Shown here piece by piece: positions 1 to 64,000 of a stretch of 64,000 nucleotides of DNA (positions are counted from its first letter, which is position 1; each line of letters begins with the position of its first letter). The position numbers were made by a program, and so were the translations under genes. This DNA is from Sycon ciliatum (Eukaryota > Porifera > Calcarea > Leucosolenida > Sycettidae): positions 2,930,550 through 2,994,549 of the forward strand of contig NC_088654.1 of the NCBI RefSeq assembly GCF_964019385.1. Reading direction: 5' to 3'. The notes beneath the pieces are model-generated. The model was not told the origin of the DNA. It saw nothing but the letters and a program-made list of their open reading frames with translations, and made no database searches.

Positions 1-1105
1 GTGTAGACTACCGGAAGTTGAATGCAGTTACGCTGAAAGGTGCACATCCTCTCCCAAGGATAGATGACACACTAGATCATGTTTGGGGTGCGAATTTTTT
101 CAGTACCTTGGATCTTCAGTCAGGCTATTGGCAAGTCCCCATGGACGTAGATTCCAAAGAGAAAACTGCTTTCAGTACTCCCGATGGATTATTCCAGTTT
201 ACGCGTATGCCGTTCGGACTCACAAATGCTCCCGCCACTTTTCAACGGTTAATGAACGCCACCTTACGCGGCTTGACCTTCGATGCCTGTCTCATTTACC
301 TTGATAATGTGATCCTTTTCTCACGCACATTATTTTAAAGAACACCTAGACCGATTCCGTAAAGTACTCTTGGCCTTACGACGTGCAGGTCTGAAGCTTA
401 AACCCCGCAAATGCAAACTTTTGAGACAACCAGTCCCCTACCTTGGTTTTCTAGTCTCATCCCAGGGTATTGCTGCTAACCCTGAGAAGTTTGCCCCCAT
501 TGTTTGCTGGACGCCTCCACTACTGTTAAGGGAATCCGGGTATTCCTTGGTTTCACCGGCTATTATCGCCGTTTCATTGAATGGTATGCTGAAAAAGATG
601 CCCCTCTTGTTGCATTAACCAAGAAGAGTGCCAAGTTCGTGTGGAATACCAAACAACAGGAAGCTTTTGAAAGTTTGAGAGAGAAAATACTTGACGTTCC
701 TGTGTTGGCCTTCCCTAATTTTGCACGGCCATTCATTTTGGATACTGACGCATCTAACTTTGGCCTAGGTGCAGTCCTTTCTCAGTTAGATGATGCTGGC
801 CTAGAGAGACCTATTGCCTTTGCCAGTACAGCCCTTTCCAAGATAGAGTGTAATTACTCTATCACCCGTCGAGAGTTGTTGGCCATAGTTTAGGCCACCT
901 ACCATTTTAGAACTTACCTAGTTGGCAATCATTTTCTTTTGCGTACCGATCATGCTGCGTTGGCTTGATTGGACTCCTTTACGTCTCCCGAACGTCAAGT
1001 TGCGCGTTGGAATAAGCATTTGGCAGAATACGATTTTTCAATTGAGCATCATCCTGGTGCCCGGCACGCGAACGCAGATGCCCTTTCCCGTTTTTTATTA
1101 AGGTA
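1..1105 (+). pseudogene. Ty3/gypsy pol: reverse transcriptase and RNase H (degraded)
   Basis: Retrotransposon polymerase remnant whose 5' part lies outside the window. The frame from base 18 reads as the gypsy RT palm ([36 protein letters not shown]) and reaches the catalytic box as [10 protein letters not shown], where the family normally has YLDD or YVDD, so the second catalytic aspartate is replaced by Asn. The frame shifts near 335 (KEHLDRFRKVLLALRRAGLK follows) and again near 505. The connection and RNase H then read GFTGYYRRFIEWYAEKDAPL, ILDTDASNFGLGAVLSQ and ITRRELLAIV, with stops near 892 and 968, and finish with RHANADALSR near 1090. Two frameshifts, two stops and the altered YxDD box make it non-functional. 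Family assignment is firm; only the exact breakpoints are uncertain. Confidence 0.9.
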
Positions 1106-1128
1106 AACCCGAAAGCGAAATTTTATCC

Positions 1129-1640
1129 ATGGCTGGTGAAATCCTTTCGGAGGCCCATGTCGGTGCCGTGACCGTGCGGCTAGATGATGATGACCTGACC
1201 ACCTGGCAGACAGCTGTCGCAGAGGATCCCGACATCAGCTTAGTCGTAAAACGTTTACTAGACGCACGCAGTAGTGACGGCGATGGCCCTCGTGCAGCTG
1301 TTCAACAAGGGGATTTGAGTACTGTACGAACACTTTTGACCCAACAGAATCAACTTTTTATTTCCAATGAAATCCTTTACCGAACTATTGATGCAACCCT
1401 GGATAAAGAATCATACAAACAACTTGTCGTGCCTACCTCTGTACGTGATCAGATGCTTGCTCTGGCCCATGATTATCCATCCTCTGGTCACTTTGGAGTA
1501 GATAGGAGGTTAGCTGGACTCCGCTTAACGTGCTACTGGCCGAATATGTCTACTAGTGCTGCATTGTTTTGTCGCAACTGTAATGTCTGTGCAGTGTTTA
1601 AGAACCCCCGGCCTCTGCCTAGAGCAGAACTTTCCCATGT
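1129..1640 (+). pseudogene. Ty3/gypsy integrase, H2C2 zinc-binding part
   Basis: Continuation of the same gypsy pol. After a spacer of about 100 residues the frame shows the integrase N-terminal zinc-binding signature: YPSSGHFGVDRRLAGLRLTC YWPNM is followed by FCRNCNVCAVFKNPR, giving the H/H/C-x2-C pattern typical of retroviral-type integrases. The frame is open until a MITE interrupts it at 1644. The integrase core resumes after that insertion at 1880. Integrase inserts the cDNA copy into the genome; here it is dead because it is split into four pieces by later insertions. Confidence 0.85.
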
Positions 1641-1643
1641 TAA

Positions 1644-1879
1644 GGGGTCGTCGCAAAAGTTTTTTGTCGTCCCTGAAACGAACATGATTCGTTTGGGGGG
1701 GAGGGGGTGCGAGCCAAAATCGCAAGTCGACCGACACTGTGCATATGACATGTACATGCATGCGATTTTCGTCGTCCAGCATAGCAAGCTGTGTTCGTTT
1801 CAGAGGGAGGGGAGGGGGTCCAAGTACGAAATGAACGATGTTCGTTTCAGGGACGACAGAAAACTTTTGCGACGACCCC
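1644..1879. mobile_element. PIF/Harbinger-type MITE inside the gypsy integrase
   Basis: A 236-bp non-coding insertion with about 43-bp terminal inverted repeats: GGGGTCGTCGCAAAAGTTTT at the left end and its near-perfect reverse complement at the right end (1838-1879). It is flanked by TAA on both sides (1641-1643 and 1880-1882), the 3-bp TWA duplication typical of PIF/Harbinger. Removing it rejoins the integrase frame (…LPRAELSHV / KASEPFETIALDIMGPLP). Confidence 0.8.
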
Positions 1880-1950
1880 TAAAGCCAGCGAGCCGTTTGA
1901 GACCATTGCACTGGACATTATGGGCCCTTTACCTACCACTGTCAACAATA
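1880..1950 (+). pseudogene. Ty3/gypsy integrase core, fragment 2
   Basis: A 71-bp remnant between two MITEs, reading KASEPFETIALDIMGPLPTT. This is the start of the retroviral-type integrase catalytic core; the Asp in ALDIMGP is the first residue of the D,D-35-E triad. It is continued at 3105. Confidence 0.75.
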
Positions 1951-2662
1951 GACATCCTTAGCTAAAAAAACGCTAACGTAAACGCAAACCTTTCCGTACT
2001 TTGGATCGTTCAAGCTGACTTTTCCCTTAGCACAAAGTACGTTATAGTTGAGACGAAGTAGTCGTGACAACCATGGCGATATTAATTTTCGTGGAAACAG
2101 GTGCGGGAAATTCAAAATTTTGAACCAGGGATTAGTTTGCTGTCGTTCCGAAAGAATACCTTGGCGAGGTCTTTTACTCTGGAATAGCAAAAGCACGGCG
2201 AATATGAGTTTTCGCTGTTTCCAGGTCCTTGGAAAACCTTTCCTAAACGCAGCACCGAAGACTGTAAGGGCTCTCCAGCTCCAGCACGTCTGGGAGAGGC
2301 CGATGAATTTCTTCCTCAGGAGTGCCGTGGAACTGGTTCTTTGTTTGCCAGATGGGATAGAGGGAGAAAGGCACGAAGCAGAGGACGCAGACATTGTCAA
2401 CTGAAAGGCAAAACTCGCCAAAAAAGCTAAATGTCACAAGAGGAAGCAATCTCGACTCTCATCTCAATCTGCACGTGCTTTTTATCTCCCGCCAGTTACA
2501 AAACAATGCGAGTTTTTGCATTTTTTGCAGAGTTTCCATAACGAACGTCGGCCCGTTATTTTGAGCTCTGTAACGTTTTTCCGTTATCCGATAACGTCTT
2601 TTGTCACGGCTGGGAGTGAGTACCGTAAAAGTTAGCGTTATCGTACTTTTGCTAAGGATGTC
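1951..2662. mobile_element. Non-autonomous DNA transposon with TA duplication
   Basis: A 712-bp insertion with ends GACATCCTTAGC… and …GCTAAGGATGTC. The inverted repeat continues imperfectly inward for about 40 bp (AACGCTAACGTAA on the left, TTAGCGTTATCG on the right). TA flanks both ends (1949-1950 and 2663-2664). There is no recognisable coding sequence. The TA duplication suggests a Tc1/mariner-type non-autonomous element, but the ends are not a family I can name. Confidence 0.65.
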
Positions 2663-2670
2663 TAATAATA

Positions 2671-3104
2671 GGGAGGTTTCGCTCTACGGAATTACGTATG
2701 AAAATAACGTAGGAACTGCACGGAATTTTCATACGTAAAAAACAGAGCTGCTGGGTTTCGCTCTACGTGATTTATCCACGACTGCTAAACATGCGTTGTT
2801 GCTTTGGAGACGCGTTGGCTGCATGCGCCCACCGCATGCACCATGAACCGAAACCGCGTTTTCCATCTTATTTTGCACGTGGTGTACGGTGTGTGTACCT
2901 TGTGTTTCGCGCGGCTTGAACGTTGCCATGGATAAATGCGGAAAATGCGAAAAAATATTTCAAAAAGTCCTTCGGAGGACCCAACGTAGGAAAGAGCTTT
3001 CCTACGGAATTCCGTAGAAAGATTTACGTATGAAAGCTGCCCTCGCTCCCCGGCGCGTACGACATACGGATTTTCATACGTAATTACGTAGAGCGAAATC
3101 TCCC
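2671..3104. mobile_element. MITE with GGGAGGTTTCGCTCTACG ends
   Basis: A 434-bp insertion with terminal inverted repeats GGGAGGTTTCGCTCTACG on the left and the complement of GGGAGATTTCGCTCTACG on the right. TAATA lies on both sides (2666-2670 and 3105-3109). Sub-terminal words such as TACGTATGAAA recur inside in both orientations. It lies only 8 bp from the preceding element, so two DNA elements hit nearly the same point of the integrase gene. Superfamily unassigned. Confidence 0.65.
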
Positions 3105-3304
3105 TAATAAGTATATTCTCGTCATTGGGGATTACTTTACCAAATGGCTAGAGATTATCCCATTACCTAACATTACTGCCCAAACTGTAGCCGTGGCCGT
3201 GGAGCGGATTTTTGTCCGTTTTGGAGCCCCTGCGAAAATCCATTCGGACCCAGGATCACAGTTTTGTTCACAGCTGTTTCTTGAATTGTGCACGCCGTTC
3301 GATG

Positions 3305-3307
<3 letters not shown>
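3105..3307 (+). pseudogene. Ty3/gypsy integrase core, fragment 3
   Basis: The integrase core resumes in frame as KYILVIGDYFTKWLEIIPL and continues to FGAPAKIHSDPGSQFCSQLF, which holds the second catalytic Asp (HSDPGSQF). The frame then enters the (TTA)n tract of a further insertion at about 3306. The sequence matches the gypsy integrase consensus well, so the insertions are what killed the gene. Confidence 0.85.
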
Positions 3308-3347
<40 letters not shown>

Positions 3348-3712
3348 TTGAGGATTTCCCAAAGACGTAGTCTAAATTGAAGGGAGTTCCATTATAATGG
3401 GAGGCTGTAGGGTTGAGATAGCAGACAGTGGAGGGCTAATAATTCGTAATGAACAGCCTAGCAAGAGAAATACAATTATGCTGAATGTTCCAGAATGGTC
3501 CTTTAATCAATGATACCTATAGCCTCGGGATATGCCTTGAAATACGAAATGTACCGAAACAGAAACACAAAAATTAATAAGAATAAGCGCAACGCACAAA
3601 GAAGGAGGACAGAGGCATGTCAGTGAGGAGTGGCATTGTGTTTGGTGTCAGAGAAGTTCGTGCAAATGTGACTGTGAAACAGGGACTGCGAGGCTGTGGC
3701 TCTCAGGTCTGA
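3308..3712 (-). mobile_element. Short insertion with (AAT)n tail
   Basis: About 400 bp of unrelated sequence separates two adjoining integrase fragments (…LELCTPFD and KTRTTPYHPMCDG). It begins with (TTA) repeats at 3306-3345. On the minus strand this would be a 3' (AAT)n tail, the structure expected of a 5'-truncated LINE or SINE copy. No inverted repeats and no coding similarity are visible. Confidence 0.45.
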
Positions 3713-4435
3713 AAAGACTCGAACGACCCCATATCACCCCATGTGTGATGGCATGATTGAACGAGCCAACCGCACCATTCAGGTCATGCTCCGTGCTTTT
3801 ATTGATTCAGCTGATTGTGATTCTTGGGATGAACGGTTGCCTCTGGTTCAATTTGCCTAGAATACAATACGAGTGAACACAATTCCACTCGTTATACCCC
3901 ATTCTTTCTATTGTTCGGGAGGGAGGCCCGTCTGCCCCTATCAATGATCTGCCCAGCCCCAGATACCCTTCCCAGCTCCATCACCCACACATCCTATGCG
4001 GTGCGGTTGAGAGATCGACTGACCGCTGCCTATAGGTTAGTCGGGGAACATTTGGATGTTGGCCACCGTCGTGCTAAAACCAACTATGATCTCAAAGCAA
4101 ACGCCGATGCTTTGAAAGTAGGACAGTTTGTTTGGCTTTACCGACACCCCCATGCTGGCGACAGCTCTAAATTGTTCCGGTATTGGGATGGCTCGTGGCA
4201 AGTTTCTGTTGTTCACTTCCCCCTAGTCTATACCATTAAACGGCTTGGCGTCCATTCATACCGGCGGACCAATATCATGACCGTCCACAGGAAAACATTG
4301 AAGCGAATCTTTGGCCCTGTGAACCTCCCACCTGTGAACGCCCCGGGTAACCCCCCCCCCCCCCGCGCTCCCATCATGGCGGGAGTCACCATTCCCCGTC
4401 TGCCCTCTTTATTTACGCCCTTGTTTTGAGATCTT
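3713..4435 (+). pseudogene. Ty3/gypsy integrase core 3' part and GPY/F-like C-terminus
   Basis: Final pol segment. The first 145 bp read YHPMCDGMIERANRTIQVML, containing the catalytic Glu of the D,D-35-E triad (MIERANR). A frameshift near 3860 moves the frame to one that is open to 4429: YNTSEHNSTRYTPFFLLFGR, ARLPLSM, then KVGQFVWLYRHP and FRYWDGSWQVS, the GPY/F-type module with the usual VHRKTLKRIFG end. A C-run near 4350-4364 ends the conserved part. No separate envelope-like gene was seen before the tandem repeats that follow. Confidence 0.85.
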
Positions 4436-4835
4436 CGGCCGAGTGTTCGTCCTCGCTGTTGCAATGCCCGTTATATTTAACTATTCCCTTTCAGCCGAGT
4501 GTTCGTCCTCGCTGTTGCAGTGCCCGTAATATTTAACTATTCCTCTTCAGCCGAGTGTTCGTCCTCGCTGCTGCAGTGCCCGTAATATTTAACTATTCCT
4601 CTTCAGCCGAGTGTTTGTCCTCGCTGTTGCAGTGCCCGTATAATATTTACTATTATTTAGCTATTCCTCTTCAGTTGAGTGTTCTTCCTCGCTATTGCAG
4701 TGCCCATATAAAATTTAGCTATTCCTCTTCAGCCGAGTGTTCGTCCTCGCTGTTGCAGTGCCCGTCGTAACATTTAACCATTTCCCTTCAGTCGAGCGCT
4801 CGTCCTCGCTGTTTCCCGCAGAGTGTTCGTCCTCT
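4434..4835 (+). repeat. 55-59 bp tandem repeat near the gypsy 3' end
   Basis: About seven imperfect copies of a 55-59 bp unit containing GAGTGTTCGTCCTCGCTGTT and an A/T-rich half (ATATTTAACTATTCC). Copy starts lie near 4440, 4499, 4554, 4609, 4678, 4735 and 4795. It lies between pol and a proline-rich frame, within the retroelement. Confidence 0.8.
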
Positions 4836-4924
4836 GTGGATTCTAACCCATACATTGCTGTTCTGGTTTGTTTGTGGGTGGCTGTGTGTCTACCCCTGTG
4901 TTCTGTCTGGTATGCAGTACCATC

Positions 4925-5281
4925 ATGGTGCAGATGCTTCCGCCCGCGGGCCGCAAACCACCGCCACCACCTCCTCCTCCTCGCCAACCCATCCGTCCCC
5001 TGATGCCACGGCAGGAGGATGCTCGCTGTGCCATCCGGCGACGCCAGATGCAGCGGCAGGCGCAGCGGCAGGTACAGCGGCCACGGCGGCGAGTCCGATC
5101 GGCCGCCTACATCGACCGGGCTCGCCACCATGCCGCTGATCGGCGAGCACGACGAAACACTGAAAATCCACCTCCCCGTCCCACCCCGCCCCCCCTCCCC
5201 CCTCCCCCCAATGCCTCCACCAGATATAACCGTTTTCGTGATGACGTGGAGATGGTGTCGGAGTGTGAGTTGTCTGAGTAA
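4925..5281 (+). CDS. Proline/arginine-rich frame in the gypsy 3' region
   Basis: A 118-codon open frame starting MVQMLPPAGRKPPPPPP. It has a proline-rich N-terminus, a basic middle rich in Arg/Gln (RRRQMQRQAQRQ), a second proline-rich stretch and an acidic end (DDVEMVSECELSE). It resembles no enzyme domain that I recognise. Being downstream of pol in a Ty3/gypsy element and before the polypurine tract, it occupies the place of an accessory or env-like frame, but the composition is low-complexity and the GC-rich, repeat-like DNA may simply lack stops. Two other frames are open here too. Confidence 0.3.
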   Translation: MVQMLPPAGRKPPPPPPPPRQPIRPLMPRQEDARCAIRRRQMQRQAQRQVQRPRRRVRSAAYIDRARHHAADRRARRNTENPPPRPTPPPLPPPPNASTRYNRFRDDVEMVSECELSE

Positions 5282-5567
5282 GAATTGTGTTACATGCGTT
5301 GTTAAATTGTCCGGTGGTGGTATGCTGCGTGCGTGTTGCTGTGTGTGGTGTGCCTGTGTGCCCCTCCCCCCCCCCCCGACTGCCCTATTAAACTTAACTT
5401 CATTTATTTTTAAATTCTTTTATTCAAATATCGTGTACTGTGCATGTGGTGAATATGTGTTGTGTGTGAGTTGTGTATGTGCGGTTGTGTATGTGATTCC
5501 CGCTTTACACCCATTATCCATTAGTTTGTTTGTGTTTGCTTCTCATGGGGACAGGAGTTCTTTCCAC

Positions 5568-5582
5568 CCAGAGAGGGAGTAA
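5568..5582 (+). other. Probable polypurine tract of the gypsy element
   Basis: The purine run AGAGAGGGAGTAA lies directly before the TG that starts the probable 3' LTR. Plus-strand priming at such a tract is standard for LTR retrotransposons. Confidence 0.5.
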
Positions 5583-6072
5583 TGTTGCACGAGTCCTTTA
5601 GCCCCATACACATTCCCGTATGCACGCCCTCCCCTACACACATTCATGCACTCCCTACACATTCATGCACACCCTGCCTCACTAACTGCATGCACCCTTT
5701 TCCCGCTCACCCTGCCTCACTACCTCAATGCACCCTTTTCCCGCTCACCCTGTCTCACTTACTGCATGCACCCTTTTCCCGCTCACCCTGAATGTACCCT
5801 TTTCCCGCTCAGCCTGTCTCACTTACTGCATGTACCCCTTTTCCCGCTCACCCTATTGCCACTTACTGCATGCACTCCTTTTTCCCTCCATAACTTTATT
5901 TTTACCCAGAAGGCTGCGCTTGCGTAGTGTAGTTTTCCTAGTCGTTCTCCTTACAGCGTTCTCCTAGTAGTTCTCACAGTTGTTCTTCTTGTAGTCCCCC
6001 TAGTGGTCATCTCCTTGTAAATTTCATCTACTTTAGTCCTCTTTGTGCTCAGTTAATATAACTATTATAACA
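5583..6072 (+). repeat. Probable 3' LTR of the gypsy element
   Basis: About 490 bp beginning TGTTGCACGAGTCC after a polypurine tract and ending ATAACTATTATAACA, so the ends are TG…CA. Inside are several imperfect copies (5640-5880) of a 37-45 bp unit with TGCATGCACCCTTTTCCCGC. The matching 5' LTR is outside the window, so the right boundary is inferred from the ends only. Confidence 0.5.
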
Positions 6073-6965
6073 ACCCACAATTCCGTGCAGTATAAAGAGT
6101 GTGATAAAGTAGTAGTAGAGTAGGGTTAGCCAGTGCAGGCTATTTTTTTTTTCAAGGAAACCCTTCAAAAATGGTACCAATCGATTCAGCATGGCATTTT
6201 CATTCCTCCTGCAAAGTTTCAGCTGATTTGGAGTCATGACAAGGACGCTATGGCGATTTGAAGATCGAAAAACTTCACTTTTGTTTGTCAAGAAGAAAGA
6301 CCATGATCGCACACAAATCATACAACCCGTGTGGCACAATGATTTTTGAACGAAGTTGATCCGCGGATCCCGTGCTTCGCGCATGCACGCATGCATACTG
6401 CACAGTACAGAGGCTTTTTTGAACGCAGATATGTAGTTCTTCATCTTCTTCGAAATGTCTTCCAAATGCGTGGTGCTGGTGTTGTTCTCACCTTCGTCAA
6501 GGCAGAATGCAGCTGCATGTGATGCTCCTGTGTGTTCATGCATGTTCTCTTTTCGCGTCTCGACATTGTAGCGTCCAGACTCAGCTCGACTGGAGAAGAT
6601 TGAGGAGACTATGCTTTGATCCACATGGAAAATCGATGAAATTTGGTAATTATCGTCGGGCGCTAAAAAGCACTGGGGAGCATGGGGCTAAAACTTCGTA
6701 GCAGTCATCCCTACCATGACAGGCATCGACTGGTACATGTATATGTTCCATTCTGTTCCCAACCACTACGGGTCGTCTGCGAAGCTTTCTTCTTCGCCGA
6801 TTCTCGGACAGATCGTACGTCTTCGCACTGTATCTCTCGTCTCCCTCAACGGATCAAAACACGGTTTTCGCCAGGACGAACACAAACCCCCAGATTTCGC
6901 GGCGGCAACATCTTCGAGTAGGGAAAAGCTAGCAGCTAACCAGGAATCACCAAAAAACACTTGTA
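6073..6965. other. No gene seen
   Basis: Unique-looking sequence between the gypsy LTR and a MITE. Open frames in it (up to 191 codons on the minus strand at 6049-6624) have no recognisable motif and differ in composition from known proteins. Confidence 0.4.
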
Positions 6966-7298
6966 TTAGGCCGAGTAAAAAAAATTACTAGATGATCGTC
7001 CTTTTTTTTTGGAAAAATCGGGGAGGGCGGGAGGATTTTATTTTTATTTTTTTACTTTTTACCCTCTCATGCACACAGTGTACACAACAACATCAAGGTT
7101 TTTTTTCTCTTTTTTTCTTTTTTTTTCTTTTTTTCTTTTTCTTTCTTCAGCAGATCGATACTGACGTTGTGATATACTAGTAGTATGTGGTCCATATAGT
7201 AAAACTCACGATTTAAAAAATAAAATATTTCTTGGGGCGCTGACAAAAACTGGGGCGGACGGGGACGATCATCTAGCTTTTTTTTTTACTTGGCCTAA
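6966..7298. mobile_element. MITE with TA duplication (TTAGGCC ends)
   Basis: Inverted ends TTAGGCCGAGTAAAAAAAA… and …TTTTTTTTTACTTGGCCTAA, with a second matched block AGATGATCGTCC / GGACGATCATCT just inside. TA flanks both sides (6964-6965, 7299-7300). The interior is T-rich (7021-7150) with no coding signal. Confidence 0.7.
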
Positions 7299-7300
7299 TA

Positions 7301-7543
7301 CTGTATAGCAGGAAATTTTCGGACGGAATTTATTTTCGTACAATTTCGTACACGGTCTCTTTTGTACTAAAATTAATTCCGTACTAAAATTTGTTCCTGT
7401 GGAGTCATGTTCACTATACATGCGTACCGCATGAGAACACGTGCATTTAGCATGTAGCACTGTACGAAAATAAAATCCGTACGAAAGGTCGAAATTCCGC
7501 TTTGTCCGAAAATATTTCCGTCCGAAAATTTCCTGCTATACAG
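7301..7543. mobile_element. Tc1/mariner-type MITE with CTGTATAGCAGG ends
   Basis: A 243-bp element with nearly perfect terminal inverted repeats CTGTATAGCAGGAAATTTTC and its complement, flanked by TA (7299-7300 and 7544-7545). It shares its left TA with the neighbouring MITE, so the two elements lie side by side with one dinucleotide between them. Confidence 0.8.
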
Positions 7544-7713
7544 TACTCAGTGTGATTTGCGACAGCTGTCATTGTGCCGTCGCACCATGCATGTACCATG
7601 CACGGGAATGGAACACGGATGAGACGTTTTATTACGACAGCCTGCACTGGCTAGTAGGGTACCGTAGTTCCAGTAAGATACCCATATATAGACGGCGTAG
7701 GTTAGACAACACA

Positions 7714-7760
7714 TTTTTTTGGCACCTATGATCAGGGGATGGCCCACGCCTGGTAAAAAA
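7714..7760 (-). repeat. Copy of a dispersed repeat (second copy near 45.4 kb)
   Basis: On the minus strand it reads ACCAGGCGTGGGCCATCCCC followed by a short spacer and TAGGTGCCAAAAAAA. The same arrangement (CAGGTGTGGGCCATCCCCTG … TAGGTGCCACCAAAAAAA) is on the plus strand at 45407-45458. Possibly the 3' end of a SINE-like repeat. Confidence 0.5.
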
Positions 7761-8112
7761 AACAAAAACAAAAAACAAACAAATAGAAGTTGCGTACAAA
7801 TCATGTACAGACAGACTATGGATTCGAACATAACAGAGTGGAAAACCGGGATCCGAGGAAACGATAACATGCAAAATCATGAAAAGGGGGGGGAATGAAG
7901 CAGAACAGTAGCCAAACACACCACGGATAGTTACCGAAAGCACTCTGCAGCAGCAAGGACCACAGAAGCATCAGAGTCAATGACTCTCTGGCGGGCATCT
8001 TGAGACCGTGGACAACACACGGGTTCAAATTGCGTTCGGAAAACACCTCGCAATGAATTAATGCGTACGCCTTGCAATGAAATGCTGCAAAGGATGCGGA
8101 AGTCTGAATTTA

Positions 8113-8763
8113 GAAAAGCGATTCTGTCAGCTTTTCTATTATTGTGTACACATGGCGCTACCTAACGACACCGCTATTCAGACACGTTGTCTACGTAGCT
8201 ACGTAAGTTTCTACGTAAGATGCTCGGTACCTGGTCCTGGATAGGCACCGGCGGATAATGCTAGCATAATAACTAGCATAATGGGAAGACCGGCACTGTC
8301 AGCTTTTCAATTATTTATTACATTCCACCCAAAATCAGCACACTTTTCGTAAATGAAAAGAGTCAACACGAGCAAATGAATCAAAGGGAACTGGTCAACT
8401 CACCTGCCATTGAGTAATATTCCGCGAAAGGAGGTCTCAGCAGCGCCGAAACGAAACAAGCCAGGCCAGGAGACGAAATATCCGAAACAGCTCATGCAAG
8501 AAGCAGTTCCAAAGAAGGAAGTTCCTCGTGCATGCACATCCGAAAAGGCAACAACAAAAAGTCTGCAATGCACACGCATGCGGCCAGCCGGCCGCGCGAT
8601 AGTAGGAGCCATGGAGTAGCTCCCTGGTCCAGGACCAGGTACCGCGTACCGAGCATCTTACGTAGAAACTTACGTAGCCACGTAGACAACGTGTCTGAAT
8701 AGCGGTGTCGTTAGGTAGCGCCATATGAACACAATAATAGAAAAGCTGACAGAATCACTTTTC
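8113..8763. mobile_element. Foldback DNA element, TTA duplication
   Basis: A 651-bp element with long inverted arms. The left arm begins GAAAAGCGATTCTGTCAGCT and continues through ATTATTGTGT…CATGGCGC…CTACGTAGCTACGTAAGTTT to about 8245; the right arm (8620-8763) is its complement. TTA flanks both sides (8110-8112, 8764-8766). The middle (8330-8560) recurs on the plus strand at 50590-50790 and on the minus strand at 45600-45790. No transposase is encoded. Confidence 0.75.
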
Positions 8764-8767
8764 TTAG

Positions 8768-8902
8768 GGGGTGATTATATGTGCAGCTCCAGCCCGGGCT
8801 GGTCGACAGGCGGGCCAGCCCGCCTGCAACGGGATCTCGGGGTTCTACACAAATCCACACAAAACCTGTGGTGCGTTTACATGGCAAGCGCTGGCCCGGC
8901 GA
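8768..8902. mobile_element. GC-rich MITE, left half (split by the BEL element)
   Basis: Begins GATTATATGTGCAGCTCCAG CCCGGGCTGG and resumes after the BEL element at 14223-14325, where it ends CCAGCCCGGGCC…TTGTATTATTATG. The inverted ends and a similar element at 14690-14873 (…CCAGCCCGGGCTGGACTTGC ACATATAATAGGCC) show one family. Confidence 0.55.
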
Positions 8903-9526
8903 TGTTAGATATTGTATCTCAACTGAGGGAGTGTTAGATATTTGCATGCGTCTTCACACACGTCTCTGATTGGACAGCTGCACTTTCGATGCATTTCTAG
9001 TATTCATTGCTACTGTGTGTTACCGTCGGACAACATTACGATTTATTGTTACATGTACGTTCTACATGTATGTCAAGTCAACCCTCAGCCTGTGTTCCCA
9101 TTCGTTTTCTAGTTCTATACTTACTGCCATGACTTGTCCCGTTTATGGTTATACAGTCTTCTTCTTTTCCTGTCGTATTGCTTTCGTTTACCGGAGACTT
9201 CTACGGTATGTCTCTATTCGCCTCCACGATGTCCTTATCCTGACACTAGCATTTTCTGCGTCGCGTACGGCTGGTGGGAATATCTACCCCAGCCGTCGTG
9301 ATGTAGACGCTTCCTCATCATTACTACTTGAAGGACAGTCACGAGTTTGAGTATCTCTGATACTAATGATAATGATTCTTACTGAAGTATGAGGAGAATT
9401 GTTTCCGAGTGGAAAGACACTGAGTGTCTATGTGTAATAACTAAATGAGCTCAACGAAGAGCCATAAACGTCCGTTAGGATTCTACTACTACTAGTACGG
9501 GCAGAACCAGAGTAGGATCTCTAAAA
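8903..9526 (+). repeat. BEL/Pao 5' LTR
   Basis: 624 bp from TGTTAGATATTG to CTCTAAAA. It is almost identical to the 3' LTR, except for a 6-bp ACATGT insertion near 9065 and scattered substitutions. Its first 29 bp repeat the polypurine-tract region (GTATCTCAACTGAGGGAG) and are followed by a second LTR-like start TGTTAGATATTTGC at 8932. Confidence 0.9.
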
Positions 9527-9527
9527 T

Positions 9528-9544
9528 TGGTCCTTCGAGCCGGA
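9528..9544 (+). other. Primer-binding site, tRNA-Tyr type
   Basis: TGGTCCTTCGAGCCGGA starts one base after the 5' LTR. It is complementary to the 3' end of metazoan tRNA-Tyr (…TCCGGCTCGAAGGA plus CCA). Minus-strand cDNA synthesis would start here. Confidence 0.8.
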
Positions 9545-9548
9545 TTCA

Positions 9549-11924
9549 ATGGATGCGAGGTCGAGAAAGGCTGACAAGAGTGTCGCCTTCGTCAGAGCAA
9601 GAATCGCGGTTCTGAACGATATCGAAAATGGATCACCTGTAAGTGGTGTCAAACTGTCACTCGTGGAGCTGGACCTAAAAGTACATTGCTTGCTTAGTAC
9701 ATTGCAGGAGGATCGAGAGTTGTTTGAGGAGTATGTAGCAACACAAGAAATGTATGCAAACACAGTGGCTATGGTTAGTGAGTACATGTACGGAATTTGT
9801 TCAAACTACAACAGTTCACGTGCGAGCTCTATAAGCGGTGTACAGTACACCCGGAATGCCGATAAGGTGAAAGCGTACCTAGCGAGTCTAGATAAGGGCA
9901 CGGATCACGCACCAGGAGCTGCAGGCCTTGTCCTGAGCGGCCATATGCCGCAAACAGACAGCACGAGTCGTGCACAGGCAGACGCACAGGTTCTCGAAAC
10001 GGGCGAGAGTGCACCGTTAAGCGAACCCGCTGGTGATCAGACGGCTTTACAAGGCTATGGTCATCATCAAAAGGCAGATACGAAGGATCGGCAAGAGTAT
10101 CCAAACGACGTAGAAGGTGCAACTGCAAATAGTGATACACCGTGGGCGAACGCTTTCGTGCCAGACATTGCTACGCCGGTGATTGTCCCAGAAAGCACCG
10201 AGTATATGATTGAGAATGCACAGCAGTTCAACACTGGGACAGCACCATTGGCCCACACCAACAACTCCATGGACACATTGTGGCAACCTGGCAAACAGAC
10301 CCCAGAGACTGCATCGCAACCTGTGTCTAGGATGCAATCACAGCGCACACGCATGCAGTACACACACACACAGCCTTTGTATGTGTCGCAGTCTTTGTCG
10401 CAGCCCGTGCCTTCATGTATGTCACAACCGTTGTCTGCGTATCAGTACTTGTCGCTGCCTGTGACGCAGCAGTCGCTGCCCGTGTCGCTGCAGTCGTTGC
10501 CGCCGTTGTCTGCGTCTCAGTCTTTGCCGTTGCCTGTGTCGCAGCAGTCGCTGCACGTATTGCAGGAGTCGCTGCCTGTATCGCAGCAGTCGCTGCCTGT
10601 GTCGCAGCAGTCGCTGCCCGTCTTGCAGCAGTCGCTGCCTGTATCGCAGCAGTTGCTGCCCGTGTCGCAGCAGTCGTTGCCGCCATTGCCGGCAGATCAG
10701 TCTTTGCCGTTGCCTGTGTCACAGCAGTCGTTGCCGCCATTGTCGGCAGATCAGTCTTTGCCGTTGCCTGTGTCGCAGCAGTCGCTGCCCGTGTTCCAGC
10801 AGTCGCTGCCTGTAGCGCAGCAGTCGCTGCCCGTGTTGCAGCAGTCGCTGCCTGTGTTGCAGCAGTCGCTGCCTGTATCGCAGCAGTCGCTGCCCGTGTC
10901 GCAGCAGTCGTTGCCGCCATTGTCGGCAGATCAGTCTTTGCCGTTGCCTGTGTCGCAGCAGTCGCTGCCCGTGTTCCAGCAGTCGCTGCCTGTAGCGCAG
11001 CAGTCGCTGCCCTTGTTGCAGCAGTCACTGCCCGTGTTGCAGCAGTCGCTGCCTGTATCGCAGCAGTCGCTGCCCGTGTCGCAGCAGTCGTTGCCGCCAT
11101 TGTCGGCAGATCAGTCTTTGCGGTTGCCTGTGTCGCAGCACTCGTTGCCGCCGTTGTACGCGTCCCAGTCGGTCTATGTGCCGAAGTCGTCGCAGCCTTT
11201 GTCTACGTTGCAGCCGTCGTCTATGCCGCAGCCGTTATCACGCATGCTACCGCCGCAGCGGTTTTCCACGCCGCTACCGAGGCCCAGGCCACAGCCGTTG
11301 TCTGGGCTACAACAACAGCAGCAGCAGCGGCAACAACTACAACAGCAGCAACAGCAGCAGCGGCAACAACAACAACAGCAGCTGCAGCAGCGGCAACAAC
11401 AGCAGCAGCAGCAGCAGCGGCAACAGCAACAATACCAGCAGCAGCAACCCGCGCAGACCAGTTGGTCTGGAATGACAGCCAGCTCAACATCGTCAACAGC
11501 AGCACCAACAGACGTGTACCGACACCTGAAGAAAGTGAAGATACCTACGTTTAGTGGTGATAAAACAGCATACAGAACATGGAAAGCAGCATTCTCGGTT
11601 TGCGTAGAGCAACAAGATTTATCGCCAGAACTGAAATTATTGCAACTACGTCAGTGTTTGACGGGCTCAGCATTGAAAGCGATAGAATCTTATGGATACT
11701 CAGCAGCAGCGTACACCGCAGCAATCAGGCGTCTAGAACAGAAGTTTGTTGGCGATAGAAGACAGACAGCAGTGCATACAGAGGCGCTGGCGCGGCTACC
11801 AGTGATACGAATGGAACGAGCTGCCCAGGATCTGGAGAAGTTCGCTGATCTTCTCCAAGTAGCAGTCATTCACCTAGAAGATGCCGGACGCAGCCAGGAA
11901 CTTCAGGCTGGTGCATTCTATTAG
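9549..11924 (+). CDS. BEL/Pao Gag-like polyprotein, N-terminal part
   Basis: 791 codons, starting MDARSRKADKSVAFVRARIA five bases after the primer site. Residues 1-90 are helical and resemble BEL Gag N-termini. Residues about 275-555 are a low-complexity domain made of some 25 copies of SLPVSQQ-like heptads encoded by a 21-bp repeat, interrupted by PPLSADQSLPL. Residues about 585-640 are polyglutamine. From about residue 656, YRHLKKVKIPTFSGDKTAYR begins the conserved Gag domain (DUF1759 type; FSGDKTAYRTWKAAFSVCVE is the hallmark). A single UAG at 11922-11924 ends the frame, and the next frame continues in the same register as QLLKKLPQSLL, so this is one polyprotein interrupted by a stop. The stop is a point mutation or a readthrough site. 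Confidence 0.85.
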   Translation: MDARSRKADKSVAFVRARIAVLNDIENGSPVSGVKLSLVELDLKVHCLLSTLQEDRELFEEYVATQEMYANTVAMVSEYMYGICSNYNSSRASSISGVQYTRNADKVKAYLASLDKGTDHAPGAAGLVLSGHMPQTDSTSRAQADAQVLETGESAPLSEPAGDQTALQGYGHHQKADTKDRQEYPNDVEGATANSDTPWANAFVPDIATPVIVPESTEYMIENAQQFNTGTAPLAHTNNSMDTLWQPGKQTPETASQPVSRMQSQRTRMQYTHTQPLYVSQSLSQPVPSCMSQPLSAYQYLSLPVTQQSLPVSLQSLPPLSASQSLPLPVSQQSLHVLQESLPVSQQSLPVSQQSLPVLQQSLPVSQQLLPVSQQSLPPLPADQSLPLPVSQQSLPPLSADQSLPLPVSQQSLPVFQQSLPVAQQSLPVLQQSLPVLQQSLPVSQQSLPVSQQSLPPLSADQSLPLPVSQQSLPVFQQSLPVAQQSLPLLQQSLPVLQQSLPVSQQSLPVSQQSLPPLSADQSLRLPVSQHSLPPLYASQSVYVPKSSQPLSTLQPSSMPQPLSRMLPPQRFSTPLPRPRPQPLSGLQQQQQQRQQLQQQQQQQRQQQQQQLQQRQQQQQQQQRQQQQYQQQQPAQTSWSGMTASSTSSTAAPTDVYRHLKKVKIPTFSGDKTAYRTWKAAFSVCVEQQDLSPELKLLQLRQCLTGSALKAIESYGYSAAAYTAAIRRLEQKFVGDRRQTAVHTEALARLPVIRMERAAQDLEKFADLLQVAVIHLEDAGRSQELQAGAFY

Positions 11925-13529
11925 CAGCTCCTGAAGAAACTGCCACAGTCTCTCTTGACGCAGTACTACCGCCAGATGACAGAAAGAGGAGAAGCGGAGA
12001 CGGTATGCACTCTGCTGGCCTGGGCATTAAGAGAAGCGGACTACAGAACAACAGCACAGGAGACGCTCACTGGCATCACCACACGGCCTGAGGGGACCAG
12101 TACACGCAACAAACAGACCTACAGAGAACAGCCAACAGCAGCAGCATTAGCAGCCTTTACGTCCCCGGCAAGTGCCAGTTGCGTGTTCTGTGGACAGAGT
12201 CATGAGACTGCCAGGTGCTCTGTCGTTACAAACACAGAGAAGCGGAAGGACATAGTTAAGAGCAACGGAAGGTGCTTTCTGTGTCTGAAACCGAACCACA
12301 TAATCCGTCACTGTCAGTCGAAGTTGAAATGCGCCAAGTGCCAACGTCGACACCACACTACCCTGTGTGACTCAACATCTGACAGGCCATCACCTGTGAC
12401 ACCACCCACGTTGCGCTATGAAAAGAAGCCGGCCGCTAACAACCAGTCTAGGGCAGCATCGGCTCCAAGCAAGAAGGGACTGACCAATCCATCCGCCAGC
12501 AGCGTTACACTGTCGTCTGTCAGTGCTCTGACATCATCTAGCAAAGACAACAGTATGGTTTTGCTGCAGACCGCTAAAGCTATGGTTGCACCAGGCATAC
12601 CTGTCCGAGACACCGGGATCCCTGTGAGAGTGTTGTTCGACGGAGGGAGCCAGCGCTCATTCGTGACACGTGATGTGCAAAGGCGGCTGGACCTAAAGAC
12701 AGACAGGCAGGAAGGCTTGAATGTCAATGCCTTCGGTGATTGCTCTGTTGGGGACAGCGGTTTAAGAGACGTGGTGAATCGGACCGTACAGAGTACGGAG
12801 GGAGACCCCCTGCAGCTGGAGTGTATCGTGATTGAATCAATTTGCGCACCAGTCCAGAACCAGCACCCTGCACAAGCAGTCCAGTGCTGCGGTGCGCTAC
12901 AAGGCCTCACACTGGCAGACGACTGCGACGGCACAGCCACAATCGATCTATTGATTGGAGCCGACCAGTACTGGCAATTTATGATGGGCAAGACGATCAC
13001 GACGGCCTCTGGTCCGACAGCCATCCGTACGCGTCTTGGCTGGGTCTTGTCTGGTCCTGCATCAGGCCCAACAACTAGTACGACAGGTACATGCCTCGCT
13101 ACTGAGGTGCACAGCTTAACGACGACAGCGCAGGTCCTTGATCAGCAGCTTCAACAATCCTGGGAGCTGGAGTCTCTTGGGATACATCCAATAACGGAGA
13201 ATCAAGTCCGCCATGCAACGCTACCCGACAACTTCCGAATCAGCAATATCGAGGAAGTCAAGAGCCCGGAATTTGGTGATGTGAGAGATATACACTATGT
13301 GCCACATCAAGCCGTTGGTGGAGAAGATAGGACCACGACAAGAGTGCGTGTTGTGTACGATGCGTCATTCCGCTCAGGCAAGGGCCCGTCGATCAACGTC
13401 TGCCTCAACGCGGGACCCTATCTACTGGAGAAGCCCCATCTGCTTGAGAAGCCCCCCTGGTGGGGCGGGTTCTTTGAGAGAATGGTGAGATGCGTCAAGC
13501 GTTGTCTTAAGAAGATCATACACCTCTGA
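11925..13529 (+). pseudogene. BEL/Pao Gag zinc knuckles, protease, fused pol ends
   Basis: Same reading frame as the Gag frame, beyond a UAG. It holds the end of the Gag domain, then zinc knuckles CVFCGQSHETARC and CFLCLKPNHIIRHC (residues about 75-125 counted from 11955), CAKCQRRHHTTLC, and an aspartic protease with VRVLFDGGSQRSFVTRDV near residue 222; DGG/DSG is the active-site loop of Pao proteases. Conserved linker and RT start follow (YVPHQAVGG, RVVYDASFRSGKGPSINVCL). At about 13440 the sequence jumps to PPWWGGFFERMVRCVKRCLK, the C-terminal end of Pao integrase. A 10-bp direct repeat GAGAAGCCCC at the joint (13428-13437, 13446-13455) suggests deletion by slippage or recombination. Confidence 0.88.
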
Positions 13530-13593
13530 TTGCAATATCATAAGTATTCGTTGTTGAGCTACAATACATGCATTCGTTCAGCCTTATGTATCT

Positions 13594-13605
13594 CAACGGA
13601 GGGAG
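13594..13605 (+). other. Polypurine tract of the BEL/Pao element
   Basis: AACGGAGGGAG immediately precedes the 3' LTR start TGTCTGATATTG. A near-identical copy (TCAACGGAGGGAG) lies 29 bp further on, inside the LTR. Confidence 0.75.
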
Positions 13606-14222
13606 TGTCTGATATTGTATCTCAACGGAGGGAGTGTTAGATATTTGCATGCGTCTTCACACACGTCTCTGATTGGACAGCTGCACTTTCGATGCATTTC
13701 TAGTATTCATTGCTACTGTGTGTTACCGTCGGACAACATTACGATTTATTGTTACATGTACGTTCTATGTCAAGTCAACCCTCAGCCTGTGTTCCCATTC
13801 ATTTTCTAGTTCTATACTTACTGCCATGACTTGTCCCGTTTATGGTTATACAGTCTTCTTCTTTTCCTGTCGTATTGCTTTCGTTTACCGGAGACTTCTA
13901 CGGTATGTCTCTATTCGCCTCCACGATGTCCTTATCTTGACACTAGCATTTTCTGCGTCGTGTACGGCTGGTGGGAATATCTACCCCAGCCGTCGTGATG
14001 TAGACGCTTTCTCATCATTACTACTTGGAGGACAGTCACGAGTTTGAGTATCTCTGATACTAATGATAATGATTCTTACTGAAGTATGAGGAGAATTGTT
14101 TCCGAGTGGAAAGACACTGAGTGTCTATGTGTAATAACTAAATGAGCTCAACGAAGAGCCAAAACGTCCTTTAGGATTCTACTACTACTAGTACGGGCAG
14201 AACCAGAGTAGGATCTCTAAAA
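13606..14222 (+). repeat. BEL/Pao 3' LTR
   Basis: 617 bp, the partner of the 5' LTR, followed directly by the GGCGA target duplication. Open frames in it (such as MDSCTFDAFLVF…) are present in both LTR copies but are not known proteins. Confidence 0.9.
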
Positions 14223-14227
14223 GGCGA

Positions 14228-14876
14228 GGCGGGATCCCGCCTCGAAGCACCCGGGATCCCGGCTAGGCGGGCCAGAAAAAGCACATGTAAACAGACCAGC
14301 CCGGGCCAGAGTTGTATTATTATGTGGTCGACACTGCGTTCATACTACAAAATAGGCACTTTTACCTTTTGAGGGAAGTTATAAAGAGAATTCCCGATAT
14401 TGTGTTGAAAATCTATGAAGCTTTTTGTACAGCAACAAGAAGGACGTGCAGTGAGCACTGTTTATTTGTCGACATGCATGATTTACATTAAAATGGAAGG
14501 GGAACTACTGCAAAATACTTTGATATGGACAGCTAAAAATGTGAAAAACAGGAAAAAGAAACAAGGTGATGCAACACACCAAGCATGTGCCACAGCGCGA
14601 AAAGAAATCAGCAGAAGAATACATTGTGTGAGAAAAAAAGTTTTTGGTTTATAACCTGAGTCACGATGGCTTGCAGCCCTGCGTTTCAGCCCGGGGCAGC
14701 ACACTACAGTCGTAGTGTGTTCGCTGCATACCCACAACGGGCTGGCGTGAGCTCAGCGCATATAAACTCACTGCGGGCTGGCGCCCTGAGCCCGGCCTTG
14801 CACATGTAAACAGCCTTGGTGGGCTGGCCCGCTCGCTCCAGCCCGGGCTGGACTTGCACATATAATAGGCCCCTAA
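14228..14876. repeat. GC-rich MITE right half, A/T-rich spacer and a second related MITE
   Basis: 14228-14325 is the right half of the element split by BEL (CCCGGGATCCCGGCTAGGCG, CAGCCCGGGCCAG). 14330-14680 is A/T-rich with no gene. 14690-14873 is a related element with CAGCCCGGGGCAGC, repeated GGGCTGGC words, CACATGTAAACAG, and an end CCAGCCCGGGCTGG…ATATAATAGG. Confidence 0.5.
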
Positions 14877-15324
14877 GGGCCTGGTCAGACTGCGGCAAAA
14901 TCGAAATAATCCTGGGATTATAATCCGAATCTCCATAGTAACTTGCCGCCAGAGCGGCAAAAGCGAGAGTTGACGCTCCAAAAAAAAAGCAAGAACGGAC
15001 CACGCTTTTCCGCTCCAAACAGGATTTGACGCTGATACGCCATTGACGCTGATAATCACTGCTTTTTTCATCTCGCTATCGAGGAGCTAATTGGCCACGG
15101 ACAACAACAAAACTCATAAGGATGGTTGCAAGGATTGCACTGAAGGTGTTGGCGATCCCCAAGGTGAAGGAATTTGACGTCGTTCGTGGAGATTACCACT
15201 TGACGCTCGAAATGAAGTTTGAATTTTCACTCTCCCCACATGTGTAGTGTGATCGCGATTCAAATTCTGGACGCTGTTCTGTTTTCGTCAGGCAACCAAA
15301 ATTTGCCGCAGTCTGACCAGGCCC
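14877..15324. mobile_element. PIF/Harbinger-type MITE, TAA duplication
   Basis: 448 bp with ends GGGCCTGGTCAGACTGCGGC and GCCGCAGTCTGACCAGGCCC, a perfect inverted repeat, flanked by TAA (14874-14876, 15325-15327). TTGACGCT recurs inside in both orientations (14969, 15028, 15045, 15201). Confidence 0.85.
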
Positions 15325-15509
15325 TAAATGAGCTTGGATTTCCCGCCTCTCGTCCTGCTACTCTTTCTGCATCCGACCTTCCTACTCGTACAGCAGATGA
15401 GTCCTGTTCGTCTGACCCCACGCCACTGGCCAGTTGGCGGTTGGCTGGTGGACCCCGACCCCATGGATTTGTCGTACTCCGATCCGTGTGTGGGTGAGGC
15501 GATTTGGAC

Positions 15510-15559
15510 CAGAGAGTAGTACAATACAGTACAGTATACTAGTATTGTACTACTCCCTG
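15510..15559. mobile_element. 50-bp palindromic hAT-like micro-element
   Basis: A near-perfect palindrome: the left arm CAGAGAGTAGTACAATAC pairs with GTATTGTACTACTCCCTG around a 14-bp centre. The 8-bp sequences ATTTGGAC (15502-15509) and ATTTGGCC (15560-15567) flank it, 7 of 8 identical. The ends and duplication length fit the hAT superfamily. Other members are at 41411-41441 and 57275-57305. Confidence 0.55.
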
Positions 15560-15832
15560 ATTTGGCCAGGCCTTTGCCTCATGTCCGCCTTGCTGATATC
15601 GAACACATGTTTGCGTTTGACCTGGGTACCAAACCCGTACCGTAGTACTACCGGAACCTATACGCACAGTAGACGGCATGCTCTTCTTCAAACTCATCCT
15701 TTCATGGCGGGTTCCCGTTTCGATTGAAAAATCACCATGCTCCACGATCTTTCTTGTTATTGGGCCATGAATATCTCCAAATGCCCCCAAAGAACTTGCA
15801 ACTGCCGATACTGTGATTACTTCACAGCCTTA

Positions 15833-16246
15833 AGCGGGATTCACAGAAGCTTTTTTGCGATGCGACACGCGATGCGACGCGATCTGCGATGGATGCGTGC
15901 GATGCGAACTCGCGAAATACCATTCACAGAAGAAGTCAACGATGCGACAAAGTTTTGCTGATTTGGGTACGTCACCATGATATTCGCGCGGTTTGACACA
16001 ACTTGAAAAAATTTATAGGCAACTCTTGCACCTTTGTACAACTTTGCTGTAGAAAAGGTCAAAATCGTACACCAAATCGCTTGTCGCATCGCATCGCATC
16101 GCAAAAGTTGAGCCAAGCTCAACTTCTGCGATGGCCCAGTTGCGGCAGTTGCGTGGGGTGCGACATGGCTGCGATTTGGGGTTTTCCCGGTTTCGCGTCT
16201 GTCGCATCGCGTGTCGCATCGCAAAAAAGCTTCTGTGAATCCCGCT
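15833..16246. mobile_element. PIF/Harbinger-type MITE with ATGCGAC sub-repeats
   Basis: 414 bp with about 46-bp perfect terminal inverted repeats beginning AGCGGGATTCACAGAAGCTT. TTA flanks both sides (15830-15832, 16247-16249). The sub-terminal region is rich in GCGATGCGAC/GTCGCATCGC words in both orientations, a likely transposase-binding array. Confidence 0.85.
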
Positions 16247-16249
16247 TTA

Positions 16250-17475
16250 GGGCCGATTCCCACGGGTAGGACTAAAGGGACAAGCCCAACTTTTTTTGCA
16301 GTTTTCTGTCATAAAAAAATTAACGTCACAGGCTGCTCTTCGCAGGTGTCCGCGTCGGAGCGGTCCGGGCGAGCGACCGCATCTCAGTGGGACACTTGTC
16401 CGTGGCCGTTGTACTGGAAATCTGTGGCAGAACCTTGCCATGCCAGAGGCTACACACACCCGGGTACCTATACCGGGATAGACAAATCCTTGGTGTTGCT
16501 CCTTTCATTTTTAGTTGTTCTTGCTGAGAAAGAAACGTTGCTGCTTGGAAAGCTTTCTGTTCACTCCAGCGACTTTCCTCTAGTAACGTTGCTCACTGAT
16601 AATGATCATAGCTCGTGATGCCAATGGTGAAGAGAAGCTGGGTTTCTTGCCATTTGCAACTTCCTGGCTCTGAAAATATAGCTTGAACAAATAAGAGCTC
16701 CAAGTATTTTAGTTTTAGATTTCGATGTGCCAGACCTATCGTTACGAGATGCAGAGATGAGGAGCAAGGGAGGCGTTGGATTAATGCCAATAATGGTGTT
16801 TATGGCCCAGACAACGCCAGCGATTTTCACTTGTCAAGAGGACAGTCAAGTTGGAGCAGGCAGATGACAGATTATTTGAGCATTTATAGCGGAGTGGGTG
16901 GTTTGCTAAAGAGAATCGTCTCAGTACCTCATGGTTACTAGTATCTGACAAATGCCTCTTATTGCTAGTCTGCATTAGAGCATAGCAGAATTGATCATGT
17001 CACAAGTAGTGTCAAGACTTGATGTCCTACGATTATACTCAGGTCATGTTGTAACTTCACGGGAATATCCGTCCTGCCACTTTACGCTCTCCCAAAATTG
17101 CCTACAGGAGCCACGTGCCTGTGTAAGGGACAATGCGTTTGCATTGCTTACGGATGCAAGCGGATGGAGTGTAGACCAGATGAGAAAAAGGGATCCGGAT
17201 ATTCAACTAGCTTGGACTGCCATTATAAATTTGCCTGATGCCTGGACTATCTGAACATTGCTCCAAACCAATCCACAGAAGCAATACTCACACAGGAAGC
17301 CAAATGATAAACCCATTCATCAGCTATCGAACCTTTCATCAAAACAGAATGCAGTGCATGCCTACTACTACTCAAACGAGATCAACGGATGCCACATGCC
17401 ACACAGATACAACGTGGAGGCTCAGTATTTTCAAGACCCCGTGCAGTCTAGACAACTAGAACAACGAGGTTTGCA
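16250..17475 (+). repeat. Large inverted repeat, left arm
   Basis: This 1.2-kb stretch is repeated in reverse at 21190-22041 plus 23151-23497. It begins GGGCCGATTCCCACGGGTAG, and a similar end GGGCCGATTCCCACTACGG is at 26518 on the minus strand. The region 16991-17254 encodes an interrupted frame (SCHFTLSQNCLQEPRACVRD, LLTDASGWSVDQMRKRD) whose counterpart in the other arm reads SCHFTLSRNSLQKSRACAGD, LLTDASGWSAEQIRRHN, so it descends from a coding sequence. I do not recognise the protein. Confidence 0.7.
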
Positions 17476-18117
17476 CCTAATGTCCCTCGATTTGCTTGCC
17501 GTATTTAGTTCCTTGCAATTGAAGCAAGCCGTATCCGAGAACCGGTCACTGAGTCTGCAGTGTCGTCGTCGCGTGAATGTTGCCGTGGTGCTCTCTACCC
17601 TCCTGTACGGCGCGGATACCTGGACAACGAAGGCTCCGGACCTACGACACCTCAACATTTTCCACCATCAATGTGTCAGATCTATCGTTGGAGTGTCGCG
17701 ACGGCAGCAATGGGAGACCAACGCAACGTCCTCCGCCCTTGCAAAGACCCTTGGAGTGCCTGAGGACATTGGTCACATCATACGGGAATGACGTTTGCGC
17801 TGGCTTGGACACGTGGCACGGAGGGAAGATCACCGGTTGCCGAAGTGTGTTCTCTTCGGTGAACTGCCTGCCCCGCGCGTGATCCACGCAAGAGGTGGAG
17901 GGACGTCGTTATGCATGACTTTGCGTCGGTTGAGCCACCGGTACCAACATGTGGATGGTACGATGCAGCCCAGAACCATCCGGAGTGGCGTGCCATTACC
18001 CGTCGACCACACAAGGCACCCTCTGCTGCTGGCTACGGTTGCGCCTGCGGCCGCATGTTCCGTCGAAGCGGCGACCTGAAACGCCATCAGTCATTCTGTC
18101 GTGGACTGGAGAAATAA
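17458..18117 (+). pseudogene. LINE ORF2 C-terminal end with C2H2 finger
   Basis: Tail of a non-LTR retrotransposon polymerase. LSTLLYGADTWTTKAPDLRH and HHQCVRSIVGVSRRQQW are the typical post-RT segment; RLRWLGHVARREDHRLPKCV follows after a stop near 17790, and after a further frameshift HPEWRAITRR and CACGRMFRRSGDLKRHQSFC complete the conserved tail, the last being a C2H2 zinc finger seen at the end of such polymerases. RT itself is absent. It sits in the loop between the two arms of the large inverted repeat. Confidence 0.8.
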
Positions 18118-18379
18118 CAATGCGGTATCATTGCTACGCAATGGGCAAGGTCAAGGTGTGTTTATGGTGGTACAGGACATGCTATGTACGCCTCTTTGGT
18201 CGCTCACACATTATCCATTGCCGGCATTGGTTACACGTTGTTATCAATTTGTTATGACCTTCGCTGGTCTGCACACCCACCCTCTCTACTCTACTCTCTG
18301 AAGTTGAGACTTTCGTTTGCCATTTCATCCGGTAGTTTGACTCTCTGAGAATATCCCTGCTACATGTACATGTATAATG

Positions 18380-18908
18380 TTATTTATACTTTACAATTAT
18401 CCTTGTACGTGTCTATCTTCTTGACACCATGACTTTCTTTGAAGGTCTTGTAGCTATGAAATGTTATTTGCTGCAGGTCATGTGTGTGGTGTGTGTGTGT
18501 GCATCCGTGAATGTCCCACGCTTGGCCCGTGGGTAAATATACAGTAATGTATATGTTATGTGCCACACCAATTTCGCTATCTGTATAATATTATGCAGCA
18601 CAGTGGCAGGCATAGAGAGAGAGAGACGTTTTAATGTCTCTGATGTGAATTCTTCACTACTACATAATCTACATTGTACTTGTATGATCGAGCGTATGAG
18701 TGTGTGTGTGTGTGTGTACTTGTATGATCGAGCGTACAAGCCTGTGTGTGTGTGCATTTGCAGATTTGGTGCTTCTCTTGCGACGGGCGTATACATGGTG
18801 TGTGTTTGTGCATCCGTGAATGCCCCACGTGTGGGTAAATATACAGTCATGTACGTGTTCTGTGCCATTCAATTTCACTAACTGTATATGCAGCACAGTG
18901 GCAGGCAT

Positions 18909-18943
<35 letters not shown>

Positions 18944-19085
18944 TACGTTTTCATAATGTGTCTGAGGTGAATTCTTCACTACTACATGTACTTGTATGAT
19001 CGAGCGTACGGATGGGTGTGTGTGCGTGTGAATGTCCCACGCATAGCCACGTGCGCGGTGCCACACAATTTCATTATGTGTAGAA
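18380..19085 (+). repeat. Complex tandem repeat with GATCGAGCGTA and GTGTGT blocks
   Basis: Three degenerate copies sharing CAGTGGCAGGCATAGAGAG (18600, 18897, variant at 19086), TTGTATGATCGAGCGTA (18680, 18718, 18990) and GTGGGTAAATATACAGT (18528, 18831). Periods are about 190-300 bp. The copies also end in short (GA)n runs. Confidence 0.7.
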
Positions 19086-20075
<990 letters not shown>

Positions 20076-20391
20076 GATACGAGAGATTTCGTTCGTTGGA
20101 TTTCTAGTACTGAAGTAGTATAATACAAGTAGGTAGCAGCATAATGCACACAGATCTAGAGTGCTGAGAGTTGTCGAATGCGGCAAAAGCAGAGTGTAGT
20201 AGACACTACTGTACAGGAGGGGAGCAAAGCTGATTTGTTGTAATGCTGCCTGACTGCTTGCCTGTGTGCAATAATGAGGTGAACTCATAAAACAGTGAGC
20301 CGAAAAAAAATACGATTAAAAAGCCGATTCACAAACCAGGTAAAGACAGGAAGAGAAGGAAAGATATGTGCGCATTTACCCTGCACCCGTG

Positions 20392-20393
<2 letters not shown>

Positions 20394-20422
<29 letters not shown>
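20394..20422 (+). repeat. (CA)n microsatellite
   Basis: About 14 CA units. Confidence 0.9.
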
Positions 20423-20426
<4 letters not shown>

Positions 20427-20671
20427 GGGAGTTGATAGGTGGAGAATTGCGAAAACAGGGGACCCAGTGTGCCGTCAAGGAGATAAAGAGATAAAGATAG
20501 ATAGATATTTTTGGCACAGTATATTCGGCCCTGGTTTATATATGGTTTTGGAATTTATTTTTCATTGCAATCAGGTTCGGCCTCATTTCTCTGTGCTGTG
20601 CTAATGAGTCCACAAAGGACGAAACAGTTCTGTCCCCAGATTGGATAGATAGATATAGATGAAGATAGAGA

Positions 20672-20679
20672 GAGGGGGG

Positions 20680-20740
<61 letters not shown>
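20672..20740 (+). repeat. (GA)n microsatellite
   Basis: A run of GA preceded by GGGGGGGG; about 32 units. Confidence 0.9.
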
Positions 20741-20743
<3 letters not shown>

Positions 20744-21189
20744 GGCAGCTGTCTTGGTCATTATCATCCGATGTATTCCGTGTGGCGTAGACCAGGTGTG
20801 CATTGAGAATCCTTTCACAAGGCATCGCAATAATTATAATTACGGAATTGGGCAGTAATGCGGTGCTAGTCTTGATATGTTTCACTCAGGTCATGTCTGA
20901 TATCGTAGGCATAAGAGAAAATCAGTGGGTGTACATCCACTGCACTTGCAAATTTGCGTGTCTCTCTTGCGACGGATGCACATGGTACTTGGTGTCTGTG
21001 TCAATTGGCTCATTCTGTGGGCGAGTGGTCACTGCCTGAGTTCAATGTCGGAAAAGGTAAGTAGCTCTAGAGTGCAGTATAGAGAAAATTATGCCAAATA
21101 CGCGGTCATTAGGAGAGACTATACCAGCAACTTCGACTCATATACTTCAATATCTAATTGGATCTGTATAGAAGACGCTGCTCAGTGGT

Positions 21190-22041
21190 ATTGGAGTTCT
21201 GGTTGATCAACAGCGTATCTTTTAGGTACATGTGGCATCCATTGGTCTTGTGTGAGTGACACTAGGCATGCAACCGGACAACGTTGGTGAAAGGTTTCAT
21301 TACCAAAGAACTTGATTGGTTTGCCATTTAGCTTCCTGAGTGGCGTCACATCGTTTCCGTGGACTGGTTTAGATTCTTGAACACGTTTCCAGGAGTCCAG
21401 CCAATTAATAGCAGCCGAAGCTATTAGAATAGCCAGATTATGTCTTCTTATCTGCTCTGCACTCCATCCGCTTGCATCAGTAAGCAATGTAAACACGTTG
21501 TCCCCTGCACAGGCACGTGACTTCTGCAGGGAATTCCGGGAGAGCGTAAAGTGGCAGGACGAATTACCGTGAAGTTGCCACATGATTTGAGTACAATCGT
21601 AGCACATCAAGTCTTGACACTACTAGTACTTGTGACATGATCAATTCTGCTATGCTCTAATGCAGACTAGCAATAAGAGGCATTTGTCAGATCCTAGTAA
21701 CCATGAGGTACTGAGATGATTCTCTTCGGCAAGCCACCCACTCTGCAAAAAAATGCGCCAAAATTAATAATCTGTCATCTGCCTGCTCCAACTTGACTGT
21801 CCTCCTGACAAGTGAAAACCGCTGGCGTTGTCCGGCCATAAACACCATTATTGGCATCAATCCAACGCATTAATCCAACGCCTTCGTTGCTCCTCATCTC
21901 TGCAGCTCATACCAATAGGTCTGGCACGTCGAAAAAATAAAATACTCGGAGCTACAAGCTACATTTTCAGAGACAGGGAGTTGCAAATGGCAAGAAACCC
22001 AGCTTCCCTTCACCTTTGGCATCACGAGCAATGACCATTTA
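21190..22041 (-). repeat. Large inverted repeat, right arm (inner part)
   Basis: Reverse copy of 16610-17460. Matching landmarks are TGTCACAAGTA at 16998 with its complement near 21630, and CTCTAATGCAGACTAGCAAT here against ATTGCTAGTCTGCATTAGAG at 16962. A 1.1-kb DNA element splits this arm from its outer part at 23151. Confidence 0.75.
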
Positions 22042-23150
22042 GGCCGCGGTCACACATGAAAAGCTTGCACCGCTTTTGCGGAGGCGGAAAGCGGAACTAC
22101 CGCAGCCGCTTTGGCGGACCACACGATGCAGCGGTCACACATACATGTAGACTACTCTGCTCATCAACGCTCCGCTTTGGCGGAGAGAATGCAAATGCAG
22201 CACGTCCTATAAAATTTTAGATGTTCTTGTCCGAGTTGAAGCGACCTTCGCTTGTACAAGTAGAGCTATCGTGGATCGCTGACAGGCTAGGCTGCTGAAT
22301 GTCTCCTGTCAAGTACACTCGTGGATTTGGGGCGCATTCACTGCGGCCCAGTACAGGTGTATTTTGAATATTACTAGTTTGGTTTGCATCAATATCAAAT
22401 TCAAATAGTTGTATAGTAGGGTGTCGTCCTTCTTGTCCGAGTTGAAGCGACCTTCGCTTGTACAAGTAGAGCCATCGTGGATCGCTGACAGGCTGCTGAA
22501 TGTCTCCTGTCAAGTACACTCGTGGATTTGGGGCACATTCACTGCGACGGGTGTATTTGAATATTAGTTTAGTTTACATCAATATCAAATTCAAATAGTT
22601 TTATAGCAGGGTGTCGTTGCCTCCTCCATGATCCATCATCGACCCAGCGACTGCGTGGATGCCTGCAGTTGCAGTGAGGGTGTGGCAGAGTACTGTACTA
22701 CTCCCTGGTTGCAGTCCTAGTGTTGCATACTCTGGTGGACGTATTGCTTGGAGAGAGTTGGAGATCGTCCGCGATCGGGGCCAATGAGTTGGGAGACGGA
22801 TTCCCTCACCAATTATCCACTCATAACGATGCAGTATTGTTTGCGAGATCTCCAGAACGTACAGTTCATTGGCAAAGAAGAACAATATGAAAACTGAATA
22901 CCAAACGGCAACCAAACAACACCAGAACTCAGTGCAGAAGTAGCACACCAAACTCCAAAGCCATCGGCATGCAGGTTCCGCCAAAGCGGATCCGCGAAAG
23001 CGGAGGGTCCGCTCGCATTTTTTTGGCGTACCGATATCCAAACTTTCCGCCAAAGCGTAACTTACGCCTCCGCCGTTGCCGAGGCAACGGCGGAAGCGTA
23101 AGTTACGCTTTGGCGGAACCGCCAAAAAAAGTGCATGTGTGACCGAGGCC
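22042..23150. mobile_element. Non-autonomous PIF/Harbinger element with known empty site
   Basis: 1,109 bp with ends GGCCGCGGTCACACATG and CATGTGTGACCGAGGCC, flanked by TTA (22039-22041, 23151-23153). The left arm of the inverted repeat has the same surrounding sequence without the element (near 16603: CTGATAATGATCATAGCTCG), with TAA present only once. The ends resemble those of the autonomous element at 32011-35593. Inner repeats GGAGGCGGAAAGCGGA and GCCAAAGCGTAACTTACGC give further folding. Confidence 0.88.
22224..22620 (-). repeat. 206-bp tandem duplication
   Basis: Two copies (22224-22429, 22430-22620) share TTCTTGTCCGAGTTGAAGCG, GTACAAGTAGAGC and CTGTCAAGTACACTCGTGGA. On the minus strand both copies read NPRVYLTGDIQQP, so they may derive from a coding exon that I do not recognise. 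Confidence 0.75.
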
Positions 23151-23497
23151 TTATCAGCCAGCAATGTTTTACTAGAGCAAAGGCGCTGGCGGGAACAGAA
23201 ACAGCAACGTTTCTTTCTCAGCAAAAACAAATAAAAAGGAAAGGAACAAAAAAGGATCAACACCGGTGCACCAGGGATTCGTCCATACCCGGTACCCAGG
23301 CCAGGTGTGTACTACTACCTGGAAAGGCTCTCCCACAGATTGCAGTACAAAAGCCACGGCCAAGTGTCCCACTGAGGCGCGGTCGCTTGCCCGGACCGCT
23401 GGGACGCGGACAGTACCTACGAAGAGCAGCCTGTGACGTTTATTTTTTATGACAGAAAATCCGCAAAAAAAGTTGGGCTTGTCCCTAAATTTAGCCA
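23151..23497 (-). repeat. Large inverted repeat, right arm (outer part)
   Basis: Reverse copy of 16262-16605, ending AAGTTGGGCTTGTCCC against GGGACAAGCCCAAC in the left arm. It contains CCAAGTGTCCCACTGAG and the GAAGAGCAGCCTGTGACGTT block matching AACGTCACAGGCTGCTCTTC. Confidence 0.75.
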
Positions 23498-24624
23498 GGC
23501 GAAGCGCCAGCACCGGAAAAGTGCCCTAAAAGTTGCACTTTTATTTTCCAAATCCGACCCCAGGCCCGGGAAATTTGAAACTCAGCTCAATATCGCCAAA
23601 AAGAGACTATTTTATCCCTTGCTCACAAGAGCTTCCCTCGTGGTATCGTCTTGTTCCGAGGCAATGTTTGGGAAGGTGCGGGCATTAGCTGCCCTAAGTT
23701 TCGCGGAAAGCTCCAAGCGACATCATTTTCCTCGCTTTCTCGCCAGAGTTTTCAAGACCGACGCAACTCGTCGTCAAAAAGTACTCAGCGTGGATTTCGT
23801 GCCGAATTCCGCCCCAAACAATTTAGGCTGACCTCTCGCCACCAATCGAACCCACTGATATGTATCTACCTATACACGAGCAATGGTTTGAGCCCAAAGA
23901 AGGACAACTTCACAACGAGCACACTTTCTGAGGGTAATATTTTCTATGTATATCAGTATTAGAACACCATCAAGACGACAAATTGACCAGCAGAAAGACA
24001 GAAAGTTGCACTACAAATACATGCATACAGCAGCTGTATAAACATAAATAATTGAACAGAAAACTATGTAACTGGATCCCACCAAAAACAGTGAAGCATC
24101 CCAAATAGTATGCGCATACACATATACATGAAGGAAGGCTATGTTGCCACCATACACTGGCTACGCACACGGACATCATTCTGGAGAGCTGAGCATCAGC
24201 GTGCGCACACACCCACACACACATCTGCATGCACGCGCGCACACCCACATGCGCATGCACACGCGCGCGCGCACACACACCCACATATACACATGCACGC
24301 GTGCACACTCCTGCCCTGTGCTGTCGAGCCACTGCCACAAGGGTTGCGTGGGCCTCGAAGGCACCGGAGAGAGAATAGGAGAACGCAGTCCCATAGATAC
24401 ACACGCACACACACACACACATGTACACAACACGTGCAAGTACACACGTGGCAGCTTACTACAAGAGAACCACACAAGTTCACATGTGGGCGCGAACTGT
24501 ATTCACAGTTGGTCATACTGTCTTGGGCATATGAGGGAGGAGCAGGAGAGTGAGTGATTGACTCAGACACAATGCGCTTCAACATGCTAGCACATGCACC
24601 GGTTTCGGACAGTGGCAGAACGTG

Positions 24625-24700
<76 letters not shown>

Positions 24701-26000
24701 CACCAGCGTTCCAGCTCAAGCTCCAAATTTCTAGTTGCTTCTCCTGGTCACAGTAAACACAGAACAGGGCTCAGGCAGTGCCGAGGAAGTGGTTGTACTT
24801 GGTGCAGTGTCGTGAGCAGGATAAACTTCCAACATCTCTACACAGTGTAGCTCTTCAGGCGCACACGAAGACTCAGAAACCGGAATATACTTTACATGAT
24901 GATTGAAAGTCCAGCAGCACAACAAAACTTCCAAGGACTGGTTTGGCACTAGCTTCCGTCTCATTGGCGTGCGCCCAGCCAGTTTTGGAAAGAAAGAGTA
25001 GACGTTCATTCCTCGTTCAACCTGCAATGAACTGGAGACAACACAAACCAACAAGACGACGATGGTTATCATCAGCTCATGTGTTCACCACCGCAGTGCT
25101 ACCATTCACTTTCCTGCTCCAAATGCACTACCAGGCTGCATGGTACTACTGTCGTGGACATGGAAATCCGGTCGCACGTATAGCGGCCCCAGGGCGCTGG
25201 CCATGCAGCCGTAGCACGGTTTATCATGCGCTGCTGATGGTCGCATTGGATCAACATGTGCACTGCATGCAACGTTCTGTACGTGCTGAGGGTGCCGGCC
25301 CCGGTCAATCGACTGGATTTCCATGTCCGCGACAGTACGATGTGTCGATAATAGACCGTGATTTGCATTTTCCAATGATTAGGACTGGTATTATTTCTAT
25401 TTTTCACACTTAGAAAGAAAACAAGGGGCAAGATTTGATCTGGATTATGTGGTTGTTGGCTATGTCAACATTTGAAAGAGGGTTGCAACCGTGATAGCAC
25501 TGCAACACGAGTTTAAACCTACGTATTGCATGGTATACTCAACAGTTGGCGAGCAGAGAATTTCGTGCCGAATTCCGCCCCAAGGTTGTGCACAGCAAAC
25601 AACTTGATATATCATTAGCCCTACCCTTGTGCTATACGTACCCGTTGTGCCGATCGAGCCTGAGCCCTCTACTCGACTCCACGGTCCAATGACATTCGGT
25701 CATCATGGCCAAATTCAAGTCACTCAAGTGTTGAGAAGTGTCTACGTCGTCGCACACAGCATGTGTCGACATACAAAAATATGTGTACGATAGAGAAAGA
25801 ACTACTGAAGAGCAGCCAACTGGTATCAGCATTCTCCTTCAAAGGATAGGTCGGTGGCAGAGGGCCAAAGCCGGACAATAGTTGTAAATTCTCAGCGTTG
25901 AATTTCTACAGGCTGTAGATACCTGGAAAAGCTCGATTTCCCGCCACGGAAAATAAAAAAGTCTTGATTTGGGGTGCATGCTGGCGCTTCGCCCGTAGCC
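23498..26000. other. Repeat-like region with imperfect inverted ends; no gene seen
   Basis: Near 23500 GGCGAAGCGCCAGCACCGG is matched in reverse near 25978-25995 (GTGCATGCTGGCGCTTCGCC), and an ATTTTCC/GGAAAAT block follows on both sides, suggesting the ends of a 2.5-kb element. ATTTCGTGCCGAATTCCGCC occurs twice in direct orientation (23792, 25559). A (CA)-rich stretch lies at 24205-24300 and (GA)n at 24629-24700. Open frames have no recognisable domain. Confidence 0.4.
24629..24700 (+). repeat. (GA)n microsatellite
   Basis: About 35 GA units with one AA interruption. Confidence 0.9.
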
Positions 26001-26002
26001 TT

Positions 26003-26518
26003 TCGCGATTCCCACTATACCGTGAGTGCCGTGCCGTGAGTACCCATGGTGATTTGCTCACGTGAGGGGCAGTTTTGGCGCGAGTTCATTCCGTGGTTCC
26101 TGCCGTACCGCGCCGTGGACATTCCGGTACGCGGTGCCGAGGGTCTCTGGGGGGTGGAAATGGCATGCCGTGGTATTCCGTGAGGTCGAATGCAGTGAGT
26201 AGTAGGTATTTTACTACTCCCTGAAAGGAAGTTTTTTCTTTCTTTTGTATTTGTGGTACGAAGTTTTTTCTTGGCTTTTGGCTTTTCGATTGGTTGATTC
26301 TTGAGCTTTCTCCAGTCATCTCCCCCGCTATTTTCCCTCAGGACCAAAGTCAGAAATTGATAAAAATGGTGATCCGGCCTGCCGACGGAATGCACGGAAT
26401 GATTGGGCGCAGGGTGCAGGTGTAAATCACTCTCAGCTTCAAGCTCGTACCGTGGGGTACACGTGACCTACCCAAATCTTCGGCACGGCACTCACGGTAC
26501 CGTAGTGGGAATCGGCCC
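26003..26518. mobile_element. MITE with GATTCCCACTA…CCGTGAGTGCCGTGCCG ends
   Basis: Left end GATTCCCACTATACCGTGAG TGCCGTGCCG; right end (reverse) GGGCCGATTCCCACTACGGT with the same GTGAGTGCCGTGCCG block. The right terminus shares GGGCCGATTCCCAC with the start of the large inverted repeat at 16250, and both are followed or preceded by TTA. A palindromic GAGTAGTA…TACTACTCCCTG block sits inside at 26193-26222. Confidence 0.6.
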
Positions 26519-26519
26519 T

Positions 26520-27040
26520 TACCGCTTATTGACAAGCCGGTCGCGTGCGGCTCCGCGAGGTATATTATGGCACCGCAGGTCGCGCACCAGAGGGCCTTTC
26601 TGGAAGCCTTACTCGATCGAAACTGAGCGAAACTGAGCACCCTGGGATGCGAGCAGTTTTTAGTACTCCCTGGTCCAAAAGCTCACCACCAGGCCGTCTG
26701 TCGTCTGGATATGCACTGTTGTTCGTCATGGTCAGCAATCTCCTTCGTTCGACCTTTCGTTTTCCTGACCACGATGATGACAAGCAGCTCTCATGCTCAG
26801 GTTAGTGCTACTTGTATGTCTGGGCACACAACACATATGAGATGAACCCACTGACGTTATCGAACTGAAGAATGCAGCAATAGTTCCTCGGATTCTCTTG
26901 ATTTCGGAACAAATTTCCTTCACTTTCACCCTCTCAGTCTCTTCCCCATGCCCTCCATGCATGCACAACGGAGCTTTCATTTCAAATGTTGTTTTATACT
27001 TTGGCAGTGCCTCTGCTACACTTTCATATAGAGTGAGGTC
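26520..27040 (+). repeat. Inverted duplication, copy A (partner at 36.84-37.58 kb)
   Basis: Two adjoining blocks match 37391-37575 and 36838-37145 in reverse. On the minus strand a frame reads HGGHGEETERVKVKEICSEI then KRIRGTIAAFFSSITSV; the partner reads HGGHGKETERVKVKEICSEI, KRIRGTLAAFFSSITSV. Mostly conservative differences suggest an ancestral coding sequence, unidentified. A third copy of the first block is at 46180-46330. Confidence 0.7.
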
Positions 27041-27080
27041 CTGTAAATAGGATCCAACATTGTTGGTGGTGTGTGTGTGT

Positions 27081-27094
27081 GGGGGGGGGGGGGG
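27081..27094 (+). repeat. Poly-G run
   Basis: About 14 G after (GT)n. Similar long G runs are at 27510-27526 and 28171-28182; each is a likely sequencing trouble spot. Confidence 0.9.
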
Positions 27095-27739
27095 TATGTT
27101 TGCAGCCAGGATGTAGGAATGACACTTCTGCGCAGCATGTGGCAATAGTCAGAACTGGTCACTCTACAAATCCCATACTTGACAACCTTTGCAAACCTGA
27201 GATCGAATGACGTACCTAGGCACGAAAATGTATACAAATATAGGTCACAGTGAGGCATGGACCTTATGCACTTTTGGGTGCCTATTATCGCCCTCGATGT
27301 CGGGATGGTCGCGGCTAAATCGGGGTGGTTGTCAGGTATGAAATCCCAACCGAGAAAACCATTTCATTAAAAGATAAACTCGGCTGGAACGCCGTTTTTC
27401 TGGGAATAGAAAATTTGTTGTGCCACTTTCGGCTAGTCCTTTTAGCAAAAGTGATTCAGTGCCTCCGCAATGCTGTATGAGCGCCAGGATATAGCAACTT
27501 TCTGTATGCGGGGGGGGGGGGGGGGGTTATCGTCCGCAACATTGGTAGAGTTACGGTTACATTGTATATGTAGATACATGTGCATCAGGGATTCATAGCA
27601 CCTGGGGAGACGACATGAGACCAAAGTACCCAAGACGTTGTGAGTTTTGACCCCATATTGGGTGGTTCTACGCTTTCTGTGTTCTGTGCAGCTCACAGGC
27701 TTGCTCTGTTTAACCCAAACATCTAGATCAGCAATTCTA

Positions 27740-27978
27740 TAGACCTTATTCGATAACGTGATTTTTGGACTCGTCTCCAGGGATTTGTCGTAAGCTGGGG
27801 CACGCGTACGTGAAACAAGTGGCAAGAAAGGCCCAGTTCGTACAAGGGAGTAGTAAAATACCGATATTTGTCTGCTCCTAGGTTCCCACGACGAGTCCTC
27901 TTTGCACTGGGTCTCTTGCCACTCCCTGGTTCCCGGGACCTGGTTCACGTGATCGTGACGTTTATCGAATAAGGTCTA
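27740..27978. mobile_element. MITE with TAGACCTTATTCGATAA ends, TA duplication
   Basis: 239 bp with terminal inverted repeat TAGACCTTATTCGATAA / TTATCGAATAAGGTCTA and TA flanks (27738-27739, 27979-27980). Inside it at 27845 is GGGAGTAGTAAAATACC, the arm of the hAT-like micro-element family. Confidence 0.8.
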
Positions 27979-27980
27979 TA

Positions 27981-30172
27981 TGCGGGCATGCATAAATCAA
28001 CCCTTCCACAAGGACGGCTCAAACAGGCAGCCAAGGAGTGAAAATTTCGCTCCTGGGGCTAGGGGTGAAGCGAAGGCCTCAATTTGCCAAATGAGCCTTC
28101 TCCATCGAAACGAACGAAGGTGTCGAATAATTATTTTACCAGTTCGCAGTTCCTGTTTACGCGCACTCCGGGGGGGGGGGGGGCTACTATGCACTTGTAG
28201 TGACATTTACAGTAAGCCAAGTTGCACCTATGGAAGCCAGGTGAAACACGACTAGTTGACTGTACAGACTACAGTATACATGCACCTGTATACATGCACA
28301 TGTGTACGTGAAGATCAGTGCATGCATGCCTGCCGTAATCGTATGTTGACCTTCGTTCGAATTGAAAAGAGAGGGTCGTTTCGAAAAAGAAAAAAATCTC
28401 AATGGAAGTATGATGCTGCTGACAATTCAAGACTCACTGAAGTCGCCTTTCGGGAATGGATCATGCGCTCTGGGTTCATCCAATTGGATATGGACTCAAA
28501 TCATTGTTACACCATTCTTGTTTGGTTAGTTATTCTACATCCCATAGCATGTACAATCCACCTTGTGAATAATGTACCTCGGGTTTACAAAACAACTCGC
28601 AAATAACGACACAATCTTCAGATCTAGTGACCATTTGATTGCATACTTCCAACCTCACGAGTAACAACAATACACCAATAGCGACACTTTTCTCATTCAC
28701 AATCGAGGGTCAGTATTCCCCAGGTTGACTGCAATTGCCAATCAAACAGGAGGGGCGAAAGTCGACCACGGCTGAAAAGGCGTAAAGAAAATGTATGTCA
28801 TGAGCTAGATGGCAGAAGGAGGAAGTAGGTTTTCTGAGAAAGCAAGAAACAGAGGTGAACGAAGCACCAGGTCTGTCCATGCAGTGGATAGAATTATTGT
28901 ATTGAAAGACAGGCTCTATACGTCAGCTTGCTACTATTATACCTACATTTGCTTTCTGCCTTTTTCATGCAGGATTCTGAAAGCTGGAGCAGCTCTGGTT
29001 ACCTCGACCACTGAACTTACAACTAACTTCCAACCAAATTCAAGGCAGTATTATGATGAATCAAGCTCGCTTGCCATCATTTCATCATTGCAGAGTACAT
29101 CGACAAAATAGATTTGGTGCTGACTATGTATGATGTAGAGTGTGCTCTATGTATCTATACTACTGATTGGCCTACATTGTACTTATGTGGGCTGAGAGTA
29201 ATCGATTGTGCTGTATGGCAGTTTACTTGTATGTCATAGATGTTCACATTGCACACAGCTACTGAATTGCTTTCTGTTGCACTGGCCTACTGCGGCCCAC
29301 TGCAAATAGATTGTAGTGGCATGGGCCATGCCATCATTATAGTGGTATACCGGTACTACACCAACAGTTTCACTGGTGCACTGCACTTACTGGTAGATCT
29401 ACATCATGCACAGCCTTGTCACTGCCTTTCTCACTTCTTTTTATGAATTTACTGTACTGTACTGTACACATTTAGGCACAGCTCTTCCACAAAGAGTTAC
29501 TAGTATTTTCTTCTGCATACCTACTGTATACAGTGACCTGACTGGTAACATCTATGGCTGTGAAATCACAAATTTCTGGGTTGACAGCCTCGAACCTATA
29601 CGATTTGTTTCTAAGTACGTGCTATAAGAAGTATTCTATTAAAGTATTCTACTGTAGCTTGCAGGACATGGACTGAGTTTGGAACACCACTCTTCTGTGA
29701 TTTGGATGTCAAATTATGAAATTCACTGCTTGAGATAAACCGGTGCATGGCATTCACTGCTATAGTATGACTCGGGGTAAAGTGTTCCAACGCATACTCA
29801 TTATAGTGAATAGGTGTGCGTCAGTTGATCCGTGCCAAACGTTGTTGCTGCTGGATAACATATTCCGAGATAACTGAAGCTACACTGCCATCTAATGTTC
29901 AAACATGCATCGAAGGGGCCGTAACGAGATCTGCAAGGCATGATTCTATACCTGTATTCGATGCTCTCTAGCAGGCCATTCATCTGCCTCATTTTCTCTG
30001 TGCTGCATTGATGAGTGAAACAGCATGCTGTCCGCAGATTGGGTATTGTGTATAGACAGACGTGTATGTAGTGGTAAAGCTCAAATACATGTACAACATA
30101 ACAATCCCCGTGTTTTGCAATAGCACAAACCCAGCAACCGCAATTCTTATTTTTGGGCTGTGGTGTTCTTAG
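27981..30172. other. No gene recognised
   Basis: Low-copy-looking DNA with a G-run at 28171-28182 and a cluster of TGTATACATGCAC words near 28270-28330. A plus-strand frame at 28256-28606 (FVRIEKRGSFRKRKKSQWKY, VAFREWIMRSGFIQLD) has no recognised domain. No convincing splice sites or repeats were seen. Confidence 0.3.
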
Positions 30173-30174
30173 TA

Positions 30175-30359
30175 CAGTGGTCCCTCTATAATCCGGCACC
30201 ATTTGTGCCACGAAAATCTGCTGGATTAGGGAGGGTGCTGGATTAACAAATCTGATCTACTGCTGCAATGTGCATGAAGAGGACATTTGGCTACTGAAAA
30301 TTGCGCCGGTTTATCGAGGGTGCTGGATTATAAAGTGCCGGATTAGAGAGGGACGACTG
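30175..30359. mobile_element. pogo/Tigger-type MITE
   Basis: 185 bp with ends CAGTGGTCCCTCTATAATCC and GGATTAGAGAGGGACGACTG, flanked by TA. CAGTNGTCCCTC termini with TA duplication are characteristic of the pogo branch of Tc1/mariner. The CTGGATTA/TGCCGGATTA words repeat inside. Confidence 0.85.
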
Positions 30360-31157
30360 TATTCCAGGCTGGATGTTCTAGGCTTCAACGCTCTTGGGCG
30401 CACGACTTTACTGTGCCGAAGAATATTTTCAGCCAATGAACCCAGAGCTTGGGGGCAGATGAGTGCCATGGAACAGCCTTTTGCATGTGGCTTTCACTAC
30501 ATGCACATGTACAACTTTCAATTGATGCGGAAAATTCAGACGAGGACTTTTGCAGTTATGAGATAGGTCCCCACGAATGGTCATGTCACTTCACAGAATA
30601 CATGAACTAATAGAGTAGACCTCGATCCCCCCAGAGAACGCTTGGGTGAAGTCGGTTTCAACTGAGGACATGTCCAAAACCATGCTAAGTACTTGAGCTG
30701 CTCATGAACCCCACAATTTTCAGGCCCGCCGGAGCCGGTCTGGTTGGTCAGGTCATCACCGGACCAACTTGTTGGCCACCAACAAATGTTTCCTTCTGTG
30801 GAGGACGTGTGTACCCGCCATATCACACACAAAGTATAAAAGGCCATGACACTACCGGACCAATCAAAAACTGCTTCCGGCGGTACTGATTATACAGTAC
30901 AGGTTTAAAAAGCGGCTCCATTTTTGTCATACATCAAACCAACTCTGTCATTGCTATTCTACTCAAAAAGAGTAGTGATGTTTATTCACAAAAGAATCAC
31001 AATACTAGCAGAGAACTTCGATATTCTCCTATTTTAGGGGCACTGCAGTACTATGCAAAACTTAATGCTGCATGGTCATTGTTATGAAGCCGTCACCTCA
31101 GTACAGCAATTGAACAGGCTGATTATGTGAGCGAGATTCACGGCAAATCTTCTTCCA

Positions 31158-31378
31158 TCATTCAGTCTTGAGTGGTCCACTGAGGCAGGAAAACAACCTG
31201 TTCCGGCCTTCCATACGAGAAGCAGAAATTGAACATGCTCCAGGGTGGAGGTGGCGAGTATCGGCAATGTAATGCACCTTTAGGCAAACACGACCATCAT
31301 TCCGAAATGGATTCTCAAACACCTTCGCTCGTGAGAGTGCCTCAGAGTGGTATTCATCAACAGATGGCAAACCTGTAA
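31158..31378 (-). CDS. Possible terminal coding exon, unknown gene
   Basis: On the minus strand a good acceptor (CATGTATTTTACAG) precedes an open frame of about 73 codons, LPSVDEYHSEALSRAKVFEN, then PFRNDGRVCLKVHYIADTRH and ISASRMEGRNRLFSCLSGPL, ending in TGA. The frame is not low-complexity and stands in otherwise gene-free DNA. I do not recognise the family. Upstream exons were not found on the minus strand within a few kb. It could be a last exon or a chance frame in an old repeat. Confidence 0.3.
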
Positions 31379-32291
31379 AATACATGAAAATACATAGCAG
31401 CAACACAAAGAAACCTAATGTTATAGAAACAAATTCGAAAAACAAAGTCTACTGAACCAAGGTACAATTACACTCCAGGAGACAAGCAAAAGTGCATATA
31501 ATCCGAAGGTTGCGATGCCTGTATGTATTGTATGGATTTATGGATTCTCCACAGGCCTTAGGGGCCGTCCAAGGTTACCAATAGTATTTTCAAAACGAAA
31601 TGTTTTCGTTTGTGGGTGGTTGGGTTTGAAGGAGTTTCGTTTTGAAAATAATTATTGAATGCTGATGGAGAATGCCCAGTTACTTCTGGATGTCGAAAAT
31701 TGACATCAATCTTTTATTGAAATTCGTTTTAACCGATAGTTGAAAAGTGTAATCGTTTCACCCCTAATAATTGATACCATATCCAAGTCTGACTCTCACC
31801 GTGAGATCCTGGCAACAATAATACCTGGTACATGACATATTCAGACACTGACATAAGCATCTTTTTGGGAACAACACGTGTGCCTATCTGCTAGTGTAAT
31901 GTGACACACATGTAGAATCAGTCATAGGTAATGTTACCCCCTCACTGTTGTATGCGCAGACTCCACTTCGCGGTGTCAAGTACTCTTCTTTCGGTGGGCT
32001 ACTTCACTAAGGCGCCGGTCACACATGCAGGCGGCGACACCACTTTTGCGGCTGCCTCCAACACGCTGGCAGTGGGCGCTTTTGCGGCTCTTTTCTGCCG
32101 GCGGTCACACATGCAAAGGCTTTGGTACGCACGCAGCTTCACGGGTCTCCACAGGTGTCGTAAAAATTTTCTCTGAAAAAGACTGTAGCCTCAAAATTCT
32201 TCAGGAAGGTACCTGCTTTGTTGCATTTTGACTGAGTTGGCTGTTTCATTTTTAATTCCTATCACTGTTGTCTTTCCTTTCCTGCGCTGGT

Positions 32292-33656
32292 ATGGATCGC
32301 AGAAACGCCCAGAATCGCCGACTACGTCGTGACCAGCGACTGCGGAGAGCTATGGAGATTGCCTCAATATTCATGTTGTTCAATTTCTCTTCGTTTGAAT
32401 CTTGCGGAAGCTCCTTGAGCATCGGTGGACGCCTGAGTCGAGTCCCATGTCGGATGGTTGATGACACCCAGCCTGTATGGATGCAGATGATGGCACTGTT
32501 TGGTTTGCCGCACATGCGTGACCTTCTCTTCGGTAGATACAAGAGAAAACGACGCTTCTGGGCTGCTCTCAGAGATGGCAATGTATGGGATGAAGATTTT
32601 TTGAGAAATTATCCCACAATGTCCGTGCAATGGAATGTCCCCGACTTTGAAGATCAACAGTATATGGAGCATGTGCGAATGGGCAAATCAGAGTTCTGGC
32701 ATCTCCATGAGGAATTTGGCCGGTATATTACATTCCAGGACAGCAAGTGGAGGTTGTGTGTACCGAGCCACAAACGTCTGGCAATAACGCTGCATTGGCT
32801 TGCCAACGGCAATAGCTACTCGCAGCTAGCCCGTCAGCATGGCATTGCCAAGTCAACCGCTGTTAAGATAGTCCATGAAACTGTGCGTGCACTGAAGATG
32901 CACATGGTGCCGAATTCCATTCGCTTCCCAGAGGGACAAGAGCTGAAGAGAGTGATGGCAGAATTCGAGTCCCTATCATTCCTGGAAAGGTGTGCAGGAG
33001 CTGTGGATGGAACATTTGTTAAAATTCGAAAGCCAAAGGCCATGTTTGGTGACTGCTACTATTGTTACAAGAAGTACTGCTCAATTATTTTATTGGGCAC
33101 TGTAGATGCGTGCGGGATGTTCATCAACGTGAATGCCGGAAGGCCTGGGTCTGCTGGGGATGCCAGTGCGTATGCCACATCAACAATGTTACGCAGGATT
33201 TCCCAGCAAAAGTGGCTGACCATACAAGACAACTTTCGAATTGAAGGCACGTACATACGGCCCTACCTTGTGGGAGACTCTGCATTCCCCCTGTGTGCCA
33301 CTCTAATGAAGTGCTTTGATGACTCAGCTGGACTTCAGCCACATGAACGGACATTCAACTACCGGCTTATTCGGACAAGGCGTGTAGTGGAGCAGGCGTT
33401 TGGGCGACTCAAGGGTCGATTCCGTGTGCTAGTCCACAATAACCTCGACGATCCCGACTTCGCTGCTGATGTGGCCATTGTCTGTTGCGGTCTGCACAAC
33501 ATCTGCGAGAGATGGAAGTGTCCTATGGAACCGACTTGGCTAATTAACACTGCCACGTACAATCAGTTCCACGCAGGACCAAATGACCAACCCCACGATG
33601 ACTATGAACAAGCAGGTTGGACGGTGAGAAGGAAGCTAGCGCGGCGTACTCACTGA
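32292..33656 (+). CDS. PIF/Harbinger transposase (HARBI1-like, DDE_Tnp_4)
   Basis: 454 residues from the ATG at 32292 (MDRRNAQNRRLRRDQRLRRA); there is no earlier in-frame ATG before a stop. A helix-turn-helix region lies at about 155-200 (LAITLHWLANGNSYSQLARQ then GIAKSTAVKIVHE). The catalytic domain shows the first Asp in GAVDGTFVKIRKPK (about residue 239), the second in YLVGDSAFPL (about 328) and the Glu in RVVEQAFGRLKGRF (about 367), spaced as in HARBI1. Length and motifs match functional family members and there is no frameshift or stop. It would cut and paste the element in the nucleus, guided by the Myb-like partner encoded on the other strand. A 5' non-coding exon cannot be excluded. 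Confidence 0.93.
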   Translation: MDRRNAQNRRLRRDQRLRRAMEIASIFMLFNFSSFESCGSSLSIGGRLSRVPCRMVDDTQPVWMQMMALFGLPHMRDLLFGRYKRKRRFWAALRDGNVWDEDFLRNYPTMSVQWNVPDFEDQQYMEHVRMGKSEFWHLHEEFGRYITFQDSKWRLCVPSHKRLAITLHWLANGNSYSQLARQHGIAKSTAVKIVHETVRALKMHMVPNSIRFPEGQELKRVMAEFESLSFLERCAGAVDGTFVKIRKPKAMFGDCYYCYKKYCSIILLGTVDACGMFINVNAGRPGSAGDASAYATSTMLRRISQQKWLTIQDNFRIEGTYIRPYLVGDSAFPLCATLMKCFDDSAGLQPHERTFNYRLIRTRRVVEQAFGRLKGRFRVLVHNNLDDPDFAADVAIVCCGLHNICERWKCPMEPTWLINTATYNQFHAGPNDQPHDDYEQAGWTVRRKLARRTH

Positions 33657-33901
33657 GATCACCCTGTTGTTTGAGCAATACGGTTCTGCTGGCCTCTTAT
33701 TTCCACACTGAGTACAATCCATTCCATTGATGAATTTATACACCTGCTCTGTGTGAACGAGAAGCACTGAATGCAACTTTATTGTTTTGCCCGTGCAGAA
33801 GGCGTATAAGAAAAACCGCAGCGTGCTAAATTGCACCTAAAAAATAGAAGAGAAGAACACGGCTGAAAAAAATTGAAGAAAGGATTAATCACAAAACAAG
33901 C

Positions 33902-34102
33902 TCAGTCCTGCCCCTCGTTCCGGGAAGACCTTGGTCCGGGACCATTGAAGAGGTTGCTCACAAGTGTGGCCTGGAATGTCATCATGGACTGCTGGACAGT
34001 CATCTGGAATTCCTGATTTTGCCGTTGTGTGGCTGATGACGTTCTCTCCTCACGATCTCTCATCCGCTCTTCAAATTGTTGCTGCTGTTGTTGTAGCTGT
34101 GC
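33902..34102 (-). CDS. Likely last exon of the Harbinger Myb-like gene
   Basis: On the minus strand an acceptor (TTTGACCGCAG) precedes an open frame AQLQQQQQQFEERMRDREER, then SATQRQNQEFQMTVQQSMMT and NLFNGPGPRSSRNEGQD, ending in TGA. The Gln/Glu-rich helical sequence is what often ends Harbinger Myb/SANT proteins. The donor in the preceding exon is not clear, so joining to the 34.3-35.35 kb frame is an inference. Confidence 0.5.
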   Translation of the reverse strand, partial: AQLQQQQQQFEERMRDREERTSSATQRQNQEFQMTVQQSMMTFQATLVSNLFNGPGPRSSRNEGQD

Positions 34103-34279
34103 CTGCGGTCAAAGCACACAAATAACCATCGCAAGAGGACTAAGTATTGCTGCTAGACTGCTAGTGATGTTTCATTGGCCAAGTTGTTTGCGAATTCTCA
34201 CTAATTCCAATTCTGTAAAGTAGATACCACAATTATGAACGAGTGGCCAATACAAATCTATAATATACTACAGTAGAAT

Positions 34280-35353
34280 TCAAATTTTAAGGAACATGGC
34301 CAACAATCTCCTGTCTATTTCAGACCATATTCTATTTTGGAAAAGGCAGTTTTGGAAACAGTTGCTTCCCTGAAGTGTAATGGTTTGTTGTGTATGCGCT
34401 TGCATGATGTTGCCAAATGATGCCAAGAACTGGTCCTGTTGCTGGCGCTGTTGCTCTGGTGCTGCCGTCCTACTTCTGCCAACACGACTCGGTGGTGTGG
34501 GAGGCAAGGCAGGCCCAGCACGGCCATTGTGCGGCTCCTGTTGAGTTTGAGCTTGCGCCTGTGCTCGTGGCCTTGCTGTTGCCTGCGTCGGTAGAGGCAG
34601 TGGGGTAGATGCTGCTGCAGGCAATGCTGCTGATGGTACGACTGGCTGCGCTGAAAGTGCTGCTGCAGGCAATGCTGCAGATGGGAGGACAGGCTGTGCT
34701 GAAAGTGCTGCAGCACGTGCTGGTGGAAGTCCATCAGAACTATCGGCCTCGCTGTCATCAGCCACGTCATGGTATAAATAATCATCTATGTCACCATCAC
34801 CAAAAGTTCCACTGTTTCCAGTAGTGTGTGCAGTACTGCTATCACTGCTTGTACTAGCTCTGTTGCTCGTAGCACTGAGGTTGGCTGCCTCTGCTGAAGC
34901 TGCCTGTTCAGCATCATCAGCATTGTTGTCATCATCATCATCCTCACTGGTGTCTTGGGCACTATCAGTGGAAATAGCCAGTCCCAGAGTGGGATGAGAC
35001 TTCCACAGATCATAGAAATATTTGAGTAGTGGCCACTTCGCTTCTTTGAGAATCTCTTCCCAGTCCAGCTCATCTTCATCATCATCATCATCAGCAGCTG
35101 CCCCGGTTCGCTCTAGCCTACTTCTGCGCACTCTGGGCTGCACATGAAGTTTAACCTTTTTGGAGCCCGTCTTCTTCAGGCGCCCGATCTTATCCTTGAC
35201 CTGCTTCCAGGCGACCACCACATCCTCCTCCTTCAGCTTGTCAACAATCCATTTGTACCTCTGTACATCTCTTGTCATTTTTTTCTGGTGTCTTGTCTTG
35301 ACCTCGAAATAGAGGGAGAGGAGCAGTTGCTCTTGGTCAGCAGTCCACTTCAT
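34280..35353 (-). CDS. Harbinger Myb/SANT-like DNA-binding protein, main exon
   Basis: The frame starts MKWTADQEQLLLSLYFEVKT at 35353. Residues 1-75 form a trihelix/SANT-like domain (W3 and RYKWIVDKLKEE, AWKQVKDKIGRLKK), the DNA- or transposase-binding partner that PIF/Harbinger elements encode beside their transposase and that helps import it into the nucleus. An acidic linker (DDDDDEDELDWEEILKEAKW), Ser/Thr-rich and Ala/Pro/Gln-rich repeats (AALPAAALSAQPVVPSAALP) follow. The frame continues upstream without stop into the terminal inverted repeat, but the ATG at 35353 matches family starts. The 3' end probably splices to the exon at 33.9-34.1 kb, so the last 15 codons here may be intronic. 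Confidence 0.8.
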   Translation of the reverse strand: MKWTADQEQLLLSLYFEVKTRHQKKMTRDVQRYKWIVDKLKEEDVVVAWKQVKDKIGRLKKTGSKKVKLHVQPRVRRSRLERTGAAADDDDDEDELDWEEILKEAKWPLLKYFYDLWKSHPTLGLAISTDSAQDTSEDDDDDNNADDAEQAASAEAANLSATSNRASTSSDSSTAHTTGNSGTFGDGDIDDYLYHDVADDSEADSSDGLPPARAAALSAQPVLPSAALPAAALSAQPVVPSAALPAAASTPLPLPTQATARPRAQAQAQTQQEPHNGRAGPALPPTPPSRVGRSRTAAPEQQRQQQDQFLASFGNIMQAHTQQTITLQGSNCFQNCLFQNRIWSEIDRRLLAMFLKI

Positions 35354-35805
35354 GACGAGAGATGAAAAACTAATTTTTCCAAGATCCAAGAGATCCAACA
35401 ACGACAACGCCGCAAAAGTTGCACTACCGCTTTTGTGTTTCGCCACCAATTTTTTGGTTGTGGCGCTTTTGAGATTGCCGCCGTGGCGCCAGTGGCGCCA
35501 GGCGCAGTATCCATGGTGATCCGGGGATATCCCAACTTTTGTGGTGCAGCTTTTGTGGTGTCGCAAAAGCGCCATGCATGTGTGACCGGGGCCTTAGGCG
35601 CTTGTCTAAAAGGACTCACATTCATCCTGCAAACCTACACGACTTGCATAGTTTTCACTGTCGCCAAAGTGCGTGCATTGCACACATTGAGATTCACTCC
35701 CTCCGTACAGGCCAGTACAGAGCTGCCCACCAATTGAGTCTGTTTTGCGTACTCAGACTTCTGATTTTCCGTATCTTGCGGTGTTTGGCGTACTGCCGTG
35801 TACGT

Positions 35806-36098
35806 TGCATCAAGAGTACATAACCCCCCAGAGTGTGCAACGCCTGATCCAGCTCTGCATAGGGTCTTGGTCGAGCGGAATCGGATCTTTGCGTCATAAT
35901 ACCGTACACATCCGAGGGGAACCCGGGAAGTCGCGGGTACTCTTGGATCAAAAACAATGGTGCCCTGCCTCGAGACCGGCCTTGCGCTGGTGTGAAGTGT
36001 ACGCATGACATCAGAAGATCCGATTCCGCTCGACCAAGACCCTACACAGAGCTGGATCGGCGTTGCACACTCTGGGGGGTTATGTACTCTTGATTGCA
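35806..36098. mobile_element. MITE with 83-bp inverted ends
   Basis: 293 bp; left end TGCATCAAGAGTACATAACC through GTCGAGCGGAATCGGATCT, right end its complement with few differences (one extra A). Central 125 bp unpaired. No coding capacity; duplication not resolved. Confidence 0.75.
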
Positions 36099-36837
36099 TG
36101 CATACTTGCACTAAAAAGTTTTTTGACACACACATGCATGTCCGTGGCTGCATTTGGTAGTGTAAAACATGTGTGACTTGCACTCACGACATTCATTTTG
36201 TGCTACATGTACATGTTGTCGTGGTACCGCATGCACTCACTTTGGTACAAGACTATTCATGACTCAGCTTACACTTGCAATGCTTCTACACAGCTGATTG
36301 ATCCTCTTCGATTTTCTGTACCATTTGCCCAAATTCTGTAGTGCGAACAAGGAGAGATTTTCCCGACAAATACAGAAAAATATTTTCAGTTTTTTTCAGT
36401 CATTTTCACGACATATTTTCTTTATCATGATCCCTGGGTGTGGCGTTCTTACGAATGCGGAAACGCAGTCTTTCTAACCGAGTCTCACGTGCACTGTGAA
36501 TTTTATTTTTTATTTTATTCACAATGCCATGTACGGATTCATCGCTTCTTCGCACCTGAGATCCTGTGCACGTGCAACAGCGATTTAAAGATTAGCTTTA
36601 TCAAAATTACTAGTGATCAGAGAGAGAGAGAGAGAATCAGTTGTGGCTGCTGTGACAGCATAGAGTGTATATTGGTGTAAACATCATTGCCCAGCAGAAC
36701 CGTATTCATAATCATAGGGACCCGCGTTTAGCATTACATTTAGGAAGCTATTTTTTAGAATTTTTACAGGCCCAATAAGCCTGAAGAGAAGAACACCTAA
36801 CTTAGACTGTCCTAACGTTATCGAACGCACTGCCAAA

Positions 36838-37580
36838 GTAAAAACAACATTTGAAATGCAAGCTCCATTGTGCCTGCATGGAGGGCATGGGAAAGAGACT
36901 GAGAGGGTGAAAGTGAAGGAAATTTGTTCCGAAATCAAGAGAATCCGAGGAACCCTTGCTGCATTCTTCAGTTCGATAACGTCAGTGAGTGCATCTCATA
37001 TGTGTTGTGTGCCCAGACATACAAGTAGCACTAACCTGAGCATGAGAGCTGCTTGTCATCATCGTGGTCAGGAAAGCGAAAGGACGAACGAAGAAGATTG
37101 CTGACCATTACGAACAACAGTGCATATCCAGACGACAGACGGCTTGCCAGAATCAGTCTGGTGCATCTTCAGGAATCTTCTTTCCTAATCGCATTCAGCA
37201 GTCAGGTTCGAGGTCAAGAGCACGATGATATTTTCAGAAGGAATAATTTTGAAAAATGTTAAAATGTTGGAGAAGAAGCTTCCTCTCTAAAAATTAGCGT
37301 TCCCTGCTTTCCCGCAAGGTGCCTTGCCGGACATGTCGTCGACAGCACAGTGTCGGCAGATCCACGTTTGTAGGCTGCAGACCCGGCAGACGTTTTGATC
37401 AGCCCGGCCTGGTGGTGAGATTTTGGACCAGGGAGTACTAAAAACTGCTCGCATCCCAGGGTGCCCAGTTTCGCTCTATCCGATCGAGTAAGGCTTCCAG
37501 AAAGGCCCTCAGGTGCGCGGCCTGCAGTGCCATAATATACCTCGCTCCACAGGACAGTGCTACGAGGTACCAGCCAGGCT
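36838..37580 (-). repeat. Inverted duplication, copy B
   Basis: Reverse copy of 26520-27040 but with 250 bp (about 37146-37395) not present in copy A, joined at GGC on both sides. The minus-strand frame 37438-37731 (MAGGSSLGAPASASILFRRE, HVFYIEELSKNEVSPAELKQ, AFLEALLDRIERN) extends beyond the duplicated block; the protein is unrecognised. Confidence 0.65.
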
Positions 37581-37826
37581 TCCCTTGTGAATCCACCTGC
37601 TTCAGCTCAGCAGGGCTAACTTCATTTTTGGACAGTTCCTCTATATAGAAAACGTGATCTGACGGCCACTCAGGCTCTCTTCTAAACAGTATGGAAGCGG
37701 ACGCAGGAGCGCCCAAACTGCTCCCACCCGCCATGACTACAATCTTTTTGCACAAGGGAAACTAGGTGAATTCAACTCCTCAGGTATATTGCCATGACAG
37801 GGTGAGGTTATTTTAGACCTGAAATT

Positions 37827-38321
37827 ATGTACAAACCAACGGCACGAGATTATGGAAATATTTATTTCTTCGCAGTAATGCGCAGATGCACCTACTCCTA
37901 CCCCAGGGCTGCCGCTGCGCCGGTTACCGATGGCTTTCGTGCCAAGGCTGCACCAGACAGGACGAATGCAGGCTCAGTAATGGAGCCCGCACTTCAGGCA
38001 CCGGTGACATCTTGCTATCAGCGCCCTGCACGCAAGCCTGACCGGTTAAGGGGTGCATGTCGGCTAAAGTGCAAGGCCGTCTACGTTGGCCGTGTTGATG
38101 TCGGTTGTTCGTCAAGTTCAATCGCTAAATGGTGCGAGGACCGCAGTGTAACTGTAATCAAATGGCCAGTATCTGCGGCACGGTATTTTGGTCTGGCGTA
38201 TGCCCACCTTGTTATTTCGGAGGAGCATGGTCAGAAGGTCCAGAGTCTAGACTTCTGGCCAAGTGGCATTTCGGTTCGTGAATGGCGCTTCAAATCAGAC
38301 CGCATCACTCAACATAACTGA
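37827..38321 (+). pseudogene. LINE ORF1, C-terminal part
   Basis: 165 codons ending KCKAVYVGRVDVGCSSSSIA, WCEDRSVTVIKW, AHLVISEEHGQKVQSLDFWP. The other LINE has the same pattern (KLVLYVGSINSGCNAHSIRD, WCEARDMEVLNC, AFWPEAIS) directly before its endonuclease, so this is the conserved ORF1 end, which has an RRM-like alternation of strands and helices. ORF1 proteins of this group bind RNA. The N-terminal 60 codons look unrelated and may be an unconserved linker. Confidence 0.65.
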
Positions 38322-38389
38322 GTGCGTCGCTCAATCCACTTGCACCATCATTCCTTCCTGATTCTGGACGACAAACTAATAAAACTCTT

Positions 38390-39190
38390 AATCAACCTGC
38401 CCAATTAACTTCATCTTTCCCAGTGCTCTCACTTAACTGCCGCTCCATAAAAAATAAGTTAGCTGAGCTTAGTCAAGTCTGTGAGCAGTATTATCCAGAC
38501 ATAATCTGCCTATGTGAAACGTGGCTGACAGCTTCCATAGACGTCTCAATTCCAGGCTAACCGTCATACCGCCTGGACCGCCCACCCACGACCAGCTCTG
38601 ATAAACTGCAAGCGAGAGGCTATGGCGGTGTTGCTACTCTTGTAACTGAAAGATCGTTCATGTCCATCAAGCGCCGCTCCGACCTTGAGCGCTGTGGACT
38701 GGAGGCGGTTTGGCTCGAATTGCGGCCAGTGGTCCTTCCGTCACTCCACCTCATCATCTGTTCTGTTTACAGAGCCCCTGGAGACAGCATCTCCCATGTC
38801 CAGGCATTTAGTGACCTCCTAGAGGACTGTCTGTCCAATGTTAGCCTCCCCAATTCTGCTATTGTACTTGCAGGAGACTTGAATGCTCGCCACTCTGACT
38901 GGTCTCCTAGTGACACCAAGAATCGTGGTGAAAGGGAGTTCCGTAACCTCTTCTCTTGTTTTGGCCTTGAGCAAATGGTGACATTCCCCACACACTTTAC
39001 CCCCCACGGCTCAACATCGTGTCTTGACGTTGTACTCACGGATCATCCTCACCTACTACTCTCTGTTACATCTGTTGCTCCTCTTGGTGCATCTGACCAT
39101 GCACAGATCCTCAGTCACTTCCTACAGCCTGCTGATGCTGTTTATCGTGAGGAACCTGCTGCAAACGGACATCCCGCTGCTGCACCCTGA
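38390..39190 (+). pseudogene. LINE ORF2: apurinic-like endonuclease
   Basis: Starts LSLNCRSIKNKLAELSQVCE, then DIICLCETWLT (the N…E pair of the endonuclease), stop at 38559, then IICSVYRAPGD, AIVLAGDLNARHSDW and VAPLGASDHAQILSHFL with the catalytic GDLN and SDH signatures. Length fits the family (about 240 residues). One internal stop and a shift near 39185 make it inactive. It nicks target DNA to prime reverse transcription. Confidence 0.88.
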
Positions 39191-39194
39191 AACC

Positions 39195-40488
39195 ACTTCA
39201 GCAATGTTCCTGCAAAGCCGGAACATGACTTTAAATTTGTGCCATCTTCCGTCTGGGATAGTGTGAATGCAGAGCTCGCTGATATTGACTGGAGCTGGCA
39301 CCTGCGTGCCAGCAACGTCAACGCGCTTTCGAACCTTTCTTCCATTCTCAACAGTGCCCTTGGGAAGCACCTCTGGCCATTCGGAAAGCAGCCGTCTTCT
39401 CACCGCTGCCCACGGCCCAGTCAGCCACCCTGGGTTGATGCCCATCTCCGCACAGCAATCAAGTGGAAATATGATCTCTATAGTATTTTTAAGAAGTACT
39501 CAACACAACAAATAAAACAAGCATACCAACAGCAGCGAAATATAGTGAAAACCCTGACGCGGACAAAGTACAGAGCTTATATCCGCTCAGTGCAAACTAC
39601 TTTGCAGGGTAGACACCGACCATCGCTTCACCAGTTTGTGAGACAAGCAAGAATTCGAAACCTATCACGGGAAATTCCGTCACTCACAGCAGGGACTCAG
39701 CAGGCGGCTGACCCTTTGGCCAAAGCTACGGCAGTAAACGCCCAATTTGCCTCTGTGACTCGGCCAGATGACCCGTTGCTCTCTATTCCCCTTATTCTCA
39801 CCCCCTCGGAGCCCTCAGCTTGTTTCACGTCCGTCATCACCACAACTGCCACTGTTCGGCGTCATCTGAAGAAGCTTTCCTACGTGCAAGGCATCTGGTC
39901 CTGACGGCATCCCCAACCGGGTCCTCAACGCCCTGGCACCATTCATACCATTCCCTTTGTGCCATAATTTCAACATGTCATTTACCACGGGCATATTCCG
40001 TTCCGCATGGAAAACAGCGAAAGTCATACCTGTATTCAAGAAAGGTCCCCGCCACGAACCTGCAAACTACAGCCCTATCTCTCTTCTTCCCTGCGTGTCC
40101 AAAGTATGTGACCGCATCTTTTATGACCACTTATACAGGCATGTTTCGCCGTTTCTGAGTCCCGCACAATCTGGATTTCGTAAAGGCGACTCCACCTCCC
40201 TTCAACTGACACGCATCGTGCCGCAGGTGTGACAGCATAGGGATAACAGAGCGCTTGCTGGCATTTGCTTCTTTGACTTGGCCAAGGCTTTTGATACCGT
40301 CTGGCATCGAGGACTTTTGGCAAAGCTCGATCATGCATTCAGGGTACGCAAACAACCACTCTCCTGGCTGAAATCTTATCTCTCTGGGCATTATCAGTAC
40401 GTAACTGTGCTTGGCACATCCTCGGTAGCAGAGCCAGTATTGTCAGGCGTTCCTCAAGGATCAATTCTTGGTCCCCTACTATTTATAA
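39195..40488 (+). pseudogene. LINE ORF2: reverse transcriptase, N-terminal half
   Basis: Linker (SVWDSVNAELADIDWSWHLR), then RT motifs in order: AWKTAKVIPVFKKGP, YSPISLLPCVSKVCDRIFYD, LSPAQSGFRKGDSTSLQLTR, a stop near 40232, GICFFDLAKAFDTVWHRGLL (first catalytic Asp) and GVPQGSILGPLLFI. Frame changes near 39900 and 40232. It is cut off by an insertion before the FADD box, which reappears at 41857. Confidence 0.88.
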
Positions 40489-40918
40489 TTCCCGTAGCTA
40501 TGCAGAAGACGATACTTCAGTAACGTCTGGCGCTAGCCAGGGTCCACACAGCTTTAATTTGGTGTTTGTTTGTTTGTTTGTTTGCTTGTTTGTTTGTTTG
40601 TGTCACGCCTGGCGCTATCCTGCATCTGTCCCGTACCGTACCGTACCAACAAAGACAGCTGGCGCCTTGGCCACAATATATTTGTTTGTTTGTGCCATCG
40701 GCATGCCTGGCGCTATCCCGTACCCGTCCCGTACCATCAAGTGTACGGTACCATCAAGAGAATGAGTATATATGCGAAGTGTATCGGGGAATGCATTCAG
40801 TGCAGTAACATTTTGTGTGGATTTGTGTGCGAGGCCGAGATCCCACTAGCAGGCTGGCTGGGCCGCCTGTCGAACACCCCGGGAATCGCATGTAGGCCGA
40901 TAGCATAATAATTATAAC

Positions 40919-41397
40919 GTGTATACAGTCAATAAAGTTGAAGACACCACTGCAGCTGTACTTATGGTTGACAAAAATGGTGGTAAAGACACACCTGCCA
41001 GGTGTGTCTTTACCACCATTTTTGTCAACCATAAGTACAGCTGCAGTGGTGTCTTCAACTTTATTCTCCCGAGTCAAGCTCCGTATGAAGACATCCAAGA
41101 AGAAGATTGCCTGATGAGTCCAGCGGGGACGAAACGTACGTCGCAATCGAGCTATGTCGTTGCTGTGTCATCATCTAGGTGCCATGCGCTACTTGATGTA
41201 CCAGCCTGCTATGCCGGATACCGCCAGCCATGCATCGACCAGGCGCTAGGCGCGAACTGATGGTGGTGGTGGTGAGAAGGAGAACTCTGTGCCAGAACGT
41301 TGCAGCCTAGAGAGCGTGTGTGGGCAGGCGTGTGTTTACCGCCATATTGCCAGGTGTGTCTTTACCACCATTTTTGTCAACCATGTGTATACAGTCA
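40919..41397 (+). mobile_element. Retrozyme-like unit (352 bp) with inverted junction
   Basis: GCCAGGTGTGTCTTTACCAC…GTCAACCAT occurs at 40997-41032 and again at 41349-41384, a 352-bp period, and GTGTATACAGTCA occurs at 40919 and 41385. The left edge is an inverted partial copy: 40932-40996 is the perfect reverse complement of 40998-41063. A type I hammerhead ribozyme lies inside. Sizes of 170-600 bp with tandem or inverted partial copies and a hammerhead fit metazoan retrozymes and Penelope-like terminal repeats. Confidence 0.65.
41105..41148 (+). ncRNA. Hammerhead ribozyme, type I
   Basis: All core elements are present in order. Stem I 5' strand GATTGC (41105-41110); CTGATGA (41111-41117); stem II GTCC/GGAC closing a 5-nt loop (41118-41130); GAAA (41131-41134); minimal stem III C-GUAC-G; cleavage triplet GUC (41140-41142); stem I 3' strand GCAATC (41143-41148), fully complementary to the 5' strand. 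Predicted cut after C41142. The short stem III is typical of animal type I hammerheads, which tend to act as dimers. Confidence 0.88.
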
Positions 41398-41410
41398 TGT
41401 AAATGTATAG

Positions 41411-41441
41411 CAGGGAGTCATATTATGTAAACGACTCCCTG
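41411..41441. mobile_element. 31-bp palindromic hAT-like micro-element
   Basis: CAGGGAGTC … GACTCCCTG with a 13-bp A/T-rich centre. Flanks are ATGTATAG (41403-41410) and CTGTATGG (41442-41449), 6 of 8 identical, consistent with an aged 8-bp duplication. Confidence 0.4.
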
Positions 41442-41805
41442 CTGTATGGGGAGATTTTCTGGAAAGAAAATACGAAGTAGGGACACGAGTAAATGCAATT
41501 AGCATGGATGTTAGTTGCCGTCAGTATAATAATAATAAGAAGAAGACGAACGCCCGTGATCGGCAGAGTCAGCGCCGGTCCCAGGAAACGGGAGGACAGA
41601 CATCCCGTCGACTCCAGAACGCCCGTGATCGGCAGAGTCAGCGCCGGTCCCATAGCTATGCAAAAGACGTTAGTTCAGTAACTCATTGAAACGTTTTTGC
41701 AATACAATGATGTAGCTAATCAAAGGAAAACACTTTTCCATCAGTTCTAACAACATGCACGATGAGCTAGGCAACAAAGCATAGCGCAGGGCCCTGAGCT
41801 TCCAA

Positions 41806-42646
41806 GCTCTCTCGTTTACGTAAGCGACTTACCTGCAGTCTTTCCTGGAACGTCTCTGTTTGCTGACGACACGACCCTTCTCACCTCATCAGCTTCCCTC
41901 ACTGGCCTGAAAAACAACTTGCGTGCTGGCATCCATGAAGTTCTTTCCTGGATGTCGTCCCCAAATCTATCAAAAACAAAGATCATGCTCTTCCCGCCCC
42001 AGCCGGAGTTCACAACCCTCATCCATGGCAACTTTCCAAATCCAATTGACATAGTGTCTTCTCACAAACACCTTGGCATTGTGATTGACTCTGCACTCTC
42101 TTGGGCACCCCACATCGAATATATCTTTAAAAATCAAGTAAATCCTTAGGAGTTCTCTCCCCCCACTGCTCCTACCTCCCACTTTCTTGCAAGCTTCTTT
42201 TTTATTTAGCCTACCTTCGCCCAATATTTGATTATGCCGATACGTCTTGGGTTGGATTATCCTCTTCAGCTGCAAAGCTTGAAATACACCACAAAAAAAG
42301 CCTTAAAATTCTCCTCCGTCAACCCCGCATGCTCTCATCATCCGCCCTTTATAAAATCGCTCACACAACCCCGTTATCACATGGACGCAGTGCACACCTG
42401 GCTTCTCTTGTCCATTCTATTAAGATTGAGTTGTGCCCACCTCATCTCATGTCTTTTAATTGGTTCTCTTCTCTAAGAACTAGAAACTCGCTCTTATTCC
42501 CTAAGTGTAACTCATCCACTCTTTTGCGCTCCCCTCTCTTTATTGCTTTTTCTGTTTGGCTCACTCTACCCAGCGAAGTTAAGGACCGGACCTCACTCCG
42601 CCTGTTTAAGATCCGTGCCGCCCCTTATTTACTACGACATCAATAG
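41806..42646 (+). pseudogene. LINE ORF2: reverse transcriptase, C-terminal half
   Basis: Resumes YVSDLPAVFPGTSLFADDTT, with FADD the second catalytic box (41857). Then LSKTKIMLFPPQ, HKHLGIVIDSALSWAPHIEY (thumb), a shift near 42140, and the family's C-terminal tail (AYLRPIFDYADTSWVGLSSS, LALKILLRQPRML-like segment and FIAFSVWLTLPSEVKDRTSL). The stop is at 42644 and is followed by a 140-bp 3' UTR and (TAAA)n. Confidence 0.85.
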
Positions 42647-42806
42647 CTCATTATCCACTCATTATCCACATGCTCATTATCCACATGTCCTTTTCTCTCC
42701 CCTTATTTTTATTTATCGCCGTGGTTGGCAATCACCCACTCTCCTAACATTGGCCGGTGTTTCCACTGCGTCTTGAGATGTTGTAATAAATAAATAAATA
42801 AATAAA

Positions 42807-43419
42807 TTTATTAATGCGATTAATAGTATAAGTGAAGCGGACATTACAAAATGATGAATGAGAATACATGTATCTTAAATGGTTGTTCCTAATCGATTTT
42901 CTTGAGACTATCATCAGGGAAAATCGTCTCACAATAGAGGCTATACGGAGAAACAAACTACTTATAGGTTAATGGATAGTGGGAAGTATACAAGGTGAGG
43001 TGTGAAAAAAAACTAAAGTGGGAGAGTAGACGAAAGAAATTAGAAGAAAATATGTGAGAGTGTTCTGACGGTGTGAGCTACTACAAAAGGTGAGTGAAAT
43101 GAAGGCGTGGAAGCAGGTGAATGTGATAGAGTCTACCTTTTGTAGTAGCTCACACCGTCAGAACACTCTCACATCTTTTCTTCTAATTTCTTTCGTCTTC
43201 TCTCCCACTTTAGTTTTTTTTCACACCTCACCTTGTATACTTCCCACTATCCATTAACCTATAAGTAGTTTGTTTCTCCGTATAGCCTCTATTGTGAGAC
43301 GATTTTCCCTGATGATAGTCTCAAGAAAATCGATTAGGAACAACCATTTTAGATACATGTATTCTCATTCATCATTTTGTAATGTCCGCTTCACTTATAC
43401 TATTAATCGCATTAATAAA
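42807..43419. repeat. Near-perfect 285-bp inverted repeat (foldback), 43-bp loop
   Basis: Left arm 42807-43091 and right arm 43135-43419 are reverse complements with only a few differences. (TAAA)n lies directly left, and the right arm continues into CGTCGCCTTTTAAATAAATA, so the right arm looks like the 3' end of a retroelement with a TAAA tail and the left arm like an inverted second copy. CCCTGATGATAGTCTCAAGA in the right arm resembles, but does not satisfy, a hammerhead core. Confidence 0.9.
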
Positions 43420-43926
43420 GTTATTGTCCCCTCGTCGCCTTTTAAATAAATAAATAAAAATAAATTGCATGTTTGTTGAAAAAATGTAGCCATATTTGTA
43501 CTGTGGCATCCTGGTGGTGTATTTCGTAACTGCACTGCATGACACTATTATTTTATGAGAAATGGCAGCGATTGTGAACAATGTACAATCAACAGTATTG
43601 GCAAAAATGATGCAGAGCTGTATGGAACTTTGGTACAATGTGCCTGTATATTGGTATTTGAACACAATGCATGAAGCAGAAGAGCATAATAATGTTGACT
43701 TGTCAATTTATAGTTAAGACGTGAATATGAAACTCATGACCAATGCCAATAGTCCAATGATGAAGGGTCTGCGCAATGCTGAAGGGCCCAGTCTGCGCAA
43801 TTACATTGTGTGTGACATTGTATACAAACACTCCCTGTGGCATAATCATGTACTCCGTGCAAATACATGCTTGAGCGGTGATATTTGTTACTGTACATTG
43901 TAAAAATCGTGGTGTCATGCTCCTTG

Positions 43927-43994
<68 letters not shown>

Positions 43995-44720
43995 ACTACA
44001 CTCTCTGTGTATAGATGCCTATGTGGATATCACCATGCCCATGGCCAACAAGGTCAAACGCTTCCAACTGCCAACAGTAGATTGCCTCATTTCTCCCACC
44101 GGGGTGATCCTAGCTTGAAGTGATGTATGATATTGGCTCCCATTTGCCAGCCACTTGCTGGAAGGCAGGCAAATGGAGATTTCGTTGAACACAACCCTAC
44201 CAATGAAATGAAGGCAACAAGGCAGGAGAGCAGAGACAACAGATGGTAGAGTCACGAGGTGGCTTTGCCGGTGAGGAAGATCCAGCTCAACAAGGCGTTC
44301 TTGCAAGTTTGATCAGTACACCGTCCTGGTCCGAATCCTCAATATCAGTGAATCTTACAGATTAATGGCTGCTGCCTTGACTTGTGATGCCTACGATTGG
44401 ATACAAGCTGCTCGAAGTATGTTTCAAATAGGAGTACATGTATCTTGAACTTAGCATGAGAGGCATCCACTTCGTTTATAACAGCAGAACCTTTGCATGA
44501 CTGTCATAACACTCTCCTTATTGCAATATTTAGCCAATACTCCATTTTGTTGTAGCAGCTACCACTCCACTACAAGTGTGCATTCATTTCCTGGCTGGCT
44601 TGTGTAAAGTTATGAATGCAATCATGTGACGCTTCGTGTACACATGCTCCCATACTTTAGTGCATGTGCGTGCGTGTGGTCAGGTATTGGTGTGTATGTT
44701 CGTGCACCTACATGCACATT
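43420..44720. other. No gene recognised; contains (GT)n
   Basis: 43926-43992 is a (GT)33 tract. A plus-strand frame after it (VDITMPMANKVKRFQLPTVD, CLISPTGVILA, 44012-44117) follows an AG and ends in TGA. It reads like protein but is only about 36 codons and unassigned. Confidence 0.3.
43926..43992 (+). repeat. (GT)n microsatellite
   Basis: About 33 GT units. Confidence 0.95.
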
Positions 44721-44722
44721 TA

Positions 44723-44923
44723 GAAAAGCGATCCTATCAGCTTTTCTATTATTGTGTTCACATGCCAAGAAAAACGACACCGCTATGCTACGTAAGTTTC
44801 TACGTAAGGTGCTCGGTATTTCACTTAGGCTACGTAAGTTTCTACGTAAGGTGCTCGGTATTTCACTTAGGCTGCGTAAGTTTCTTCGTAAGGTGCTCGG
44901 TATTTCACTTAGGCTTACACTCT
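44723..44923 (+). repeat. Foldback-family end and 42-bp tandem repeat
   Basis: 44723-44790 matches the left end of the 8113-8763 element (GAAAAGCGATCCTATCAGCT). It is followed by three copies (44789, 44830, 44872) of a 42-bp unit CTACGTAAGTTTCTACGTAA + GGTGCTCGGTATTTCACTTA. Confidence 0.8.
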
Positions 44924-45249
44924 CGTCTGTCTACAGAAAGCATGAGCAGGAGAAGAGGAGGAAATACGAGCGGCGAGTTCGGGAGATAAAGATCTCCTCC
45001 TTTGTGCCCATTGTCTTCTCCACCACTGGTGGACAGGGAAAAGCCTCATCTGCGCTGTTTGCCAGGATTGCCAGCAAACTGAGCGACAAGCGCAACGAGC
45101 CATTTCCCGTCACCATGGCTTTCGTCCGGACCAAACTGTCCTTCAGCCTAGTGAGAGCCATGGTTGCTAGTCTGCGCGGCTACCGGCGTTCTTCAGTGCC
45201 ACTTCCTGCTCACTCCGCTGTTCTGGCGGCTGCTGAGTGTTCGTTGTGA
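44924..45249 (+). pseudogene. Fragment of LINE-type C-terminal nuclease-like module
   Basis: 108 codons: VYRKHEQEKRRKYERRVREI, SSFVPIVFSTTGGQGKASSA, FVRTKLSFSLVRAMVASLRG. It aligns over its whole length with the C-terminal third of the 292-residue frame at 53361-54239 (VRHEKAKRRAYEQRLREVEH, SSFVPAIFSTTGGMGKHGAS). The N-terminal and middle parts are missing, so it is a truncated copy captured next to the foldback-family repeats. Confidence 0.75.
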
Positions 45250-45406
45250 GCGTATGACACAGCTGTACTGTTGATGTTCATGGAGTTGCTTACCTCTCTT
45301 TCTTTTCCTTTCTTTTCTTTGCCTTCTTCTCTCTCTTTGGTAACCATGGCGACCCCGTGTGCTGTACTACTTTTTCTTTTTTTCTCTTTTACGTAATTAC
45401 TTTATA

Positions 45407-45458
45407 CCAGGTGTGGGCCATCCCCTGTACATACATGTAGGTGCCACCAAAAAAAACA
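45407..45458 (+). repeat. Second copy of the 7714-7760 dispersed repeat
   Basis: CAGGTGTGGGCCATCCCCTG … TAGGTGCCACCAAAAAAA in plus orientation. Confidence 0.5.
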
Positions 45459-45504
45459 GGAAGTAAAGTTTTTAAAAAAACCCAAAAAGAAGAAAAAATT
45501 CACT

Positions 45505-45800
45505 TAGGCTACGTAAGTTTCTACGTAAGGTGCTCGGTATTTCACTACTCCATGCCTCCTACAATGTAGATCTACCAACGCGTGGGCCATGGGAGCCGCG
45601 CGCTAGCTGTGCACGTGCACGGCAGATATTGTGTTGTAGGGCAGTCCGTTTTCGGATGTGCATGCGCGAGAAACGTCCTTCTTTGGAACTGCTTCTTGCA
45701 TGAGCTGTCTCCTGGCTTATTTCGCTTCGGCTCTGCTGAGACCTCCTTTCACGGAATATTACTCAATGACAGGTGGGTTGACCAGTTCCCTTTGATTATG
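45505..45800 (+). repeat. Foldback-family block, left member of an inverted pair
   Basis: Runs from CACTTAGGCTACGTAAGTTT to GACAGGTGGGTTGACCAGTT and matches 50640-50925 in reverse (e.g. ACCTCCTTTCACGGAATATT here, AATATTCCGCGAAAGGAGGT there). The same internal block is in the 8113-8763 element. Confidence 0.75.
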
Positions 45801-46956
45801 CTCGCGATATCATGGACTTATGCTTTCATGGATTCTCGCACTGTGCTCGCAAAATCCTCATATTATGCTTTGGCACGCGGTGATACACATTCACGTTGTT
45901 GTACTTACGGAGCCTGAACGTTTGGAAAATTGTGCGTTTTTCGTACATGTACTTGCAAGTGGCCATAAGTACAACAAAATACAGGAGTATCACCATACTA
46001 GGCCTCGACCAAATATGCTAAAAAAAGAGCATACCGGTAATTATTATGCTCATCACGTATCAGGGAAAACGTCCATAATATGCCAAAGGCTTAGCAAGAT
46101 ATGCAAAAAGATATGCCAAAATATGCTCGACAAAGTGTAGATCATTTCAGTAAAATTACAACCTTGGAATACACGTTTTGATCATCCCGGCCTGGTGGTG
46201 AGATTTTGGACCCGGGAGTACTAAAAAGCTGCTCGCATCCCAGGGTGCTCAGTTTCGCTCTACCCGCGCGATTAAGTTTCCAGGTAACGGCCCCTCTTTC
46301 GCGGCCTGCCATGCCGAGCATAATATAAATCGTGGCCTGCGCCCTTGGCCGTACGCACTCGGCCTTGATTCAGCCGTAAAGTCCTGCCAGACCTCTATGA
46401 TTGTCTACTGAAACGTCTCATGTAAACACAGCCTTGTTTGGAGCAGTGCAATCTCGCCGCTACTCACACATAAAACAGCCCAGACACGAGTAAACAAATC
46501 CAATCGTACGAGATTTTCACGAGACGAGACTGCACCCATTGGCTTGTTTCGTATGAAGCAAACAAGTCACTGAACCTCTCCACAATGGAGATTTCCCCTG
46601 ATACATGTTATTCTGCATACTCGGTCAATGCGTCCTTGAACCTTTCCCTACCGATTGAGAACTGCCAGCGATAAAAAAATATTATTATTCCACTGCAAAA
46701 TTCAGATTCTACCCTATGATCGGGGCACGGAGTGCCGGAAGCAATACCAGTGACCTACTTGTAACGTACAAATGTACAATGAACACGAGAATTTCGACAA
46801 CACATCTAAGCCTCAGCAACATCATAAGCCTTACCGTAAAGAAGGTGAACTTGCCTTCTTCGCACACTGTGGGCAAGGGCAAAGAGACACGACTGGATCT
46901 AAATCCGAATAAAATCAGCACACGTTTCCGTACATGAAAGGGTAAGCATAAGCAAA
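45801..46956. other. No gene seen; R1 repeat copy at 46180-46330
   Basis: 45890-45985 contains the small inverted pair TTGTTGTACTTACGG / CCATAAGTACAACAA. 46180-46270 (CCGGCCTGGTGGTGAGATTT, GGGAGTACTAAAAAGCTGCT) is the third copy of the block shared by 26.5 and 37.4 kb. Recurrent ATATGC words occur at 46010-46135. Confidence 0.4.
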
Positions 46957-47156
46957 TCATTATCCATATAAAAATCGCTCTGTTAGCGGTTCTGAAAAAC
47001 CTTTACTGGTACTGCCCCGTCGTAAAAGTAAGAAATTAGAACTGGCCCATTGTCCCCCCAAATGTGAACTGATCCACCTAAATTGCGAATGACGGGACCC
47101 GAACGCACCAGTAGCATGAGGTCGGAAGGGCACAGGATCACGGCAATTAGTAGTAC

Positions 47157-47191
<35 letters not shown>

Positions 47192-47449
47192 AATTTATTA
47201 TTTTGATAGGGAAGCCTACCGCTAGTACAGTACATGGCCTATGGTCCGGGCCAACGTCCCCATCTGCATCCACAGGTAGGAACCTCGTGCTACTGGTGCG
47301 TTCGGGTCCCGTCATTCGCGATTTAGGTGGATCAGTTCGCATTTGGGGGGACAATGGGCCAGTTCTAATTTCTTACTTTTACGACGGGGCAGTACCAGTA
47401 AAGGTTTTTCAGAACCGCTCACAGAGCGATTTTTATAATGGATAATTTC
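46957..47449. mobile_element. Foldback element with about 155-bp arms and (TAG)n centre
   Basis: Left arm 46967-47121 and right arm 47283-47441 are almost exact complements (ATAAAAATCGCTCTGTTAGC…; AAACCTTTACTGGTACTGCC…; GACGGGACCCGAACGCACCA). The loop has (TAG)n at 47160-47190. No coding capacity. Confidence 0.85.
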
Positions 47450-48654
47450 AGTTCTTTTTCCGTTCCCTCCCCACCCCTACCCCGAAGGTAAACATGATGA
47501 CCACGCGCGCGATTTACTGTATGTAGCCATGCGACTGCAATAACACACTGATACATACCAGCCCTCCCCGCCTCGCTACCCCGCACACAGATACACAAAC
47601 ATGTGTATGCACACAGCACACACACGTGGCCACGCACACATACGCACATGCACACGACACAAACAGGAAATTCTTCATGTATAATGCCATGCAAAGCAGT
47701 GGCCACCGTACTTGAGGAAGTCAGTTGTGAAACAAAAATAATTCAACTACAGCGTGTAGACAAGCTGACGGCCAAAGCACAACATAGCAAACATGACATT
47801 TGCCCAAGGATTGCAGTTTGCAGACCATGCCATGGAAGCAGCGAATACAGAATGTAATATCATACAAAGTGACAAGCAAGGACGTTGCCATCATACACCA
47901 GAAACTTGCAGAAAGTCACATATCCAACAGATAGAGAAGTGAACAGCAATCTGATACAGCCCACACAGGACAAAGCGGACCTGATACTCCTCCCAGGATC
48001 GCAAGTGGCAAACCCTTTTCAATGCATAACATGCAGGTGTACGTTAGACGCATGAACATCTGACCGTGTCGCCAGCATACAATGTCATCACATGTTTACC
48101 CCACAAGTTACACACATGCACAGTAGAAGCACAATGAAAGCAATGGAAAAGTACGATGTGGTTGCTGAAGTATCTTCACACTTCAAATTCAGACTTCAAT
48201 GTGGTCGTCACGGGATGATATACCTGCAAGATACAAGTGATGAAGAAAGAAAGCAGAAGGTCGTGAAGTAGGCTATGATACACTACAAACGGTTCACCTA
48301 CATGTCTGTTCAGGGCTAGTGCACTCACACGGAGAATTGTCATAATCGAGCATTTCCCAAACTGAGAAGTGCAATGAAATCCACTTCCATGCACAGGAGC
48401 AATTTTGCAATAATTATTATGATGCGCAATTCGACACGATCTGCGATGCTGCGTGCGATGTCCCCTGCTGTCATGATAGTGACAGTCACCGCGGTATGTT
48501 TTGTCAACGTCGCCCGTGCACTCTTCTGTCAAGTCCAAAGTGCTCACATACTTGGCAATGTTTTTGCAGTGATTAACTTTTATCCTACTTATGTCACGGG
48601 TAACTTTAATGAAGTACCCGCAGGCCGTGTCGATCTGCACATCGTCCACTCTCT

Positions 48655-48882
48655 CATGTACTTGGCCTGCTTTGTCTGTGTATCCATTTCATGTGCGATC
48701 CACAAAATCGACTAGACAGTGGGTGCAATACGCTCTCTACCTGAAGACGTTCTTCTGGCGACATCTCGCCATGTATTTGGCCTGGCTTTGTCTGTGTATC
48801 CATTTCATGTTCGATCAACAAAATCTCAATGCACTACAGAGACTAGACAGTGGGTGCAATACGCTCTCTATCTGAAGACGTG
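48655..48882 (+). repeat. 131-bp tandem duplication
   Basis: CAGTGGGTGCAATACGCTCT…CTGAAGACGT occurs at 48717 and 48848, and TTGTCTGTGTATCCATTTCA at 48674 and 48789. Confidence 0.75.
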
Positions 48883-48886
48883 AACC

Positions 48887-49242
48887 ATTAATTTTTTTGG
48901 AAAAGTTATACGTACACCTGAAACGTAATGAAGTACAGGAATAGAGAGAGTGACTACAATACGCTCTCGACCTGATATAGTGATAACGTGAGTACAAGAC
49001 ACTCTCCACCCGATAACGTGTTAGAAGGTAACATGTCTACAGTCCCACCGTACCCTTCCGACACGACTGTGGACCATTACATTTTTTTGAGAAGTTATAC
49101 GTACACTTTAAACGTAATGAAGTACAGGAATAGAGAGAGTGACTACAATACGCTCTCGACCTGATAACATGAGTACAAGACACTCTCCACCTGATAACGT
49201 GTTAGTAGAAGGTAACAGGTCTACAGTCCCACCGTACCCTTC
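48887..49242 (+). repeat. 190-bp tandem duplication
   Basis: Two copies share GTAATGAAGTACAGGAATAG, GTGACTACAATACGCTCTCG and CTACAGTCCCACCGTACCCT. The CGCTCTC word links this to the neighbouring 131-bp repeat. Confidence 0.75.
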
Positions 49243-49299
49243 ATCATTCCTCATTCACCATCGCGCGATACCCTGGCGCACCATGGCAACATATCAATG

Positions 49300-50060
49300 G
49301 GGTGCCTTACCGTCGTCTAGAGGAGACGTCTTCGCAGCAATATTTTCCCTCCTGCGCATTCAGTCGCCGACGCGACAGCGTTCACGGGGCCGTTCCAGTT
49401 GCGGAAGACAATCGATTCATCGGACCAATTCAGAAACAGGGGCCGTGGACACACAGGGGGCAGAGGAGAGACATTGTTAGTGGACAAGAAATATGCAGTG
49501 GCAAGTGGCGAGTGCCGCATGGGTGTCAAGTTGTCATGCACAATTCAGCTATTACTTACGGTCCAGCTAGTCCTGCCATTGCTCGCTCGTCCTGGTTCCT
49601 CCTCGTTCGTCTTCCTGCACGTCTGCACTTCTCCTTCCCCACCGTTGGCTTTGCGGTACGGGGGTGCCGGAAGGAATTCCCACCATGTATCCATGTACAT
49701 GAAGTCCCACCATGACTCTCCATGTACATGTCCACGGCCACGTCAGCAGTTTGTATAGTACCGGAAGGAGTTCCCACGATGTCTCCAAAGGCCTAGAGCG
49801 GACGTCTTTGCAGCAATTCTTTTCGCCCTGCGCATTCAGTTCGCCGACGATGGCTCCAAAGGCAAAGGCCTAGAGCCTAGTAGAGGGGACGTCTTTGCAG
49901 CAATTTTTTTCACCCTAGTACCATGCACATTCACTCCTCCGACACGACAGCGTTTACGGGCCGTTCCAGGTGCAAAAGGTCCACGTCAGCAGTTCTCAAC
50001 TATTTCACGTACGGGATAGTCGCCGCGACAGCGTTTAAGGGGTCGTTCCAGGTGCAAAAG
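49300..50060 (+). repeat. Degenerate repeats with GACGTCTTTGCAGCAAT
   Basis: GGAGACGTCTTCGCAGCAAT (49322), GCGGACGTCTTTGCAGCAAT (49797) and GGGGACGTCTTTGCAGCAAT (49884) are each followed by CGCATTCA/CACATTCA and CGACA(C)GACAGCGTTTACGG-like words. CGTTCCAGGTGCAAAAGGT occurs at 49962 and 50044. No protein family recognised in the overlapping frames. Confidence 0.55.
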
Positions 50061-50545
50061 GTATCCATCAATGGCACTTTGCAGTATCGGGTACAGAAAA
50101 GGGGCCTCCACGTTCGACTTCGTCGACTTCTGCAGTTCTCCTTCCCGTCAGGGGTACCGAAAGGGGCCTCCTCGCAGTTGTCTTTGCCGTCAGGTCCACG
50201 TCATGCAGTTCTCAACTATTTCGCGTACGGGATAGTCGTCTTTGTCGTACGTGACATCGGCGTTTACCGAGTGGCATTGGCACAAAGCAGACCGTTGACA
50301 GGGTCACGCGTCAAAAAAGTATCAACAACGTGTCGGCTAAGTGTCGACCACGTGTACACTCAGCGGTACACTAATTCTCGTGCCATTCTCGTGTCACAAA
50401 ACTGGAACATCGAGTACCAGTATGGAAAGGCTTCAGACAGGAAGCCTTTCCAATTAATGAATCGAAGGAAACCAGTCACCTCAGAGATCACCTGTCATCG
50501 AGTATTCCGTAAAAGGAGGCCTCGGCAGCGGAAAAGCTAAATTTA

Positions 50546-50925
50546 GAAAAGAGATCCTGTCAGTTTTTCCATATTTATTGCATTACACCCAAAATCAGCA
50601 CTCTTTTCGTAAATGAAAGAGTCAACACAAGCAAATGAATCAAAGGGAACTGGTCAACTCACCTGTCATTGAGTAATATTCCGCGAAAGGAGGTCTCAGC
50701 AGCGCCGAAACGAAATCAGCCAGGCCAGGAGACGAAATTTCCGAAACAGCTCATGCAAAAAGCAGTTCCAAAGAAGGAAGTTCCTCTGCATGCAACACAA
50801 TGTCTGCCGTGCACGTGCACAGCACACGGCTACCAAGCGTTGGTAGATCTAATACCGAGCGCACAACGTACCTTACGTAGAGACGTACGTAGCCTATGTG
50901 AAATACCGAGCACTTAGGTTTTTTT
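50546..50925 (-). repeat. Foldback-family block, right member of the inverted pair
   Basis: Starts GAAAAGAGATCCTGTCAG like the ends at 8113 and 44723, then carries the 8330-8560 internal block (GTAATATTCCGCGAAAGGAG) and ends TACGTAGCCTATGTGAAATA CCGAGCACTTAGG, complementary to 45505. Confidence 0.75.
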
Positions 50926-51044
50926 TTTTTTTTTTAACTCAAACCATGCCTCTTGTACGGGCAAAACATAGAATAAAGACAATCAATGATTAGATCGAGC
51001 GCACGCGGTGATGATCATGTACAATGTCATTAATGACACTTGAC

Positions 51045-51046
51045 AG

Positions 51047-51107
<61 letters not shown>
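51045..51107 (+). repeat. (AAT)n microsatellite
   Basis: About 20 units, directly left of the 591-bp array. A short (AAT)4 also lies directly right of it (53342-53353). Confidence 0.9.
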
Positions 51108-51108
<1 letters not shown>

Positions 51109-51646
51109 TTGAAACTCGGATGTTGAGCCATAAATAAATGTAGAAGAGAAAAGGACATATCGATACGAGTTAAGAGTAACTCTCCATCACTGTAACATGA
51201 TACTATATACAGTCAGAAAGTGCAATAACTAGGCACAAAACTGACAGAGTACTGAAACATTCGACGTCCTGACACCTAGCCTCAACACATCTCCGTAGCG
51301 CTAACCGACAGCCTTCCAACTTGGAAGGTTCAAGGTTATGGAAAGACCAAAGAGGGGAAGGCAAGCGCAACGAAAATGAGCAAAAGCTACAGTCCCAACG
51401 GAACAAAGAATGTCGATTGTTACTGGACGATGAAGAGACCAGTACGATATTTGACAAAGCGGTCTAACTACAATTCGAAGCAGCAAAGCAGCACACCACC
51501 CAACTTGGGTGGGTCATAAATATCAAAGATAAATGAAGAAAGGGAAGCTTTGCGAAAACGAATTGTACAAGCCGAAAGCCAAACTCCTACAGTACTCCTC
51601 ATGCATGACATTGTGATGGACTAGTTGACTACAAAACAAGTTGTTT

Positions 51647-51695
51647 CACACGACGTACGTTTCGCCGTATGGTTCGTGACGGCTCATCAGGTGTG
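51647..51695 (-). ncRNA. Hammerhead ribozyme, type I (minus-strand copy)
   Basis: Reverse-strand copy of the ribozyme at 52195-52243, with the same stem I CACAC/GTGTG, CTGATGA, stem II, GAAA and GTC. It belongs to the outer minus-strand unit. The inner minus-strand unit lacks it because the inversion point removes that part. Confidence 0.88.
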
Positions 51696-52194
51696 CAATT
51701 TGAAACTCGGATGTTGAGCCATAAATAAATGTAGAAGAGAAAAGGACATATCGATACGAGTTAAGAGTAACTCTCCATCACTGTAACATGATACTATATA
51801 CAGTCAGAAAGTGCAATAACTAGGCACAAAACTGACAGAGTACTGAAACATTCGACGTCCTGACACCTAGCCTCAACACATCTCCGTAGCGCTAACCGAC
51901 AGCCTTCCAACTTGGAAGGTTCAAGGTTATGGAAAGACCAAAGAGGGGAAGGCAAGCGCAACGAAAATGAGCAAAAGCTACAGTCCCAACGGAACAAAGA
52001 ATGTCGATTGTTACTGGACGATGAAGAGACCAGTACGATATTTGACAAAGCGGTCTAACTACAATTCGAAGCAGCAAAGCAGCACACCACCCAACTTGGG
52101 TGGGTCATAAATATCAAAGATAAATGAAGAAAGGGAAGCTTTGCGAAAACGAATTCTACATTTATTTATGGCTCAACATCCGAGTTTCAAATTG

Positions 52195-52243
52195 CACACC
52201 TGATGAGCCGTCACGAACCATACGGCGAAACGTACGTCGTGTG
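52195..52243 (+). ncRNA. Hammerhead ribozyme, type I
   Basis: Stem I CACAC (52195-52199) pairs with GTGTG (52239-52243); CTGATGA 52200-52206; stem II GCCGT/ACGGC with 10-nt loop (52207-52226); GAAA 52227-52230; minimal stem III C-GUAC-G; cleavage triplet GTC ending at 52238. Predicted cut after C52238. Every conserved core base is present. Confidence 0.9.
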
Positions 52244-52785
52244 AAACAACTTGTTTTGTAGTCAACTAGTCCATCACAATGTCATGCATGAGGAGTACTG
52301 TAGGAGTTTGGCTTTCGGCTTGTACAATTCGTTTTCGCAAAGCTTCCCTTTCTTCATTTATCTTTGATATTTATGACCCACCCAAGTTGGGTGGTGTGCT
52401 GCTTTGCTGCTTCGAATTGTAGTTAGACCGCTTTGTCAAATATCGTACTGGTCTCTTCATCGTCCAGTAACAATCGACATTCTTTGTTCCGTTGGGACTG
52501 TAGCTTTTGCTCATTTTCGTTGCGCTTGCCTTCCCCTCTTTGGTCTTTCCATAACCTTGAACCTTCCAAGTTGGAAGGCTGTCGGTTAGCGCTACGGAGA
52601 TGTGTTGAGGCTAGGTGTCAGGACGTCGAATGTTTCAGTACTCTGTCAGTTTTGTGCCTAGTTATTGCACTTTCTGACTGTATATAGTATCATGTTACAG
52701 TGATGGAGAGTTACTCTTAACTCGTATCGATATGTCCTTTTCTCTTCTACATTTATTTATGGCTCAACATCCGAGTTTCAAATTG

Positions 52786-52834
52786 CACACCTGATGAGCC
52801 GTCACGAACCATACGGCGAAACGTACGTCGTGTG
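52786..52834 (+). ncRNA. Hammerhead ribozyme, type I (second plus copy)
   Basis: Exactly 591 bp downstream of the previous one and identical to it. Cleavage at both sites would release a 591-nt RNA (52239-52829). Confidence 0.9.
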
Positions 52835-53360
52835 AAACAACTTGTTTTGTAGTCAACTAGTCCATCACAATGTCATGCATGAGGAGTACTGTAGGAGTTT
52901 GGCTTTCGGCTTGTACAATTCGTTTTCGCAAAGCTTCCCTTTCTTCATTTATCTTTGATATTTATGACCCACCCAAGTTGGGTGGTGTGCTGCTTTGCTG
53001 CTTCGAATTGTAGTTAGACCGCTTTGTCAAATATCGTACTGGTCTCTTCATCGTCCAGTAACAATCGACATTCTTTGTTCCGTTGGGACTGTAGCTTTTG
53101 CTCATTTTCGTTGCGCTTGCCTTCCCCTCTTTGGTCTTTCCATAACCTTGAACCTTCCAAGTTGGAAGGCTGTCGGTTAGCGCTACGGAGATGTGTTGAG
53201 GCTAGGTGTCAGGACGTCGAATGTTTCAGTACTCTGTCAGTTTTGTGCCTAGTTATTGCACTTTCTGACTGTATATAGTATCATGTTACAGTGATGGAGA
53301 GTTACTCTTAACTCGTATCGATATGTCCTTTTCTCTTCTACAATAATAATAATGTAAGCC

Positions 53361-54239
53361 TCAACCTGAGATTCTTGCTTCAGCAATAACAAGCGCTGCC
53401 GAGTCTGAGGCCATTGCTGGTAAGAATGCCTTGCGTGCACCACGCAAGCACATCAGCGCTGAACGGACCAGTGCAAAGCCAATCTGGCAGCGGATGGCAG
53501 CTAGGGTGATGCTGTATGGCTCCCCAGTCTTGGCAGCGAGGAGAGAGGCGATGCGTTTGTAGAGCGAAGCACCATGCTTTCCCATGCCTCCGGTGGTAGA
53601 GAAGATGGCGGGGACAAAGCTGGAATGCTCCACCTCCCTCAGGCGCTGCTCATACGCACGACGCTTAGCCTTTTCATGACGGACATAGGTAGCAGCAAGT
53701 GAGTTGGAACGGTTCGGAGACGCATGGGGGTTGAATACCCGTACATCAATGTAGGTGCGTTCGAACTGTCCTCCCCAAATGCCACTAGCCACGACGTCTA
53801 GGCGTGCCTGGTCGTCAGCAATAGCAGTGCGATAACGGAGTTGCTCTCCGGAGAGTGGCTGGAGGTGTGGCTCAACTGCCACCTGATGGGCCACCCGCCT
53901 GAGCAGACGAGCAGTGAGGTCCCTCACCTCGTTGTGACGAATGGACGGAAATCCACCAGTCGGACACGAGACGGAGTGAGACACAGTGAACTGCTGCCCA
54001 CACGCACACAGTGATGGTAGCCGGACCGGCAGCCAGTTGAAGCGAAGGCAAACAGCATCCCGAAACTCCGACTTCGTCAGGGTGAAGCCATGGCGTTGAA
54101 GGGGTCGGCACGTGAGCCAGCTTGAGGCACCCGGTTCCGAAGCTAGAGCGATCACTCGCTGCAGCTCTGAACTGGCGGAGGAAGAGAAGGCCTGGGCTGC
54201 TGCGCGAATTGACTGCGATGGACCAAACAAATACCTCAA
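53361..54239 (-). CDS. LINE-type C-terminal protein module, nuclease-like
   Basis: A 292-codon open frame with no early ATG and no RT domain, so it is the 3' part of a longer ORF. In order: FTLTKSEFRDAVCLRFNWLP; a zinc-binding CACGQQFTVSHSVSCPTGGF (C-x-C…H…C); SIRHNEVRDLTARLLRRVAH; EPHLQPLSGEQ; DDQARLDVVASGIWGGQFER followed by TYIDVRVFNPHAS; VRHEKAKRRAYEQRLREVEH; SSFVPAIFSTTGGMGKHGAS; RCQIGFALVRSALMCLRGAR. I recall this set of motifs at the C-terminus of RT-containing ORFs in cnidarian and sponge genomes. The HNEVRD…RLDV…DVRVF pattern could be a PD-(D/E)XK nuclease core, which is an inference. No frameshift or stop, so the copy is young. A shorter relative is at 44924-45249. Confidence 0.7.
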   Translation of the reverse strand: MRYLFGPSQSIRAAAQAFSSSASSELQRVIALASEPGASSWLTCRPLQRHGFTLTKSEFRDAVCLRFNWLPVRLPSLCACGQQFTVSHSVSCPTGGFPSIRHNEVRDLTARLLRRVAHQVAVEPHLQPLSGEQLRYRTAIADDQARLDVVASGIWGGQFERTYIDVRVFNPHASPNRSNSLAATYVRHEKAKRRAYEQRLREVEHSSFVPAIFSTTGGMGKHGASLYKRIASLLAAKTGEPYSITLAAIRCQIGFALVRSALMCLRGARKAFLPAMASDSAALVIAEARISG

Positions 54240-54759
54240 CTCAATATCAAGTCAACTTTCTCGCAGCAAACGGCCGTTGTGACGTGTTTCCCTTACGCAA
54301 AGCGAAGTGTGAATGAGGCGTTACTCTACATATCCAAAACTGTAAACCAGTGAAGACTACTGCTTAGAAGAAGGTATTATAATGTTGTGCATTGTACTTG
54401 CCAAATGTGTGTGATACTCTATGTAACATACATGTAGATAGGGCCAAGCAAGCACAGCAAGTTCTGAATTTTAGGTATTTGGAGGTCGTGAACAGATCAG
54501 ATTTGTCTTGTAAGTGATAGGTATTGCTTACCTCTATATGTTGCCGCTTTCGTGCTGGCCGAAAACGCTGCGTGCTCTGGCGATAATTCAGCTGGAAATT
54601 AGGTGCATAAAAATGCCATTTTCAGCTTCGTTCACAACATTTTCGATATGCGTCTCCTCTACGAAACTTCACTACAAATATATCTGCCGAAAGAGCGTCC
54701 CGCCAAGAATACATGGTGTGAAATAAAACAAGGTGGTGAACAGTAAAACGACGTAGGCC
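54240..54759. other. No gene seen
   Basis: Unassigned sequence between two retroelement fragments, with no repeats or convincing frames. Confidence 0.3.
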
Positions 54760-54805
54760 ATGTAATGTTTTGAAGTTTTTGGGGACGGTTGGCGGTTTTC
54801 GTGCT

Positions 54806-55156
54806 CTGAGGATCAGCCCAGCGGCACTCCTACAGCATCCCTTAGGCAGTGACCAAACCTTTGTGTACCTTACGATGTACGTGAAGGAATCACCTAACAC
54901 GGAACCTGCTGATCCGTGCGTCCTGACAGGGGTGGTGCCCATCAACAAACTTGTGCTCTACGTTGGAAGCATCAACAGCGGTTGCAACGCTCACTCCATC
55001 AGAGACTGGTGCGAAGCGAGGGACATGGAGGTATTAAATTGCTCCGTCATGGAGTCGAAATACCTTGGCACATCGTATGCCAGAGTCACTGCGGCTGCAG
55101 AACATGAAGAGCGTGTACTAGACAGAGCCTTCTGGCCCGAAGCCATCAGCCACTGA
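54806..55156 (+). pseudogene. LINE ORF1 C-terminal domain
   Basis: About 115 codons ending NKLVLYVGSINSGCNAHSIR, WCEARDMEVLNCSVMESKYL, SYARVTAAAEHEERVLDRAF WPEAISH with TGA. This is the counterpart of 38062-38321 in the other LINE and confirms that the domain belongs to the element. Its start is not clear; ATG at 54875 (MYVKESPNTEPADPC) is one possibility. Likely RNA-binding. Confidence 0.65.
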
Positions 55157-55208
55157 GTATGCAAGTGGCGTTTTGCGGACAGCCCCAAAGTGACGAAGCC
55201 AGCTTCCA

Positions 55209-56123
55209 ATGCGTAACTTTTATCCCTCCTCTTCCACTTCAACCCCTGCGCCTCTCAACGCTCTTGCCCCACCTTTCTTCCCCCATTCTGTACATGCTGC
55301 TACTCACCGACTTACAATCTGTGTCCTTAATGCTCGCTCCATAACAAACAAGTCTGGCGAACTCATTCAAATCTGTGAGGATCACACACCCAGCGTTGTA
55401 TGCATCACAGAGACCTGGCTAACTCCCACACAAGCTTTCCAGGTGCCACACTATGAATGCTTCCGTCGAGACCGACCTGTTTTAGAAAATAGACAGAACC
55501 GTGACCCACACGGAGGAGTTCTAATCTTAGTTCGTGAAGGTCTGTGTACTTCCATTGATCAGGGACCGGATTTTCAGTAACCGGGCTTGGAAGATCTAGC
55601 ACTTCGGCTTACACTCGCTGAACATAAGCTTGTCTCACCTTCTGACCTGCCAACAACCCACCTAACAGTAGCCTGTATCTACCGTGCTCCTTCCCCGTCG
55701 ACGGATGACTTCTCGACTTTTCTCGACCGACTCCAAATAGCCCTGCAATCAACTCAAAGGATGCCCGAAGCCCTTGTGATATCAGGCGACTTCAACTGTA
55801 GGTATTCCGGCTGGTGCTCAACTGACCAAACGGATGCACAGGGTCTGAGTCTTGAACACCTCTTCTCATGCTATAATTTGACCCAATCGGTAACCTTTCC
55901 CACCCACCTCCGCTCGAATGGACTTGGCAGCTGTCTAGACCTTATCGCGAGCAACATCCCTAACCAACTCAACCACATTCAACACCTGGCTCCTCTTGGC
56001 GCATCAGACCATGCCGTCCTGCTGGCTGAGTTCTCCTCCTCAAAGTCCTCCCCCACAGCAGCCAGCACCTGTCGTAGCCCACCATCCACGCAAAAAATAC
56101 AATGTCCTGAGTGCCACGGATAA
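55209..56123 (+). pseudogene. LINE ORF2: apurinic-like endonuclease
   Basis: ICVLNARSITNKSGELIQIC, VVCITETWLTPTQAFQVPHY, then a stop at 55578 and continuation in another register: TVACIYRAPSPSTDDFSTFL, ALVISGDFNCRYSGWCSTDQ, LAPLGASDHAVLLAEFSS. The N, E, GDFN and SDH catalytic signatures are all present. One stop or frameshift near 55580 inactivates it. Confidence 0.88.
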
Positions 56124-57066
56124 CATGTGGAATGCCATGAATGTTTTTCTCGCAGATGTACCCTGGTCTCAGGTCCTTGCCTCCCACTGCATCGACATGG
56201 CTGTCTCCGCATTCACTGACATCCTTGAAGGTGCCTTGGACCTATATATATAGGAAGATCCTCACCTCCTCGTCGGAAATCACGCCACAAACCCTGCCCC
56301 TGGATGACTCCATCACTGAAAGCAGCTATTAAAGTCAAGAGCGATCTCTACAGCATCTACCGGAAATACCCATCCCCTACAAATTTCAACAAATACAAAC
56401 ACCAACGTAACTATGTAAAATGCCTTTTCAGATCCTGCCATCGCTGCTACATCCACAACCTCCGTGCTACGATATCTCCCACAAACCCTTGCCTCTGTGC
56501 TCATTCGTCAACTGCGAAATCCTACCAGCGCCCGGGTCATACCTTCGAAGATGGTGGGCCCAAATGGTCGAACAAGCACCTCTCCGCCATCCATTGGTAA
56601 TTTATTGAACCGCCATTTCGTCAGTGCTGGCTTACAGGTTGACCCCAATGCTCCTATTCCCACTATTTCCTCCCTACCTCCACCAGCAACTACATTGCAC
56701 TCCCTGATCATCACCTCATCGACTGTTCACAAGTATATTGCAAGACTGCCTCTGAACAAATCCCCCGGAGCTGATAGGATCACCAATGAGATCCTCAGGA
56801 AACTGAGCTACTCAATTGCCCACCCACTCTCCATTCTTTTTAACCTTTCCCTCTCCTCCGGCACTTTCCCGTCACGATGGAAGTCAGCCACTGTCATTCC
56901 AGTGTACAAAAATAAAGGCGACAAGAACAACCCGTCTTAATACCGACCAATCTCCCTCCTGTCCTGCGTCTCCAAACTGCTAGAGAGAATAGTGTACGAC
57001 CGCTTGTACGACCATATCTCCCCTGTTTTTCACCCCGCACAATCTGGCTTCCGCCGAAAGGACAAC
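56124..57066 (+). pseudogene. LINE ORF2: reverse transcriptase, N-terminal part
   Basis: Linker with frameshifts (MTPSLKAAIKVKSDLYSIYR), then LPLNKSPGADRITNEILRKL, LFNLSLSSGTFPSRWKSATV IPVYKN, a stop at 56938, YRPISLLSCVSKLLERIVYD and ISPVFHPAQSGFRRKDNSS. The catalytic motifs that follow in other LINEs (AFDTVWH, FADD) are absent because the copy ends here. Confidence 0.85.
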
Positions 57067-57756
57067 AGTAGTAAGTGCGGGGCGGGTTCTGGGCCACTTT
57101 TTGACCTTTGACCTTTGGGCCAAATAAGGCACACTGTGTCGGGCGTGCTTGGTCTGGCCCCGGGACCCCCCAGAGTTTGACCTTTGACCCCTGGCATGCC
57201 ATAAATGTCATCCTTAAGGTTCTTTTCGCCATAGATGGCGAACGTGCACTTGTGCACGTTCGGTGCATTCGCACCGGGGAGTAGTAAAATACGTACTATT
57301 CCCTGATTCGCACATCGTAGATGTGCATTGCATGCAGTGACATATTGCGCATGCGTGCATACGCACGCGGAGCGTGTGACCTTCAGTGGTCCTATGCGTG
57401 TGGAAAAGACGCAGTGCAACACAAGGTGTACTAGTACACGTGTCATTATACTACTCTCTTCGTAGATGTGCAGCAAACAAAGTTCACGTTCCGTGCATTC
57501 GTTTTATTTGCACATCGTAGATGTGCACTGATTGACAAGTTGCCCATGCAGAGCATGCCTAATCGGCTTTTCGATCGGTTAAGAGAATGTTCAAATTCGG
57601 CCATATTATGAGCCCCAAGATCAGAATTCGACTCAACGTAGTACTTGAAGTCACCGTTCCCATTACGTCATGTACATTTACACACACTCTGTTGAAGCAC
57701 TGAAACATCGACTTTCGGCGAATTCAACAAGTTAAATGTGAACATTCGGCGAAAAG
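57067..57756. repeat. Repeat-rich spacer with duplicated TGCACATCGTAGATGTGCA block
   Basis: GCACATCGTAGATGTGCA, itself palindromic, occurs at 57310 and 57511, each preceded by ACGTTC(G/C)GTGCATTCG. TTTGACCTTTGACC words are near 57098 and 57175. The left copy contains a 31-bp palindromic element that the right copy lacks. Confidence 0.6.
57275..57305. mobile_element. 31-bp palindromic hAT-like micro-element with perfect 8-bp duplication
   Basis: Runs from CGGGGAGTAGTAAAATACG to TACTATTCCCTG. The flanking octamers ATTCGCAC (57267-57274) and ATTCGCAC (57306-57313) are identical. The ends are one base off the CAGGGAGTA consensus. Confidence 0.6.
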
Positions 57757-58315
57757 ATGGGTAATTTCTTCAAAACCACTGTTTTCGGCGAATTTTTCGC
57801 CCGGCCGATTTGGGAAATGCCTACTGTCCATGCAGGTGCAATAGATGCATATTTCTATTTTGATCGGAATTCAGTTAGAATCAACCGGCTACGCCCGGAG
57901 TATCATGCATCAAAACAATTATTGAAGGGGTGTCACAGTGAAGCAGTGTTGCTACGCACCACAAATCCCCTCTGCCCTGCACCGAATTTATACTGGAGAA
58001 TCCAGAGTGACCAGCAAAGAGTCACAACCCGCGGGTATCCAGTCACACTAAGGCATGTCCACAATTCCCCACATATTCACTGTAACAAAACACAATACTG
58101 TTTACTATAATACACTTTTATTTAAATTGACTTGGATGAGTCTGTAGAAGAGAACACAATGCACGCACACGCACGCATGCGCGGACACACACACGCACAC
58201 ACGCACACACACATCTAGGTTATAGTGCTATACACGTATCTAGGGTTTAGGAAGCACGAGAATGTGTCGAAGCACCCACACATACCCCTTCATGCAGTGT
58301 ACTTCAGTAGCCCAA
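57757..58315. other. No recognised gene
   Basis: A 117-codon plus-strand frame (57757-58110; MGNFFKTTVFGEFFARPIWE…) has no recognisable domain. 58160-58215 is (CA)-rich. Confidence 0.25.
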
Positions 58316-58425
58316 CACATTACGACTGCTCAGGACCATCACAAAACACATTACGACTGCTATAGCACAGGACCATCACAAAACACATTACGACTGCTAT
58401 AGCACAGGACCATCACAAAACACTA
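58316..58425 (+). repeat. 37-bp tandem repeat, three copies
   Basis: AACACATTACGACTGCTATA plus GCACAGGACCATCACAA, period 37 bp, first copy partly deleted. Confidence 0.85.
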
Positions 58426-58685
58426 CACACTGTTACTACACTGCACACACAGTTACTACACTACGCCTGTTACAAGTACTTACAAATAATTTTGAAACAA
58501 ATGGCACATCCCGAAGACGGCAGCTCCAGACCTTCATACATCATCATCTGTAAAACCAAGCATGAGCGCACACAAACACTATTAGTGTCACGAATACGGA
58601 AGCAGGGTAAGACAAGATGATACGAAACAAGTAAGTATCGCTATAACAAGGGGGTAAGTATACATGTAAACAGAGCAGTGCTTAC

Positions 58686-59028
58686 TTACAGGGTCCTAAT
58701 ATGCTCTACGGCGTCCCGGTAGTCGGATTGCAATAGCATTCCGACTTGCCGACCCTCCCAGTAACGGGCTAGATGGGCCGTACCCGTGAGGTGGGCAGCC
58801 ACGGCTGTGGCTCCCACCAGCCTTTCTCCACTGTAAAAACGAAAGAAACCGCAGAAAGCAGAGTGTCATAGAGCTCTTTTGTTGAGGGAGAGAGCTAGGA
58901 GCACTGCACACTTACCATTTGTCACAATATATGATTAGAAAGAGGCGGCGCTTGACGCACCGCCTCAGATGCCGGAACAGGGGTATTACCCCTGTCAGTC
59001 GGACACCGCAGTGGCACGTGAACGTCAT
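58686..59028 (-). CDS. Two-exon small zinc-finger protein
   Basis: Exon 1 (59028-58916) begins MTFTCHCGVRLTGVIPLFRH and ends after IIYCDK. A consensus donor (ATG|GTAAGT) and acceptor (TTTTTACAG|TGG) define an 85-bp intron (58915-58831). Splicing completes a C2H2-type finger: YCDKC, GERLVGATAVAAH, LTGTAHLARYW, i.e. C-x2-C-x12-H-x5-H. Exon 1 holds a first finger-like motif, C-x-C-x12-H-x3-C. The end is EHIRTL followed by TAA at 58688-58686. GTAAGT overlaps that stop and an acceptor lies at about 58550, but using it also gives an immediate stop. About 85 residues. Nucleic-acid binding is likely. The start could lie further upstream (in-frame codons to 59124 are open). It is divergent from the RING gene, about 270 bp away. 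Confidence 0.6.
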
Positions 59029-59233
59029 TTGGACTCTTTTCAGGATAATGATACTGAAGTGAAGGTGTGAACCGCAAAGCAAGGCCTTTACCTTCTTCCT
59101 GTCGAATTCGCTCCCCAGCTGCAAACCGACACCATCCGCTAAAATCCAATCATACCAAGTAACGCAAAGGTCATCAGTTGACCTTTTGGACTTTTCAACT
59201 CTTATCCAAAACCACCAAGAGGAAAAAACCAGG

Positions 59234-59293
59234 ATGAAGAAGACGTCAGTTGTAGAAGCGTTTGTGGAGGAGTTGTTACATTATTCTCAGTAA
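59234..59293 (+). CDS. Short upstream frame before the RING gene
   Basis: 19 codons, MKKTSVVEAFVEELLHYSQ, ending 7 bp before the RING-gene ATG. It could be an upstream ORF that limits translation, or chance. GGTCATCAGTTGACC, an inverted repeat, lies just before it (59169-59183). Confidence 0.25.
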   Translation: MKKTSVVEAFVEELLHYSQ

Positions 59294-59299
59294 ATAGAT

Positions 59300-60088
59300 A
59301 TGGCTGATACATTCGGTGTAGACTTGGACGACCGGTCGTGGTCTCTCACCACGGGTCCTTTACTAATAGAAAGGTGGACGCCAATAAGAACAGTTGTGGA
59401 GTTGGCAGATCAAAACGCGCAGCAAGAAATTTGGCACGTCGATGGTAGACTCCATCGGGAGGACGGACCAGCTCTTGTTGATAGTAGGGGAGTGTCCGCC
59501 TGGTGCTATGGAGGTCGCCTTCATCGCGTTAATGAACCGGCTTGGATAGGACGGGGTAGCATCGAGTACTACCTCAACGGTGTCCGTCATAGAGCCGGCG
59601 GTCCTGCAGTCAGTTATTGTGACGCCACATGCTGTATTCTGCGGTGGTATCACCACGGAATGCTCCACAGGGAGAATGCGCCAGCGGTGATACGCAGGGA
59701 AGGTAACAATCGTGTACGGGAGTGGTACCGATACAACCTTCGGCATAGGGAAGATGGACCTGCTTTCATCTCTCAGGAGGAGGAGGGTATCTATCAGTGG
59801 TACCTCAACGGGGTGTATTACGGTAGCCACCATCAAGACCAGACAATACACCCCATGGAGCTGCAGTACATCAATGTAGTGCCAACTAAGGTAGACTCGT
59901 CAGCAATAAGTCATGAGCCCATTTGTGTGATTTGTCAGGATACCCTGGACAGTCCTCTATCCAAGTTGGAGTGCGGTCATGAATTTCACTTCCACTGTAT
60001 GAAGGAGTGGATCAGTTCTGCCCCCAGCCCAACTTGCCCAACCTGCCGCTACTCCATGACTGCTGAGGACTTGGTTGAGTTCTTGTAG
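59300..60088 (+). CDS. W/G-repeat plus RING-finger protein (probable E3 ubiquitin ligase)
   Basis: Single-exon frame of 262 residues, MADTFGVDLDDRSWSLTTGP. Residues about 40-185 hold five imperfect repeats of the form W-x2-G-x-L/V-HR-x-D/N-GPA: EIWHVDGRLHREDGPAL, WCYGGRLHRVNEPAW, YYLNGVRHRAGGPAV, WYHHGMLHRENAPAV, WYRYNLRHREDGPAF. Such MORN-variant repeats are very common in large DNA viruses and also occur in cellular proteins. Residues about 212-256 are a RING-H2 finger: CVICQDTLDSPLSKLECGHE then FHFHCMKEWISS and CPTCR, with all eight ligands (C-C-C-H-H-C-C-C order). RING fingers recruit E2 enzymes. No signal peptide or membrane segment. Start chosen as the first in-frame ATG. Confidence 0.85.
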   Translation: MADTFGVDLDDRSWSLTTGPLLIERWTPIRTVVELADQNAQQEIWHVDGRLHREDGPALVDSRGVSAWCYGGRLHRVNEPAWIGRGSIEYYLNGVRHRAGGPAVSYCDATCCILRWYHHGMLHRENAPAVIRREGNNRVREWYRYNLRHREDGPAFISQEEEGIYQWYLNGVYYGSHHQDQTIHPMELQYINVVPTKVDSSAISHEPICVICQDTLDSPLSKLECGHEFHFHCMKEWISSAPSPTCPTCRYSMTAEDLVEFL

Positions 60089-60164
60089 TAATACATGACA
60101 CAGCTGCATGTAGGCGACTACGAATGACCAGTCATGTGCTACAGATGGACGCGGACACGCCACC

Positions 60165-60410
60165 CTAAGTAGCCATGAGCGGCTATTTGGACAAGGACAA
60201 CAAAGCACCTCGTGGGCGGCCAAGGTTGACACTAGCCACAAGTCTGGTCGCTCAGTTGAATCAGCTGGGTGTGCCCATGAAGACCATGGAAGACCGTTCC
60301 AGGTGCCGACAACATGCAGAGGACAAGACAGACTGGAAGAAACTGTGCAGCTCGACACTCGAGGATAAATCAGTATCAGCAGCTACTACACCTTGCTGAT
60401 GATGCTCACA
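60165..60410 (+). pseudogene. Possible LINE ORF2 tail fragment
   Basis: Reads APRGRPRLTLATSLVAQLNQ, then KTMEDRSRCRQHAEDKTDWKKL. GRPR…A-x2-DR/K-x-W-R/K is the usual end of many LINE polymerases. It is only about 70 codons with no further context, so it may instead be chance. The stop is at 60399 and (TTA)n follows at 60470-60485. Confidence 0.4.
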
Positions 60411-60547
60411 AGACAGAAGTGGGAAAAAACACTGAATTTCTTTATTTAGTGCTCAACTACGCAAAATGTGTTATTATTATTATTATACATGTTCAACTGT
60501 ACTCAGTCTGGCTGACTGCCATTCTCTACCACACATTACCGGACACT

Positions 60548-61427
60548 ATTGTGGTTGTCGTCGTTATCGTCGTCGTTGTTGATGTTGTTATTGGTTGTTG
60601 CTGTCGGTTGTTGCCGGTTGTTGTTGGTTGTTGTTGGTTGTTGTTGGTTGTTGTTGATGTTGTTGTCGGTTGTTGTCGTCGTTATCGTCGTCGTTGTTGA
60701 TGTTGTTATTGGTTGTTGCTGTCGGTTGTTGGTTGTTATTGTTGATTGTTGTCGGTTGTTGTTGGCTGTTGGATGTTGTTGTCGGTTGTTGTCGGTTGTT
60801 GCTGGTTATTGTTGGTTGTTGTTGGTTGTTGTTGGGCGTTGTTGGTTGTTGTCGGTTGTTGTCAGGTGTTGTTGGTTGTTGTTGGTTGTTGTTGTCGGTT
60901 GTTGGTTGTTGTTGTTTGTTGTTGTTGGTTGTAGTTGGTTGTTGTCAGTTGTAGTTGGTTGTTGGATGTTTTTGTCGGTTGTTGTTGGTTGTTGTCGGTT
61001 GTTGTCCGTTGTTGTTGGTTGTTGTTGGTTGTTGTTGGCTGTTGTTGGCTGTTGTTGGTTGTTGTTGTTTGTTGTTGTCGGTTGTTGGTTGTTGTTGTTT
61101 GTTGTTGTTGGTTGTAGTTGGTTGTTGTCAGTTGTAGTTGGTTGTTGGATGTTGTTGTCGGTTGTTGTCGGTTGTTGTTGGTTGTTGTTGGTTGTTGTTG
61201 GCTGTTGTTGGTTGTTGTTGGTTGTTGTTGGTTGTTGTTGTTTGTTGTTGTCGGTTGTTGGTTGTTGTTGTTTGTTGTTGTTGGTTGTAGTTGGTTGTTG
61301 TCAGTTGTTGTTGGTTGTTGGATGTTGTTGTCGGTTGTTGTCGGTTGTTGTCGGTTGTTGTTGGCTGTTGTTGGTTGTTTTTGGTTGTTGTTGGTTGTTG
61401 TCGGTTGCTGTCGGTTGTTGTGTTTTA
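60548..61427 (+). repeat. 880-bp (GTT)-based minisatellite
   Basis: Almost pure G/T on the plus strand, composed of GTTGTTGGTTGTTGT-like units with higher-order copies of about 100-180 bp (e.g. GGTTGTAGTTGGTTGTTGTC at 60930 and 61110). All long Val/Cys/Leu frames inside it are artefacts. Confidence 0.95.
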
Positions 61428-61870
61428 ATCGTTATTTTGTTCATTATCCAGGAGGATGTTGCTATGATCCAGTACCATTTTTTCGCATATATGAGACAAG
61501 TTTGTGTAAAGTAAGTGTGACGTGGAGTATGCTGATTGGATGTGAGGTGGTGAAAGTATGCTGATTGGCCGATAACAATTAGTGGAAGGGATAATGTAAT
61601 GCGCTGCTTGTGCAGCGTAACCAAACACATGGTCTGTGGGAAACGCCCTAGTAAAATAAATAAAATAATAATAACATGAATTGCCACGGGCACTTGAGAG
61701 ACTCGAGCCCCGCCACCTAGTTCAAATCGGACTTGGTAGCTTCATACTGGAACTTAATCTTCTTCTTTTTGAGGTATGACCGTACAAAACGCGCTTGGAT
61801 TTTTTTCATTTTTATTTTATTATTATTATTTTTTTTTTCATTGCAACTTTTTTAGCAGATAGCAACTTTT

Positions 61871-62215
61871 TTAGCAGACTACTGAAGCAACGGTGAATCT
61901 GGAACGAATAAATGGTCCGTCCATGTCAAAGGCATGACGAGTCTCGAAGTCTTCACATTCATGATGGAACCTTGTCATGATTGACGCATTCCTTGATGGT
62001 GTGCACATGAAATCACCCTGGCTCATCTTTTCCAATTCCATTCTTTTCACATCCTGCAACCCATACCCTACTAGTATCAGTGGGGATGCTAGAATCAGAA
62101 GAGGCAAGGCAGCACTCTTCCGTGGATGTATTACTCGACACAACACCACCCATACTTGTTTTCTAGAAGTTTTGACGATAATGATATATTGCAGTAGGAA
62201 GTAGTATACAGTCAA
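61871..62215 (-). CDS. Possible small gene between the minisatellite and the 62.3-kb gene
   Basis: Two overlapping minus-strand frames. One (114 codons, no ATG start) has a hydrophobic stretch AALPLLILASPLILVGYGLQ and then MCTPSRNASIMTRFHHECED. The other begins with ATG at 62153: MGGVVSSNTSTEECCLASSD, 46 codons, ending 62013; MGG-x2-S is a possible N-myristoylation start. I cannot decide between them and recognise neither. Confidence 0.25.
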   Translation of the reverse strand: MTVYYFLLQYIIIVKTSRKQVWVVLCRVIHPRKSAALPLLILASPLILVGYGLQDVKRMELEKMSQGDFMCTPSRNASIMTRFHHECEDFETRHAFDMDGPFIRSRFTVASVVC

Positions 62216-62275
62216 ATAGGATAGGATAAGAATGAATGATCAACTGTCTGATAAAGAATGCAGTTCATTAAAGAC

Positions 62276-63046
62276 TTATTGGAAGGTCTCTACCAGCTGA
62301 TCGTCATGTTGGACGGCGACACTGCATAATGATATGAAGCTCTCAGTTAGCTGTTTCAGTTCCGTGGTAGAAAGTGTCATGTGTGCGTCCAGAGAACGAT
62401 GAAAACATCTGGGGTCCACGTTGATGCAGACGATTGGAGCAACAGCAAGACGTACCTTCAACGCTTGCTCGTCAATGTCGAGGGAGACTGCCCCGGGGTA
62501 GATGAAAACATCTTGTTCCACATCCAGTTCGAAACAGCTGGTCGGGACTAGCTTGCTTTCACCGTTGATGTACACCCGACATTGACCGTAGGACGAACGT
62601 GATGGGTAGAAGTTGGTCTTGATCTTCTCCACACGTCCTCTTCGGAGAGTGTCACGGAGCGATGGACAAGTCTTGATCAAGTTCGTAATGATGAACTCAG
62701 TGGACTCATTCAGTTCGATGTAAACCTGTCCTTGAGCATCTTTGCGAGCTGTTGCCGTACTACCACAGGCGGGTAGAGCTCCTGAAGGGAAGTACATCTT
62801 ATAACCAGGCTTGTAGAAGGATCTACCTGATGACTTGTAGGACAGTTGCATGTCCTCCTGAAACCCATCTACCACAATCTCTTTGTGGAGCTTGGTAGGA
62901 GCAGGTGACACATAGCGACGCTTAGCCGGTACTGCCTTCGAAGAGAGCACAACTTGAGGAGGGTCAGCAGGAAGAGCGGAATTCTTCCTCACCCGCCGCT
63001 CGTATAGGTTATCCATCTTCCAGGAAGCGAAGGGAGAACAACTCAT
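62276..63046 (-). CDS. Unknown protein, about 256 residues, with TATA box
   Basis: Open frame from ATG 63046 (MSCSPFASWKMDNLYERRVR) or ATG 63016 (MDNLYERR) to 62276. The N-terminal 60 residues are basic and proline-rich (VPAKRRYVSPAPTKLHKEIV). A folded-looking region follows: YKPGYKMYFPSGALPACGST, GQVYIELNESTEFIITNLIK, YPSRSSYGQCRVYINGESKL, DVFIYPGAVSLDIDEQALKV, APIVCINVDPRCFHRSLDAH. No family recognised; no signal peptide, membrane segment or catalytic motif. A TATAAATA box lies 50 bp upstream, and the region above that is a tandem array of GACC/CCAAT-like words. The compact structure and lack of introns match the neighbouring ORFs. Confidence 0.6.
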   Translation of the reverse strand: MSCSPFASWKMDNLYERRVRKNSALPADPPQVVLSSKAVPAKRRYVSPAPTKLHKEIVVDGFQEDMQLSYKSSGRSFYKPGYKMYFPSGALPACGSTATARKDAQGQVYIELNESTEFIITNLIKTCPSLRDTLRRGRVEKIKTNFYPSRSSYGQCRVYINGESKLVPTSCFELDVEQDVFIYPGAVSLDIDEQALKVRLAVAPIVCINVDPRCFHRSLDAHMTLSTTELKQLTESFISLCSVAVQHDDQLVETFQ

Positions 63047-63095
63047 CAGCACTGTATTCGATGAACGAATGACTCGACTACAGGACAACCACCCG

Positions 63096-63103
63096 TATTT
63101 ATA
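63096..63103 (-). promoter_or_regulatory. TATA box of the 62.3-63.0 kb gene
   Basis: TATAAATA on the minus strand, 50 bases before the ATG at 63046. GTCGAGTCATTCG near 63070 fits an initiator about 28 bases downstream. Confidence 0.6.
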
Positions 63104-63151
63104 CAAGGCAGAGACGGAGGCGGGTTGAAGTGATGAAATATGTGTCAGCTA

Positions 63152-63288
63152 GGTCAACCAATCATCATCAAGCCCGCCAAAACCATTTGACCACTCAGCA
63201 TTGAGCCCACCAAAAACATTTGACCAACCAGCATCAAACCCGCCAAAAGCATTTTGTCCAATCAGCGGCATGCCCACCAAAATCATAT
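63152..63288 (-). repeat. Imperfect 39-bp tandem repeat upstream of the TATA box
   Basis: Four degenerate copies around GACCAACCAGCATCAAACCC and GCCAAAAACATTT (starts near 63157, 63190, 63221, 63258). Each contains a CCAAT- or CCAAC-like word; on the minus strand it reads ATTGG/GTTGG. Position suggests an enhancer-like or CCAAT-box array. Confidence 0.5.
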
Positions 63289-63289
63289 C

Positions 63290-64000
63290 TCATCTTAAAG
63301 ATTCCTTACATGATACCGCCACTTTAGTGAACTGATACAGTATGGAAATAAGATCAGAGTCAAACGTGTGCAAGTTCTGAATCACGTGATCAAGTGAATA
63401 GGTTTCCCAACAATAGGCATCAATCAATGATGAAATAAGAGATGTATCAGATGGAGATAAAATCAGCAAATTCGTACGCAAAGTGGAAAGTTGAGAAGAA
63501 GACACCATCCTGGTCGACCCCATGAGATGCAGTACATATAGGAGTGGAAAATGCTGAGGAAGAGGTTTCATGATTCGACTGAACCTCAACCATGATACAT
63601 TGCTACGAGGTAAGTAGGAACGCAGTTTACGTAGTACATCCACATTCGTATCGTATACTATGCAGGATAATGCTATTGCATAGTTTATACTCTTGTACAA
63701 CCAGGATTTTTTCATCGCAAGTATCTGCTCCCGAAGAGGGTGTACGCAAAGCTGATCGGATAAGAGTTCAGTTTTCGAAAGAAAATGCAAAAGATGACGA
63801 TCCACACCGCTTAACCGCTCATGTACCGCGTAAGGCTTTTTCATCAAACTACATCTCCTATGCACATCATCTTCAGGGAAGTAAATCACCACCATGACAA
63901 GTCCACACGAAGAACACACGTATCTTCCTTCATGTAAAACATGATCAAGATGTTGACACTGTTTTTCCTCCCCGTATTGCTCTTTTTCTTCTTCTTCTTC
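63290..64000 (-). CDS. Zinc-ribbon protein, possibly TFIIB-like, 5' end beyond the window
   Basis: Minus-strand frame open from the right edge of the window to 63290, at least 236 codons. Near the edge is an acidic run (EEEEEKEQYGEEKQ), then CQHLDHVLHEGRYVCSSCGL: C-x2-H-x11-C-x2-C, the spacing and GRYVCSSCGLV context of TFIIB-type zinc ribbons. The remaining 190 residues look all-helical (LREQILAMKKSWLYKSINYA, IALSCIVYDTNVDVLRKLRS, LLYVLHLMGSTRMVSSSQLS), which could be a cyclin-like fold. The TFIIB link rests on the ribbon only. The stop is at 63290-63292. Intronless over the visible part, same strand as the 62.3-kb gene. Confidence 0.5.
   Translation of the reverse strand, partial: EEEEEKEQYGEEKQCQHLDHVLHEGRYVCSSCGLVMVVIYFPEDDVHRRCSLMKKPYAVHERLSGVDRHLLHFLSKTELLSDQLCVHPLREQILAMKKSWLYKSINYAIALSCIVYDTNVDVLRKLRSYLPRSNVSWLRFSRIMKPLPQHFPLLYVLHLMGSTRMVSSSQLSTLRTNLLILSPSDTSLISSLIDAYCWETYSLDHVIQNLHTFDSDLISILYQFTKVAVSCKESLR

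Follow-up and report, generated by a model that had tools for sequence, protein, structure and literature searches.

Which enzyme moves the retrozymes of animals, and which RNA does it copy? Both questions are raised by a locus of the calcareous sponge Sycon ciliatum, in a 64,000-nt stretch of contig NC_088654.1 (hereafter the window), where a 591-nt unit bearing a hammerhead ribozyme is repeated on both strands. Penelope-like elements (PLEs) have been proposed as the movers of animal retrozymes on the grounds of coexistence and shared ribozymes (PMC7229834), and the available part of a review states that no motif revealing the partner of a retrozyme has been found (PMC7761336). As read from the sequence, the inverted layout of the array, recorded in the initial annotation but not recognized there as such, constitutes a regular footprint of insertion from two fixed start sites. 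This footprint is common to a second retrozyme family and to PLEs of the same genome.

Architecture of the 591-nt array

The array (51106–53342) lies within an AAT microsatellite and consists of a head-to-head repeat of the 591-nt unit, a minus arm followed by a plus arm. Direct repeats with a period of 591 were recovered on both strands, along with long inverted arms that are 99–100% alike, and the tandem and inverted array of a 591-bp unit reported in the initial annotation is thus real. Its count of two copies per strand is close enough for the plus arm (52154–53342, plus strand; 1,189 nt, 2.01 units) and slightly overstated for the minus arm (51106–52155, minus strand; 1,050 nt, 1.78 units). 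Outside the joint, the copies in 51106–53342 show zero mismatches.

Unit positions are numbered from the predicted ribozyme cleavage site (u1 = 52239). The minus arm, followed from 52155 to 51106, runs from unit position 88 to position 546 of the next unit, and its outer (3′) end is termed site B. The plus arm, followed from 52154 to 53342, runs from unit position 507 to 513, and its outer (3′) end is termed site A. The inner limit of the minus arm was set by alignment at a single mismatch (52156), and the TT at 52154–52155 is common to both arms. In the internal plus unit, A (52751) and B (52784) bound a segment (52751–52784, plus strand) that is the 33-nt counterpart of the Penelope ‘tail’. 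The insertion target is represented by an AAT microsatellite on the left (51047–51108), which overlaps the arm end by homology, and by a remnant of it on the right (53343–53353) that adjoins the plus arm. Since this copy sits in a microsatellite, the length of its own target duplication is masked.

The element is non-coding, with no stop-to-stop open reading frame of 100 or more amino acids within 51106–53342. The unit combines a GC content of 0.433 with highly self-paired RNA, as in metazoan retrozymes, which are characterized by a GC content below 50% and extensive self-pairing. It folds better than its shuffled versions both as a linear molecule (z −4.56) and as a circle (z −5.2 for the plus and −4.6 for the minus sequence, 30 shuffles each). 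The predicted circular fold sequesters the ribozyme core by pairing it to a GGCTCA stretch upstream: the free fold has −176.9 kcal/mol, compared with −169.2 kcal/mol when ribozyme stems I and II are enforced, a cost of 7.7 kcal/mol with tertiary terms excluded.

Hammerhead ribozymes of the 591-nt family

Three type I hammerheads are present in the array, at the positions given by the initial annotation. One is on the minus strand (51647–51695, predicted cleavage after GUC; Rfam RF00163 match 51646–51696) and two are on the plus strand (52195–52243, predicted cleavage after C52238, match 52194–52244; and 52786–52834, predicted cleavage after C52829, match 52785–52835). The hammerhead at 52195–52243 has a stem I of CACAC/GTGTG, a stem II of 5 bp with a 10-nt loop and a stem III of 2 bp with a GTAC loop. 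Each of the three scored 26.8 bits (E 0.0018 in a 4.5-kb search), and a search of the whole window against Rfam listed only the two plus-strand hammerheads of this family (E 0.025). In the covariance-model check proposed at the outset, the score is therefore formally below threshold (the Rfam gathering score is 34), yet the hammerhead core pattern occurs four times in the window and not once in 100 shuffles of it. From our reading of the alignment, the shortfall is probably due to the long loop II (10 nt).

A type I hammerhead recurs once per tandem unit throughout the family. In 36 of the 38 genomic loci fetched for this family (see below) we counted 103 pattern-intact ribozymes, 99 of them identical (2 duplicate loci omitted), a count without a clean denominator, since flanked regions numbered 99 under a separate pattern. 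Variants are not clearly rarer in the ribozyme, with 9 in its 49 bp compared with 0.22 per bp elsewhere in the unit across the fetched loci. Two patterns searched against IMG/VR contigs returned no relatives of the ribozyme core, and blastn of the 591-nt unit against phage records returned no match.

Dispersed copies and their targets

The genome search that the initial annotation had called for, carried out on the 538-Mb assembly (313 contigs), found further copies: at least 176 matches to the 591-nt unit in the best 39 of 970 first-look places. The sample analysed here comprises 38 of the best-scoring places, which were fetched, together with the window; such a choice biases it towards young copies, and all counts for retrozymes and PLEs rest on this one genome. 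Different loci diverge by about 1.2% on average among these best-scoring loci, which points to young copies. The earlier suggestion of recent activity was drawn from the near identity of copies in the array. It finds some support in this divergence between loci, and has a weaker footing in identity inside one insertion, which is also expected from the copying of one RNA and calls for caution.

AAT-type microsatellites are the commonest target of the family (24 of 33 insertions), although they account for only 147 of the window's 64,000 bases, with 62 of the 147 at the 591-nt array itself. The second family, with a 352-nt unit, lies in them in 2 of 10 cases. The AT-rich, ATT-like targets that form part of a PLE-type footprint are thus found here. 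Taking both families together, 14 of the 17 insertions outside microsatellites are flanked by target duplications of 12–14 bp, and the remaining three have a 9-bp match only; in a control with mismatched flank pairs, 4 of 272 reached 12 bp. Dispersed copies with duplications longer than 4 bp are likewise a property of metazoan retrozymes. The initial classification as a candidate retrozyme is upheld by these 12–14-bp duplications at dispersed copies, together with tandem type I hammerheads and the lack of an open reading frame of 100 or more amino acids, and the sequence evidence supports assignment of the window array to the metazoan type. An assembly artefact, raised at the outset as a possible refutation, is disfavoured because many arrays of differing layout carry target duplications.

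Two fixed start sites, one at each end

The outer ends of the arms fall into two bands, A (u485–525, around u513) and B (u530–552, around u546). Adjacent minus/plus pairs number 39 across the 38 loci and the window, and 37 of them have one end in A and the other in B. A/A or B/B pairs do not occur (0 of 39), and the two pairs in neither class are at L038, where the plus arm is interrupted and, on resuming, extends to u516, and at L045. When two segmental duplicates and two pairs cut at the edge of the fetched stretch are left out, all 33 distinct pairs with both ends in view (66 arms) are A/B. At the commonest ends A and B are 33 nt apart, an offset within the 30–40 nt of the tail that separates the head-to-head ends of PLE-type insertions, and the left-hand end may be either A or B. 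Where a plus arm is followed by a minus arm, target DNA lies between the two in 10 of 10 cases, and such neighbours are therefore separate insertions. Single-armed copies also occur (at least L013, L015, L028 and L047).

Arm lengths, unit number and inner joints vary among distinct insertions, and the outer ends are constant. This bears on the possibility that the hammerheads lie by chance in a DNA transposon or MITE whose terminal repeats are inverted, or that recombination has rearranged a tandem satellite. Inverted ends, target duplications and the shortness of the arrays would all suit such an origin. An element copied as DNA would, however, keep its interior, and no constant interior is seen between the inverted ends of the 591-nt family; nor would unequal exchange in a satellite yield duplications of 12–14 bp. 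We consider either origin scarcely credible.

One source sequence for both arms

Across the 26 pairs with comparable arms, the two arms of the same insertion differ at 16 of 11,175 positions (0.14%). Mismatched arms differ by a mean of 1.12% over 650 combinations, and none of 2,000 permutations gave a value as low as that observed. Many of the insertions are members of a single subfamily, whose arms would match regardless, but about a dozen are unlike all others examined and their arms still match. These comparisons show, at the level of sequence, that a single sequence is the source of both arms of an insertion.

The arms extend up to 4,789 nt, or about eight turns of the unit, and cross the ribozyme cut site on every turn; it is the shortness of the retrozyme unit that makes several turns visible. 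A linear monomer as template was considered and rejected, as the inner ends do not coincide with the ribozyme cut site (1 of 66 within 11 nt, compared with 2.6 expected). A single RNA sequence thus serves for extension from the two sides of the break, and its own cut site is read through many times, for which a circular template fits best. Of the 46 arms that reach at least 480 nt, 16 end at u486–552 (5.2 expected, p 2.6e-5, for a band chosen post hoc), as if the reverse transcriptase (RT) had halted, after a full turn, where a primer sits. A second pile-up of inner ends at u271–300 (9 of 66) is not predicted by the model and constitutes an unexplained stop region for the RT. Short overlaps at many inner joints suggest joining by microhomology.

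Twin priming, in which a second primer lands within the RNA and yields an inverted 5′ part, is known for L1. Brought about here by a LINE-type RT on linear multimeric RNA, it would account for the head-to-head arms, the 12–14-bp duplications and the microhomology at inner joints, and LINE fragments, as judged by eye, are present in the window. Its second site is free, whereas the start sites here are fixed and paired in every distinct insertion (33/33), and arms of at least 480 nt finish near A or B more often than expected. Both arms can also be longer than one unit, as at L011 (4,533 and 4,017 nt), such that twin priming would need a very long uncut RNA despite a ribozyme in each unit. On balance we regard it as improbable.

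Self-priming, in which the cDNA folds back on itself to make the inverted arm, likewise predicts identical sequence in the two arms, and the 352-nt-unit copy in the window, a palindrome whose arms both begin at the same unit position, has the form that it would produce. In the 591-nt family, paired arms show no relation in the position of their inner ends (within 15 nt of each other in 2 of 33 pairs, compared with 1.7 expected), which is evidence against fold-back. Nor does self-priming account for the combination of an A end with a B end, and we judge it very unlikely. A start at both sites on one circular RNA is the reading that we carry forward.

A second retrozyme family with this footprint

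The window holds a second retrozyme insertion, with a 352-nt unit (40932–41384, plus strand), that the initial annotation had missed together with its type I hammerhead (41105–41148, plus strand; 35.4 bits, over the gathering score). No similarity was found between the 352- and 591-nt units except for 14 nt around the ribozyme core. The insertion is again head-to-head, with a minus arm at about 40931–40998 and a plus arm at about 40996–41384, and is flanked by a 13-bp target duplication, GTGTATACAGTCA (left copy 40919–40931, right copy 41385–41397, both on the plus strand). Its ends are 32–33 nt apart. The Rfam matches to mir-3119 at 40957–41039 on both strands, which are below the gathering score, reflect this palindrome and are no microRNA.

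Searching the genome with the 352-nt unit gave at least 216 matches in the best 40 of 1,272 first-look places. In nine loci including the window, 8 of 10 pairs have ends at u238–250 and u270–285, and the two remaining pairs (L077 and L078) have one odd end each. Raw distances between the ends range from 27 to 47 in the other copies because target duplications overlap the ends. The 352-nt unit lacks the low GC content and self-pairing of the 591-nt unit (GC 0.528, circular z +1.2).

A third hammerhead family (L049–L069), made of tandem 226/228-nt units, has an end at u45–50 of its own numbering, just past the ribozyme, in 17 of 20 matched loci. The two-site rule is absent from it, the sole head-to-head case (L067) having both ends at one site, and to judge by these ends the family apparently inserts by another mode.

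Several other features were recorded in the window. A near-perfect palindromic element at 42801–43425 (arms of 291 nt, 99% alike, with a 43-nt spacer) adjoins an AAAT repeat; it is head-to-head as in retrozymes and has no recognized ribozyme. Close by, at 42678–42719, the 3′ region of a LINE-like fragment gives a weak 42-nt match (78.6%) to the A-site region of the 591-nt unit (u487–525). A BEL/Pao-like retrotransposon (8903–14065), with reading frames containing DUF1759 and DUF1758, is bounded by direct repeats (8903–9368 and 13606–14065) that are 98% alike. The region 26690–37146 has a PIF/Harbinger-like arrangement, with a DDE_Tnp_4-type transposase (32268–33656) and a Myb-like frame (34280–35575) inside 306-nt inverted repeats (26690–26995 and 36841–37146) of 96% identity.

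The same footprint in resident PLEs

A search of the genome for GIY-YIG domains gave 13 matches, and two of these places, L079 and L080, were fetched. Their open stop-to-stop frames span 807 and 749 codons, respectively, and in both the GIY-YIG domain scores above the cut-off. The RT match in L080 is below it (26.9 bits, cut-off 29.6); relatives bear RT and GIY-YIG together. Both elements (L079 at 945–4213) are EN+ PLEs and both are head-to-head. The plus arm of L079 terminates at TTCTCTTCGAGTT, whereas its minus arm continues for a further 33 nt, to CTACTTCGT; the flanks form a 13-bp duplication with one mismatch. All four head-to-head PLE loci read at both ends have the minus arm at B and the plus arm at A; besides L079, two of them have 13-bp duplications and the third lies in an ATT microsatellite. 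L080 has the same B end as the others, and its opposite end is beyond the fetched stretch. Four further head-to-head copies, on contig C12 at 6308763, 8746934, 9076557 and 9524790 (L087–L094), all have the same flanks and therefore look like copies of one composite; both arms reach at least B and then run into common sequence, which masks the ends. The initial annotation had also pointed to PLEs as elements of similar style.

In L079 and L080, the sequence upstream of A includes a minimal hammerhead-like core, CTGATGATGGCAATTTGCCGAAAC, which Rfam does not report. The sequence TTCTCTTC is found at A of the 591-nt unit and at A in all four PLE ends read (including L084 and L086), and AGCTGCAG is common to the PLE tail and the A–B segment of the 352-nt unit. 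The number of shared 8-mers at the start sites is near chance (3 and 3, compared with an estimated 3.3 and 1.9 expected). The motif CTTCNAC occurs once in the 591-nt unit, at A, and once in the 352-nt unit, at B, and the Anolis PLE template has a similar motif at its start site. We do not take it as a start-site signal: it was picked post hoc, and the Sycon PLE has CTTCGAG at A.

A model for retrozyme insertion

The insertions display two fixed start sites, the pairing of these sites, one source sequence, target duplications, and the recurrence of the footprint in the 352-nt family and in PLEs. The retrozymes carry a PLE footprint, and their mobilization by a PLE enzyme is accordingly the simplest reading. 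Work on a purified PLE protein from Anolis (Poseidon; Frangieh 2024, PMC11167929) provides a point of reference: in the available part of that study the protein, a predicted dimer with a preference for ATT, both cuts and extends the two DNA strands, and begins reverse transcription at two adjacent internal RNA sites that match a 30–40-bp genomic ‘tail’. The insertion scars described here carry the signature left by the purified enzyme, namely two start sites about 33 nt apart, and show that the same RNA served as template for priming by the two strands of a break.

We therefore think it likely that one circular retrozyme RNA is the template on which a PLE enzyme extends the two ends of the cut DNA. 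Several observations weigh against this reading: the 226/228-nt family with its single end site, the one-armed copies, the odd ends at L077 and L078, the C12 composite, the three insertions with a 9-bp match, the weak conservation of the ribozyme and the pile-up of inner ends at u271–300. According to this model, tandem copies would be transcribed, the hammerheads would cut the RNA to 591-nt units and each unit would be closed into a circle. A resident PLE RT/GIY-YIG enzyme, acting in trans and perhaps as a dimer, would cut AT-rich DNA, often an AAT microsatellite, with a stagger of about 13 bp. Both target 3′ ends would then prime on the same circle, one at A and one at B, 33 nt apart, and each RT would travel round it over differing lengths, at most about eight turns, before the two inner cDNA ends are joined by end joining. 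If this is true, two RTs run on the same circle in the same direction.

In more general terms, we lean towards the view that animal retrozymes are passengers of PLE enzymes: the circle would be gripped at two sites and primed by both ends of the break in a two-headed rolling-circle insertion, and the inverted copies of Penelope elements would likewise arise from priming by both strands at two sites and not from self-priming. In Adineta vaga, Penelope elements carry a terminal copy in inverted orientation, optionally a 31-bp tail, and duplications of 8–10 bp, and their inverted copies have been ascribed to self-priming on an antisense template (PMC3846280, in the part available). If the two-site reading is right, it explains the frequent inverted terminal copy of Penelope elements. 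With A, B, the resident PLE with the 807-codon frame and the type of target now named, the step is testable in vitro.

Comparison with known systems

In the available part of PMC7229834, the non-LTR retrozymes of metazoans likewise have a type I hammerhead in each tandem unit, are non-coding and dispersed, and, as in Sycon, have target duplications longer than 4 bp and coexist with PLEs. The 591-nt unit exceeds the reported range of about 170–400 nt, which is a description and not a definition, and the 352-nt family fits within it. Head-to-head insertion from two fixed start sites is a feature of Sycon that the same part of that source does not mention for metazoan retrozymes. Within the titles and abstracts searched, a set that excludes preprints and is thin in subscription journals, neither such insertion of retrozymes nor retrozymes in Sycon are reported. 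The pairing away of the ribozyme core in the predicted 591-nt circle is described there for plant retrozymes and viroids, but not for most animal ones (PMC7229834).

The LTR retrozymes of plants are also non-coding, with hammerheads and a proposed circular RNA stage, but differ in having LTRs, a primer binding site and 4-bp duplications (PMC4918200, in the part available), compared with 12–14 bp in the Sycon retrozymes. Their ribozymes are of type III (PMC7229834), whereas those of the 591-nt family are of type I by Rfam, and the family thus lacks the combination of type III hammerhead and 4-bp duplication of the plant elements.

GIY-YIG PLEs, from the available parts of PMC3846280 and PMC11167929, share with the Sycon retrozymes head-to-head terminal copies, an optional tail at one end, short duplications, AT-rich targets and a type I hammerhead. 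The 591-nt element has no long reading frame and is not an autonomous PLE with RT and GIY-YIG in one frame. Where PLEs encode an RT and an endonuclease, it encodes neither, and each of its arms instead holds a short unit repeated over several turns.
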